The notes below the pieces were generated by a model. The model was not told the DNA's origin. It saw only the letters and a list, made by a program, of their open reading frames with translations, and made no database searches. Shown here in pieces: positions 1-36,609 of a stretch of 36,609 nt of DNA (within the stretch, counting starts at the first letter, position 1; each line of letters opens with the position of its first letter). This stretch comes from a virus, in IMG/VR virus record IMGVR_UViG_3300035034_000974, positions 1 through 36,609 of that record. One strand, given 5' to 3'. The translations under genes were made by a program, and so were the position numbers.

Positions 1-16
1 CATTAATAACTCCTCC
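1..16 (-). promoter_or_regulatory. SD and start codon of the next late gene
   Basis: Read on the minus strand, GGAGGAG (11-16 and beyond) lies 7 bases before an ATG at 3-1, just beyond the terminase stop codon. This is the start of another minus-strand gene running out of the window. By phage gene order it is probably the portal protein, but none of its body is visible. Confidence 0.6.
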
Positions 17-1639
17 TTAAAAATTATAATCTACTATATCAAAAGCTCCACTATCTGTTTGAGAAAGAGGTTCTTCTTTATCATCAAACAAGGCATAGTG
101 GTCATAAGTGTCTTCTTGTTTATTAAGTTTTTGATCCTGTAAGTTGAGTCCTTGTTTATTATAAATACCATGGATTAGTTGTCTTGGGTCTGCAGGGAGT
201 TCCATAACAATCCATTCTAAAGGATTAATTGCATGGTTATTCTTATCTTCAGGCTTATCATCCCAACCAGAAGAGTCTGCCTTTCTTGTCCTAAACTTAT
301 AATCCCGAAGTTCTTGGATGAGGCCTTTACAGCAATCCATAATACGAAGCTTACCATTTTCGAGATAAGTATTAAGCCTATATACTCTAGCATCCAAGCT
401 AATGTGCCCAGGCTTAAAACTAATACCATAATCCATAAAATGGTCTGATAAAGTTTTCTTCTCATAATCTCGTTTAGGTCCCGACTTAGGGTCTATTATT
501 GGGGAAGTAATCCAACCTCCCAAGGGTACATCTTGTGACGCTTCTTTAAATAAGCGAGCAAGTTCCTGAACGTTGCGGTCATTCGTTCTTACCTCCCGAT
601 AAATATATACGATAGAATGTCTTTCATCTACAGCTCCGAATAAGAAAACAGCGTCATCTGCAAGACCGTAGTCAAAAGCTACGATTCGACGCCATTGTTT
701 CGGTACTTCAAATGTAGGCACTATAAACCTCATAGCTGAAGGATAAACTAAACCTTCTGCATAGAGGAATGAACCAAAGACAAATCTATTAACCCACCAC
801 ATTGGCTTGTTTTTTATTAATTCTTGTACAAAGTTTACTGGGAGAAATTCATTAGCATCTGTAGCAGTTACATGTGCAGCTACAGCGGGGTCTCTTTCTT
901 CCTCTAATACGGCATAATTATCTACGATCTTACCATGCTTTTGAATATCGTCTGATTTCATCAATACATCTGAACGTATCCATCCCGCGTCTGGGTTTGA
1001 TTCGATTATACCTTTTCGCCAATCGGCTTGGATTTCAGGAATAGGGACCCCAGTTCTAGTAGTTTTATAGATTATATTTCCCTCTTTATCTTTCTTAGGG
1101 ACTGAAGCGGCAAGATTACGAAGTCGGGATTTAAGCTGAACAAAGGCCTCAGCTTTTACCTCAGAAGCTTCCACTATAATAAACATTGAAAGATTATAGG
1201 AACGGAGCTTATTTGGATCATCAAAAGGACGATACATTATACGATGCCCGTTCTTTAAATCCATGTATTGTTTCTGAGAAGAATACACTGCTACAAAATC
1301 TGCAGGGAGATCTGCTTCAATATCACGCTTGATAGTCTGCTCGTACTGAGATTGTACGTTGGCTCCTATTAAGGTGTTCCCAAATTTCGTAAGAAAGACA
1401 TGCTTATAGAGTTCCTGCCTAGAAGTCAATGTTTTCCCAGAACCATACCCTCCGAAATTACCTGTATAACGATGGACATCCGTGTGTACTGATTCTTGGT
1501 GTTCTTGTGGGATATATGTGTTGATATAAGTATTACATTTCTTACAAGTCAACCAGAACTCTGAAGGGCCCCCAGAGAAGGCTTTCGCAGGTTCAGTCAG
1601 GGCGTTACATCTAGGACAATAGGAGAAATCTCTTAACAT
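17..1639 (-). CDS. terL: Phage terminase large subunit
   Basis: This 540-residue protein is the ATPase-nuclease motor that packages phage DNA into proheads. Seen: a Walker A loop GGYGSGKT at residues 63-70, a Walker B-like strand ending in VEASE at about 156-160, and the RuvC/RNase H-like nuclease domain opening with AFDYG (D323) and continuing towards a late HAINPLEW segment. An N-terminal zinc ribbon (C8, C11, C32, C35) precedes the ATPase, an addition seen only in some terminases. The ATG directly follows the stop of the upstream small gene with GGTGGAG as SD, so the two are probably co-translated. It is transcribed away from the early genes, as expected for a late packaging gene. Confidence 0.93.
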   Translation of the reverse strand: MLRDFSYCPRCNALTEPAKAFSGGPSEFWLTCKKCNTYINTYIPQEHQESVHTDVHRYTGNFGGYGSGKTLTSRQELYKHVFLTKFGNTLIGANVQSQYEQTIKRDIEADLPADFVAVYSSQKQYMDLKNGHRIMYRPFDDPNKLRSYNLSMFIIVEASEVKAEAFVQLKSRLRNLAASVPKKDKEGNIIYKTTRTGVPIPEIQADWRKGIIESNPDAGWIRSDVLMKSDDIQKHGKIVDNYAVLEEERDPAVAAHVTATDANEFLPVNFVQELIKNKPMWWVNRFVFGSFLYAEGLVYPSAMRFIVPTFEVPKQWRRIVAFDYGLADDAVFLFGAVDERHSIVYIYREVRTNDRNVQELARLFKEASQDVPLGGWITSPIIDPKSGPKRDYEKKTLSDHFMDYGISFKPGHISLDARVYRLNTYLENGKLRIMDCCKGLIQELRDYKFRTRKADSSGWDDKPEDKNNHAINPLEWIVMELPADPRQLIHGIYNKQGLNLQDQKLNKQEDTYDHYALFDDKEEPLSQTDSGAFDIVDYNF

Positions 1640-1969
1640 CTACTCCACCACTTTTAGAGAAGGAGCTTTTCCTTCATTGATTAATTTATTTTCGGCTTCT
1701 AAGATTGCGTCGGTTGTAAGGTCTGGTCGGAGTTCAATCTCCGGTGCGAAAGTCTGAAGGGTAGCTGAAGCAGCTTCATTATACACGTCGTATAGATGCT
1801 CTTTAACTCCTTCTTTAATTTCCTCAGAAGCATTATCAACAATTTGATTCATACCTCCCAAGATTATCGTTTGTAAAACGACCATTAAATCGTCCATGGA
1901 AATTGGCTTACGCGAGTGCTGCCTAATTTTTCCATCTTTAATTTCAATATGAACTTGATTATCCTGCAT
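1640..1969 (-). CDS. Small acidic protein upstream of terL, possible small terminase
   Basis: About 109 residues, acidic and mostly helical, with no motif I recognise. It is the first gene of the leftward late operon and its stop abuts the terL start, the usual place of a small terminase subunit; that assignment is positional only. I place the start at the ATG at 1969 because AAGGTGGTG lies 6 bases before it. In-frame GTG codons at 1981 and 1978 would overlap that SD. A promoter-like sequence lies only about 20 bases upstream, so the mRNA leader would be very short. No clear helix-turn-helix is visible. Confidence 0.6.
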   Translation of the reverse strand: MQDNQVHIEIKDGKIRQHSRKPISMDDLMVVLQTIILGGMNQIVDNASEEIKEGVKEHLYDVYNEAASATLQTFAPEIELRPDLTTDAILEAENKLINEGKAPSLKVVE

Positions 1970-1990
1970 ATTGATCACCACCTTGTTTGG

Positions 1991-2019
1991 ATTTTATCAT
2001 ATCTGGAATTTTTAGGCAA
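1991..2019 (-). promoter_or_regulatory. Candidate sigma-70 promoter for the late operon
   Basis: On the minus strand, TTGCCT (2019-2014) and TAAAAT (1996-1991) are separated by 17 bases, and the -10 box is preceded by TG plus one base (extended -10). Transcription would start near 1984, immediately upstream of the first late gene. This fits host RNA polymerase, though late activation by a phage factor is possible. Confidence 0.5.
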
Positions 2020-2082
2020 CCTTTAAAATTCAGAATTCGAAATTTAGTTAGGGGGGGGTAAAAAATGAAAATTCCTTAAATA

Positions 2083-2145
2083 AAAATTACTCAAATGAAA
2101 ATTATAATTACTCAAATTAAAATTATAATTACACTCATTAAAATT
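2083..2145. repeat. AT-rich tandem repeats of about 21 bp
   Basis: Two full units and two partial flanking ones repeat AAATTATAATTACTCAAATT or close variants at 20-21 bp spacing (partial 2083-2098, then 2099-2118, 2119-2139 and a truncated copy). The two-helical-turn spacing is that of iterons or stacked operators on one DNA face. No protein can be assigned from sequence alone. Confidence 0.6.
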
Positions 2146-2298
2146 ATATATTATTAAAGAAGCAAAAATAAAGAAATAATATATATATATATATATCGTT
2201 ATACCCATATGTGAGGGTTTTAAAGCCCACCCCCTATGTTTGTAAATAAGTAATGAAAGGAGGCTAATAATTAGTCAACAAGCATAAGGCAAAGCTTT

Positions 2299-2332
2299 AA
2301 CCTATCAAATAGAAAGAATGGAGTGGTTTATG
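2299..2332 (+). promoter_or_regulatory. Shared leader motif, copy A
   Basis: CTATCAAATA followed by AAGAATGGAGTGGTTT and the start region. The same leader recurs at 4749-4783 and, decayed, at 4631-4671. It contains the SD (GGAG) and may be a common translation-control or mRNA-processing element. Confidence 0.5.
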
Positions 2333-2334
2333 TT

Positions 2335-3579
2335 ATGTTAATCAAGATAGACGGAACAGTTGTGGCATACTGTCACACTGGTAAAACCTCTGCTGAAATC
2401 CTAAAGGAACAGGAGGTGAAACCGTCTGTCTACCCTGGTATGTACTCTGAACTCATCTACAACTTCACTAAGTATGAATGGAAGAGCTTTCAGACTCAGA
2501 CATCTACCAGCTATACCTTATCCGTACGTAAGACACTACAAGCTCAACTAGAGCGAGAGTTCTTACAGTTACGTAGACTACAACCTAAAGGTGTTAAAGC
2601 ACAAGATTGTAAGTACATCAAGATAGCACCTTGGGTTAAAGAGGATAGCAGGATAACTGGGGTCAAAGCCGTGTACACAACATATGGAGCAGAGAAACTA
2701 ATGGGAAGTCAACTGAGGACAGTAAGACAACAGTTCAAGGAAGCGATGCAAAATAGATCAAAGCCTGAACGTGTTCTGGTTAAAGACTTAAAGCTCGCTA
2801 GTCTAGAGAAACAAGGACTAATAGAGTCAGGTACAGAATATGTACATCCCAAACAAGTTCTCAAATACCTAAGTTATGTTATAGCTACTCAACCAAGCGA
2901 GTTAGCTATGTATACGTCTAAGACACTAAGTGATGCTGAACTTAACAAGATAAGGTTTGCTATACGTAAGGGTGTTAAAGTAACAGTGTATCTTATAGAT
3001 GAAGCAGGTATCTTAGAAAAACAAGAACTGTTCCCTGTAGCCACTGGTAAACATCCATTAGCTCATAAGTTAATCTATCCTAATTTCTGTAGTAGTACAT
3101 GTAACACTACAATGAGATTAAAGATGGAAGAACTTAAAGTGAGATACGAGGCAACCATACATCAGAAGATCGAGCAACAGTTAAGTAAAGTAGCACACTT
3201 AGCCTGGGGATATAAAGACGAAGAGCCTGTAGACCATTGGGGTAAAAAGCCTGGACAATACGAATCAGAACGAGCTGGAAGATTAGTAGACTTGCTAGAT
3301 ACAAAAGCTGCTGCTAATATGACTGGTTACGCTTTACGATTACGTACTGTCTTTAATTCTGCACAAGAACAAGATTTTATCCAAGCACTAGAGTTCTTTA
3401 TGGATAAGCCTGAGTTCTTAGAATTTGGCTATGCTATACACCCTGTTTATGGACTACCTGAGAGACTCAACCCAGATACCGGTAACTTCTATTGTGATGA
3501 AGACGGTAATGAAGAGTACTATAATGAAACTGAAGTGTTTGTTGATTTCCAAAATCCTGACGCACTTAAAGACTTATAG
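2335..3579 (+). CDS. Unknown early protein, 414 aa
   Basis: First gene of the rightward arm. I do not recognise its family. The N-terminus (MLIKIDGTVVAYCH) looks like a beta-rich domain; the middle (about residues 60-290) is basic and helical with many Lys, Arg and Gln residues; the last 60 residues are acidic. There is no signal peptide or membrane segment. I choose the ATG at 2335, 8 bases after GGAGTGG; an in-frame GTG at 2323 overlaps that SD. Its leader (CTATCAAATA...AATGGAGT) is nearly the same as that of the gene at 4781, suggesting shared control. Basic composition and closeness to the origin make nucleic-acid binding plausible but unproven. Confidence 0.7.
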   Translation: MLIKIDGTVVAYCHTGKTSAEILKEQEVKPSVYPGMYSELIYNFTKYEWKSFQTQTSTSYTLSVRKTLQAQLEREFLQLRRLQPKGVKAQDCKYIKIAPWVKEDSRITGVKAVYTTYGAEKLMGSQLRTVRQQFKEAMQNRSKPERVLVKDLKLASLEKQGLIESGTEYVHPKQVLKYLSYVIATQPSELAMYTSKTLSDAELNKIRFAIRKGVKVTVYLIDEAGILEKQELFPVATGKHPLAHKLIYPNFCSSTCNTTMRLKMEELKVRYEATIHQKIEQQLSKVAHLAWGYKDEEPVDHWGKKPGQYESERAGRLVDLLDTKAAANMTGYALRLRTVFNSAQEQDFIQALEFFMDKPEFLEFGYAIHPVYGLPERLNPDTGNFYCDEDGNEEYYNETEVFVDFQNPDALKDL

Positions 3580-3594
3580 TATTTAACTCATACT

Positions 3595-3613
3595 AGGCTT
3601 AGAGGGTGAGCCT
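3595..3613 (+). promoter_or_regulatory. AGGGTGA-loop hairpin, copy 1
   Basis: AGGC pairs with GCCT around an 11-base loop ending in AGGGTGA, 38 bases upstream of the start at 3652. Copies 2-4 lie at 4725-4743, 5223-5239 and 7528-7546 with different but complementary stems and the same loop length, so the structure appears conserved. A second small stem, TCCTC with GAGGA, just downstream would cover the SD of the 3652 gene. Confidence 0.55.
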
Positions 3614-3651
3614 TAATCATCCTCAAATAAAACTAGAGGAGTTGTATGTAA

Positions 3652-4170
3652 ATGAGTATAGAAATGTTAAGAGGACATATGGTAAGTGAAACTTTGGAGC
3701 CCCTAAAAACTGGTGTTCATAAAGTACAGATCATCAACATTGGTGGTTCTGAAGTAGAAGCTAAAGGGAAAGCTCCTAAGCATAACGTTGTAGTTGCAGA
3801 CTTAAAAATTGAGGATAAAGATGGTAATATCTTCGATAAGAAGGCAGCTAAACTTGGAGCTATGAACTTTGAGTACACTTACCCTATGGATCACGAAGAC
3901 ACAGCTAAGAGAGGCACCACGATCATAATAGATCAAGGGATAAGACAGATAGGACACATTGGTACTCAACTAGGGTTTTATGCTTCTGAAGATAAGCAAG
4001 CTCAGTTTGATGCTGGTGATATAGCTGAAAAGGCTATTGGCCAAAATTGTTTCGTTAGCTATTACTTTAATAAGGCTGGCTTCCCAATGTATGACTTCCA
4101 TCCCACAAGTGTAGGACTATTTGACACTGAGGAAGAAGAAACCTTTGAGGAAGTACCACTTTTTGAGTAA
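3652..4170 (+). CDS. Acidic-tailed protein, possible single-strand-DNA-binding or clamp-interacting protein
   Basis: 172 residues. The body (about 1-150) alternates beta strands with short turns and could be an OB-like fold. The C-terminus is a run of Glu ending in EEVPLFE. The protein encoded at 4781 ends in the identical seven residues although the bodies differ. A disordered acidic tail with a short hydrophobic tip recalls SSB tails (DDDIPF type), and VPLF also resembles the sliding-clamp pentapeptide QLSLF. So I infer a replication accessory protein, with low certainty as to type. SD GAGGAG lies 11 bases before the ATG. It is followed by a strong RNA stem at 4171-4225. Confidence 0.65.
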   Translation: MSIEMLRGHMVSETLEPLKTGVHKVQIINIGGSEVEAKGKAPKHNVVVADLKIEDKDGNIFDKKAAKLGAMNFEYTYPMDHEDTAKRGTTIIIDQGIRQIGHIGTQLGFYASEDKQAQFDAGDIAEKAIGQNCFVSYYFNKAGFPMYDFHPTSVGLFDTEEEETFEEVPLFE

Positions 4171-4225
4171 TTAATGTTGTTAGACTATCTAGAGGTAAAA
4201 CTCTAGGTAGTTTATAGAGCATTAA
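4171..4225 (+). promoter_or_regulatory. Long imperfect hairpin after the 3652 gene
   Basis: An 11-bp stem (4184-4194 with 4201-4211, one G-T pair, 6-base loop) is enclosed by TTAATG/CATTAA (4171-4176 with 4220-4225). There is no U-run behind it, so it is not a standard terminator. It may be an mRNA 3'-end stabiliser or processing site, starting at the base after the stop codon. Confidence 0.55.
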
Positions 4226-4454
4226 TGACTATCGCAATCGTTCCTCTTTGTTCCACTCAATACCCACCCTATTTATAACTACAATATTCTACTCTGTATA
4301 TATATACACTATATATACATATATATATATATAATATATATTATTATATAATAATAATAATAATAATAATAAATAAAAGAAAAAAGAAAAACACACAAAA
4401 AAACTTAACAAACAAAAAATAAATATACGAAAAGCGAGAATTAGACTACTTTAA
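4226..4454. other. AT-rich spacer, candidate DNA-unwinding element
   Basis: No gene is visible. The segment from about 4290 to 4440 is almost pure A and T, with alternating TA runs and an ATA triplet repeat followed by an A-rich strand. It lies beside the DnaA-box cluster, the usual place of a DNA-unwinding element in DnaA-dependent origins. Confidence 0.5.
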
Positions 4455-4569
4455 GTTACAAAATGAGAACAAAATCTTTCTCATTGAGTTATCCACAGAA
4501 AATAGAGAGTTATCCACAGGTTATCCACAGGTTATCCACATGAGAACAAAAACGTTCTCAATTTGTAAC
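4455..4569. other. Probable replication origin with four DnaA boxes
   Basis: Four perfect TTATCCACA boxes in the same direction lie at 4489-4497, 4510-4518, 4521-4529 and 4532-4540 (offsets 21, 11 and 11 bp). The cluster is framed by inverted arms GTTACAAAATGAGAAC (4455-4470) and GTTCTCAATTTGTAAC (4554-4569), which match at 15 of 16 positions. Each arm also folds on its own through TGAGAAC. TTATCCACA is the consensus box of bacterial initiator DnaA, so I infer that host DnaA, or a phage protein with its specificity, loads replication here. The neighbouring 180 bp AT-rich stretch supports origin function. Confidence 0.75.
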
Positions 4570-4630
4570 ATAAAAGAGTAACTTTTAACACTTTTTAAAA
4601 TTTTCATTTTCACAGATGAATAATAATAAA

Positions 4631-4671
4631 TCTATCAAATAATCAGAATAGAGTTAATTTTAATAAATTTA
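4631..4671 (+). repeat. Decayed copy of the shared leader and start region (copy B)
   Basis: 41 bases match 4749-4789 at 36 positions. Four of the five differences are G to A in this copy; they turn the SD GGAG into AGAG and the ATG into ATA. It looks like a duplicated gene start that lost function, or a mutated decoy. Confidence 0.6.
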
Positions 4672-4674
4672 TTA

Positions 4675-4709
4675 TGTATATTTATACACTTTTTATGTAT
4701 ATTTATACA
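4675..4709. promoter_or_regulatory. Two tandem TGTATA-TT-TATACA operators
   Basis: The dyad TGTATATTTATACA occurs at 4675-4688 and again at 4696-4709, exactly 21 bp apart. Identical inverted repeats two helical turns apart upstream of the 4781 gene suggest cooperative binding of a dimeric repressor. The binding protein is not identifiable here. Confidence 0.5.
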
Positions 4710-4724
4710 TTATAAAGGGGGAAT

Positions 4725-4743
4725 GTCCAGGAAGGGTGAGGAC
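4725..4743 (+). promoter_or_regulatory. AGGGTGA-loop hairpin, copy 2
   Basis: GTCC pairs with GGAC around the 11-base loop AGGAAGGGTGA, 37 bases before the start at 4781. Same loop as copies 1, 3 and 4, different stem. Confidence 0.55.
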
Positions 4744-4780
4744 GATAGTCTATCAAATAATAAGAATGGAGTTGGTTTTA

Positions 4781-5173
4781 ATGAATTTAGAAAGTCTTCT
4801 TGGTGAAAAGGTATATCCTTTTAAAGATGTAGGTAAGTACACAGCTAGGTCAATCGTTTTAGATCATGTTGAAGTTGAAGACGCAGAGGGTTATCTCAGA
4901 GTATCTATTATATTCGATGATGGTGACACAGGTTATCAGAACGTATTTCCTGGGAGTTACAAGATTCTTGTCTCTTCTCTTACCTCAGCAGTATCTGATA
5001 AGGCTCTCAAAATGAGCGATTTAGTCAAAAAGTTAGCAAAATGCAAAATTGATGTATGGAGAAGCACAAATGTTGATAAAAATGGTAAGTTACACTATAA
5101 TTGGGTCTTCTATGAGCCTAAAGCAACTACTACAACCGAAACTACAACAGAAGAGGTACCATTATTTGAATAA
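4781..5173 (+). CDS. Small protein with EEVPLFE tail beside the origin
   Basis: 130 residues; family not recognised. Residues 1-108 alternate hydrophobic strands and a Lys-rich helix; then a Thr/Glu-rich linker leads to EEVPLFE, identical to the end of the protein encoded at 3652. The shared tail on different bodies suggests a common partner, such as a polymerase clamp, primase-helicase or SSB partner. I choose the ATG at 4781, 9 bases after GGAG. The open frame continues upstream to 4736, but that part is leader (operators, hairpin, shared leader copy C at 4749-4783). A strong terminator follows directly. Confidence 0.65.
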   Translation: MNLESLLGEKVYPFKDVGKYTARSIVLDHVEVEDAEGYLRVSIIFDDGDTGYQNVFPGSYKILVSSLTSAVSDKALKMSDLVKKLAKCKIDVWRSTNVDKNGKLHYNWVFYEPKATTTTETTTEEVPLFE

Positions 5174-5178
5174 AATTA

Positions 5179-5199
5179 GGGCTTCGGCCCTTTTTTTTT
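5179..5199 (+). terminator. Rho-independent terminator
   Basis: GGGC, TTCG tetraloop, GCCC, then nine T. A compact terminator six bases past the stop of the 4781 gene, ending the first early unit. Confidence 0.85.
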
Positions 5200-5222
5200 G
5201 TTCCAAACTAAAGAATGGTTGG

Positions 5223-5239
5223 CCCGTGAAGGGTGAGGG
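5223..5239 (+). promoter_or_regulatory. AGGGTGA-loop hairpin, copy 3
   Basis: CCC pairs with GGG around the 11-base loop GTGAAGGGTGA. The 3' arm runs into the SD (GGGAGGTG) of the gene at 5256, so folding here could affect ribosome access. Weakest stem of the four copies. Confidence 0.45.
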
Positions 5240-5255
5240 AGGTGTTGAATTCATT

Positions 5256-5501
5256 ATGGATAAAAAAGATGTAATCAGATTTATGGGACGTTTTCCAGAT
5301 AAAAGAGAGCATATTATCGAAGCTCGATGTAGAAAGTGTCATTTAACTTTTGATATTGCTGTAGATTTAGATCATTTTAAAGCTTGGCAAGAAGGTGCAC
5401 TTATTCAAGACGCTATGCCGTATTTAACCCCAGAAGAACGTGAGTTATTTATCTCAGAACTCTGCCCAGATTGTTGGGACAAAATGTTTAAGGAGGAATA
5501 A
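5256..5501 (+). CDS. Small zinc-ribbon protein
   Basis: 81 residues. Two cysteine pairs (CRKC near residue 25 and CPDC near residue 71) about 45 residues apart could hold one zinc ion. The rest is helical and acidic. Function unknown; such proteins in phage early regions often bind nucleic acid or host proteins, which is inference. The ATG at 5256 follows GGGAGGTG by about 11 bases. The frame is open further upstream but crosses the terminator, so the longer version is rejected. First gene of a run of small genes extending to 7514. Confidence 0.7.
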   Translation: MDKKDVIRFMGRFPDKREHIIEARCRKCHLTFDIAVDLDHFKAWQEGALIQDAMPYLTPEERELFISELCPDCWDKMFKEE

Positions 5502-5502
5502 T

Positions 5503-5676
5503 ATGTTTAATATTACAGTTGCTAAAGGTCCAAAAGGTTATTGCGATGGTTGTGATCATCAGAAACCAATTATCGTTATTAAAGCTAAAGCAAATAGTCT
5601 TATGTTTGTCTGTTCAGATTGTGTAGAAAAATTAATTAAAGAACTAGAAGGAGGAATAATAAATGAAAAAAAGTGA
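5503..5676 (+). CDS. 57-aa protein with two CxxC pairs
   Basis: Starts one base after the previous stop with GGAGGAATAAT as SD and spacer. CDGC near residue 14 and CSDC near residue 38 form a likely treble-clef or ribbon-type zinc site. No enzyme motif; function unknown. Its end overlaps the start of the next gene by 14 bases, indicating coupled translation. Confidence 0.7.
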   Translation: MFNITVAKGPKGYCDGCDHQKPIIVIKAKANSLMFVCSDCVEKLIKELEGGIINEKK

Positions 5677-6349
5677 TTTAAGAAGTGGAATGTGGGTTAA
5701 ATATCGTAACGGTGAGATGATGATGGTTTTGTTAAAAGCAAGGAACGCTGATAGAACAGAAGATATTGTAACAGGTAATAACATATGGGGTAAACTAGAC
5801 AATTATACCGATGATTTAAAATGTTTATTTATCAGAAAATTTGACATAATGACTATTTGGATAGCCAATAAGGGAACAGACATACTTAATTTTTCTGAAG
5901 AAAACTTTTACTGCATCTGGAAAAGAGAAGAAATGCAATATATAACAAAGGAAACATCTGAAAAAATAATATATGTTGAAACAGGAGAGGAAATAAAGAT
6001 AAAAACAAAATCAATAAATTGTAATCCTACAATACCAGAACTTATAGAAGACGCACACAGTAATGCTATAATTAAAGGATGGTGGCACGAAAACAGATCT
6101 TTAGGAGATATAATAGCACTAATGCACTCAGAACTATCAGAAATGTTAGAAGAAGGTAGGAAAGGCAAGAGTGATACTGAAATTTACTATGAAGGTAAAA
6201 AACCTTGTGGAATACCAGTTGAACTAGCTGACTTAGTTATAAGAGTATTTGATTATTGTGGTGCTAAAAATATTAATCTAGAAAAAACTATACTTGAAAA
6301 GATAGAATTTAACAAAACTAGACCTTACAAACATGGCAAAAAATACTAA
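5663..6349 (+). CDS. MazG-like nucleotide pyrophosphohydrolase with an extra N-terminal domain
   Basis: 228 residues. Residues about 120-225 carry the all-alpha NTP pyrophosphohydrolase pattern: a helix with ALMHSELSEMLEE (the ExxE metal-binding pair) and, about 30 residues on, PVELADLVIRVFDY (the ELxD pair). Such enzymes split NTPs or dNTPs to the monophosphate and pyrophosphate, cleaning the nucleotide pool or, in some phages, draining alarmones. Residues 1-110 are a separate, unrecognised domain rich in Trp, Met and Lys. SD GGAGGAATAATAA precedes the ATG. A second nucleotide-hydrolase-like gene lies at 23269. Confidence 0.8.
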   Translation: MKKSDLRSGMWVKYRNGEMMMVLLKARNADRTEDIVTGNNIWGKLDNYTDDLKCLFIRKFDIMTIWIANKGTDILNFSEENFYCIWKREEMQYITKETSEKIIYVETGEEIKIKTKSINCNPTIPELIEDAHSNAIIKGWWHENRSLGDIIALMHSELSEMLEEGRKGKSDTEIYYEGKKPCGIPVELADLVIRVFDYCGAKNINLEKTILEKIEFNKTRPYKHGKKY

Positions 6350-6370
6350 AGTAGAGGAGGAATAATAATA

Positions 6371-6499
6371 ATGGGAAGTAAATATGAAATTAGAACTAAA
6401 GATGGTCAAAGTCACTATATTCAAGGGTTTTGCGAGTTTGCTACCTTTTTCATTAAGAACTTAGGAAACATGTATTATTTTAGAATAAATTTCTTTTAG
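6371..6499 (+). CDS. 42-aa hypothetical protein
   Basis: ATG follows GAGGAGGAATAATAATA, the same initiation cassette used by its neighbours, so translation is likely despite its size. The peptide begins MGSKYEIRTKDGQSHYI and has a hydrophobic, Phe-rich second half (about residues 20-42). It could be a small DNA- or membrane-associated peptide. No family recognised. Confidence 0.6.
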   Translation: MGSKYEIRTKDGQSHYIQGFCEFATFFIKNLGNMYYFRINFF

Positions 6500-6526
6500 T
6501 AAAATATAATTGAGAGGAGGAATAAT

Positions 6527-7186
6527 ATGTCTATAAACTCAAATACTGAGAAAAGATTAAAAATGATCCAAAACGGTGTCGGGATTATAATCTTTATGGC
6601 TGCTCTAATGCTTCTTTTAACAGCAATTTTAATCTTTAAAGAAAACGTGCAGGAGCCAGTTCCTACTATAATAAATGATAAAGAGGATGAAGTCTTATCA
6701 GAGCTCACCCTCAACCCACCACCACCCACGTCTCCACACTTAGATATACCACTCTCAGCTGAGGAGCAGGAATTCGTATATAAATTATTAGCTTTTGTAG
6801 AATATGATTGGTTAAAACCAAAACATATATATGCTATAATGGACGTAGAATCTGATTTTAGAAAAGAAATACAATCTAAAACAAATGACTTTGGAATTAT
6901 GCAAATAAATGGACCTTACTATACCTTCTATCAAGAGTATAACCGGAAACCTTATAAAATATACAACACTGACTTAAATAATTGGTTTGATTTTAAAACT
7001 AATGTTATAACTGGCGTAAATGCTTTGGGATGGTGGTATGAACAAGCTGAAAAGACTCTATCTGACCCAGATATTACTGACGTGCTCTCGATGTATAACC
7101 AAGGTTACATATACTTGGAAACACATAACAAAACTTACGCCAATAAAGTAATGAAGGAGGTGAAAAAATATGGACAAGAGAAATAA
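6527..7186 (+). CDS. Membrane-anchored lytic transglycosylase
   Basis: 219 residues. A single hydrophobic helix at about 17-37 with basic residues before it indicates an N-in, C-out membrane anchor. A Pro-rich linker (about 60-75) leads to an SLT-type domain: catalytic Glu candidate in DVESDF (E108), FGIMQIN (122-128) and SMYNQGY (about 193-199), the usual three motifs. It would cleave the MurNAc-GlcNAc bond of peptidoglycan from the membrane side. It lies among early genes, far from the lysis block, which is odd; wall remodelling during infection or exclusion of other phages is possible. SD GAGGAGGAATAAT precedes ATG. Confidence 0.8.
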   Translation: MSINSNTEKRLKMIQNGVGIIIFMAALMLLLTAILIFKENVQEPVPTIINDKEDEVLSELTLNPPPPTSPHLDIPLSAEEQEFVYKLLAFVEYDWLKPKHIYAIMDVESDFRKEIQSKTNDFGIMQINGPYYTFYQEYNRKPYKIYNTDLNNWFDFKTNVITGVNALGWWYEQAEKTLSDPDITDVLSMYNQGYIYLETHNKTYANKVMKEVKKYGQEK

Positions 7187-7514
7187 AGAATATATCCGAA
7201 TGGTACATGAAACAACTAAAACACTACACGTTTTAACGGCAGAAATGCTAGAAGGCACAGAAAAGCTTATGCAAGAAGAAAATATTGAGCCTACTGACGA
7301 AGCTAAAATGGAAGAAGAAATTATAAAAATTTTAAGTAGAGTATTTAAAAACCCTGACAAACGAACCCTTCAATGTCATTATCTACCTAAAGAAAACACA
7401 CTCTATATCGACGCTTATAAAGAAGACTTTGACCCTAATTTCTTAAAGTACGTTTTAGAAGCACAAGATCTTCCCAAAGATGCTGAAATTGTTTTCACAA
7501 AAATAAATAATTAG
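7170..7514 (+). CDS. Hypothetical acidic protein, 114 aa
   Basis: Overlaps the transglycosylase end by 17 bases and uses the near-perfect SD GAAGGAGGTG. The first 60 residues form a charged helix with many Glu and Lys; the C-terminal half (LYIDAYKEDFDPNFL and on) looks alpha/beta. No motif recognised. Close coupling suggests a partner or regulator of the transglycosylase. Confidence 0.65.
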   Translation: MDKRNKEYIRMVHETTKTLHVLTAEMLEGTEKLMQEENIEPTDEAKMEEEIIKILSRVFKNPDKRTLQCHYLPKENTLYIDAYKEDFDPNFLKYVLEAQDLPKDAEIVFTKINN

Positions 7515-7527
7515 AAAAGGGGGGTTG

Positions 7528-7546
7528 GGCCCGTAAGGGTGAGGCC
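7528..7546 (+). promoter_or_regulatory. AGGGTGA-loop hairpin, copy 4
   Basis: GGCC pairs with GGCC around the 11-base loop CGTAAGGGTGA, 41 bases before the start at 7588, the first gene of the ubiquitin-like cassette. It sits in a short gene-free gap, so expression of the cassette may share control with the genes at 3652, 4781 and 5256. Confidence 0.55.
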
Positions 7547-7587
7547 TGAAAGGGTAAATAAAAAAAAATTGAAAGGATGATGAAAAA

Positions 7588-7977
7588 ATGGCAAAAGTAA
7601 GGATAGTCGACAACGCATTAATCGTAACTAGTAGCACTAAATTGGAGGTAATAAAAGCTCTTCAAAAATTTGAACCTGAATCATTAGTCTTAATCAATCA
7701 AGAAACTAAAGATGAAATTTTTGTTGTAAGAGAAGGACACATAGCAGCCTTTAGTAAATTCGGAACAGTATTCACAGGTGAAAATACTAATGGACAAGCT
7801 ACTCTAACTTTAACTTTACCAACAGGATTGCCTGCTGAAGACAAAGAAACTTATGTAGAAGAAACTTATGGACACGCGATCTTAAACTTAAACTACTTAG
7901 AACTACAAATTGCTGAGCATGAAGACGCATTAATCGCAGCTATTAAAGACATCAAAGATTCTATCACAGTAGAATAA
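7588..7977 (+). CDS. Unknown protein heading the ubiquitin-like cassette
   Basis: 129 residues, SD GAAAGGATG. N-terminus MAKVRIVDNALIVTSS suggests beta strands; residues 60-85 are Thr/Gly-rich strands (TATLTL type); the end is a helix (LQIAEHEDALIAAIKDIKDS). It stands 17 bases before the ubiquitin-like gene, so it is probably part of the same unit. Uncharacterised small proteins accompany ubiquitin-like genes in bacterial PRTRC-type cassettes, but I cannot match this protein to one. Possible roles are target, adaptor or regulator; all are inference. Confidence 0.65.
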   Translation: MAKVRIVDNALIVTSSTKLEVIKALQKFEPESLVLINQETKDEIFVVREGHIAAFSKFGTVFTGENTNGQATLTLTLPTGLPAEDKETYVEETYGHAILNLNYLELQIAEHEDALIAAIKDIKDSITVE

Positions 7978-7994
7978 GAATGGAGGGAATATTA

Positions 7995-8228
7995 ATGATT
8001 GAAGTAACTATTGGAACAAACACCAAGAAAAAGAAAGTAATTATAGAACCTAGTGAGACATTACGTAATGTTTTAGAGGACAATGAAATTAATTATTCAA
8101 CTGCTAATTTACATCTTGATGGCACAAGTCTAGGTCTTGGGGATATAGATCAGTCTTTTGAAGAATTAGGAATCACTGAAAAATGTTTCTTAATTGCTGT
8201 TATTAAAGCTGAAAATGCAGTTGTTTAA
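7995..8228 (+). CDS. Ubiquitin-like beta-grasp protein
   Basis: 77 residues with the beta-grasp order: hairpin (MIEVTIG... KKVIIEPSETL), one helix (about residues 22-36), strand LHLDGTSLGL, a turn with SFEELGI, and a final strand CFLIAVI. This is the fold of ubiquitin, ThiS and MoaD. The chain ends AENAVV and has no terminal Gly-Gly, unlike classic modifiers, so it may need trimming, use another carboxyl end or not be conjugated. The ATG at 7995 follows GGAGGGAA by 6 bases. E2-like, JAB and E1-like genes follow, supporting a modifier role. A strong hairpin follows the stop. Confidence 0.8.
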   Translation: MIEVTIGTNTKKKKVIIEPSETLRNVLEDNEINYSTANLHLDGTSLGLGDIDQSFEELGITEKCFLIAVIKAENAVV

Positions 8229-8243
8229 TTAACCTGACACTTG

Positions 8244-8270
8244 GAGGGTCGGAAAATTATTCCGGCTCTC
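8244..8270 (+). terminator. Strong hairpin between modifier and E2-like genes, possible attenuator
   Basis: An 11-bp stem (8244-8254 with 8260-8270, two G-T pairs) with a 5-base loop, followed by a weak T-rich stretch. It could terminate part of the transcripts or stabilise the upstream mRNA, giving more ubiquitin-like protein than enzymes. Confidence 0.5.
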
Positions 8271-8305
8271 TATCTAATTTTAAGTATAGAAAGGAGTGGA
8301 TAAAA

Positions 8306-9745
8306 ATGTTTCCTTCAGGAGAATATACCCAAAGTACAAATCAATGTAGCTTATATGACCGATACAAACAACTAATAAATGAAGGACAAAGATATATAAG
8401 ACGAGAAAGTGATGTTCCTGCATCTAGTTGGTTTATAGATCCTTCGATACAAACGATGTTATTTGGCCTTTCACAACACAACCCAAAAACAAAATTTTGG
8501 TTTGAATTAGATAAAATGAGTTTTACCAACCAAGAAATAGAACGTTATAAAGAAGAAGATTTAATACCAAATGAAATATCAGACACAGATTTTGGATCCG
8601 GAACAGATAATTATGTTATCGCATTTAAACATGTCACAAGAGGCTTCGAAATTTTTAAGCATCTTGATAATAAAATCAAAGACATGAAAAATATCTCTTT
8701 AATAGCACAAGAAGACCGAAACCACCGAATACGTGTTTTTATAGATCCTGAGTATCCTGAGAAATTACAAATTGTAAGTTCTAAATATTCTTGGGAATTA
8801 ATACGTAAAATAATCGCACTACTAAATAAAATATTTCCAAAAATAAACGTACCCCCAGATTTTGAACCTATTATTAAAGCTTTTGGAGCAGGAGACTATA
8901 CAGAATGGAGTAAACTTTTTAACGAATGGTTTGAAAATAGTACTATTCTACAAGACCGTTTAAAAACAGAACTGACTAAAATGTTAAATAATGGCTCAGA
9001 AAATAAAAAAATAAGACTACGAGAATCTATTAAGCATGAAAGAAGAAACATAGATCAATTTTTAGAAAAGCTTGGGAACACATACCATCGTGTAAATTCT
9101 ATTATAGAAGATCTTACTGCTCTAGAGTTTATAGAAAATACTGAAGGAGATGAAATCTTAGAATATTTACAAAAACATCCTAAAATAAAAGATATACAAA
9201 TTATTGATGATAAATTAATATTACGTATTATAAGCCCAGCTTGTTATTATGATACAGAAGCTTTAGAACCTTATTATAGAAACAAAAACAATATAATTGG
9301 GAGCTCAGAATTCTGGAGTTATTTCTTTGAAGAAGTATTCCTAAAAGAGAAATATACATTATTTCTTGAAACTATTATCCAAATAAACATTAGGCAAAAA
9401 ATAGCAAGAAAAGAAGATAATAAATACTTAATCGGAGACTACCCAAAACAACCACATATCATGGAGCATAACTGTTGGGGGAATAACTCAGCACACATAA
9501 CTAAAGGTTTAGGAAATGGAGAATATTTTGCTGTTATTGAACAAATCGTAGGTGCTACACAGAATATTAATTTTTCAGATACAATAGTAATGAAAACATT
9601 CCTATCAAATCTAGAAAATTATGATTGGTCTAAGAAATGTTTAATAGAGAACAAAACTAAAGAAAAAATCTCGATTCAAAATATTTTTGAAAAATGTAAA
9701 GATAAAAAGGAGGAAATTGATAATGAGAACGATCTCAATCTCTAA
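8306..9745 (+). CDS. E2-like (UBC-fold) protein with a large N-terminal domain
   Basis: 479 residues. The C-terminal part (about 290-450) fits prokaryotic E2-like proteins: paired strands (IQIIDDKLILRIISP), then PHIMEHNCWGNN with the likely thioester cysteine C390, followed by a helix and FLSNLENYDW. The local pattern H-x(n)-CWGN is how bacterial E2 homologues present their cysteine. It would carry the activated modifier between the E1-like protein and a target. Residues 1-285 are an unrecognised domain, helical from about 200, which may be a target-binding or cap domain. SD AGGAGTGG precedes ATG; its end overlaps the JAB gene by 23 bases. An exact E2 subtype cannot be given without a profile search. 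Confidence 0.7.
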   Translation: MFPSGEYTQSTNQCSLYDRYKQLINEGQRYIRRESDVPASSWFIDPSIQTMLFGLSQHNPKTKFWFELDKMSFTNQEIERYKEEDLIPNEISDTDFGSGTDNYVIAFKHVTRGFEIFKHLDNKIKDMKNISLIAQEDRNHRIRVFIDPEYPEKLQIVSSKYSWELIRKIIALLNKIFPKINVPPDFEPIIKAFGAGDYTEWSKLFNEWFENSTILQDRLKTELTKMLNNGSENKKIRLRESIKHERRNIDQFLEKLGNTYHRVNSIIEDLTALEFIENTEGDEILEYLQKHPKIKDIQIIDDKLILRIISPACYYDTEALEPYYRNKNNIIGSSEFWSYFFEEVFLKEKYTLFLETIIQINIRQKIARKEDNKYLIGDYPKQPHIMEHNCWGNNSAHITKGLGNGEYFAVIEQIVGATQNINFSDTIVMKTFLSNLENYDWSKKCLIENKTKEKISIQNIFEKCKDKKEEIDNENDLNL

Positions 9746-10484
9746 ACAACAAAAAAAAGAAATTATGAAAGAATTTGGAGAATATTTAGATGATGCTAGA
9801 TTATCAAACAATAAAATTAGCTACCAAAAAAACCTTGATAAAATTCTAAAAAAAGTAAAAAAGCCTAATATTCATTTTTCAGTAGGAGCTTATATGAAGA
9901 TGCTCTACTTAATTGAACATTACAAAACAGAAATAGCTTGGCACGGTACAGTTCATAAATCTCAAAATAATTACTTTATCAATGAAATTATGGTTTACCC
10001 TCAAGAAGTAACCGCAGCTACAGCAAATGCACCAAAACATAATCTAGATTATGAAATGTGGTTAATGAACCAACCAGATGATGTTTTAGAAACAATTAGA
10101 TTCCAAGGGCACTCCCACGTAAACATGCCTACAGGACCTTCAGGAACAGATAAAGATTTTTACAACGCAATTCTACAAAGTTTAGATAAAAATGATTTTT
10201 ATATTTTTGCTATTATGAACAAACGGAATGAACTTAACATTTGGATTTACGATTATGAACAAAATATTATCTTTGACAAAGAAGATATAAACTTGCATAT
10301 CTTAGAAGCTGATGGAACACCTATAAATACTTGGTTTCAAGAACAAAAGAAGTTAGTTAAAGAACCTAAAATAGCAAAATGGCAACTGCGAAACATTCAA
10401 GATGATGAAACTGAAGAAATTGAATATCTAAGACAACTGCGAAACATTCAAGATGATGAAACAGATATAAGTTGGAGGTCTTAA
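9723..10484 (+). CDS. JAB/JAMM metalloprotease (deubiquitinase-like)
   Basis: 253 residues. The complete zinc-protease signature is visible: upstream E70 (TEIAWHG), then H130-x-H132-x7-S140-x2-D143 in HSHVNMPTGPSGTD. The family cleaves isopeptide bonds or trims ubiquitin-like precursors. Here it could process the C-terminus of the modifier, which lacks Gly-Gly, or reverse conjugation. The C-terminal tail carries a 17-residue in-frame duplication (QLRNIQDDETE...), coded by a 29-base exact repeat. ATG at 9723 follows AAGGAGG; the frame is open upstream but overlaps the E2-like gene. It is translationally coupled to both neighbours. Confidence 0.88.
   Translation: MRTISISKQQKKEIMKEFGEYLDDARLSNNKISYQKNLDKILKKVKKPNIHFSVGAYMKMLYLIEHYKTEIAWHGTVHKSQNNYFINEIMVYPQEVTAATANAPKHNLDYEMWLMNQPDDVLETIRFQGHSHVNMPTGPSGTDKDFYNAILQSLDKNDFYIFAIMNKRNELNIWIYDYEQNIIFDKEDINLHILEADGTPINTWFQEQKKLVKEPKIAKWQLRNIQDDETEEIEYLRQLRNIQDDETDISWRS
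10383..10462 (+). repeat. In-frame 51-bp tandem duplication in the JAB gene
   Basis: 29 bases at 10383-10411 recur exactly at 10434-10462. No synonymous change separates the copies, so the duplication is recent. It lengthens the C-terminal tail by 17 residues. Confidence 0.85.
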
Positions 10485-10486
10485 AG

Positions 10487-11179
10487 ATGAATCTAAATAA
10501 ACATTTAGAATTTTTCAATCCTATTAGTGATATTAAAAAACCGATTCATATAATTGGTTGTGGAGCTGTAGGGAGTACAATAGCTGAAATGTTGACCAGA
10601 ATGGGGGTAGAAAAACTAAACATCTATGACTTTGACATCGTTACAGCACATAATCTAGCTAATCAGATGTTCGACTATGGAGATATTACTGAGAAAAAAG
10701 AATTAGCTTTACGAGATATTTGCCAAGATATTAACCCTGACATAGAAATTAAAAACCATGGAGCCTACACCGATCAACATCTTGCAGGTTACATTTTCTT
10801 AGCAGTAGATAATATTGAACTACGGAAAAAAATATGTACAGATAATAAAGCTAACTCAAGTATTAAGGCTGTCTTCGATTTTAGAATGAGATTAACAGAT
10901 GCACAACATTATGCAGCTGATTGGTCAAATTCCAAACAAGTTGACAACTTAATTAATACAATGCAGTTTAGTAGAGAAGAAGCTCAAGAATCAACACCAA
11001 CTAGTGCCTGTGGGACATCACTAAATATAGTTCCTACGGTAAGAATGGTAGTATCCTTAGGCTTAGCAAACTTCATTAACTTCATTAAAAAGAAAGAATT
11101 AAAAATAATGATCTTAATGGATGCGTTTAACTTCACTATTGATGCATTTTCTTTGGCTCAAGGTGCATACCAAGAGTAA
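10487..11179 (+). CDS. E1-like/ThiF-family adenylyltransferase
   Basis: 230 residues. Rossmann nucleotide site IIGCGAVG (about 22-29), acidic YDFD (D48, D50), then HNLANQ at the place of the usual NLxRQ, with N59 where Arg is expected, and LAVDN (D108). C175 in SACGTS is a candidate for the catalytic thiol. The family adenylates the C-terminus of ubiquitin-like proteins with ATP. The chain is short, a minimal E1 without extra domains. ATG at 10487 follows GGAGGT by 7 bases, right behind the JAB stop. Last protein of the cassette; the reverse-transcriptase region follows. Confidence 0.87.
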   Translation: MNLNKHLEFFNPISDIKKPIHIIGCGAVGSTIAEMLTRMGVEKLNIYDFDIVTAHNLANQMFDYGDITEKKELALRDICQDINPDIEIKNHGAYTDQHLAGYIFLAVDNIELRKKICTDNKANSSIKAVFDFRMRLTDAQHYAADWSNSKQVDNLINTMQFSREEAQESTPTSACGTSLNIVPTVRMVVSLGLANFINFIKKKELKIMILMDAFNFTIDAFSLAQGAYQE

Positions 11180-11195
11180 TCAAACGTTTTTTTTA

Positions 11196-11215
11196 GGGGG
11201 AGCAAAATTGTTCCC
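11196..11215 (+). promoter_or_regulatory. Hairpin after the E1-like gene
   Basis: GGGAGC (11198-11203) pairs with GTTCCC (11210-11215) around AAAATT. A T8 run precedes the hairpin rather than following it, so it is not an ordinary plus-strand terminator. It separates the protein cassette from the first candidate ncRNA. Confidence 0.4.
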
Positions 11216-11236
11216 TTAAACAAATTAAGAGAAATC

Positions 11237-11568
11237 TTTTCTATATCGGATAAATTATTAGAATCTATCAAACAGATTATTACTATTGATATACACACAA
11301 TTCTAATGATTGCTTTGAGTAATACTTAAAGGACCAAAAGGTAAAAGGAGCCTATACAACCTAAACAGCATCGCCAAGAACACGTAACGGCGTATAACCC
11401 AGAAATGACCTGAAAAAAAACAACCAAAAACACAACAATCCGCCTAACAAAACCAGATAAATCAACACTTACACCTCAAAGTAGATTATATAATTACAAA
11501 AACTCTGGCCCACGGCGGAAAAGAGGACTCCGGATACCAACTGTACAAGCAAGTTAGGATATAGAAAA
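11237..11568 (+). ncRNA. Candidate retron-like RNA 1, upstream of the RT
   Basis: A 332-base gene-free segment closed by an 11-bp perfect complement (TTTTCTATATC at 11237-11247 with 11558-11568), like the a1/a2 ends of retron RNA. Inside, in order: a stem at 11262-11278, a two-part stem at 11279-11307 (ATTA/TAAT and ATTG/CAAT), the conserved hairpin 11313-11331, and a longer part with nested stems CCGCC/GGCGG (11440-11444 with 11514-11518) and CCAGA/TCTGG (11453-11457 with 11504-11508). About 11402-11500 is A/C-rich and very poor in G. The SD of the RT lies just after the closing arm. Template role is inferred. Confidence 0.6.
11313..11331 (+). repeat. Conserved RT-locus hairpin, copy 1
   Basis: CTTTGAGT, loop AAT, ACTTAAAG: eight contiguous pairs including one G-T. 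Same element as 12796-12814 and 13038-13056. Likely the common recognition element of the RT, by analogy with msr stem-loops. Confidence 0.65.
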
Positions 11569-11586
11569 TTTAGAAAGGAGAATACA

Positions 11587-12735
11587 ATGTATATTACTTT
11601 TAAGAAAAACACTCAAGAAGAAATTGTAAAACTTACATTTAAAGATGTTTATGAAAATTTTGAAACAAACAAAATACCTGTACCAGAAAGAAGCGATAAA
11701 TTCTTCAGAACTTTTACAAAACAAATAGATCAATATCAAGCAGACATAACTATACAAAAATACGATAAAGAAAATATGCTTAAAAAATTAGAAGATATAC
11801 ACCCTAGAGTACGAGAGTTATTAACTGCAGATATGTCGCACCATTACAAAACGTTTCATATACCTAAAAGACAAGGAGGTCTGAGAAAAATAGACGCACC
11901 TGAACCAGAACTAATGGAACTTCTAAGAGATATTAAAAAGATATTTGAAAAAGACTTAAAAGTATTAACACACAACTCAGCTTTTGCTTATGTCAAAGGA
12001 CGTTCTACTAAAGATGCTCTAATGGAACACCAAAAGAACGAAAGTAAATGGTTTTTAAAATTAGATATTAAAGACTTCTTTCCCAGCTGTAATGCAAAAT
12101 TTATCTTAAATCAACTAGCTGAATTATTTCCTTTTCAGATATTAATGCAAGAAACTAACACCCGTAAAATCATCTCAGATATAGTCGAACTTTGTTTACT
12201 TAAAAACAGATTACCTCAAGGAACACCAATGTCACCACTATTAACAAACTTAATAATGCTACCCCTAGATTTTGATCTAAGCTTTAGTCTAAGAAACTTT
12301 GACAGAAAACACTTTATATACACACGCTATGCTGATGACTTACTAATTAGTTGTAAATACCATTTTAATTGGGGAAAAGTACAAAATCATATCAATGACA
12401 TTTTAAAATTAAGTACACCTTTCAGAATTAAACATCAAAAAACAAGGTATGGCTCAGCTGCAGGACGTAACTGGAATTTAGGTTTAATGCTTAATAAAGA
12501 TAACAAAATTACCATAGGTTTTAGGAAAAAAGAAAGACTAAGAGCAACAATTTTCACCTTCTTTCAAGACTTGACAAATAATAACACTTGGAATACGATA
12601 GATACACAAATTCTATTAGGTAACATAAGTTATTTCCATAGAGTTGAACCAGAATATATAAATAATTTAATTTCAAAATACTCTACAAAGTTTAATAAAG
12701 ATTTTTATAATGAAACAGCAAGAATAATCGGGTAA
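11587..12735 (+). CDS. Retron-like reverse transcriptase
   Basis: 382 residues, standard length for a retron-type RT (palm, fingers and thumb, no extra domain). Seen: KLDIKDFFPS with catalytic D160, LPQGTPMSPLLTNLIM, YTRYADD (Y248, D250, D251), and a thumb segment before GFRKKERLR. The stretch AYVKGRSTKDALMEH before the first Asp resembles the retron NAxxH region but is not a clean match, and the retron VTG is replaced by NLG (297-299). So it is near retrons or related Abi/UG-type RTs, not DGR or group II intron RTs as far as motifs show. SD AGAAAGGAG precedes ATG. Three structured noncoding segments flank it; no recognised toxin-type effector is adjacent. Confidence 0.92.
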   Translation: MYITFKKNTQEEIVKLTFKDVYENFETNKIPVPERSDKFFRTFTKQIDQYQADITIQKYDKENMLKKLEDIHPRVRELLTADMSHHYKTFHIPKRQGGLRKIDAPEPELMELLRDIKKIFEKDLKVLTHNSAFAYVKGRSTKDALMEHQKNESKWFLKLDIKDFFPSCNAKFILNQLAELFPFQILMQETNTRKIISDIVELCLLKNRLPQGTPMSPLLTNLIMLPLDFDLSFSLRNFDRKHFIYTRYADDLLISCKYHFNWGKVQNHINDILKLSTPFRIKHQKTRYGSAAGRNWNLGLMLNKDNKITIGFRKKERLRATIFTFFQDLTNNNTWNTIDTQILLGNISYFHRVEPEYINNLISKYSTKFNKDFYNETARIIG

Positions 12736-12795
12736 TAATAGTATATCTTCATTTGATTAAAATAAGAGCTTTCCTACGAAAGAAATCAGATGAAT

Positions 12796-12814
12796 CTTTA
12801 AGTAATACTTGAAG
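12796..12814 (+). repeat. Conserved RT-locus hairpin, copy 2
   Basis: CTTTAAGT, loop AAT, ACTTGAAG: eight pairs including one T-G. The flanking bases differ from copies 1 and 3 while pairing is kept. Confidence 0.65.
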
Positions 12815-12823
12815 GAACATGAA

Positions 12824-12970
12824 AATAATATCCTCATCTTACCAGAAACTGTATTTCGAGACATCTCAGGCCTTACGACTTATTATCCATAAAGACGGAT
12901 AATAAAATCTCCACGCCTGAGATCTCCGAAACAAGTTTCCAGTAAGATACAAGTAGGAGGAAGTATTATA
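12824..12970 (+). other. Extended msd-like hairpin of candidate RNA 2
   Basis: Stacked stems: ATAATA-TCCTC with GAGGA-AG-TATTAT; CTTAC and GAAACT (12838-12850) with AGTTTC and GTAAG (12934-12946) around a 2-by-2 loop; TTTCG-AGA (12854-12861) with TCT-C-CGAAA (12923-12931); TCTCAGGC (12864-12871) with GCCTGAGA (12915-12922); TTATTATCC (12880-12888) with GGATAATAA (12897-12905), 8-base loop. This is the form of a retron msd, the part copied into DNA. Confidence 0.7.
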
Positions 12971-12985
12971 TCCGAAATCAAATAA

Positions 12986-13131
12986 ACAACAATAGTAAAC
13001 ATCTAAAGATTGTTTCTACTCCATTCAACTTTAGATACTTTAGGTTATACCTGAAGGATAAGAAAGTAACATTGGTTCAATATTAAAAGCCAAAGCTTTT
13101 AAAATTAAGCTAGAAGTGAGAGTATTGTTGT
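12986..13131 (+). ncRNA. Candidate retron-like RNA 3
   Basis: Starts two bases after RNA 2 ends. The 5' arm ACAACAATA (12986-12994) pairs perfectly with TATTGTTGT (13123-13131). Inside: ATCTAAAG (13001-13008) with CTTTAGAT (13029-13036), the conserved hairpin 13038-13056, and TTAAAAGC (13083-13090) with GCTTTTAA (13095-13102). At 146 bases it is the shortest of the three, with a small msd-like part. The SD of the next gene begins three bases after the closing arm, so the RNAs fill the gene-free DNA almost exactly. Confidence 0.6.
13038..13056 (+). repeat. Conserved RT-locus hairpin, copy 3
   Basis: CTTTAGGT, loop TAT, ACCTGAAG: eight pairs. Compared with copy 2, an A-T pair has become G-C on both strands (compensatory change), and the loop differs by one base. 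Confidence 0.65.
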
Positions 13132-13146
13132 GTTTAGGAGGACACT

Positions 13147-13560
13147 ATGGTAGATCAATTAGAACTAGACCGTTGGACAGAATTACAATTCTATTATATT
13201 TGTGCAGATCTTTTATCTCTTAGAAATAATATGATGGATGTTATGGATATTATAGATAGCCTTGCTATTTTTAATACATATTCTCCAGAATTAGTCAAAC
13301 CTTTAGCTCAAGAAATTATAGCTGCTATACGTTATAGACCTTCTAGAGAAGAATTTATCATACTTTGCCGAAAACAAGGAGTTCCTACCCGAAAAATTAA
13401 GAAAATAACTAATATTCATAATCGTACTCTTTACGAAGTTATTAATGCTGAAGCGAAAGAACCAAGAATGTTTTACCCCAGATTTGACCCAGAAAAAATA
13501 AAAATAATTGAACAATTTATTGAAACCTTTAAAAAACTACGGGAGGTAGGTTTAAAATGA
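13147..13560 (+). CDS. Unknown 137-aa protein, possible helix-turn-helix
   Basis: Helical throughout. Residues about 72-105 (SREEFIILCRKQGVPTRKIKKI followed by HNRTLYEVINA) read as a possible helix-turn-helix: helix, turn at QGVPT, then recognition-type helix. First gene after the RNA array, with SD TAGGAGGA. Its stop overlaps the next start (ATGA). It could be part of the RT module or the first gene of the following replication unit; sequence does not decide. Confidence 0.6.
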   Translation: MVDQLELDRWTELQFYYICADLLSLRNNMMDVMDIIDSLAIFNTYSPELVKPLAQEIIAAIRYRPSREEFIILCRKQGVPTRKIKKITNIHNRTLYEVINAEAKEPRMFYPRFDPEKIKIIEQFIETFKKLREVGLK

Positions 13561-13958
13561 TAGATAAAAAATTAAAAGAGCTATGGGAAGCATTTAGAAC
13601 TTTAGGAGAAGAAGCTTTAATAATGAATCATTATGATTTAGCTGAAAGAACAGGCATCGTAGACCATCAACTCTGGAAACAATTTTTAATGGAACCTGAA
13701 GTATCCGAGTGGATCACCTCAGAATTCGTAATCTTACAACAATCAGAATTAAGGAATATGATCAAAGACATAAGTAAATCTAACTCAGTAGGACAAGCCC
13801 AACTAATGAATCAATTATCTAAATTAAATGAAGGAACTAACAATAAATCAGGTCCAATATTTATTTACAGTTATGTGCCACTTAGCTCGGAACAAGAACA
13901 AGGCGAAAATATAGTACATTTAAAATCAGATCCATTCTTAAAAAAAGGAGATTTATAA
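13557..13958 (+). CDS. Unknown helical protein, 133 aa
   Basis: ATGA overlap with the upstream gene and one-base overlap with the helicase start (TAATG), so all three are coupled. The first 80 residues are helices with a possible DNA-binding pattern (NHYDLAERTGIVDHQLWKQF, resembling a helix-turn-helix). The tail after residue 100 is polar. General look is of a small phage DNA-binding protein. No enzyme motif. Confidence 0.6.
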   Translation: MIDKKLKELWEAFRTLGEEALIMNHYDLAERTGIVDHQLWKQFLMEPEVSEWITSEFVILQQSELRNMIKDISKSNSVGQAQLMNQLSKLNEGTNNKSGPIFIYSYVPLSSEQEQGENIVHLKSDPFLKKGDL

Positions 13959-15301
13959 TGGACCTCAGGCCTTATCAACAAGAAGATGTTGAGTTTCTGA
14001 GTAAATTAAACCGCTCAGGATGCTTTAATCAACAACGTACAGGAAAAACTCCTACAGCTTTAAAAACTTTTGAAAAATATGGTTGTAAAAAGATCCTAAT
14101 TATAGTCCCTACATCAGCAATTTATCAATGGAAAGAAGAATTTGAATTATGGCTAGGGAGACCTTGTATTGCATTAGTTGGAACACCTAAACAGAAAAAA
14201 GAGTTACTTCAGGACTGGACAGATGGCTTAATTGTATCTTATGGTAGTTTTAAATCTACTAAGACTTACACAGGTCTTTCAGAACCTATTATAAAAATGA
14301 AACCTGATGGAGTTATCCTAGATGAAGCACATCGTATTAAAGATCAAAAATCAGCGGCTGCTAAAGCTGCTTTTTCTTGTCGTAAAATACCTTATAGAAT
14401 AGCCTTAACAGGAACACCAGCACCAAACAAACCACATGAAATATTCAGTATATTAGCCTGGTTAGAACCAGAAACATATACAAGCTATTGGAGCTTCATT
14501 GATGACTACTTTATAAAAGAACGAAAGATTTTAGCAGATGGAAGAAGCTTTATAAATATAGGCAGCTTTCAAAAAGGCAGAGAAACAATATTACAAACTA
14601 TCTTATCAAAAATATCTACTCAGAGAAAACGAAAAGAAGTAATGCCTTGGTTACGTGAAAAAGAATACCAAAAAATTAAACTACCAGCTACTAAAGAACA
14701 AATAAAATATTTACATGAACTTAATACTTACTTTGAAACAGAAAACATCATTACACAAGGTATCTTAGACCGTTTAATCCGAGAAAGACAGATATGTCTA
14801 CACCCAAAAATATTAGGACTAAAAGGACGAAGTCCAAAAGTAGACTGGATTAAAGATTATTTATCAGATTACCCAGACAAACCAATTCTAATTTACTCCA
14901 AATCTACAAAATTTATAAAAATATTAGAAAAAGAATTGCACTCTAAGAAACATGGTGTTATAATAGGAAGTACCTCAATTAAGGAAAGAGCGTCCCTAAT
15001 ACGATCCTTTCAAGAGGGAACTCTAAACTTACTCATAGTTAATATTGACGCAGGTAAAGAAGCTATTACTCTAGACCGAGCTGAAATAATGATTTTTACA
15101 GATAAATATCCACCTGTAGGAGATATTCAACAAGCAGAAGATAGAGGAGTAGCGACAACACAAGATAGAGCTAAAAAACCTTATGTCATTATTGAACTAA
15201 TGTTAAAAGACACTTATGATGAACAGCTTTATCAACATCTTGCTAAACTAGAAACCCAAACAGATTTAATCAATGATTACATGAAGTATCTTAGGAGGTG
15301 A
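13958..15301 (+). CDS. SNF2-type (superfamily 2) helicase/translocase
   Basis: 447 residues. Motif I QQRTGKT (GKT 29-31), motif Ia VPTSAIYQW, motif II DEAH (122-125), motif III LTGTPAPN (150-157), and in the second RecA lobe LIVNIDAGKEAITLDRA and QAEDRGVATTQ (motif VI, with Ala where many have an Arg). These are compact phage-type SNF2 enzymes that use ATP to move on duplex DNA, aiding replication or recombination. SD AAAGGAG lies before the ATG. It opens the main replication run. No nuclease domain is attached. Confidence 0.9.
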   Translation: MDLRPYQQEDVEFLSKLNRSGCFNQQRTGKTPTALKTFEKYGCKKILIIVPTSAIYQWKEEFELWLGRPCIALVGTPKQKKELLQDWTDGLIVSYGSFKSTKTYTGLSEPIIKMKPDGVILDEAHRIKDQKSAAAKAAFSCRKIPYRIALTGTPAPNKPHEIFSILAWLEPETYTSYWSFIDDYFIKERKILADGRSFINIGSFQKGRETILQTILSKISTQRKRKEVMPWLREKEYQKIKLPATKEQIKYLHELNTYFETENIITQGILDRLIRERQICLHPKILGLKGRSPKVDWIKDYLSDYPDKPILIYSKSTKFIKILEKELHSKKHGVIIGSTSIKERASLIRSFQEGTLNLLIVNIDAGKEAITLDRAEIMIFTDKYPPVGDIQQAEDRGVATTQDRAKKPYVIIELMLKDTYDEQLYQHLAKLETQTDLINDYMKYLRR

Positions 15302-15306
15302 CAACC

Positions 15307-15477
15307 TTGGCTGAAAAACATTATGAAAATAAAGCAATAGACGAAATAGGTCGCCTTCAAGTGCCTAAATATGTGCAAGAATTATTACATGTCTCTAAAG
15401 GAGATTTCTTTGAACTTAGTTTTAATACTAAGAAAAAAGTGATTACCTTTAAACTTATAGAGAAGGAAGGAGATTAG
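15307..15477 (+). CDS. Small AbrB-like DNA-binding protein
   Basis: 56 residues from a TTG start six bases after the perfect SD AGGAGGTG. Residues 11-37 (IDEIGRLQVPKYVQELLHV and following KGDFFEL) match the swapped-hairpin AbrB/SpoVT pattern (xDxxGRxxxPKxxxExLxxxxGD). Such proteins are transcription regulators that bind DNA as dimers. It sits between the helicase and the ATPase gene and may control the phage early genes. Its short length allows little more than the N-terminal fold. Confidence 0.75.
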   Translation: MAEKHYENKAIDEIGRLQVPKYVQELLHVSKGDFFELSFNTKKKVITFKLIEKEGD

Positions 15478-15481
15478 AGCA

Positions 15482-16489
15482 TTGAGTAACCCAGGATTTC
15501 TTCCAAAGTATGAATTAACAGAACGATTAGCTTGTAAAGCTTCTATTATGCTAGAAGGCTTAACAGGCAGTGGAAAATCTGGTTTAGCTCTTATGTTAGG
15601 TTATGGATTAGTAGGGGGTTTTAAAAATCCTCCAGATACAGAAGCAGAAACATTATGGAAACAAATTTTTGCAACTGATACTGAAAACAAATCTTTAAAC
15701 CTATTCATAGGACTAAAAGGTTGTTGGGGATCAATATTTGATAAATTTTATTCTTATCAACTAGGAGTAACCGTAGGCTACAGACCATCTAACTACTTAA
15801 CTTTAAGAGATGTTGCCGTTAAGCAAGGAGGTAAAGTCAATATCAATGACAGCATCACACACATGTGGAACGCTAAAGGCGGAGTATTAGACATGGTCAA
15901 TGAGTTTAAACAAAACAATCCTTACGAAAAAGACAATTACCGGATATGGGGTGATCCAGAAATTGCAGCTGAGAAACAAAGGATAATGGAAACCATGCGA
16001 CACGCAGATATACACTGTATAACTACAGTCCGTGTTAAAGAAAAACACGAATATCAATGGAACGACGATAAAAAGAAAAACGATATTATATCTCTTGGTT
16101 ATCAACAAATCCAACAAGCTGATCTTAAATATGAACCTGACTTAGTATTGCATATGCTTCGTGCAGGTAATTCTGATGGAACAGTCCCTAAAGTTAAAGT
16201 TCAAAAATCCAGATATGCTATCTTTAAGAAAGATGAAGAGTATGATATTACCCCAGAAATATGTGAACAACTCAGAACCTATCTTGAAGAAGGAGTAGAT
16301 CCTGAAACGATATTTGAGCAACAACGACAAGATTATATTAAAGCAGTTACAGAAGTCTTAGATCAAAAAGCATCGAACAGAGCCATCTGGAAAGTTCTAA
16401 AGAAAGATGTTGGGAACGAAGACACTAAGCTACAAGACATGGCTTTAGAAACAATAAAAAAGTTATTTGTGCAATTAACAATAAACTAA
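15482..16489 (+). CDS. Phage AAA/RecA-like ATPase
   Basis: 335 residues, TTG start with GGAG nine bases upstream. Walker A LEGLTGSGKSG at about 23-33; a late strand ADIHCITTVRVKEKHEY serves as the Walker B/sensor region, as in phage RecA-like ATPases (Sak4-type). The C-terminal 70 residues are acidic and helical. The family assists single-strand annealing or DNA repair with the phage exonuclease; a YqaJ-type nuclease lies downstream at 23633 and an SSB-like protein at 16938. Which ATPase subfamily it belongs to is uncertain. Confidence 0.75.
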   Translation: MSNPGFLPKYELTERLACKASIMLEGLTGSGKSGLALMLGYGLVGGFKNPPDTEAETLWKQIFATDTENKSLNLFIGLKGCWGSIFDKFYSYQLGVTVGYRPSNYLTLRDVAVKQGGKVNINDSITHMWNAKGGVLDMVNEFKQNNPYEKDNYRIWGDPEIAAEKQRIMETMRHADIHCITTVRVKEKHEYQWNDDKKKNDIISLGYQQIQQADLKYEPDLVLHMLRAGNSDGTVPKVKVQKSRYAIFKKDEEYDITPEICEQLRTYLEEGVDPETIFEQQRQDYIKAVTEVLDQKASNRAIWKVLKKDVGNEDTKLQDMALETIKKLFVQLTIN

Positions 16490-16508
16490 AATTAAAGGAG
16501 AGATAAAC

Positions 16509-16934
16509 ATGACTGATGAGTTAACAATAACACCTATCCCATTAGAAGAACAAAGATTAGAAGGACAAAAACCAGACCCAGAGCAAACGGTAGCACAAGA
16601 ACAAGCACCTAAACCTAGGAAAGCTAACTCTAGAAAAAAACCAAAAAAAGAACGAGACATTTTAATTCTAGAAGAAGCACCAATAAAAGGAATGTCTGAA
16701 AAAGAAATGCGTAAATACATTGAAGATCTAAGAACTCAAAGAGACGATTTTAAAATGCAAAGTCAAATGTTAGATCATAACTGTAAAACAGCTTTTGGAA
16801 AAGCAAGACAAATGGAACAAAGACTTGGTAATTACAAAGCTAAAGCTAATGCTAAACTACGTTTTGCTACACAAGCTGTACAAACTTGTTATCAATCAAT
16901 CGTATTCGCAGGCTCAATAGAAGAGGAGGAATAA
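16509..16934 (+). CDS. Charged coiled-coil protein, 141 aa
   Basis: Residues 1-55 are disordered, rich in Pro, Gln, Lys and Arg (basic patch around 36-49, PRKANSRKKPKK). Residues about 62-115 form a heptad-type helix (MSEKEMRKYIEDLRTQ and on). The last residues are Glu. No enzyme motif. SD AAAGGAGAG. Its place between ATPase and SSB-like gene suggests a structural accessory of replication; inference only. Confidence 0.6.
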   Translation: MTDELTITPIPLEEQRLEGQKPDPEQTVAQEQAPKPRKANSRKKPKKERDILILEEAPIKGMSEKEMRKYIEDLRTQRDDFKMQSQMLDHNCKTAFGKARQMEQRLGNYKAKANAKLRFATQAVQTCYQSIVFAGSIEEEE

Positions 16935-16937
16935 TCA

Positions 16938-17459
16938 ATGGCCATTAATTTTAATGCACTACCTAATGATAAGCCAAAAAATATACCTGACCCAGGGACT
17001 TACTTTGCAACAATAGAAACAGCTGAAATGAAAAAACCTAAGAAAAAAGAAGGTGAAGATCAAAAGCCAGACTACTTGAACATGCGTTTCGCATTAAAAA
17101 CTCCAGAAGGAAAACCTGGAGGTAAGATTTATGATATTCTTTCAGAATCAGATGCAGAACTTGTACGTTATAAATTACAACGGTTTATAACTGCTATTGA
17201 ATTTCCTATAGAAGGGGACTTTGACCTTAAAGACTTAGTTAAAATTGCTAAAGATAAAGTAATTATCGTAGATATTAAAGTGGAAGAAAATGAAAGATGG
17301 GGAGACAAAGGCGTAGTCGATGTTTTCAAAAATGAAATTTACTATCCTATATCTGAAGCTGGCGAGATATTCGGAGAAGAAGTTGAAGGGGAGCTTAATG
17401 AAATTAGTGCTGATGACGCTGTTAGTCCAACCGGTCCAGCAACCGACGTCGAATATTAA
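16938..17459 (+). CDS. DUF669-like single-strand-DNA-binding-type protein
   Basis: 173 residues. Opening with IPDPGTYFATIETAEMKKPKK and the strand PDYLNMRFALKTPEGKPGGKIYD follows the phage DUF669 pattern, a family found next to recombination and primase genes and thought to bind single-stranded DNA. An acidic tail (EVEGELNEISADD) ends the chain, as in SSB proteins. Initiation uses GAGGAGGAATAATCA-ATG. The primase-helicase ATG follows its stop without a gap, so the two are probably made together. Confidence 0.7.
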   Translation: MAINFNALPNDKPKNIPDPGTYFATIETAEMKKPKKKEGEDQKPDYLNMRFALKTPEGKPGGKIYDILSESDAELVRYKLQRFITAIEFPIEGDFDLKDLVKIAKDKVIIVDIKVEENERWGDKGVVDVFKNEIYYPISEAGEIFGEEVEGELNEISADDAVSPTGPATDVEY

Positions 17460-20234
17460 ATGAGTTTCCTGCCAGAATTCTTTAGTGAAGTAGAAGTGGC
17501 CAGAGAAGTACCTGTTCTCTGTCCCTTTACACACTACACCACCAGCGGAATAGCTTACACAGAATCAAACCCTTCAGCACATATTAATACTTTTGATAAA
17601 TTATTCCACTGTAAATCCTGTGGAACAGGGGCAAGTGAAGCACAATTTATACAGCTAATATTTGGGTGTAGCTATATGGATGCTAAAAGAATTCAACGTT
17701 GTTTTGAAACCAGAGAAGACTTACAAATGTGGGAGGAGACAACACAACTTTCAGAAGCCTCTAAACAAAGAGCTCTAGACTTAGGTCTTTCTACAGAAAT
17801 TATTAAGGAATTAAAACTAGCCACCCCTACTGGTTCAGAAAATTTAATTGCTTTCCCTGTATTTATATACGGACATCTAATAGACGTTCGTAAATACGAC
17901 CCAGGAGCAAAACCTAAAATAAAATCTAGAGTAAACGGCCCTGCAGGACTTATTATACCTTTTGACACTTGGAAAGAAACTCCAACAAATCGCATGACAC
18001 TTATTTGTGCAGGTGAAAAAGATATGGCAATCGCTAAAACAAAAGGTTTTAATGCAATTACACTTACCGGAGGAGAAAACACTTTATGTAGGACACCTAA
18101 ACTTTTTAAAGATCGTCATATAGTTATTGCTTATGATAACGACCCTGCTGGAATAAGAGGTGCTAAAAAATTAGCTGTACAACTAATGGAATATACCCAA
18201 GAAATTAAAATTCTAACTAAAACCCATGAGACCTGTGCAGAAGACGGAGAAGATATAACAGATTACTTTACAAAGTATAATAAGACTAAACAAGATCTAA
18301 TTAAACTTATTCAAGCTACTCCAAATTTTGAACCAAGTGAAGAAGATCTAAAACATGCTTATCCTACTGTAGATTTATTAGAAGCTTCGCAACCTAAAAA
18401 CTTAAATCGTATGCTCCAGAGTAATGTACAAGTAGTTGCTGTATCAGAAAGTTCTTTCGCATCACCAGCCGCTATATTAGCAGAGAAATTTAAAATTGCT
18501 GGACAAAAAGATACCATGCAAGCAGGTGATTTTAAAGAATGGGAACTATCTGAAGAAACAGCTCAAGATGTTTTACACATGGTCGACAACAACTTCAAAG
18601 AAGAAACTGTTAAGAAGAATATTAAGACTATTCTAAAAGTACCTCATCAAGAACGTTGCGTAAAGATCAGAACATTAGCCAAACGAACTATTTTTAAAGC
18701 TTATATAACGGACTTATTTGAGACAACAGATACCGCAACACAACCAATGGAGTTCACAGCTTATTCTTTAGGGTGTAAGTTAGAGAGTGGTAAAAAATAT
18801 TTAGTCACTCATAAACTTGTACCACACCCATACAAGGGACAACAGCTAACAATGATAATAACTGATGCAATCCAAGCTAATGATTCCGTATCTAACTTCG
18901 TAGTGAATGAAGAAGTAAAACAACGCTTAGATGTAATAAAAAACTTAGAAGGTACTGTAAAAGAACGAGTTGACTTCATAACGGATAAAGTTAAAGGTTT
19001 ACTAGGATTCAATGGTAATGAAACTTTAATACAGACTATGGATTTTGCTTACCATACTGTACTTCAGTTCAACTTTGGTACATTTAAAAATGTCAGAGGT
19101 TACTTAGATACTTTAATCGTAGGTGAAAGTAGAGTCGGTAAATCTGCTACAGCTAATGCTTTAAGAGAAACTTATAGCCTTGGCGTATTCACATCACTAG
19201 CAGGAAATAGTGCAACAATACCAGGGTTAGTAGGAGGTAGTAATAAGACCTCCGGCGGTTATCAAACTAGAGCCGGAATAATACCACAAAATCACAAAGG
19301 CTTAATTATCTTTGAGGAGTTTGGTAAATCAAACAACAATGTCGTAGCAGAGCTTACAGACATACGTTCCTCTAATGAGGTCCGAATAGCCCGTGTCTCA
19401 GGTACAGTTAATCTTCCTGCACTAGTCAGAATGATAGCCTTAACTAATGTTAAAAGTTCTACAGGTTCTATTAAACCTATTGCATCTTATCCTAATGGAT
19501 TAGCAATAGTAATGGAGCTAGTGGGGACAGCTGAAGATATAGCTCGCTATGATATGATCGTAATCTTATCAGATAAAGGAGCATCTCAGATTGATCCTTT
19601 ATGGGAACCACAAGAACCTTTTGACAAAGAAGTATACCAAGCTAGAATACGTTGGGTATGGAGTCGTGAAATCGAACAGGTGGTGATTGATCGTGACGTC
19701 GCACTACACATTATGGAATGTGCTAACCTACTTAATATTACTTATGAGTGTCATATTAAAATATTTGGTACCGAAGCCTGGAAAAAAATCAGCCGATTGG
19801 CTATTGCTGTTGCTGGGTATCTTGTATCCACTGATGACACTTACACTAATATACTTGTTACTAAAGATCACGTAGATTATGCTGTAGACTTTCTGAAAAG
19901 AATCTATGACAATCCGACCTTCAAACTAAAAGAGTATGTAGAGCACGAACGTAAGTACAATCACATTGACGAGGAAGGAGTTGCTAACCTTCAGGACATC
20001 TACAATAAACAACCTAGTTTAGTCCTCCAACTAGAACAAAGTTCTGCGGCTACAAAGAATATGCTAGGAGCCGCTTCAGGATTAGACAACGCTGAACTTA
20101 ATAAAGCTTTAAACAGATTAACCAAGGGTTTATTTGTTAGATTTATGAGTCACGATATTATACCAACAGAGCGTTTCAGACTAGGCTTAGCCAGAATAGA
20201 ACGAGAAACATTCGTAAGAAGGGTGGGAGAATAA
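17460..20234 (+). CDS. Primase-helicase fusion (TOPRIM primase with MCM-like AAA+ helicase)
   Basis: 924 residues. N-terminal zinc site C21, H25, C51, C54 (CHC2-type). TOPRIM domain: E186 in CAGEKD and YDNDPAG (D226, D228). A middle linker (about 285-500) is unrecognised. The C-terminal ATPase has GESRVGKS (555-562) and GLIIFEEFGK as Walker B, more like MCM/AAA+ than RecA-type DnaB. It would make primers and unwind the fork. The ATG abuts the upstream TAA and no SD is visible, pointing to coupled translation. The helicase class differs from the common T7 gp4 design. Confidence 0.87.
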   Translation: MSFLPEFFSEVEVAREVPVLCPFTHYTTSGIAYTESNPSAHINTFDKLFHCKSCGTGASEAQFIQLIFGCSYMDAKRIQRCFETREDLQMWEETTQLSEASKQRALDLGLSTEIIKELKLATPTGSENLIAFPVFIYGHLIDVRKYDPGAKPKIKSRVNGPAGLIIPFDTWKETPTNRMTLICAGEKDMAIAKTKGFNAITLTGGENTLCRTPKLFKDRHIVIAYDNDPAGIRGAKKLAVQLMEYTQEIKILTKTHETCAEDGEDITDYFTKYNKTKQDLIKLIQATPNFEPSEEDLKHAYPTVDLLEASQPKNLNRMLQSNVQVVAVSESSFASPAAILAEKFKIAGQKDTMQAGDFKEWELSEETAQDVLHMVDNNFKEETVKKNIKTILKVPHQERCVKIRTLAKRTIFKAYITDLFETTDTATQPMEFTAYSLGCKLESGKKYLVTHKLVPHPYKGQQLTMIITDAIQANDSVSNFVVNEEVKQRLDVIKNLEGTVKERVDFITDKVKGLLGFNGNETLIQTMDFAYHTVLQFNFGTFKNVRGYLDTLIVGESRVGKSATANALRETYSLGVFTSLAGNSATIPGLVGGSNKTSGGYQTRAGIIPQNHKGLIIFEEFGKSNNNVVAELTDIRSSNEVRIARVSGTVNLPALVRMIALTNVKSSTGSIKPIASYPNGLAIVMELVGTAEDIARYDMIVILSDKGASQIDPLWEPQEPFDKEVYQARIRWVWSREIEQVVIDRDVALHIMECANLLNITYECHIKIFGTEAWKKISRLAIAVAGYLVSTDDTYTNILVTKDHVDYAVDFLKRIYDNPTFKLKEYVEHERKYNHIDEEGVANLQDIYNKQPSLVLQLEQSSAATKNMLGAASGLDNAELNKALNRLTKGLFVRFMSHDIIPTERFRLGLARIERETFVRRVGE

Positions 20235-20235
20235 C

Positions 20236-22467
20236 TTGCTACAACTCAAATGGCACTCAGTAACTATCAGAACTAATAAACAAGCTAATGATATGCTCAA
20301 GCTTGTTAAAAAGTTAAAACCTAAATTTGGGGGTTTTGATACTGAGACAGATGGGTTGCATATAATTTCTTCCACTCCTTTTTTATATCAGTTTGGTTTT
20401 ATTCACCCAAACATGGAAGAAGGTTATACCTATGTAGTGGACCTAGAACATCAACCAAAATTAGCTCAAGCTGTCATTAAGGTTTGGCAGAGACTAGCCA
20501 TGAAGTTTGAGCTTTATTTTGCTCATAATGTTAAATTTGATTTACATATGATGAAGAACATAAAACAACCTTACATAACAGAGAATTTATCAGACACTAT
20601 GTTCTATATCCGTTATGGACACGATGCTCTAAGCCCAAATAATGGTGGTCCACCTTTAGGTTTGAAACCTTATGCAACGCAATATGTTGATCATAATGCT
20701 CAATACCATGAGAAATTAATTAAATCTGAGCAGTCTGAAATAGCTAAAATTTTTAATCTTCAATTAAAAGTAGCTCTAAGAGGCTGTGGTAAACCACCTC
20801 AGAAATACAAAGCTAAGTCTTATACCCTGAGTGTTATTAAAGAACTGTTCAAAGACCCGATCATAGACTACACAGATCTACCAGATAACATTAAAGAACA
20901 CTATTTAGATTGGCTTCAGAATCTCCCTCTATACCTACAAGGTAAAGTTACAGGTTTAGTAGAATCACTAATGATCCCCTACAACATCTTAAACAGAGAG
21001 AATGTTATACGTTATGGTCATTTCGACATAGTTTATATGCTCGAAACTTTTTTGAAATTAAAACCTATTATTAAAGCAAGAGGACAAGAACGTGGGATCC
21101 AGATAGAAGAAAGTTTAATTATACCATTATATGAAATGGAACGTGTTGGATTTAATGCTGATAAAGAATACATCGAACAATGCCGGATTAATGTAAAAGA
21201 TTATATTAAGAAGCGTAGGAAAGTACTTTATAGTTTAGCTCGTACAGAGATTAAGATCGGTCAACACGCTTTAATCAAAGATTTATTTAGAGAACGTTTT
21301 GAACTTATCTTAACTTCAACTAATGCTGAAGAACTAGAAAAAATGCGTAGTGATCTATTAAGAACTTACGGCCCTGAAGAAGAAGTAGTAAAATTTATTG
21401 AAGTGATACAAGAATTAAGGACTCTAGAGAAATGGTATAGTACTTACATCATGCGTTTCTCTAAAGATCTTAAAAAGAATAATCGCTTATATACTATGAT
21501 TAATCAAGTAGGTACTGTGTCCGGAAGAGTTACTTCAGATTTTCAACAATTTCCTAAGAAAGCTATTAAGACAATAGAAGGAGTAGAATTATTTCATCCT
21601 CGTAAAATGATTATAGTCTCTGGAGGTGAATACGATGCACTCATATACTTAGACTATTCACAGATTGAGTTACGTTTTCAAGCTTTCTATACTATTCTTG
21701 TAGGGAATCCAGACCTTAATTTATGTAGGGCCTATATGCCTTATAAATGTTCCGGTGTTTTAAATAATAAATTTGATCCTACAAATCCATGGTACATTAA
21801 AAACTGGAACGATGACTGGTTCCTCGACGAAGACGAAAATACCCTATGGGAGCCGACTGATGTACATGGTACGACTACTACAGTGGCTACAGGCCTTACG
21901 CCTAATGACAGAGCTTTTAAAGCAGCTAGAACCGAAATTGGGAAACGAGTTAATTTCTCAAAGAATTATGGAGCGTCGATCGCTTGTACAAGACGCCTAT
22001 TCCCTGAGAAATCTGAAAAAGAAATAGAGACTATTGACGCAGCTTATTACAAAGCTTTCCCTGGTGTCAAGGACTACCACCTTTACTGTTACAGAAGAGC
22101 TGAAGAATTTAGCTTCACAGAAAACTTATTCGGTGTAAAATATTATGGTGTCTCTGGACATAAGTTAATTAATCTTCTTGTACAAGGGAGTGCTGCTTAT
22201 TATTTAAAATTAAAAATGAGAGAGACTTATGATTATCGTAAAGCTAATAACGTGAAGAGTAAGTATCAAATGAATGTCCATGATGAACTTTCTTTTGAAA
22301 AACATAAAGATGAAATAAAACCATTATTCGATATTCAAAAGATCATGGAAGATTGGCCAGACACCCAAGTACCTATCGTAGCAGACATGGAAGTCACAAC
22401 TACAAACTGGGCTACAAAGGAGAGTATTGCAAATGAAGAAGCATTACGGGTTTATCTTAGCACTTGA
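20236..22467 (+). CDS. polA: Family A DNA polymerase with 3'-5' exonuclease
   Basis: 743 residues, TTG start after GGGTGGGAGA. Exonuclease motifs: FDTETDG (D35, E37), FAHNVKFDLH, YGHFDIVYML. Polymerase motifs: SGRVTSDFQQFP, motif A YLDYSQIELR (D473), motif B-like helix RVNFSKNYGAS, motif C NVHDELS (D683). No 5'-3' exonuclease domain, as usual in phages. It is the replicative polymerase here. A segment of about 60 residues with many Trp and Asp (WYIKNWNDDWFLDED) sits between motifs A and B, longer than in bacterial Pol I. It starts two bases after the primase-helicase stop. Confidence 0.95.
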   Translation: MLQLKWHSVTIRTNKQANDMLKLVKKLKPKFGGFDTETDGLHIISSTPFLYQFGFIHPNMEEGYTYVVDLEHQPKLAQAVIKVWQRLAMKFELYFAHNVKFDLHMMKNIKQPYITENLSDTMFYIRYGHDALSPNNGGPPLGLKPYATQYVDHNAQYHEKLIKSEQSEIAKIFNLQLKVALRGCGKPPQKYKAKSYTLSVIKELFKDPIIDYTDLPDNIKEHYLDWLQNLPLYLQGKVTGLVESLMIPYNILNRENVIRYGHFDIVYMLETFLKLKPIIKARGQERGIQIEESLIIPLYEMERVGFNADKEYIEQCRINVKDYIKKRRKVLYSLARTEIKIGQHALIKDLFRERFELILTSTNAEELEKMRSDLLRTYGPEEEVVKFIEVIQELRTLEKWYSTYIMRFSKDLKKNNRLYTMINQVGTVSGRVTSDFQQFPKKAIKTIEGVELFHPRKMIIVSGGEYDALIYLDYSQIELRFQAFYTILVGNPDLNLCRAYMPYKCSGVLNNKFDPTNPWYIKNWNDDWFLDEDENTLWEPTDVHGTTTTVATGLTPNDRAFKAARTEIGKRVNFSKNYGASIACTRRLFPEKSEKEIETIDAAYYKAFPGVKDYHLYCYRRAEEFSFTENLFGVKYYGVSGHKLINLLVQGSAAYYLKLKMRETYDYRKANNVKSKYQMNVHDELSFEKHKDEIKPLFDIQKIMEDWPDTQVPIVADMEVTTTNWATKESIANEEALRVYLST

Positions 22468-22969
22468 TCCTTCAGGTAGTTTTCACGAAGGAAAAGGAAC
22501 TACAGGGTGGTGCGTAATAGATGCTACAGAAAATACTATTACAGCGTCAGGGCGTCTTTCTGCTAAAAAGTATAATACGATGGAAGCTTATTGGGATGCT
22601 CACTTAGATCTAATCCAAAAATATAAAACAAAATATAACTCTAATTTGATTGTAATCATCGAAGATTATTTACTTTATGCCCATAAAGCTAAGACCCAAA
22701 TCAATTCTAAGATGGAAACGTGTAAGCTCATAGGAGTCTTGCAACACTCCTGTGGTATGTCTGGACCTCCTTATAAGATGCAGACAGCTTCTGAGGTAAA
22801 GAATCGCTGGTCTGATAAGATTCTGCTATATAAAGGATACCTCCAAAAGAAAGGACGTTTCTTTATAATACCTCTTTCACAGAAAAGAGCTGACAAACAT
22901 TGTAGAGACGCAATAAGACACGGTGTTCATTTTAACACCTTCAGAAATAAGAAGGGGGCAAAGAAATGA
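22433..22969 (+). CDS. RuvC-like Holliday junction resolvase
   Basis: 178 residues. RNase H-fold acidic residues are placed as in RuvC: D12 in LALDPSGS, E77 in IVIIEDY, and D154 and D159 in ADKHCRDAIRHG. The family cuts branched DNA with Mg, needed to resolve concatemers before packaging. ATG at 22433 follows AAAGGAG; it overlaps the polymerase end by 35 bases in another frame. An in-frame TTG at 22427 is too close to the SD. Confidence 0.85.
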   Translation: MKKHYGFILALDPSGSFHEGKGTTGWCVIDATENTITASGRLSAKKYNTMEAYWDAHLDLIQKYKTKYNSNLIVIIEDYLLYAHKAKTQINSKMETCKLIGVLQHSCGMSGPPYKMQTASEVKNRWSDKILLYKGYLQKKGRFFIIPLSQKRADKHCRDAIRHGVHFNTFRNKKGAKK

Positions 22970-23253
22970 ACCGAGCAAAGCGGAGAAGCCTAGAACGCTT
23001 AACCCCAGAACAATTAATAGCTATCCTAGATAGAGAAAGATTACAAGCAACCAGAGAAGCTGTACACAGATACTCAGTTGCTATGGCCTTAGTTCTAAGG
23101 GACCGCCTAGGTTTTGGTAAGACTAGGATACATAGATTTTTAAACTATGTTGAAACTTTATTTAAAGATATTCAAGAAGGACAGCTAACTCTAGAAGATG
23201 TAGAGAAACAACTTGATGAAGAATTAGATGTCTTATTTAAACAAACTAAATAA
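22966..23253 (+). CDS. Hypothetical helical protein, 95 aa
   Basis: ATGA overlap with the resolvase stop. Highly charged, four or so helices: basic first (MNRAKRRSLERL), then a segment ALVLRDRLGFGKTRIHRFLNYV, and an acidic end. GFGKT is not a Walker loop in context, as no strand precedes it. Similar small proteins sit in replication operons of many Firmicute phages, without known role. Confidence 0.65.
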   Translation: MNRAKRRSLERLTPEQLIAILDRERLQATREAVHRYSVAMALVLRDRLGFGKTRIHRFLNYVETLFKDIQEGQLTLEDVEKQLDEELDVLFKQTK

Positions 23254-23268
23254 GTGGGAGGTTAAATA

Positions 23269-23772
23269 ATGCTTCAAGATAGTGGATCTAGAACTACTTT
23301 TAAAAGCGGAGCTGTAAGAGATATGTCTAAAGGAAAAGGACGCTTCGATCTACTAGAACCTGAGCTCCTTTTTAGACTTGCTAAACATTATGAAGACGGG
23401 GCCCAAAAATATGACGAGCGTAATTGGGAAAAAGGTATCCCTGTAAATAATTTAATTGACTCAGCCACACGACATTTAATTAAATATTTACAAGGCTGGG
23501 GAGACGAAGATCATCTAGCTGCAGTAGTATGGAACGTAGCCTGTGTCATGCGTTTTGAAAAAGATGATAGAAAAGATTTATTAAACTTACCTTGGCAGCA
23601 AGGAAGATTAACTATAAAAGGAGGTCCTACTTATGGAGAAATCGAATTCGGAAGAACAGAAAGTGCAGGACAAGTCATCGAAAACCGAGACAGATTACGA
23701 CTTCAACAAGAACAAGAACAAGAAACAAACACCAAGCGAACCGAAAAAGACCTCGCCGGAATCATTACATGA
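23269..23772 (+). CDS. dATP/dGTP diphosphohydrolase-like protein
   Basis: 167 residues. The stretch from KGRFDLLEPELLFRLAKHYEDGAQKY to NWEKG, with STRHLIKYLQGWGDEDHLAAVVWNVACVMRFE, follows the phage dATP/dGTP diphosphohydrolase N-terminal family (helical bundle with His and Glu metal ligands). It would lower specific dNTPs or help a modified-base pathway; no base-modification synthase is visible in this window. Residues 125-167 are Gln/Glu-rich and share 140 bases with the next gene in another frame. SD GGGAGG. Confidence 0.75.
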   Translation: MLQDSGSRTTFKSGAVRDMSKGKGRFDLLEPELLFRLAKHYEDGAQKYDERNWEKGIPVNNLIDSATRHLIKYLQGWGDEDHLAAVVWNVACVMRFEKDDRKDLLNLPWQQGRLTIKGGPTYGEIEFGRTESAGQVIENRDRLRLQQEQEQETNTKRTEKDLAGIIT

Positions 23773-24583
23773 ACCGTCTAATTTAATTAACCCAGAGACA
23801 GGACAACCTTACCCAGAACAATTAACTCCAAAACAAATTGAAGAACAAGAACAAAATATTAACATTGAAGGTTTACCTTTAGAAATAGATATTGCTAATA
23901 ACGAAGATATGACGCCTGAAAAATTTACACTATCTCGTAAAGATGGCCTTGGTACTTCAGATTCATCTGTTGTATTAGGAGTCAATCCTTACACTAAAGT
24001 CTCAGAGTTGATTAAAGAAAAATTACGTACCTATGTTACTGAAGAAGAAAAAATGATCGGACAAAAATCGGCTGTTATGAAAGGTAATCACTTAGAACCT
24101 TTAGTAATTTATAAATTTCAAGAATACTTTAAACAACATACCGTTAAACCTCTTGCTCAATATCAGCATAAAGATTTTCCTTTTCTAAAGATTAACTTTG
24201 ATGGGGTCACTGGAAGCCACCCACATTATTTTCCAGTTGAAACTAAAATTGTTACAGCTAAAGGAGAACGACGTTATGATGAAACCAGGGCGATGTTCAA
24301 TGAGTGGGACGGTTTTAAACCTTTGCCTGAAGATGTATCAGAACGTAATTGGAGTATCCAAACTAAAGCTGCGTTCTATGGTGTACCGCCTTATTATTAC
24401 ACCCAGCTTCAACAACAAATACTAGGCTTAGGATCACAGTACGGTTATCTTGCAATATTACATGAAAGAGAATGGAAATTCTACGTTCATTTTGTATGGA
24501 GAGACAACGCAGTTTTAAATGCTTTAATCATTGAAGCTAATAAAGTCTGGAATAAAATAGAAACTTTAAGAGGTAGTGAGTAA
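23633..24583 (+). CDS. YqaJ-type (lambda-like) recombination exonuclease
   Basis: 316 residues. Core from about residue 100: LGTSDSSVVLGVNPY, GNHLEPLVIYKF, INFDG (D190), VETKIV (E203, K205), and a Gln-rich helix YYTQLQQQILGL. This is the PD-(D/E)xK layout of the YqaJ/lambda exo family, which makes 3' tails for annealing. Residues 1-95 are disordered, Lys/Glu/Pro-rich, partly because they are coded over the end of the upstream gene. AAAGGAGGT is 8 bases before ATG, so the long start is supported. It probably works with the ATPase at 15482 and the DUF669-like protein. Confidence 0.87.
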   Translation: MEKSNSEEQKVQDKSSKTETDYDFNKNKNKKQTPSEPKKTSPESLHEPSNLINPETGQPYPEQLTPKQIEEQEQNINIEGLPLEIDIANNEDMTPEKFTLSRKDGLGTSDSSVVLGVNPYTKVSELIKEKLRTYVTEEEKMIGQKSAVMKGNHLEPLVIYKFQEYFKQHTVKPLAQYQHKDFPFLKINFDGVTGSHPHYFPVETKIVTAKGERRYDETRAMFNEWDGFKPLPEDVSERNWSIQTKAAFYGVPPYYYTQLQQQILGLGSQYGYLAILHEREWKFYVHFVWRDNAVLNALIIEANKVWNKIETLRGSE

Positions 24584-24584
24584 A

Positions 24585-24704
24585 ATGTTTCTAACGTTAA
24601 ACAATATTCTAAAAGAAATGTTGGATGAATTAGAACATTTAGAATCAGATCGCATTGAGGAATTTAAAATGATGTTAAAAGATTTAGGGTATAAAAAAGA
24701 GTAG
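24585..24704 (+). CDS. 39-aa acidic peptide ending the early arm
   Basis: One long amphipathic helix (MFLTLNNILKEMLDELEHLE and on). SD-like AGAGGTAGTGAG; ATG three bases after the exonuclease stop. Its stop codon lies inside the 5' arm of the terminator stem. No family recognised. Confidence 0.5.
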   Translation: MFLTLNNILKEMLDELEHLESDRIEEFKMMLKDLGYKKE

Positions 24705-24730
24705 AGGTATTTGCCTCTACTCTTTTTTTT
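24691..24730. terminator. Bidirectional terminator between early and late operons
   Basis: GAGTAGAGG (24699-24707) pairs perfectly with CCTCTACTC (24714-24722). Six A precede it and eight T follow, so both directions end in a U-run. It stops the early plus-strand and late minus-strand transcripts that meet here. Confidence 0.9.
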
Positions 24731-24734
24731 TATG

Positions 24735-27700
24735 CTAACTCCTATAGGTCATGTCTTTTATACGATATTGCACACTCTGCCCTGTCACTGGAATCATCCT
24801 TAATTGCATTTTACTCTTACCAGTTAAAGTATAATGTTTCTTATAGAAACTATCATACCAATCAAACTTCCTCATGTAGAAATTAGAATAATGTGTCTTA
24901 TGCCAAGTCTTACTAACATAATCCCCGCCATTCATTTGCTTGGAATAATTCTGCCAAGTAGATTCATAAGGTTTTAATTTACGCATCGTATTCCCAGTAT
25001 AAGGTTTAGGTTTATAAGGTGCAAATCTTTTAGTGGCACCCAATATACCAGGTACAACTTTATGAATTTCTTGACCTGTACGTTCAGTATATTTAGGACC
25101 AAGCTCTCCATAACGTTGCATAGCAGTACCAATAATTGGGAGGAGAGCTGAGGTCTGTCCTTTCAGACCAGTTGGTTCTCCAAAGACATTCAGTGTTTTT
25201 TTGAGGGGTTCTGGAAGCTGTTCTTGATTAGCTTTTAGAGTTTCACTCAAGAGAGAACCCGTTGGTGCGTTTAATTTACTAGCCATAGAACCTATTGGGT
25301 CTGTACCAATATTATAAACATCCATGAATGAAGGATTAGCTTTAAAAGTCATACCATTATCATACAAAGGAATGTTTCCTGAAAGAATTTGATACTGTAA
25401 AGAATAATTATGCTCTAATTCATAATGGTCTGTATCATCAAAATTCCATATCGGAGTCATTACATCTCTAAATAAATTCGCTACCCAGGGTTGATTGATA
25501 ATCGTCTCTACCCAGAAATCTAAGTTCCGCATTGTAAACGTATAGAAAGGAAATACGGCTTCCATCATACGTTCTGTATCACTCTTGATTGAATAATCAA
25601 AATGAGTTTTGGCAATAGAATAAAAAGATTCTATGTCTGTCTTACCTCTTGAGATATTATAAAGATGTTGTCCTAAACGAGAGATCTGTTCGATTACTTG
25701 GTTAGGAGCCATAGCCGCGTTAGAAAGATGTACAAAACTTTTCCACATTCCTTCTTCTTTATCATCTTCCCCAGGTCTGACTTTATAATAATTTTTCCAA
25801 GGTCCTGTAAGCCCAGCTGAAGGCCCATCCATAATGAAAGCGTGCATGAACTCATAGGTCTCTCGGTCTAAAGTAGGATTCATAAGACTAAAATAAGCTT
25901 CGACATGATCATTTCTAAATCTTCGATTAGGATCCATTTTAATAATAGTTTCTACAGCTTGATTATATTTGCTTAATAGAACACCCGCATCATATTCTGC
26001 TTTAGCAAGCTCTTTAGTCTCTCCTGTAGAGATCATATTCTTCATAGTACTATCTATGAAGTTTCTCATAAATACACCAGGACTAAATAGATAACCAATC
26101 TTATAAGTATAGATTATTTTATTCCAAAGTTTCATAGCAGGATGATCTAACTCATTAGTGTTGATTACTTCAAAAGCTCTACTATAGGTATGATAAGGCA
26201 TAACGATTGCTTCTAATCTCCGAGCATCTTTAATCGCATCCACAGAACTAGGGCTAATTTCTAACATTTCAAAATCTCTTTTACCACCTGTGACTAAAGC
26301 AACTAATCTAAATTCGGGCTGTTGCTGTAAGGCTTTCATTACTTCTTCATCTGAAGCATTTTTCATCCAACCATTGTTAATACTAAAACTTTCGTCATAC
26401 CACATTTGAGCATATTTTGCTTTAGCTGAAGAATGAAGAGCCGATTGTTCAACATTATTTTTATAGAGAGAAATTATAGTATTAGGTACATACTTCGATT
26501 TTTCTTTACGATTTGCTATAGAACCTAAGTTAATAAAATTATATCTTAACTTTCTAAAGAAATTTCTATGAGTAAAGTTTTCTAAATCGAGCATCTTTGC
26601 TTGTATTTCTTGGGGTATTTTATTATGAAGCTCTTCCAAAAATTCCTTACCTGCGAGGTCTCCAACACTACCTACCGCCCGTCCTTCTGAAAGTCTATGC
26701 AGAGAAGCTCTTGTATTCACCAAGGCCATGTTTAATTCTTCATCAAGTTCTTCACCAGCCTTACTTAAGTTTAAATCTTTTAACATAGGTTCTTCAACGA
26801 ATTCATCGTTAAGTTTAAAACGAACTTTACCTTCTTCAATAATACTTTCTAATTTTAAAGAACTTCCAAGTCCGACATACATTCGTTCCTCTTTAGATTC
26901 AATTTCTAAACCTAGTTCAGCGAGCTCATCTTTTTTAAGCATAAAATTTGCAAGGGCTTCTTTTAAACGAGGGTTATCATTAACTGTCCTAAGATTGAAT
27001 TCAAACCAAGGAGCTTGATGAACCATCAATCGTATAAGATTATTATTATCTAGCTTTAAAACTTGCTCTAATTGTTGTGTAGCTAGATTGTCAAAATACT
27101 TTCCTAAAGAATCTAAGAGTACTTGTTGCTCTTCTAAATCTGCATTGTCCATTCGTCTTACAAAAACATCTAATAGATTTTGTGTGTCTTCCAGGTCTGC
27201 AGCTAAAGCTTGTGTAACTGCTCTACTAAACTTGTTACCATGATAAGTCTGAGCTAACTTCACATAATTCTCTTTAGACTCTTGAAAAGATTTAGCAACA
27301 GCTCGTCTTATAGCTGGATCTGCGACATTAGAATCTATTGTAAACTCAAGCATAGCCTCAGCGTAAGTTTTTTCTGAGCCAGGTTTAGAATACTGATAAA
27401 CAAGTTCTCTACCTTTAGGCGTTAATAATTCAGCAACTTTAGGAGGCAAACGATCTATTAAGGCTTGAGACAGGCCGTCTCTTCTTTCGTACTGTTTATA
27501 AAGATATTCTAACATAACCCAATTTGAAAGAACATCTGGTTTATCAGTTCTAAACTTGCTCAAGAAATCTTGAGATGTAGCATTAAAGAGAGGTACGAGC
27601 GAACCTTGATCGTTTATCATAGGTCTTCCACTTAACGAAATGCTATTCATCCCAACGGGTTTTAAAACCTTTAAAGCTTTTCTAATATCAGCCGCATTAG

Positions 27701-30700
27701 CTTCTAAAAGATATGGGTTTTTAACAGCCTTGTGCATTTTATTAAGAGTTTTAGACATGCTTGTTAAAGACTTGGCAAGACTAGCATTAATTTTATCACC
27801 TTCAACAAATTTGAAGTACTCTATAATACTAGTAAAATCTACACCGACTTTAAAACCTAAGAAGTTGGGGCCTTCTGAAGAAGCATATAAGAATTTACCA
27901 GGGTTCAGATACTCCCCATACTTTTCTATAATTTGTTCATCGGTCATTTTAGGAAAAACACTTTGCATATATTCTCTAAAGAAAACCAAACCTTCAGGAC
28001 TTTCTAGCCACTCATTCGTTACACTCATCCAGCTTAATCTTTTATTTGTTTGGGATATGTTTATGAATTGTTCATAAATCATACCTCCTAGTTCTCTAAA
28101 TTCTCTAGAATAATCATTTAAAGAATTTTTATTAACCCGCATAGCAGGTATTTTATTCACACCATCTCCAGCAAGGGAATCAAACTCTTTAGCTAACTGC
28201 ATTAAGAGACTCGCCAAACGCCCATTATTTGGATTAATTAGTTTAGTTGAATTAGTCCCTAACATACGGTCCGTATAATTCCGTAAAACTTTACGCATTT
28301 CTCGGATTTCTTTTTCTGAGATCTCAAAGAACCCTTCCTTTTTACGTATTTCTTTAAGTGTGTCAATCATATCTAGCTTTTCAAAATACTTACGTTCTCT
28401 ACGTGGAAAACCTAAAGCTTTCATTCTTCCCAAGATAAATTGAATATCAAATTTTTCACCATTATGAAAAACTAAAGTAGGCGGAGTACCTGCCTTAGTC
28501 TCCATCGCTCTAAGACTATCAATAAACTCTGAGATAACTTGAGCTTCAGTACGTTGCTCTTTACTAAATTTAGCATCAAAAGCATTAAGTTGTTTTGCTT
28601 CAGTATCATACTTAGCTAACTTAGGATCAAAGAATTTATCTAGAACTATTTTCTGAGGAGTATCTAAAGGATTATTTGTGCCAGCCTTACGCCTTAGAAC
28701 AGCTACTTTTCCTGAACTTCTGAATTCTTTAAAACCAAGCTCTAATATAGAACCAGTTATAGAATATAAAGTTGTGGATTCAATGTCAGCTACGACAAAT
28801 CTTTTAATTGAGTTTTCAAAAAGTTCAGGAAGCTCTTTCTCCATAAATCTAGTAAGCCCTTCAACATCGTCACTAGCAGTATGTTTAGTACCTTCTAATT
28901 TTTCAAGACTTTGACTACGTTTCATCTCTCTTGAATTAACATTATCGTGCATTTTCTCAAGAATGTTTTTAAAGTGCCACTCAAATTGAGTATCAAATTT
29001 AACTGGATCTAACCTGGCATAGTTCTGAATGGTTGTTAAAAGCGACATCCTAGTTGTATCTGTAATACGAGCTCTGTTTAGATCTTCTAAAAAAGATATA
29101 TAACTATTATACTTTCCTGAGTATTCCATAATTTCTTCAGATAACTCTTTAAGTTTCTTCAAAGATTCTGGAACTTTAGCATCTGTGATTGTTCTTAGGA
29201 AACTACCTGTACCTTCATTAGTGTCTAAAGATTTAATAAAAGTATTGATTGTTTCCGCTTCCTTAGAGCCTACTAAGATTTTTAATAAGGAAGATACATG
29301 TTCCATTTTAAAAGTATAATACTTTTTGCCTGCTGTTACATCGAGCTCCCGAGCAGTTACTTTAATAGGATTAATATCATCTAACATAACAGTGAGGTCA
29401 TCTAAAACCCTAAGTCCTTCTTGATATTTGTTACCTTTATTTAATTGCCTAATAATTCGTTGTAATTCTAACCAGTTGTCAGCAAAGGCACTCTTAGCTG
29501 ATAGATTTTCTGCTGCTCCTTTAAAGTTGTGGATAACTTCTGCAAGATATTCTGGAGGTGTTGAAGCCCCTGCTTTTTTAACAGCACTATAAATCTCTAT
29601 AGGATTTTTTATAAAATTATATTGCCCAGAAATAGCTTCTGTGATCCCAAGATGTTTAGGTGTGCTTAAAGTCTTAGGAATATATTCATCTAAAATCTGA
29701 ATAAGTTTGTACTGAATATATTCTGTAGGATATTTAGAACCTTCCATATTCTTTAACTCTTGAGTTAATCTTTGGCGAAGAGCCCAATGCACTTTTTGAA
29801 AAGCTTGGAAATCTTTTTGTTCTTTTCTAAAAACTGAGATAGCTTCTTCATAACGTTCTTGAGGGTATTTTAGGTTTACTGCTTTTTTTCTTAATTTACT
29901 TAGTTCAAAAGATCTTTCTTTTAAATATTCAATATATCTTTTTTCTGAATCTTTAAACCCAAAAATAATTTTGCTACTTAATTTACGATAAAACATGTAA
30001 GATGTTTTAGATTGTACTTTCTCTGCAATTAGATTAACCAAAGACGAATTCTCATCTAACCAACCACTTAGATTTTCTAGATCTGGAAATTGTTTATCTA
30101 ATTCGTGGACAACTTCTTTTACTTTTTTGGGATCAATCTCTATAGGTTTTACAATAGGTTGTAATTCATTAACCTTCAAATGTTTAAGTTGGCTTTCTTG
30201 AAGAACGTCAATAATCTTGCCTTGTTTAATAGCTTGGTCGTACATCTTTTTCATCTTCATATTGATGTTGACCCCTTCTTCAAAAGGATCGACTTCTTGG
30301 AGTGTGTCTTTAAAAAGTTTATTATAACCCGTCATAAAATTATTTATTCGAACCTGTATATTAAACTTATAAAAATCTACTTTTGATAGGTCGCCTTTAC
30401 TGTCAAAAATTTGTTTAGAAATATCATCAATAAAAGCATTAATGTTAGCTTCTATTTCATCAATTAATTTATTATAGAAAGGAGTATTTCCTTTATAAAG
30501 AACGTTCTGTTTATAACGGTTTATTAAAGGTAACTTCTGTACGTCTTTTTGAAGCCTGTGTAGTTGTTGATTTAAACCTCTAATAATTGAATCTTGTTCT
30601 ACAATCTTAGTTTTAACTTTAGTGTTCTCTCTAATTTCTTTAGCGAGAGCGATGTCTTCCTGAATTCTAAAAAAGTCTGAAAAGACATCATTTTTATTTG

Positions 30701-33125
30701 CGTTATAGATATTACGTCTATACCAATTATCTAAAGTTTTTATTAAAAACTCTTTAGGATCTCTCATGGCAGAAACAAATTTAGGCCTTGGCTTGTCTAT
30801 AAATTTTTGAGCTTCTTTTTTACTCATGCTTTTTAAGTATTCTTCCTTCGTTTTCAAACGTTCTGAAAGTTTTTTAATTTCCCAATCATCTTCTGCCATT
30901 AAAACCTTATGATCTTTTCTAGCTTTAATTATTTTTAATTCTTGTTGTTTTATATAGTCTTTAAAAACAAATTCAATCTCCTCATAAATTAGGTCATCTT
31001 CCAGATATTCAAAATAATCTTTATCTTTAACATTATGAAGTTCAATATATTCATCAAAAAGATTTTTTTCTTTTAGAAGTGCTTCGAAACCTTTCATATC
31101 TAAAACAATATTTTCAACGCCTTCAATATAATCGACACCTTTTTTATTTCTTATTTTATATAATTCTTTTAAATCTTTTTGAAATTGTTTTAGATTTAAA
31201 TCATCTAAATATTCTTCGTAGGTCGGCGTAGATTTTTTGATTGTATCTACTTCAGAAAGTAACTTAGCTTCTGCTTCTTTATTTTTAAGAACGACTTTAT
31301 CAAAAACTTTTTGCATATAGTTCCTTAGATTAAGATCTTCATTAATATAATCTAAAGCTTCTAAATTATTCTGATATTTTTCTTTAAGTTTTGAAAGATC
31401 TTCTAATTGACGTCCAAAGATATGAGGAATCTCTGTGTCTCCGAATCCAGTAATCTGACGAAGAATTTCACCTTCTCGTTCTTCTACCCCCGTAATTAAA
31501 CGTATAAGATTGGTCTGGTTATTCTGATCTTGGACACGAACATCACTAAAAAAATTAACAGTTTTAATTTGGATCTCGTCTATAGATTCTTTTCTAATAC
31601 TAGACATCTTTTCAAGACGTTCGATTTCTTGTTTCTTACTTAATATGTTTAGAGTTTCTAACGTTTCATTTAAAAAATCTTCATAGTTCTGAAAGGCGTT
31701 TCCAGACCTTGCGTTTATTTCTTTAATTTTTGAGATATACTCACTGATTGATTCTACCTTATGTTTCTTTTTAAAGTATTCCATGACTTCAACTATGATC
31801 TTACCATAATCTTCTCCAGAACTTCGGAGTATTTTCTCAATTTTTATTTGATCTGCCAAGGCTGATTTTTGCCAATCAATAGCTAACATCTCTGGAGACA
31901 TTTTCCCTTCTTTAGCTAAGCTAAGAGCAAGATTAAGTCTACTCGTTACATCCGTGTAGACTTCATTAACCTCATCAAAACGCATGAAAGAATAAGTATC
32001 ATCAAACTCTCTATAAGGTTCTAATCTAGCACGATGTTGAGACGCAGTATATTTAGCAACCCAACTATTTCCTTTACTAATAACATACCAAGCAGGGTAA
32101 AGACCTGTAGCCCCAGTTGCACTTTTAAGTATTCCTCGTTCATACTTCTCTGTGAGTTTAACCATTTTGCGAATACCTTGTAGATTTGTAATTGACATAA
32201 AATCTGTCGCAATAGATTCTGCATTTTGAAATAATTTAACAAAATCAGATGTGATAAGATCGTCTGTTAATTTTAAAGACCCTTCAGTTTCCATACCTCG
32301 TACTACAGCTTTGATTGAGTCATCCATAGTTACCTTATCACCCTTGAAATAAGCTTTAATAGCACGTTTAGATAGACGTGTGTAAGCTTCCTCACTAAGT
32401 TCTTTACCAACATCCCCCGCAGTTGTTTTAAGAGCTTTAGCAAGACTACCTTTCATAAGCCCAGTTGCGATTGCTTTCGTACCAAAGGTTGCCCAATTTA
32501 AAGGGTCGGTTACAATCTCTGCCATAATATCTGTGACTAGATTACCAGTATGCCAATCATAATTTTTACGACCTTCACCACCTACGCCTAGGGCATGTTT
32601 CACACCTTCTGTTCCCGCCATAGCCTTAGCTTTAATTACATTAGCTCCTGAAGCGGCATCAAAAGTTTCTCCTAAATTAATAAGTTGATTAATACCGAAA
32701 GCTTTCCAATTTCCTTTAGCTAAAGGTTGGATAGTTGTTTTGTTTAAAAGATCTAAAGAACTCGGGATGATATTTAAGAACGGTATCTTTTCAATACCAC
32801 CCCAATCTCTCCGTTTCATATCTCTATCAAAAGTACCTAAAAGAACATCTGCTAAAGAATTTATTTCAAAAGGATCATTATAATTAGACATAACCGACTC
32901 GCGTTGATATGGTATGTAAGGAGGGTTAAGTTGTCGGAACATCCAATTCCTTTTAGAAGTTTCACTAGCTGAAGAACGTGGAGGTAAATCTACAGCAGGC
33001 CAAGCTTCAGATTTAAAATAATCATAGGGGTCAGAATTAAACGGAGTCTGTTCCCACTCCGTAAAAGGTATTTCATATTGTTTTCTTTTAATTTCTTCCT
33101 CTGTTGGAAAAGGTAAGTAACCCAT
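24735..33125 (-). CDS. Giant virion-associated polyvalent protein with DnaQ-like exonuclease domain
   Basis: 2796 residues, about 23% of the window. A minus-strand GGAGGTGAT is 6 bases before the ATG at 33125. The N-terminal region (about 1-420) is amphipathic with membrane-like helices; 420-1440 is Lys/Glu-rich helical. At 1447-1560 an embedded DEDD exonuclease is visible: VADIES (D1447, E1449) and HNGEKFD (D1560); the third acidic motif is less clear. The C-terminal 450 residues (including FPFYTFTMRNLDFW) resemble domains of large polyvalent phage proteins injected with DNA. I infer an ejected internal protein that protects or processes entering DNA. Last gene of the late operon. Confidence 0.75.
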   Translation of the reverse strand: MGYLPFPTEEEIKRKQYEIPFTEWEQTPFNSDPYDYFKSEAWPAVDLPPRSSASETSKRNWMFRQLNPPYIPYQRESVMSNYNDPFEINSLADVLLGTFDRDMKRRDWGGIEKIPFLNIIPSSLDLLNKTTIQPLAKGNWKAFGINQLINLGETFDAASGANVIKAKAMAGTEGVKHALGVGGEGRKNYDWHTGNLVTDIMAEIVTDPLNWATFGTKAIATGLMKGSLAKALKTTAGDVGKELSEEAYTRLSKRAIKAYFKGDKVTMDDSIKAVVRGMETEGSLKLTDDLITSDFVKLFQNAESIATDFMSITNLQGIRKMVKLTEKYERGILKSATGATGLYPAWYVISKGNSWVAKYTASQHRARLEPYREFDDTYSFMRFDEVNEVYTDVTSRLNLALSLAKEGKMSPEMLAIDWQKSALADQIKIEKILRSSGEDYGKIIVEVMEYFKKKHKVESISEYISKIKEINARSGNAFQNYEDFLNETLETLNILSKKQEIERLEKMSSIRKESIDEIQIKTVNFFSDVRVQDQNNQTNLIRLITGVEEREGEILRQITGFGDTEIPHIFGRQLEDLSKLKEKYQNNLEALDYINEDLNLRNYMQKVFDKVVLKNKEAEAKLLSEVDTIKKSTPTYEEYLDDLNLKQFQKDLKELYKIRNKKGVDYIEGVENIVLDMKGFEALLKEKNLFDEYIELHNVKDKDYFEYLEDDLIYEEIEFVFKDYIKQQELKIIKARKDHKVLMAEDDWEIKKLSERLKTKEEYLKSMSKKEAQKFIDKPRPKFVSAMRDPKEFLIKTLDNWYRRNIYNANKNDVFSDFFRIQEDIALAKEIRENTKVKTKIVEQDSIIRGLNQQLHRLQKDVQKLPLINRYKQNVLYKGNTPFYNKLIDEIEANINAFIDDISKQIFDSKGDLSKVDFYKFNIQVRINNFMTGYNKLFKDTLQEVDPFEEGVNINMKMKKMYDQAIKQGKIIDVLQESQLKHLKVNELQPIVKPIEIDPKKVKEVVHELDKQFPDLENLSGWLDENSSLVNLIAEKVQSKTSYMFYRKLSSKIIFGFKDSEKRYIEYLKERSFELSKLRKKAVNLKYPQERYEEAISVFRKEQKDFQAFQKVHWALRQRLTQELKNMEGSKYPTEYIQYKLIQILDEYIPKTLSTPKHLGITEAISGQYNFIKNPIEIYSAVKKAGASTPPEYLAEVIHNFKGAAENLSAKSAFADNWLELQRIIRQLNKGNKYQEGLRVLDDLTVMLDDINPIKVTARELDVTAGKKYYTFKMEHVSSLLKILVGSKEAETINTFIKSLDTNEGTGSFLRTITDAKVPESLKKLKELSEEIMEYSGKYNSYISFLEDLNRARITDTTRMSLLTTIQNYARLDPVKFDTQFEWHFKNILEKMHDNVNSREMKRSQSLEKLEGTKHTASDDVEGLTRFMEKELPELFENSIKRFVVADIESTTLYSITGSILELGFKEFRSSGKVAVLRRKAGTNNPLDTPQKIVLDKFFDPKLAKYDTEAKQLNAFDAKFSKEQRTEAQVISEFIDSLRAMETKAGTPPTLVFHNGEKFDIQFILGRMKALGFPRRERKYFEKLDMIDTLKEIRKKEGFFEISEKEIREMRKVLRNYTDRMLGTNSTKLINPNNGRLASLLMQLAKEFDSLAGDGVNKIPAMRVNKNSLNDYSREFRELGGMIYEQFINISQTNKRLSWMSVTNEWLESPEGLVFFREYMQSVFPKMTDEQIIEKYGEYLNPGKFLYASSEGPNFLGFKVGVDFTSIIEYFKFVEGDKINASLAKSLTSMSKTLNKMHKAVKNPYLLEANAADIRKALKVLKPVGMNSISLSGRPMINDQGSLVPLFNATSQDFLSKFRTDKPDVLSNWVMLEYLYKQYERRDGLSQALIDRLPPKVAELLTPKGRELVYQYSKPGSEKTYAEAMLEFTIDSNVADPAIRRAVAKSFQESKENYVKLAQTYHGNKFSRAVTQALAADLEDTQNLLDVFVRRMDNADLEEQQVLLDSLGKYFDNLATQQLEQVLKLDNNNLIRLMVHQAPWFEFNLRTVNDNPRLKEALANFMLKKDELAELGLEIESKEERMYVGLGSSLKLESIIEEGKVRFKLNDEFVEEPMLKDLNLSKAGEELDEELNMALVNTRASLHRLSEGRAVGSVGDLAGKEFLEELHNKIPQEIQAKMLDLENFTHRNFFRKLRYNFINLGSIANRKEKSKYVPNTIISLYKNNVEQSALHSSAKAKYAQMWYDESFSINNGWMKNASDEEVMKALQQQPEFRLVALVTGGKRDFEMLEISPSSVDAIKDARRLEAIVMPYHTYSRAFEVINTNELDHPAMKLWNKIIYTYKIGYLFSPGVFMRNFIDSTMKNMISTGETKELAKAEYDAGVLLSKYNQAVETIIKMDPNRRFRNDHVEAYFSLMNPTLDRETYEFMHAFIMDGPSAGLTGPWKNYYKVRPGEDDKEEGMWKSFVHLSNAAMAPNQVIEQISRLGQHLYNISRGKTDIESFYSIAKTHFDYSIKSDTERMMEAVFPFYTFTMRNLDFWVETIINQPWVANLFRDVMTPIWNFDDTDHYELEHNYSLQYQILSGNIPLYDNGMTFKANPSFMDVYNIGTDPIGSMASKLNAPTGSLLSETLKANQEQLPEPLKKTLNVFGEPTGLKGQTSALLPIIGTAMQRYGELGPKYTERTGQEIHKVVPGILGATKRFAPYKPKPYTGNTMRKLKPYESTWQNYSKQMNGGDYVSKTWHKTHYSNFYMRKFDWYDSFYKKHYTLTGKSKMQLRMIPVTGQSVQYRIKDMTYRS

Positions 33126-33132
33126 TTTGTTA

Positions 33133-34473
33133 TCACCTCCAGGCTCGCCTAACTCCAGAGCTGCGTGTTTGATTATTCGTACTTCTTTTTTTTGGTTTGA
33201 GAGGGTCATTGGCTCCACCCCAACCAGGAGCGTACTTCTCATAAGGTTTGATTTTATCATACATCTTATCTCTTTGTGCTTTAGAGATTAATTTATTCTC
33301 GTAAGCACTATTAAATGAACCTCTTACTTGACCATAAGTCTTTCCCTCAAACATATCTTTACCACCTAAAGAACCTAGTTGACTCATACCTTGTTGTTCA
33401 AGACCAAAGAGCATTTGCGAATCAGCGTCACTAGAACCACCTCCACCTGAACTACTTCCTCCACTACTAGAACCCCCATAGCTTCTTGCTTGAGCTCTCG
33501 TGCCCGCTAAGTTCTGATTTGCAGCATATTTAGTTCCTGCTAGGTTCTGATCTGCGGCATAACGTTCAGCCTCAACTTGGGCCATCATACCTTCTAGTTG
33601 TTTAGAAGCTTGGTCCATCCTAGCTTGATAGTCCATTTCTCCTACACCAAACTGAGTGTCAGCGGCGTAGTTAGCTGAGTCAAGTTGTCCAATCTGTTGT
33701 TTGAGCATGTTAGCTGCATCCATGGCATCTTGCGAATTTCTAGCCATATCAGCAGTCTTTTCATCCTGGAGAATATTACGTTCTTGCCCTAGCTCTGTAG
33801 CTCCAGCTGCACTTTCTTGCCCGACACCTAAAATAGCACTTAGTTCATTAGCAGCTTGCATACCTCTAGAAGCTCCAGTTGCTACGGCTGCAGCGTTATT
33901 CTTTCGGATAGTATCAAGAGCTGTTGTCTGAGTCCCATACATTTGGTCATAAAATTGATTTTCGGTTTTAGCAAACGCTTTATCCTTTGCGGCGTACTCC
34001 GTTTCAGTAGCTTTATTAAACTTCTCTAGAATAGATTTTTCATCGTAGTCTATCCCATACAGTTTTGCAAGATCCTCACCCATAAGATTTGGTTGCTTAT
34101 ATGGCTTTTCTTCTGGTGCTGGTGCTGAGGACCCCCCAGAAGATGTAGATTTGGGTTTAGAACCTGAAGTGTTTAAAGACCTTCCTGCATATATTTTATT
34201 CTTGTCTTTAATATTGTTGTCTTTAACTAATTTATCAACAGTCGTATCAAACTTCTTAGCTATGGAAGTTAAAGTATCCCCTGATTTAATTTTATAATCT
34301 CCAGAACTTTTAGAACTAGAACCAGAGCCAACGTTTTTCAACGTGGCCCCAGCTTGAATTTTATTCTTATCTTTAATATTATTGTCTTTAACTAACTGTT
34401 TAACAGTCGTTCCAAACTTTTTAGCAATAGCCGAAAGCGTATCACCTGATTTAATTTTATAACTATCAGCCAT
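33133..34473 (-). CDS. LysM virion-type protein
   Basis: 446 residues. Two LysM repeats (about 3-48 and 59-104: YKIKSGDTL...), which bind peptidoglycan, share almost the same sequence, so they are a recent duplication. A Ser/Gly/Pro linker leads to a helical part rich in Ala, Gln and Met (about 145-340), like internal or tail-tip structural proteins. A Gly/Ser run (about 330-350) follows, then a compact end. Its 3' end carries the SD of the giant protein gene, implying joint production. Role: virion wall-contact or DNA-ejection component, by inference. Confidence 0.7.
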   Translation of the reverse strand: MADSYKIKSGDTLSAIAKKFGTTVKQLVKDNNIKDKNKIQAGATLKNVGSGSSSKSSGDYKIKSGDTLTSIAKKFDTTVDKLVKDNNIKDKNKIYAGRSLNTSGSKPKSTSSGGSSAPAPEEKPYKQPNLMGEDLAKLYGIDYDEKSILEKFNKATETEYAAKDKAFAKTENQFYDQMYGTQTTALDTIRKNNAAAVATGASRGMQAANELSAILGVGQESAAGATELGQERNILQDEKTADMARNSQDAMDAANMLKQQIGQLDSANYAADTQFGVGEMDYQARMDQASKQLEGMMAQVEAERYAADQNLAGTKYAANQNLAGTRAQARSYGGSSSGGSSSGGGGSSDADSQMLFGLEQQGMSQLGSLGGKDMFEGKTYGQVRGSFNSAYENKLISKAQRDKMYDKIKPYEKYAPGWGGANDPLKPKKRSTNNQTRSSGVRRAWR

Positions 34474-34485
34474 ATCTATACCTCC

Positions 34486-34662
34486 TTATTTACTTAGACC
34501 TGTCGTGGTTTTAAGACGTAGAAAAAGGTTAATGACTGATAATGCGACCCCTTGTATTTCTGGGTCAATAACAAAATATTCGGTAAGAGCTTGAGCTGCG
34601 ATTAAAGTACCAAGAAATACGTTGGCCCAAAGTGTTTTAGATGTAAACCATTTTTTAAACAT
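34486..34662 (-). CDS. Small holin-like membrane protein, 58 aa
   Basis: Starts MFKKWFTSKTLWANVFLGTL, a basic amphipathic head followed by a hydrophobic stretch (about 11-27) and a second weaker one (about 38-50), typical of small phage holins placed next to an endolysin. Minus-strand SD AAGGAGGGGG. It lies between the second membrane protein and the LysM virion gene. Confidence 0.7.
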   Translation of the reverse strand: MFKKWFTSKTLWANVFLGTLIAAQALTEYFVIDPEIQGVALSVINLFLRLKTTTGLSK

Positions 34663-34681
34663 AGTCCCCCTCCTTAATTTT

Positions 34682-34888
34682 TTAAGTTAGCGTTAGTAAA
34701 GTTGCTAGGACTGAAATGATTGCTGTAAAAACAGCCGTAGCTACAGTCGCAATAACTGTAATATAGGGTGGTAATCTATCTTGCATTTTTTCTAACAACT
34801 CCTCTAAACTAGTCGTCCTATAAACTAGAAGTTGTACAGCGGCACAGGATTGTTCATTACTACACTGTGGTCTGTCTACTTCGACCAT
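34682..34888 (-). CDS. XhlA-like membrane protein, 68 aa
   Basis: A soluble, partly coiled-coil N-terminal half (residues 1-42) and a single C-terminal membrane helix (about 43-67, TVIATVATAVFTAIISVLA). This is the layout of XhlA/haemolysin-type lysis accessories that work with holins. SD GGAGGGAGG. It follows the amidase gene with 11 bases between them. Confidence 0.7.
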   Translation of the reverse strand: MVEVDRPQCSNEQSCAAVQLLVYRTTSLEELLEKMQDRLPPYITVIATVATAVFTAIISVLATLLTLT

Positions 34889-34899
34889 ATGCCTCCCTC

Positions 34900-35625
34900 C
34901 TATTTAACGCGTAATTTACTTTCTACTTCAAGAGCTCTAGGATTAACTTTAGGATTTAACCTCTGGAGTTCTAAAACATTAGTATTATAATGTATAGCTA
35001 ACGCCCAAAGAGTATCTCCTTTTTTTATAGTGTGGTATTCAGCTCCTCCAATAATGAGGTGAGCCCCAACTCTTATAAAATTAACATTCTGGATATTGTT
35101 ATCCTGAGCGATCTTTCTTACATTAGTTTTAAATCTAACTGCGAGATGACTTAATGTATCCCCAGCCTTAACAATATATTTAAAAGTATCATCTGGTTCT
35201 TGTTGTTTAGGTTTAACTAAATCTTTTCTAAGTTGATCCATATCCGTGTGTTTACCTGGGCAAAGAGTCGCTGCTCCTTTAACTTCTTTATGTCCTAAGA
35301 CATTTTCAACGGAAATAGAATATTCTGCCATATCTTCTTGTATTGATTTTATCAGAGTTTCCATTTGTTGTCTAGTAGGTTCCCTGTTTTCTAAGTTTCC
35401 GATTAAAGCATATCCAATAGATTTTCGATTCATACCATCAGCTCTCGTATGAGCACCCGCGATCTTTAACGATCTACCTAAGACAAGTTTACCATCTTTT
35501 TCAATGATCTTATTATAAGCAATATCTTGGTACCCTCTAATATCCATGTGGTATCTTCTAACTTGTTCCGTATCTTTTTCCTCTGCAGCAGTATGGTGTA
35601 AAATAATATACGTTCTTTTAGCCAT
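34900..35625 (-). CDS. Endolysin: N-acetylmuramoyl-L-alanine amidase with two LysM repeats
   Basis: 241 residues. The amidase_2/PGRP domain (about 1-140) shows ILHHTAAEE (first zinc His), VLGHKEVKGAATLCPGKH (second His and the C-P-G-K motif) and the Tyr region between. Two LysM motifs (about 147-190 and 195-241) bind peptidoglycan. It cuts the bond between MurNAc and L-Ala to lyse the host at the end of infection. No signal peptide, so a holin must release it; two candidates lie next to it. Confidence 0.93.
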   Translation of the reverse strand: MAKRTYIILHHTAAEEKDTEQVRRYHMDIRGYQDIAYNKIIEKDGKLVLGRSLKIAGAHTRADGMNRKSIGYALIGNLENREPTRQQMETLIKSIQEDMAEYSISVENVLGHKEVKGAATLCPGKHTDMDQLRKDLVKPKQQEPDDTFKYIVKAGDTLSHLAVRFKTNVRKIAQDNNIQNVNFIRVGAHLIIGGAEYHTIKKGDTLWALAIHYNTNVLELQRLNPKVNPRALEVESKLRVK

Positions 35626-35645
35626 TACTTATCACTCTCCTTTGT

Positions 35646-36050
35646 TTATTCATCCTCAATTATTAAATCTATAAGTGGGACTAAATCTTTAGGCTCCACT
35701 GTAGTCTGCCTATTCTCATCCTTAAATTCAAACTCCGATAGCTTAATTGGTTTAAGGTCAACCTCCACTTCCACGTCAAATAATTCTTTTAGCTCTCTAT
35801 TCCACTCCTCCTGCTTATCTGGCATAGGGAGTATGGTACCATTAAGTTCAATTTTTAGCTCTCCTTTTTCATCTTTGGCACCATACTTGTCAATAATTTC
35901 CTTCCTTTTTTCCATGGCGGTTTCATAATCTATTGATAATAATTTGACAGCCTTTGCTATTTTAAAAGATGTGCTGAAAGGTAACTCCTTTCTGTTTAAC
36001 GTGTTTAAAGATTCCATCATAGGTATTATTTTTTTTACTTTAATTTGCAC
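35646..36050 (-). CDS. DUF1617-like phage protein
   Basis: 134 residues, GTG start nine bases after GGAGG. The pattern IPMMESLNTLNRKELPFSTSFKIAKAVKLL follows the DUF1617 family seen between tail genes and lysis genes of Firmicute siphophages. The chain is acidic; function unknown, probably a tail accessory or assembly factor. Confidence 0.65.
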   Translation of the reverse strand: MQIKVKKIIPMMESLNTLNRKELPFSTSFKIAKAVKLLSIDYETAMEKRKEIIDKYGAKDEKGELKIELNGTILPMPDKQEEWNRELKELFDVEVEVDLKPIKLSEFEFKDENRQTTVEPKDLVPLIDLIIEDE

Positions 36051-36067
36051 CTACTAACGCCTCCTTG

Positions 36068-36609
36068 TTATAGTATTGTAGCCCAAGCACTCCAAACTCC
36101 ATCATGTCCCCATCTATACTTCACCCTGTTAGAGCTATAGGCATATGCTGTTTGCATCCTTCTAGTTGAGTTATAGTGTATAGTTTGTACATACCAAAAG
36201 TTTGAATCTGGAAAATTAGCACCTGTTCCGATCACCCACTCTGAAGTAATATTATTACAGTTACTGGATGATTTGTATTGAGCTTTTCGCCAAGACGTAG
36301 CGAGATAACCATCAATAGAATTTATAGTACCATCAGCAGTAATACCTCCACTAGCATATAAACTTCCTTTTATCACAGGATCAACTAGCTGTGGGCCACC
36401 ACTTACATTTCTAGCTAAAGCCCACAACTGATCTTCAAGGTTGTAATAAGAAGGGACATCACCTTCTACTAATTGTATACCATCCCAGCCTACCCATTGA
36501 TCGGAAGTCTCGGTGTAAGGTACAATTCTTATAAATGCACAATCTGAAGTAGTCGTAACGGTATTAGATATTCGTAAAACACCATCAGCATCATCCACAT
36601 ACTTCATGA
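36068..36609 (-). CDS. C-terminal part of a tail fibre/receptor-binding protein (partial)
   Basis: The gene runs off the right edge; only its last 180 residues are in the window. The end has the pyocin-knob pattern (YLATSWRKAQYKSS..., WYVQTIHYN, YRWGHDGVWSAWATI), a short beta domain at the tip of fibre proteins that contact the host surface. Gly, Ser, Asn and Thr are abundant, as in trimeric fibres. It marks the end of the tail module before the lysis genes. Confidence 0.8.
   Translation of the reverse strand, partial: MKYVDDADGVLRISNTVTTTSDCAFIRIVPYTETSDQWVGWDGIQLVEGDVPSYYNLEDQLWALARNVSGGPQLVDPVIKGSLYASGGITADGTINSIDGYLATSWRKAQYKSSSNCNNITSEWVIGTGANFPDSNFWYVQTIHYNSTRRMQTAYAYSSNRVKYRWGHDGVWSAWATIL

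What the first reader, a model, noticed from the sequence alone, without database searches (positions are those of the whole stretch)
7588..11179. Complete ubiquitin-like conjugation cassette carried by a phage
Seen: beta-grasp modifier, an E2-like protein with PHIMEHNCWG (C390), a JAMM protease with the full HxH-x7-S-x2-D signature and an E1-like protein, all coupled by overlaps or short gaps. Known: bacterial Bil-, Bub- and PRTRC-type cassettes with these parts occur, some in phage defence. A phage copy with an added head gene might modify virion or host proteins.
Basis: partly seen in the sequence, partly recalled or inferred. Interest (0 to 1): 0.8.

Follow-up and report, generated by a model that had tools for sequence, protein, structure and literature searches.

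The report
Phage ubiquitin-like cassette with retron
A group of tailed phages of gut Clostridia carries a complete ubiquitin-like protein-tagging machine that is nearly always found next to a retron-like reverse transcriptase and its folded RNA, a pairing that we did not find described and that suggests one combined system.

Summary
Window 7588-11179 encodes a beta-grasp modifier (Ubl), an E2-like protein, a JAMM protease and an E1, on a tailed-phage contig. The catalytic residues are conserved in nearly all of about 75 relatives: E2 H384 and C390 100%, JAMM signature 100%, E1 C175 97%. AlphaFold gives a SUMO/ubiquitin fold for a family Ubl (Z 9.0) and an RWD/UBC fold around C390 in the window's own E2 (UbcH7 Z 5.8).
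A 332-nt structured RNA (11237-11568) follows, with retron anatomy (covarying a1/a2 ends, a G after a1, triloop hairpin), then a retron-clade reverse transcriptase (11587-12735). The association holds from every side: 68/68 RT loci with enough flank have E1, JAMM and E2, and 69/70 JAMM loci have the RT, while flanking genes turn over.
No stand-alone Ubl ends in Gly-Gly; the conserved tail is K-x-D-N-A. The 7588 gene is no recognisable head gene but a Ubl partner, fused to the Ubl C-terminus in 26 loci.
No Pfam, NCBIfam or PADLOC family recognises the E2, JAMM or Ubl. Best reading: a Ubl-conjugation module coupled to a retron-like element; its biological role is unproven.

The parts
7588..7977 (+). 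P0, Ubl partner protein (129 aa), unknown fold; present as a separate gene with Ubl in 74 related loci, fused to the Ubl C-terminus in 26
   Evidence: no hit in Pfam, NCBIfam or PADLOC, only unnamed weak PHROG hits
7995..8228 (+). Ubl, beta-grasp modifier (77 aa), tail ...IKAENAVV; family tail K-x-D-N-A, no Gly-Gly
8306..9745 (+). E2-like protein (479 aa): N-terminal mixed region, coiled coil about 214-275, UBC/RWD domain 276-445 with H384 and C390, C-terminal helix
9131..9640 (+). UBC/RWD domain of the E2-like protein (residues 276-445); catalytic Cys390 codon at 9473-9475
   Evidence: AlphaFold model and VIA-align; H and C invariant
9723..10484 (+). JAMM/JAB isopeptidase (253 aa): E70, HSH130-132, S140, D143
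   Evidence: profile's best solved structures are RPN11 (E 0.0012)
10487..11179 (+). E1/ThiF-like adenylating enzyme (230 aa): GCGxVGS, D50, N56, K71, D108, R133, C175
11237..11568 (+). retron-like non-coding RNA (msr-msd type), 332 nt
   Evidence: fold z-score -5.2, 0 of 100 shuffles as stable; a1/a2 statistics; covariation
11237..11247 (+). a1 end repeat TTTTCTATATC, followed by G
   Evidence: 11 Watson-Crick pairs with a2; none of 1,420 shuffled gap sequences reached 10
11253..11311 (+). msr hairpin 1
11313..11331 (+). msr hairpin 2 with 3-nt loop (CTTTGAGT AAT ACTTAAAG)
   Evidence: equivalent hairpin in 28 of 32 relatives, 0.7 expected
11558..11568 (+). a2 end repeat GATATAGAAAA, preceded by TTAG
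11587..12735 (+). retron-clade reverse transcriptase (382 aa), YADD, conserved N-terminal extension, xLGLxxN in place of the retron VTG
   Evidence: Pfam RVT_1 2.5e-21; NCBIfam retron St85 1.5e-59; family profile hits retron RT structures at 1e-41 to 1e-26
20..1639 (-). context: terminase large subunit, showing that this is a tailed phage
   Evidence: phrog_2 1.2e-19, Terminase_3 1.7e-12

Best explanation
A phage-encoded composite system in which a reversible ubiquitin-like conjugation pathway stands in the effector place of a retron-like element. Shown by sequence or model: the parts, their conserved order, intact catalytic residues, folds, and the structured RNA. Inferred: the E1 adenylates the C-terminal carboxylate of the Ubl (ending K-x-D-N-A rather than Gly-Gly) and passes it as a thioester to Cys390 of the E2-like protein, which joins it to amino groups of target proteins; the JAMM enzyme removes the tag and releases Ubl from Ubl-P0 fusions (likely cut after D-N-A). 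The RT reverse-transcribes the msd part of the RNA, primed at the G next to a1, into msDNA. The RT-msDNA particle then senses or gates conjugation, possibly through the E2's N-terminal region and coiled coil, as other retron particles gate their effectors. P0 is the Ubl's dedicated partner: first substrate, carrier or adaptor. The phage most likely uses the system in the host cell against competing phages or host defences (the least certain step).
For: Components and catalysis. Folds. Bidirectional association: the E1 scan found the RT in nearly all of 80 loci; of RT-scan loci with at least 5 kb upstream 68/68 have E1, JAMM and E2; of JAMM-scan loci 69/70 have the RT; cassette genes are in 64-74 of 75 loci (Ubl/P0 cluster 49) and unrelated same-strand neighbours in at most 22. 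The pattern repeats in about 40 contigs binned to bacteria, nearly all Clostridia. Retron-like RNA: at least 8 Watson-Crick a1/a2 pairs in 28 of 71 gaps against 0.35 expected, several pair types at every a1/a2 position, msr hairpin 28/32 against 0.7, window fold z -5.2. RT nearest to retron RTs. P0: separate with Ubl in 74 loci, fused in 26, almost mutually exclusive.
Against: No biochemistry. The Ubl lacks a C-terminal glycine, and the window copy has two more residues after the Ala. The RT lacks the retron VTG motif. A group of at least five loci (L010, L037, L040, L047, L050) has only 9-17 nt between E1 and RT and no RNA recognised nearby. About half of the gaps do not show a clear a1/a2. 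Constant neighbourhood shows linked function, not physical coupling. No known retron-type toxin is present. The three viral scans overlap heavily in contigs, and only the best 80 hits of each are kept.
Confidence: 0.55

Rival explanations
1. Two independent functions that travel together: a Ubl-conjugation cassette and a retron sit side by side in an early region of one phage lineage, without mechanistic coupling.
For: All carriers found are phage or phage-like contigs; many have extra sequence or genes inserted between E1 and the RNA or between JAMM and E1, so tight transcriptional coupling is not needed.
Against: Neighbouring genes turn over (at most 22 of 75 loci) while the set stays together; 68/68 and 69/70 co-occurrence over deep divergence (E2 about 15% identity).
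Confidence: 0.2
2. A phage protein-modification pathway that tags the phage's own virion or replication proteins, the RT making a structural or priming msDNA.
For: Confined to phages; in bacterial bins TerL lies about 20-25 kb from the cassette on the same contig in several cases; P0 is an obligate small partner.
Against: No structural gene is part of the unit; P0 matches no head family; no candidate virion substrate is conserved beside it.
Confidence: 0.2
3. A sulfur-carrier (ThiS/MoaD-ThiF-JAMM) biosynthesis cluster.
For: E1 hits ThiF-type models; some sulfur clusters pair ThiS, E1 and JAB (PMC1779556).
Against: An E2-like protein with invariant His and Cys is present; no Ubl of 78 ends in Gly-Gly, the usual tail of thiocarboxylate carriers; no sulfur-metabolism gene belongs to the conserved set.
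Confidence: 0.03
4. A diversity-generating retroelement next to a Ubl cassette.
For: RT in a phage with an A-rich non-coding stretch upstream.
Against: No adenine-biased template/variable repeat in the window or the loci scanned; QGTPxSP motif and retron-clade matches.
Confidence: 0.02

Closest known systems
Bil/ISG15-like and type II CBASS (Cap2/Cap3) ubiquitin-like systems
   Same: E1, E2 and JAMM chemistry, small unit, found in phage-bacterium conflict; CBASS also activates a non-ubiquitin C-terminus (PMC12355090)
   Different: In CBASS E1 and E2 are one chain (here separate); no PADLOC or Pfam family of those systems hit the Ubl, E2 or JAMM; here carried by phages, with a non-Gly tail and a retron-like element
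PRTRC plasmid cassette
   Same: separate Ubl, E2, JAMM and ThiF genes in one unit (from memory)
   Different: No PRTRC model hits Ubl, E2, JAMM or P0; ThiF 21 bits against a cut-off of 145
Retrons (St85/RT_II-A, Ec78, Ec83, Ec86 types)
   Same: RT clade; upstream RNA with a1/a2 ends, a G next to a1, triloop msr hairpin, variable middle
   Different: effector place taken by a Ubl-conjugation set; RT has an N-terminal extension and xLGLxxN instead of VTG; msDNA unproven
Lambda-type TAPI/TAPK tail-assembly Ubl+JAB (PMC1779556)
   Same: phage Ubl with a JAB protease
   Different: no E1, E2 or RT there, and located in tail genes
E1-centred sets of crAss-like (cr126_1), Flavobacterium Fpv4 and Xanthomonas PhiXhv-15 phages
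   Same: phage E1 of the same superfamily (hhalign 97.7-99.6%) in a similar order; Fpv4 JAMM 88%
   Different: Ubl and E2 not alignable; no RT seen beside them
MT835544.1, Siphoviridae sp. ct96x5 and ct3o911 (uncharacterised)
   Same: MT835544.1 has the same genes in the same order with the RT; ct96x5 and ct3o911 have P0 and Ubl folds
   Different: deposited without functional description

Membership tests
Ubiquitin-like conjugation system (general) | beta-grasp modifier | tested here: met
   AlphaFold of relative L024 plus SUMO/ubiquitin Z 9.0; window Ubl lies in the same alignment
Ubiquitin-like conjugation system (general) | UBC-fold protein with catalytic Cys | tested here: met
   window residues 276-445, UbcH7 Z 5.8, RWD Z 7.6; C390 and H384 invariant; Z is moderate
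Ubiquitin-like conjugation system (general) | E1 adenylation residues and Cys | tested here: met
Ubiquitin-like conjugation system (general) | JAMM metal-site residues and catalytic Glu | tested here: met
   100% of 76
Ubiquitin-like conjugation system (general) | modifier ends in Gly-Gly (usual, not universal) | tested here: not met
   0 of 78 stand-alone Ubls end in Gly-Gly; 54 end in Ala
Ubiquitin-like conjugation system (general) | covalent conjugates form | not testable with these tools
   needs biochemistry; so the claim is 'works like', with the chemistry inferred
PRTRC | PRTRC protein models above cut-off | tested here: not met
Bil / type II CBASS | matches to PADLOC-DB and Pfam prokaryotic E2, JAB and E1-E2 families | tested here: not met
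   only the E1 domain matches E1-E2 models; Ubl, E2 and JAMM match none
Bub | Bub family models or curated members | not tested
   no named model seen in the libraries used
Retron | RT of the retron clade | tested here: met
Retron | structured RNA upstream of RT with complementary a1/a2 ends and G after a1 | tested here: met
Retron | VTG motif of the RT (recalled from memory) | tested here: not met
   conserved NxxLGLxxN instead; hence 'retron-like', not filed as a retron
Retron | msDNA with 2'-5' branch | not testable with these tools
   needs nucleic-acid extraction; msDNA synthesis is a universal property of studied retrons (PMC8867640)
Diversity-generating retroelement | adenine-mutated TR/VR repeats | tested here: not met

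The most novel reading that the evidence does not exclude
A new class of system: a retron whose output is ubiquitin-like protein conjugation, carried and kept by phages, with a modifier that ends in Asp-Asn-Ala instead of Gly-Gly and has an obligate partner domain.
Probability: 0.45. Interest if true: 0.92.

Novelty: new variant of a known kind. Interest (0 to 1): 0.85.

Why it matters
Bacterial ubiquitin-like systems and retrons are each known mainly as bacterial anti-phage weapons. Here phages own both, as one conserved unit over deep divergence, which would link nucleic-acid sensing (msDNA) with reversible protein tagging. It offers a complete, compact E1-E2-deconjugase set with an unusual modifier tail, protein families that no library recognises, and a directly testable question: does an msDNA particle switch protein conjugation on or off?

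Tried and rejected
Single-sequence scans of viral contigs with the window E2 and JAMM found nothing, nor did the first genome scan; alignments of E1 were needed. Pfam, PHROGs, NCBIfam and PADLOC do not recognise E2, JAMM, Ubl or P0 (DUF2604 touches a few Ubls at 0.01-0.02, below its cut-off). Rfam has no match in the window. DGR template/variable repeats: none. Plain Foldseek of the whole E2 gave no significant match; only VIA-align on the same candidates showed the UBC/RWD domain. P0 has no fold assignment: the structure lists are filled by the Ubl part, and viral matches to P0 are uncharacterised phage proteins. Sequence profiles of Ubl and E2 do not reach crAss, Fpv4 or Xanthomonas counterparts. 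The RNA was sought and not found around the RTs with very short upstream gaps; that scan's strict hairpin rule also misses the window copy, so it is no proof of absence. Literature: no paper in the library was found that links retrons with Ubl conjugation; the main retron and RT classification papers are not held, so a prior mention is possible.
Full report
Check of the observation. The E1-like protein matches Pfam ThiF at 3.7e-20. The other three match no curated family, so they were tested by conservation and structure. From two sequences (window and phage contig MT835544.1) alignments were built and used to scan IMG/VR, giving 80 related loci. Across about 75 of these, E2 H384 and C390 are 100% conserved although the E2 proteins share only about 15-25% identity; the JAMM Glu, His, Ser and Asp of the signature are 100%; the E1 nucleotide-binding and adenylation residues are about 100% and its Cys 97%. 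This is far more than chance.

Folds. AlphaFold of a natural Ubl-P0 fusion from L024, with 71 aligned family members including the window's, has pLDDT 96; residues 1-75 are a beta-grasp that matches SUMO and ubiquitin at Z up to 9.0. The window E2 model (pLDDT 86) has a C-terminal domain, 276-445, that matches RWD and UBC proteins: Knl1 RWD Z 7.6 and UbcH7 Z 5.8 over 112 residues, also Ube2e2, Pex4 and Atg10. The Z values are moderate and Foldseek alone was silent, but several independent E2/RWD chains align on the same segment, and the invariant H...C sits in it. Upstream of it the E2 has a mixed N-terminal region and a long coiled coil. The JAMM profile's best solved structures are the proteasomal deubiquitinase RPN11 (E 0.0012). 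The E1 profile hits UBA5 and other E1s.

In MT835544.1 the same genes are followed by a reverse transcriptase, as in the window. All but one or two of the 80 IMG/VR loci have this RT downstream of E1. The reverse test was run: a scan with the RT profile gave 80 loci, and of the 68 with at least 5 kb upstream all 68 have E1, JAMM and E2 and 66 a Ubl; a scan with the JAMM profile gave 70 with enough downstream sequence, of which 69 have the RT. Clustering all open reading frames in the flanks shows E2, JAMM, E1 and RT in 64-74 of 75 loci, and the best unrelated same-strand neighbour in 22. The unit is therefore P0-Ubl-E2-JAMM-E1-RNA-RT, and the order is constant in almost all loci. The scans overlap in contigs and keep only the closest hits, so they show tight linkage within this family, not its frequency among all retron RTs.

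The RNA. The cassette's coding genes are tightly packed in the window, but 270-420 nt separate E1 and RT in most loci. This gap is conserved at its two ends and variable in the middle. Near its 5' end and just before the RT there are complementary segments: a1, ending before a G, and a2, starting after AG. Requiring those letters, 28 of 71 gaps have at least 8 Watson-Crick pairs (0.35 expected from dinucleotide shuffles), 14 have at least 10 (0 in 1,420 shuffles); the window has 11. Anchored on these, each of the eight innermost a1/a2 positions shows three or more pair types in 32 sequences (the anchor itself selects for pairing, so one search is the fair test). After a1 come a G, a first hairpin and a second hairpin with a 3-nt loop, often with one bulge; this second form is found in 28 of 32 against 0.7 expected, with many compensatory changes. 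The window's own 332 nt fold into just this architecture with z = -5.2. This is the layout of retron msr-msd RNA (PMC8867640; the a1/a2 naming is from memory). The RT scores best against retron models and retron RT structures (Ec83 1e-41, Ec78 4e-36, Ec86 1e-26), well above group II introns (about 1e-17) and DRT enzymes. It differs from textbook retron RTs in a conserved N-terminal extension and in having xLGLxxN where retrons have VTG. I therefore call it retron-like; membership is not settled without msDNA.

The modifier and its partner. No stand-alone Ubl of 78 ends in Gly-Gly; 54 end in Ala, and the conserved tail is K-x-D-N-A, in 34 cases as the very last residues. The window's is K-A-E-N-A-V-V. 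The first gene, P0, is no recognisable head gene: 74 loci have Ubl and P0 as separate genes, and 26 have them fused as Ubl-P0 with the junction K-x-D-N-A-A. The two states are almost mutually exclusive. P0 is thus a functional partner, and the junction is the obvious site for JAMM cleavage (inferred).

Setting. The window contig carries TerL, amidase, helicase, primase, DNA polymerase and RecE-like genes. Of 50 related records 36 have TerL and none a relaxase. A genome scan gave 42 closely related loci, nearly all in metagenome bins of Clostridia from animal guts; in several, TerL lies 20-25 kb from the cassette on the same contig, so these too are phage sequence. No copy was recognised in a bacterial defence setting.

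How it most likely works. Shown: parts, order, catalytic residues, folds, RNA. Inferred with fair confidence: E1-dependent activation of the Ubl C-terminus, transfer to E2 Cys390, conjugation, and JAMM reversal. Activation of a terminus other than ubiquitin's has a precedent in CBASS Cap2, which acts on a non-Ubl substrate (PMC12355090). Inferred with less confidence: the RT-msDNA particle regulates or targets conjugation, the Ubl pathway being the retron's effector arm. Speculative: the benefit to the phage, which may be exclusion of competing phages, subversion of host defences, or tagging of its own proteins.

Comparison with known systems. It works like a ubiquitin-like system and contains a retron-like element. 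It is not PRTRC by the NCBIfam models, and not Bil or CBASS by the PADLOC-DB and Pfam models. Phage Ubl+JAB pairs in tail assembly were described in 2006 (PMC1779556), and crAss-like, Flavobacterium and Xanthomonas phages have E1-centred sets without an RT. I found no description of a retron tied to Ubl conjugation, but the classification papers of the field were not available.

Verdict.

Noticed in passing
L050:10063-12882 and 21 other loci, downstream of the RT: A roughly 940-aa protein present in 22 of 75 related loci matches Pfam RdRP (PF05183, 2e-5): possibly a QDE-1/YonO-like RNA polymerase in these phages; not seen in the window.
   Followed up: partly
L004 2284-6651, L005 2607-6618, L003 2748-6627: crAss-like phage cr126_1, Flavobacterium phage FpV4 and Xanthomonas phage PhiXhv-15 carry their own E1-centred sets with JAMM-like and probable Ubl/E2 genes, annotated mostly as hypothetical or thiamine biosynthesis protein.
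   Followed up: partly
window 24735-33260 (-): A 2841-aa open reading frame without any PHROG hit and only a marginal Pfam hit, between the replication genes and the LysM genes.
   Followed up: no
window 10383-10465: 51-nt-spaced direct repeat at the JAMM C-terminus (QLRNIQDDET twice); the JAMM tail is variable in the family.
   Followed up: no
terminase hits in several related records (for example G002, G013, G023): In-frame TGA or TAG codons inside TerL matches in some records: stop recoding, introns or neighbouring frames.
   Followed up: no
L083 5533-7007: The E2-like gene is split into two overlapping frames in this record.
   Followed up: no
L031, L081, L113, L116: Extra copies of Ubl, P0 or Ubl-P0 in one locus (three Ubl copies in L081), suggesting several modifiers per phage.
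   Followed up: no
L010, L037, L040, L047, L050: Loci with only 9-17 nt between E1 and RT, where the retron-like RNA must lie elsewhere or be absent.
   Followed up: partly

Follow-up and report, generated by a model that had tools for sequence, protein, structure and literature searches.

A phage reverse transcriptase flanked by candidate template RNAs and a ubiquitin-like gene cassette

Genes and candidate RNAs at the locus

The window, i.e., the whole stretch of DNA analysed here, is the 36,609-nt phage record IMGVR_UViG_3300035034_000974 (positions 1-36,609). It holds a retron-like reverse transcriptase (RT) gene with candidate noncoding RNAs (ncRNAs) on both sides, preceded by a ubiquitin-like cassette. 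The features are listed below with the evidence for each; the descriptor and the covariance model R1 are defined further on.

7588-7977, + strand: 129-aa cassette protein (BLASTP to the relative L002)
7980-8228, + strand: ubiquitin-like protein, Ubl (AlphaFold2 and Foldseek)
8306-9745, + strand: 479-aa cassette protein (cluster in 74 of the 91 family loci compared)
9687-10484, + strand: JAB/JAMM-like protein (H-[ST]-H motif)
10472-11179, + strand: ThiF/E1-like protein (Pfam ThiF, 3.7e-20)
11237-11568, + strand: candidate ncRNA 1 (w1), 332 nt (descriptor rank 1, R1 match, 11-bp stem); a1 11237-11247, presumed priming G 11248, hairpin 1 11253-11311, hairpin 2 11313-11331, variable part, TAG, a2 11558-11568
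11587-12735, + strand: retron-like RT, 382 aa (profile and structure-based matches)
12731-12973, + strand: candidate ncRNA 2 (w2), 243 nt (descriptor rank 3, minimum free energy (MFE) fold, position); a1 12731-12740 GGTAATAATA, G 12741, hairpin 1 12748-12794, hairpin 2 12795-12815, long msd hairpin, AAG, a2 12964-12973 TATTATATCC
12986-13131, + strand: candidate ncRNA 3 (w3), 146 nt (descriptor rank 2, 9-bp stem); a1 12986-12994, G 12995, hairpin 1 13001-13036, hairpin 2 13038-13056, short msd, GAG, a2 13123-13131

The cassette proteins are recognisable to different degrees. The AlphaFold2 model of Ubl (mean pLDDT 84) has mostly ubiquitin and SUMO structures among its top Foldseek matches (best E 3e-5), and the C terminus lacks a GG in nearly all of 26 aligned rows. 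The ThiF/E1-like protein belongs to a cluster found in 68 of the 91 family loci compared and is weakly matched by PRTRC_ThiF, far below the cut-off (2.3e-6 in L070, 1.3e-4 in the window). Its JAB/JAMM-like neighbour matches no Pfam family at 0.001 in the window, and in a single relative, L012, Prok-JAB gives E 0.0027, which falls short of the Pfam cut-off; the H-[ST]-H motif is kept in all 65 members of the cluster. For the 129-aa protein, a single BLASTP comparison links it to the L002 protein at the equivalent position (4e-10). The 479-aa protein has four invariant residues (H384, C390, G392 and N422 in 31 rows); it was considered as an E2 and rejected, since at E 0.001 no fold in the PDB matched it, and this search identified no E2 within the cassette. 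Besides the Ubl/JAB/ThiF cassette, the conserved neighbours of the RT are a helicase and several proteins of no known function.

An earlier note on this DNA had described an RT with a YADD motif and D160, and both are indeed invariant in all 27 aligned family RTs. Pfam RVT_1 matches the window RT at 2.5e-21, the NCBIfam retron St85 profile at 201.6 bits (1.5e-59, below its cut-off of 235) and the best PADLOC profile, RT_II-A, at 1.4e-55, while the RT family profile finds the Ec83 RT as its best PDB match (2.7e-46). Two retron motifs, each present in 14 of 16 validated retrons according to PMC6868368, are altered: the site aligned with NAXXH of region X is mostly DAxxxH, with H148 invariant in 27/27 family RTs, and where retrons open region Y with VTG the family mostly has NLG, with only G299 invariant in the same 27. 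Family RTs also carry an N-terminal extension of about 60-80 aa ahead of the retron-matched part, and they form a separate clade on one side of a branch with SH-aLRT 99. A distant blastn search with the window RT region found no match in the phage collection, and a single-protein RT query found no relatives in viral_contigs; a two-sequence RT alignment used as query did recover them. Among the best 80 RT loci from genomes, the family occurs only in Clostridia MAGs. The phages that carry the RT with several ncRNAs are a group of gut phages.

The three RNA segments had been proposed as gene-free, and no + strand ORF of at least 60 aa lies in 11180-11586 or 12736-13146. The claim that they share one hairpin also held: it lies at 11313-11331, 12796-12814 and 13038-13056, with compensatory changes, and the best three-way 19-mer has 47/57 pairwise matches, a score that in 100 shuffles never rose above 41. 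As for the terminal pairing that the note had seen in each segment, the 11 bp of w1 and the 9 bp of w3 were equalled in 1 and 5 of 200 shuffles, respectively. The 8 bp first given for segment 2 were equalled in 19/200, which is not unusual, and were rejected, their 5′ arm falling within the hairpin 1 stem. A different pairing, of 6+2 bp, is obtained both from the descriptor and from an unconstrained MFE fold of the w2 stretch, and its a1 overlaps the RT stop codon. With this reassignment the lengths become 332, 243 and 146 nt, so that the first and last stand as originally given and the 233 of segment 2 is corrected.

The descriptor (a1, G, 3-8 nt, hairpin 1, hairpin 2, a spacer, AG, a2) follows the pattern of other phages and is not blind, since w1 had already been seen and the new w2 pairing was suspected when it was written. 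Over both strands of the 36.6 kb, the three segments rank as the top three (64.8, 57.3 and 53.7), with unrelated window sites at 53.5 and 53.2 and six shuffled windows at no more than 50.7. By its score w2 does not stand apart from background; it is supported by the hairpin common to the three segments and by its location where the RT gene ends. R1, from whose training the window was excluded, matches w1 with 20.0 bits (E 0.039) at 11280-11354, around hairpin 2 and short of a1. Neither w2 nor w3 was found as a whole RNA by R1 or by R2, and R2 with filters off gave fragments at noise level only; these two candidates are supported by the descriptor, by the hairpin they share with w1 and by where they lie.

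A shared scaffold with variable middles

A plain hairpin plus GGA search was dropped as too unspecific, and a loose descriptor applied to whole loci gave many chance matches on both strands with only a mild excess near the RT; covariance models were used instead. R1 was built from 30 upstream ncRNAs that had been selected for an a1/a2 stem and a priming G, with the window and L002 left out. The earlier note had suggested just such a search around RT homologues, and in 888 kb around 74 related RTs it gave 164 matches at E<=10, training RNAs included, every one of them on the RT strand when both strands were searched. R1 also recovers the untrained upstream RNA of L002 and, weakly, w1, and the model, built on upstream copies, leads to downstream copies as well. 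With R2, all 165 matches (120 training matches included) were on the RT strand, as were all 26 in 38 further ThiF loci. Among the best 80 genome loci, 39 matches fell in the 15 loci of this RT family and none in the 65 loci of other bacterial RTs.

Copy number varies widely. Of 71 non-redundant viral RT loci, 59 have at least one ncRNA match, 39 at least two and 18 at least three, with a maximum of eight; on one contig (L195), seven copies stand in tandem. This comparison supports the idea that a single RT is accompanied by several template-like RNAs, and close homologues do not generally lack the structures, 12 of the 71 loci being without any match. The further ThiF loci were poorer, with a match in only 16 of the 38 and at least two matches in 8. 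Of 67 downstream copies, 25 start no more than 50 nt from the RT stop. Covariation is 0.577, compared with 0.224 for shuffled and at most 0.191 for slid alignments, the alignment having been fitted to the structure.

The a1/a2 stem lies outside the covariance models and was counted where at least 7 bp could form. This is the case in 103 of 143 copies, leaving 40 without a clear stem, when swapping a1 between copies gives a mean of 12 and a maximum of 21. Once the R1 training RNAs and their near-copies are removed, the stem is found in 73 of 108 copies (8.7 expected, maximum 16), and in 51 of the 74 of these that lie downstream (5.9 expected, maximum 10). In retrons, the priming G closes a1 on its inner side and usually belongs to a TAGC. 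Here a G occupies that place in 119 of 145 copies, including the 30 training RNAs selected for it, and in 86 of the 108 untrained copies; the preceding base is mostly T and the context is not TAGC. In the three window RNAs this G is imposed by the descriptor's own rule. At the other end, 44 of the 73 untrained copies that pair well have AG directly before a2, ties having been resolved towards AG. The scaffold, its covariation, the number and places of its copies and their link to the RT clade are thereby demonstrated at the level of sequence.

Between these conserved parts lies the presumed msd, which is often unrelated from copy to copy; in downstream copies it differs from phage to phage. 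Classical retrons have a stable msd hairpin. The msd parts here have a median folding z of -1.29 (n=102) against -1.12 for control stretches (n=100; p 0.21), and those of w1, w2 and w3 reach -3.2, -6.7 and -2.3. The rate of msd change is close to that of fourfold sites in the pairs L009/L014 and L044/L173 and far faster in L053/L056, a mixed result for the idea that msd evolve faster than neutral. Copying from other phage genes was also considered and is unsupported, with few matches across the loci compared. Outside the same contigs, msd matches are mostly to other ncRNAs of near relatives. Within its own MAG, the L195 array matches only two ncRNAs, which lie on another contig. A 21-nt piece of an L056 msd has an exact match in a gene-like stretch of an unrelated viral contig, from which nothing is drawn, as chance would account for it at a few per cent (two patterns tried, collection size guessed).

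Possible functions and rival explanations

We consider it likely that the locus encodes a phage-borne retron-like system in which one RT uses several templates, a confidence slightly lowered because a match turned up in only 16 of the 38 further loci retrieved by ThiF. In the proposed mechanism, one RT would recognise a shared scaffold, made up of the a1/a2 stem, the priming G after a1, hairpin 1 and hairpin 2, which several ncRNAs before and after the RT gene have in common (as many as eight were found). The ncRNAs would be transcribed, the RT would prime at the G right after a1, and the middle of each ncRNA would be copied into a different RNA-DNA with the 2′-5′ branch of retron msDNA, yielding multiple products. 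Ubl, the E1-like protein and the JAMM-like protein might conceivably regulate or tag the RT or its targets. The msDNA set could serve as baits or decoys for nucleic-acid-binding proteins of the host or of rival phages, a tentative proposal that we hold at somewhat below even chances; against it, the msd parts have no counterpart elsewhere in the window and few in the loci compared. It is also possible, if doubtful, that these are natural phage retron arrays, in which a scaffold repeated up to eight times with exchangeable msd would make a Ubl-coupled ssDNA library acting as a decoy or recognition panel. With regard to such arrays, msd payloads appear swapped wholesale between some close relatives.

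Other explanations must be weighed against this one. The system may be an anti-phage defence carried by the phage, each msDNA sensing a different trigger and a distant effector, perhaps the ubiquitin-like machinery, being released on disturbance as in bacterial retrons. The nearest RT profiles are those of retrons from anti-phage systems, the E1, JAB and Ubl genes resemble CBASS type II regulators, and the ThiF protein gives matches to E1-E2 and 6A-MBL profiles. However, among the conserved neighbours of 91 family loci, many of no known function, no known effector was recognised, and the cassette is near-constant rather than patchy cargo (78 of 80 loci retrieved by ThiF hold this RT, the query coming from RT-bearing phages), and we regard a defence role as rather unlikely. 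That the RT-adjacent ncRNA is the sole template and the others are decaying duplicates would fit the 40 stemless copies, the failure of the models to find w2 and w3, and L057, where two copies, one on each side of the RT, have an identical 256-nt msd. The retention of the scaffold, and of far more stems than expected, in untrained downstream copies argues against decay, as do the differences between downstream msd and the placement of many copies next to the RT stop, which makes this explanation improbable.

It is likewise quite improbable that the RNAs are structured scaffolds or regulators that bind the RT or some other protein and are never reverse transcribed. Such a role would agree with msd parts whose structure does not exceed that of control DNA and with the altered retron motifs of the RT, but the catalytic residues, YADD and D160, do not vary among the 27 RTs, and the G by a1 and the AG before a2 fit the need for a primer and a start site at fixed places. 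Motif 4 of the family RTs, mostly LPQGTP or LPQGS where the PDB retrons shown have L-x-x-G-A-P-S-S-P, might recall a diversity-generating retroelement or a group II intron remnant. This origin is extremely unlikely: the best RT profiles are retrons, no Rfam family, group II intron RNA domains included, reaches its gathering score in the window, and the window ncRNAs share nothing beyond short chance-level words with the rest of it, leaving no template/variable repeat pair.

Relation to known systems and meaning

The St85/Ec83/Ec78-like retrons (PADLOC I-A and II-A) provide the closest RT profiles and solved structures. They too have an upstream ncRNA with a1/a2, and the G found next to a1 in most phage copies, outside a TAGC context, may correspond to their priming G. 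The phage system differs in having several ncRNAs per RT, some of them downstream, an RT with an N-terminal extension and altered NAXXH and VTG, and a ubiquitin-like cassette with no effector recognised; with NAXXH, VTG and the effector missing, it is called retron-like. CBASS type II Cap2/Cap3, Bil and PRTRC also combine E1-like ThiF, a JAMM motif and a Ubl fold in one operon, whereas the phage cassette is linked to an RT and gave no E2 in the fold search. In engineered retron arrays, reportedly described by Gonzalez-Delgado in 2024, one RT serves several templates; those are man-made, and the phage layout is natural. The nearest precedent is Retron-Nex1 (Ne160), for which PMC6868368 describes several apparently duplicated msr-msd repeats with no RT within a kilobase, whereas the phage repeats flank their own RT and have different middles. 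As far as our searches reach, the literature searched holds no earlier report of a natural RT with multiple ncRNAs, in line with the earlier note's impression of a new layout.

In the current understanding, a retron consists of an RT, a single ncRNA and at least one effector. A lineage of phages with one RT, several probable templates, no recognised toxin and Ubl genes adjacent would break this rule, and offers a testable case of a virus that may produce a set of small DNAs while infecting. Natural multi-template RTs would be a resource for genome editing, and they may reveal how phages answer DNA-sensing defences.

The phage reverse transcriptase and its candidate RNAs

The window, an entire virus record of 36,609 bases, can be assigned to a phage because it carries terminase, endolysin, DNA polymerase and primase genes. 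Around its reverse transcriptase (RT) lie three candidate template ncRNAs, each read as complementary end arms (a1 and a2), a presumed priming G after a1, hairpins 1 and 2 (the msr) and a middle part (the msd).

The RT gene and candidate RNAs of the window
11237-11568, w1, gene-free stretch before the RT
11587-12735, RT gene, closest to St85/Ec83/Ec78-type retron RTs
12731-12973, w2, gene-free stretch after the RT (corrected ends)
12986-13131, w3, gene-free stretch after the RT

The hairpin that an earlier note had described as common to all three is borne out by compensatory changes, with 47 of 57 pairwise matches against a maximum of 41 in 100 shuffles. The ends proposed for w1 and w3 were upheld. 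Those of the second segment had to be given up, as its 8-bp stem is also reached by 19 of 200 shuffles; the pattern seen in the family agrees with an unconstrained fold on a different pairing.

Elsewhere in the window, a near-perfect direct repeat of about 30 bases was seen by eye at 10383-10470, close to the 3' end of the JAB-like gene. The long stretch 4171-5048, to which a rough gene call assigned no chosen gene, has TATATA-like repeats, is overlapped by a 145-aa ORF and is possibly an origin or control region. A 2841-aa ORF on the minus strand (24735-33260) has no PHROG match at 0.001.

Flanking RNAs across the RT family

In the phage collection the nearest record is L002, an unannotated faecal phage scaffold that has gene order in common with the window and an RT 36% identical to the window RT in alignment. 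Of its two similar RNAs, the first precedes the RT; the second follows two genes downstream and was identified from a 13-bp stem and reading by eye alone. A profile of both RTs found 368 IMG/VR relatives, 80 of them being retained; dropping six repeat loci (L018, L019, L038, L060, L078, L080) left 74. The type I-A retron of L004, a Vibrio filamentous phage record, has genes marked as its ATPase and PtuB and is an ordinary phage-borne one, in contrast to the multi-RNA loci. By a simple descriptor, a typical upstream RNA is present in 37 (a few doubtful) of the 76 loci that include the window and L002; it runs from a1 through the G and some bases, hairpin 1, the adjoining hairpin 2, a conserved AACAAxTTG-like tail and a long variable part to a2, just 5' of the RT gene.

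A covariance-model search of RT homologues, suggested in the earlier note as a check on its reading of one RT with several RNAs, finds that relatives keep the flanking RNAs. The model R1, built from 30 upstream RNAs with the window and L002 kept out, gave 164 matches at E<=10 in the 74 loci, training RNAs included, all 164 lying on the RT strand, many of them 3' of the RT gene and with several to a locus. Outside its training, R1 matches the upstream RNA of L002 at 32.6 bits and leaves the second unmatched. On the window the models reach only one of the proposed segments: R1 weakly matches w1 (20 bits, E 0.039) around hairpin 2, not reaching a1, while w2 and w3 are unmatched by R1 and stay under the R2 noise level even in an unfiltered search. 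R2 itself was rebuilt from the 120 matches with E<=0.05, spread over 72 loci, and gave 165 matches, again all on the RT strand. Among the best 80 genome loci listed, the 15 of the family, from Clostridia MAGs, gave 39 matches to R2, all on the RT strand; the 65 with other bacterial RTs, classical-retron-like on appearance, gave none. A further 38 loci outside training, fetched by ThiF, gave a match in 16 and two or more in 8, with 26 of 26 matches on the RT strand.

Since the models stop far short of the a2 arm, a1/a2 counts offer a check independent of them. The stem was taken as pairing of the bases before the G with a downstream place, in 143 copies drawn from the best 150 of the 165 matches (5 with a gap at the G column, and 2 with too little DNA, were excluded). 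It reaches at least 7 bp in 103 of 143, against a mean of 12 and a maximum of 21 over 50 rounds of exchanging a1 arms between copies. As the R1 training RNAs had been picked for such a stem and G, a recount dropped these along with near-copies. In the 108 untrained copies the stem is found in 73 (expected 8.7, maximum 16), in the downstream ones in 51 of 74 (expected 5.9, maximum 10), and the G stands at the priming place in 86. AG lies directly 5' of a2 in 44 of the 73 well-paired untrained copies, ties being resolved in favour of AG. Covariation is strong in hairpins 1 and 2, in an alignment that had been fitted to structure.

Copy number and turnover of the middles

Copies were counted from 134 of the 165 R2 matches (E<=0.046) in 71 viral loci, after dropping the near-copies L014, L024 and L056. 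At least one copy is present in 59 of 71 loci, at least two in 39 and at least three in 18, with a maximum of eight in one locus; at this threshold 12 of 71 have none. Sixty copies lie upstream of the RT and 67 downstream, 25 of the latter, like w2, beginning no more than 50 nt from the RT stop; 6 of 127 share more than 40 nt with a conserved gene. Fifteen whole virus records, picked for loci already showing several copies, hold 2-4 each at E<=0.001, on one strand per record. In a 98.8-kb record all eight copies fall inside 5.3 kb. Three other records or genomes hold five, ten (the MAG of L195) and a single copy (L005). On L195, an Oscillospiraceae MAG contig, the RT end is followed by seven tandem head-to-tail copies (397-2640, spacing about 290-370 nt) with similar scaffold and a2 and dissimilar middles. 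Reading frames as long as 167 aa run through this array, none with a noticed sign of being a gene; its copies alternate between two scaffold sub-types.

Judged from sequence, msd turnover is common, not universal. In 21 copy pairs at like places, with RT genes 72-78% identical, msr identity is 36-88% (at least 59% in 18) and msd identity 36-56%, against 35-47% for shuffled msd. In L053 and L056, for instance, RT identity is 97% and scaffold and a2 are near-identical, with unrelated middles. Counter-examples are L009/L014 and L044/L173, where the msd changes at about the rate of fourfold sites, and the L034 group, whose downstream copy stays 69-84% identical over 63-219 nt. Taken over 102 copies, the middles show no more structure than do 100 control stretches (p 0.21), while those of w1, w2 and w3 do. 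The central part is G-poor on the RNA strand (0.16-0.18 versus 0.23 in the loci; 97 well-paired copies). Within the window, its middles match nothing elsewhere beyond chance-level words. On L057, the two ncRNAs flanking one RT (5303 and 7053) do not differ in their 256-nt middles, pointing to a recent duplication or an assembly artefact. From L056 (5596-5891), 21 nt of msd recur exactly in an unrelated viral contig (L269, 683-703), a match that may be chance.

Cassette, class and possible function

Neighbour clusters were compared across 91 family loci. The largest are the RT (90), a 492-aa protein (74), ThiF (68) and a JAB-like protein (65, all with H-x-H), joined by small-protein clusters that include Ubl (59); all but the RT itself lie upstream of it on the same strand. 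The predicted model of the window Ubl has a ubiquitin fold. In the 479-aa window protein H, C, G and N residues are invariant, and its predicted model has no match among solved folds. ThiF alone fetched a family RT in 78 of 80 loci, with a query from two RT-bearing phages and many contigs the same as in the RT search. Beside the RT no effector was recognised, and many neighbours have no recognisable function. In a quick tree the RT clade (83 rows, two more with stops being dropped, and only part of the 80 genome loci included) forms one side of a branch against 39 other bacterial RTs (SH-aLRT 99).

The G ending a1, closing stem, hairpins, template and intact catalytic site suggest that the system would work in a retron-like way. 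In PMC6868368, NAXXH is kept in 14 of 16 validated retrons and VTG likewise in 14 of 16, whereas family RTs mostly have DAxxxH and NLG. The presumed priming G also stands outside TAGC and, unlike in retrons, no effector is recognised. On these grounds the system is called retron-like only, with no assignment to a retron type. In literature covered by title and abstract opening, with few subscription papers, we found no natural RT with several ncRNAs in phages and no RT beside such a ubiquitin-like cassette.

CBASS type II systems carry ubiquitin-like genes, and CBASS profile matches were found in the window; by analogy, those of the cassette may act on the RT. Constancy across the lineage, exchanged middles and the absence of a recognised toxin would fit a bait or decoy panel of putative msDNAs better than they fit a toxin-antitoxin retron of the classical type. 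Defence against rival phages comes close to such a panel in likelihood.
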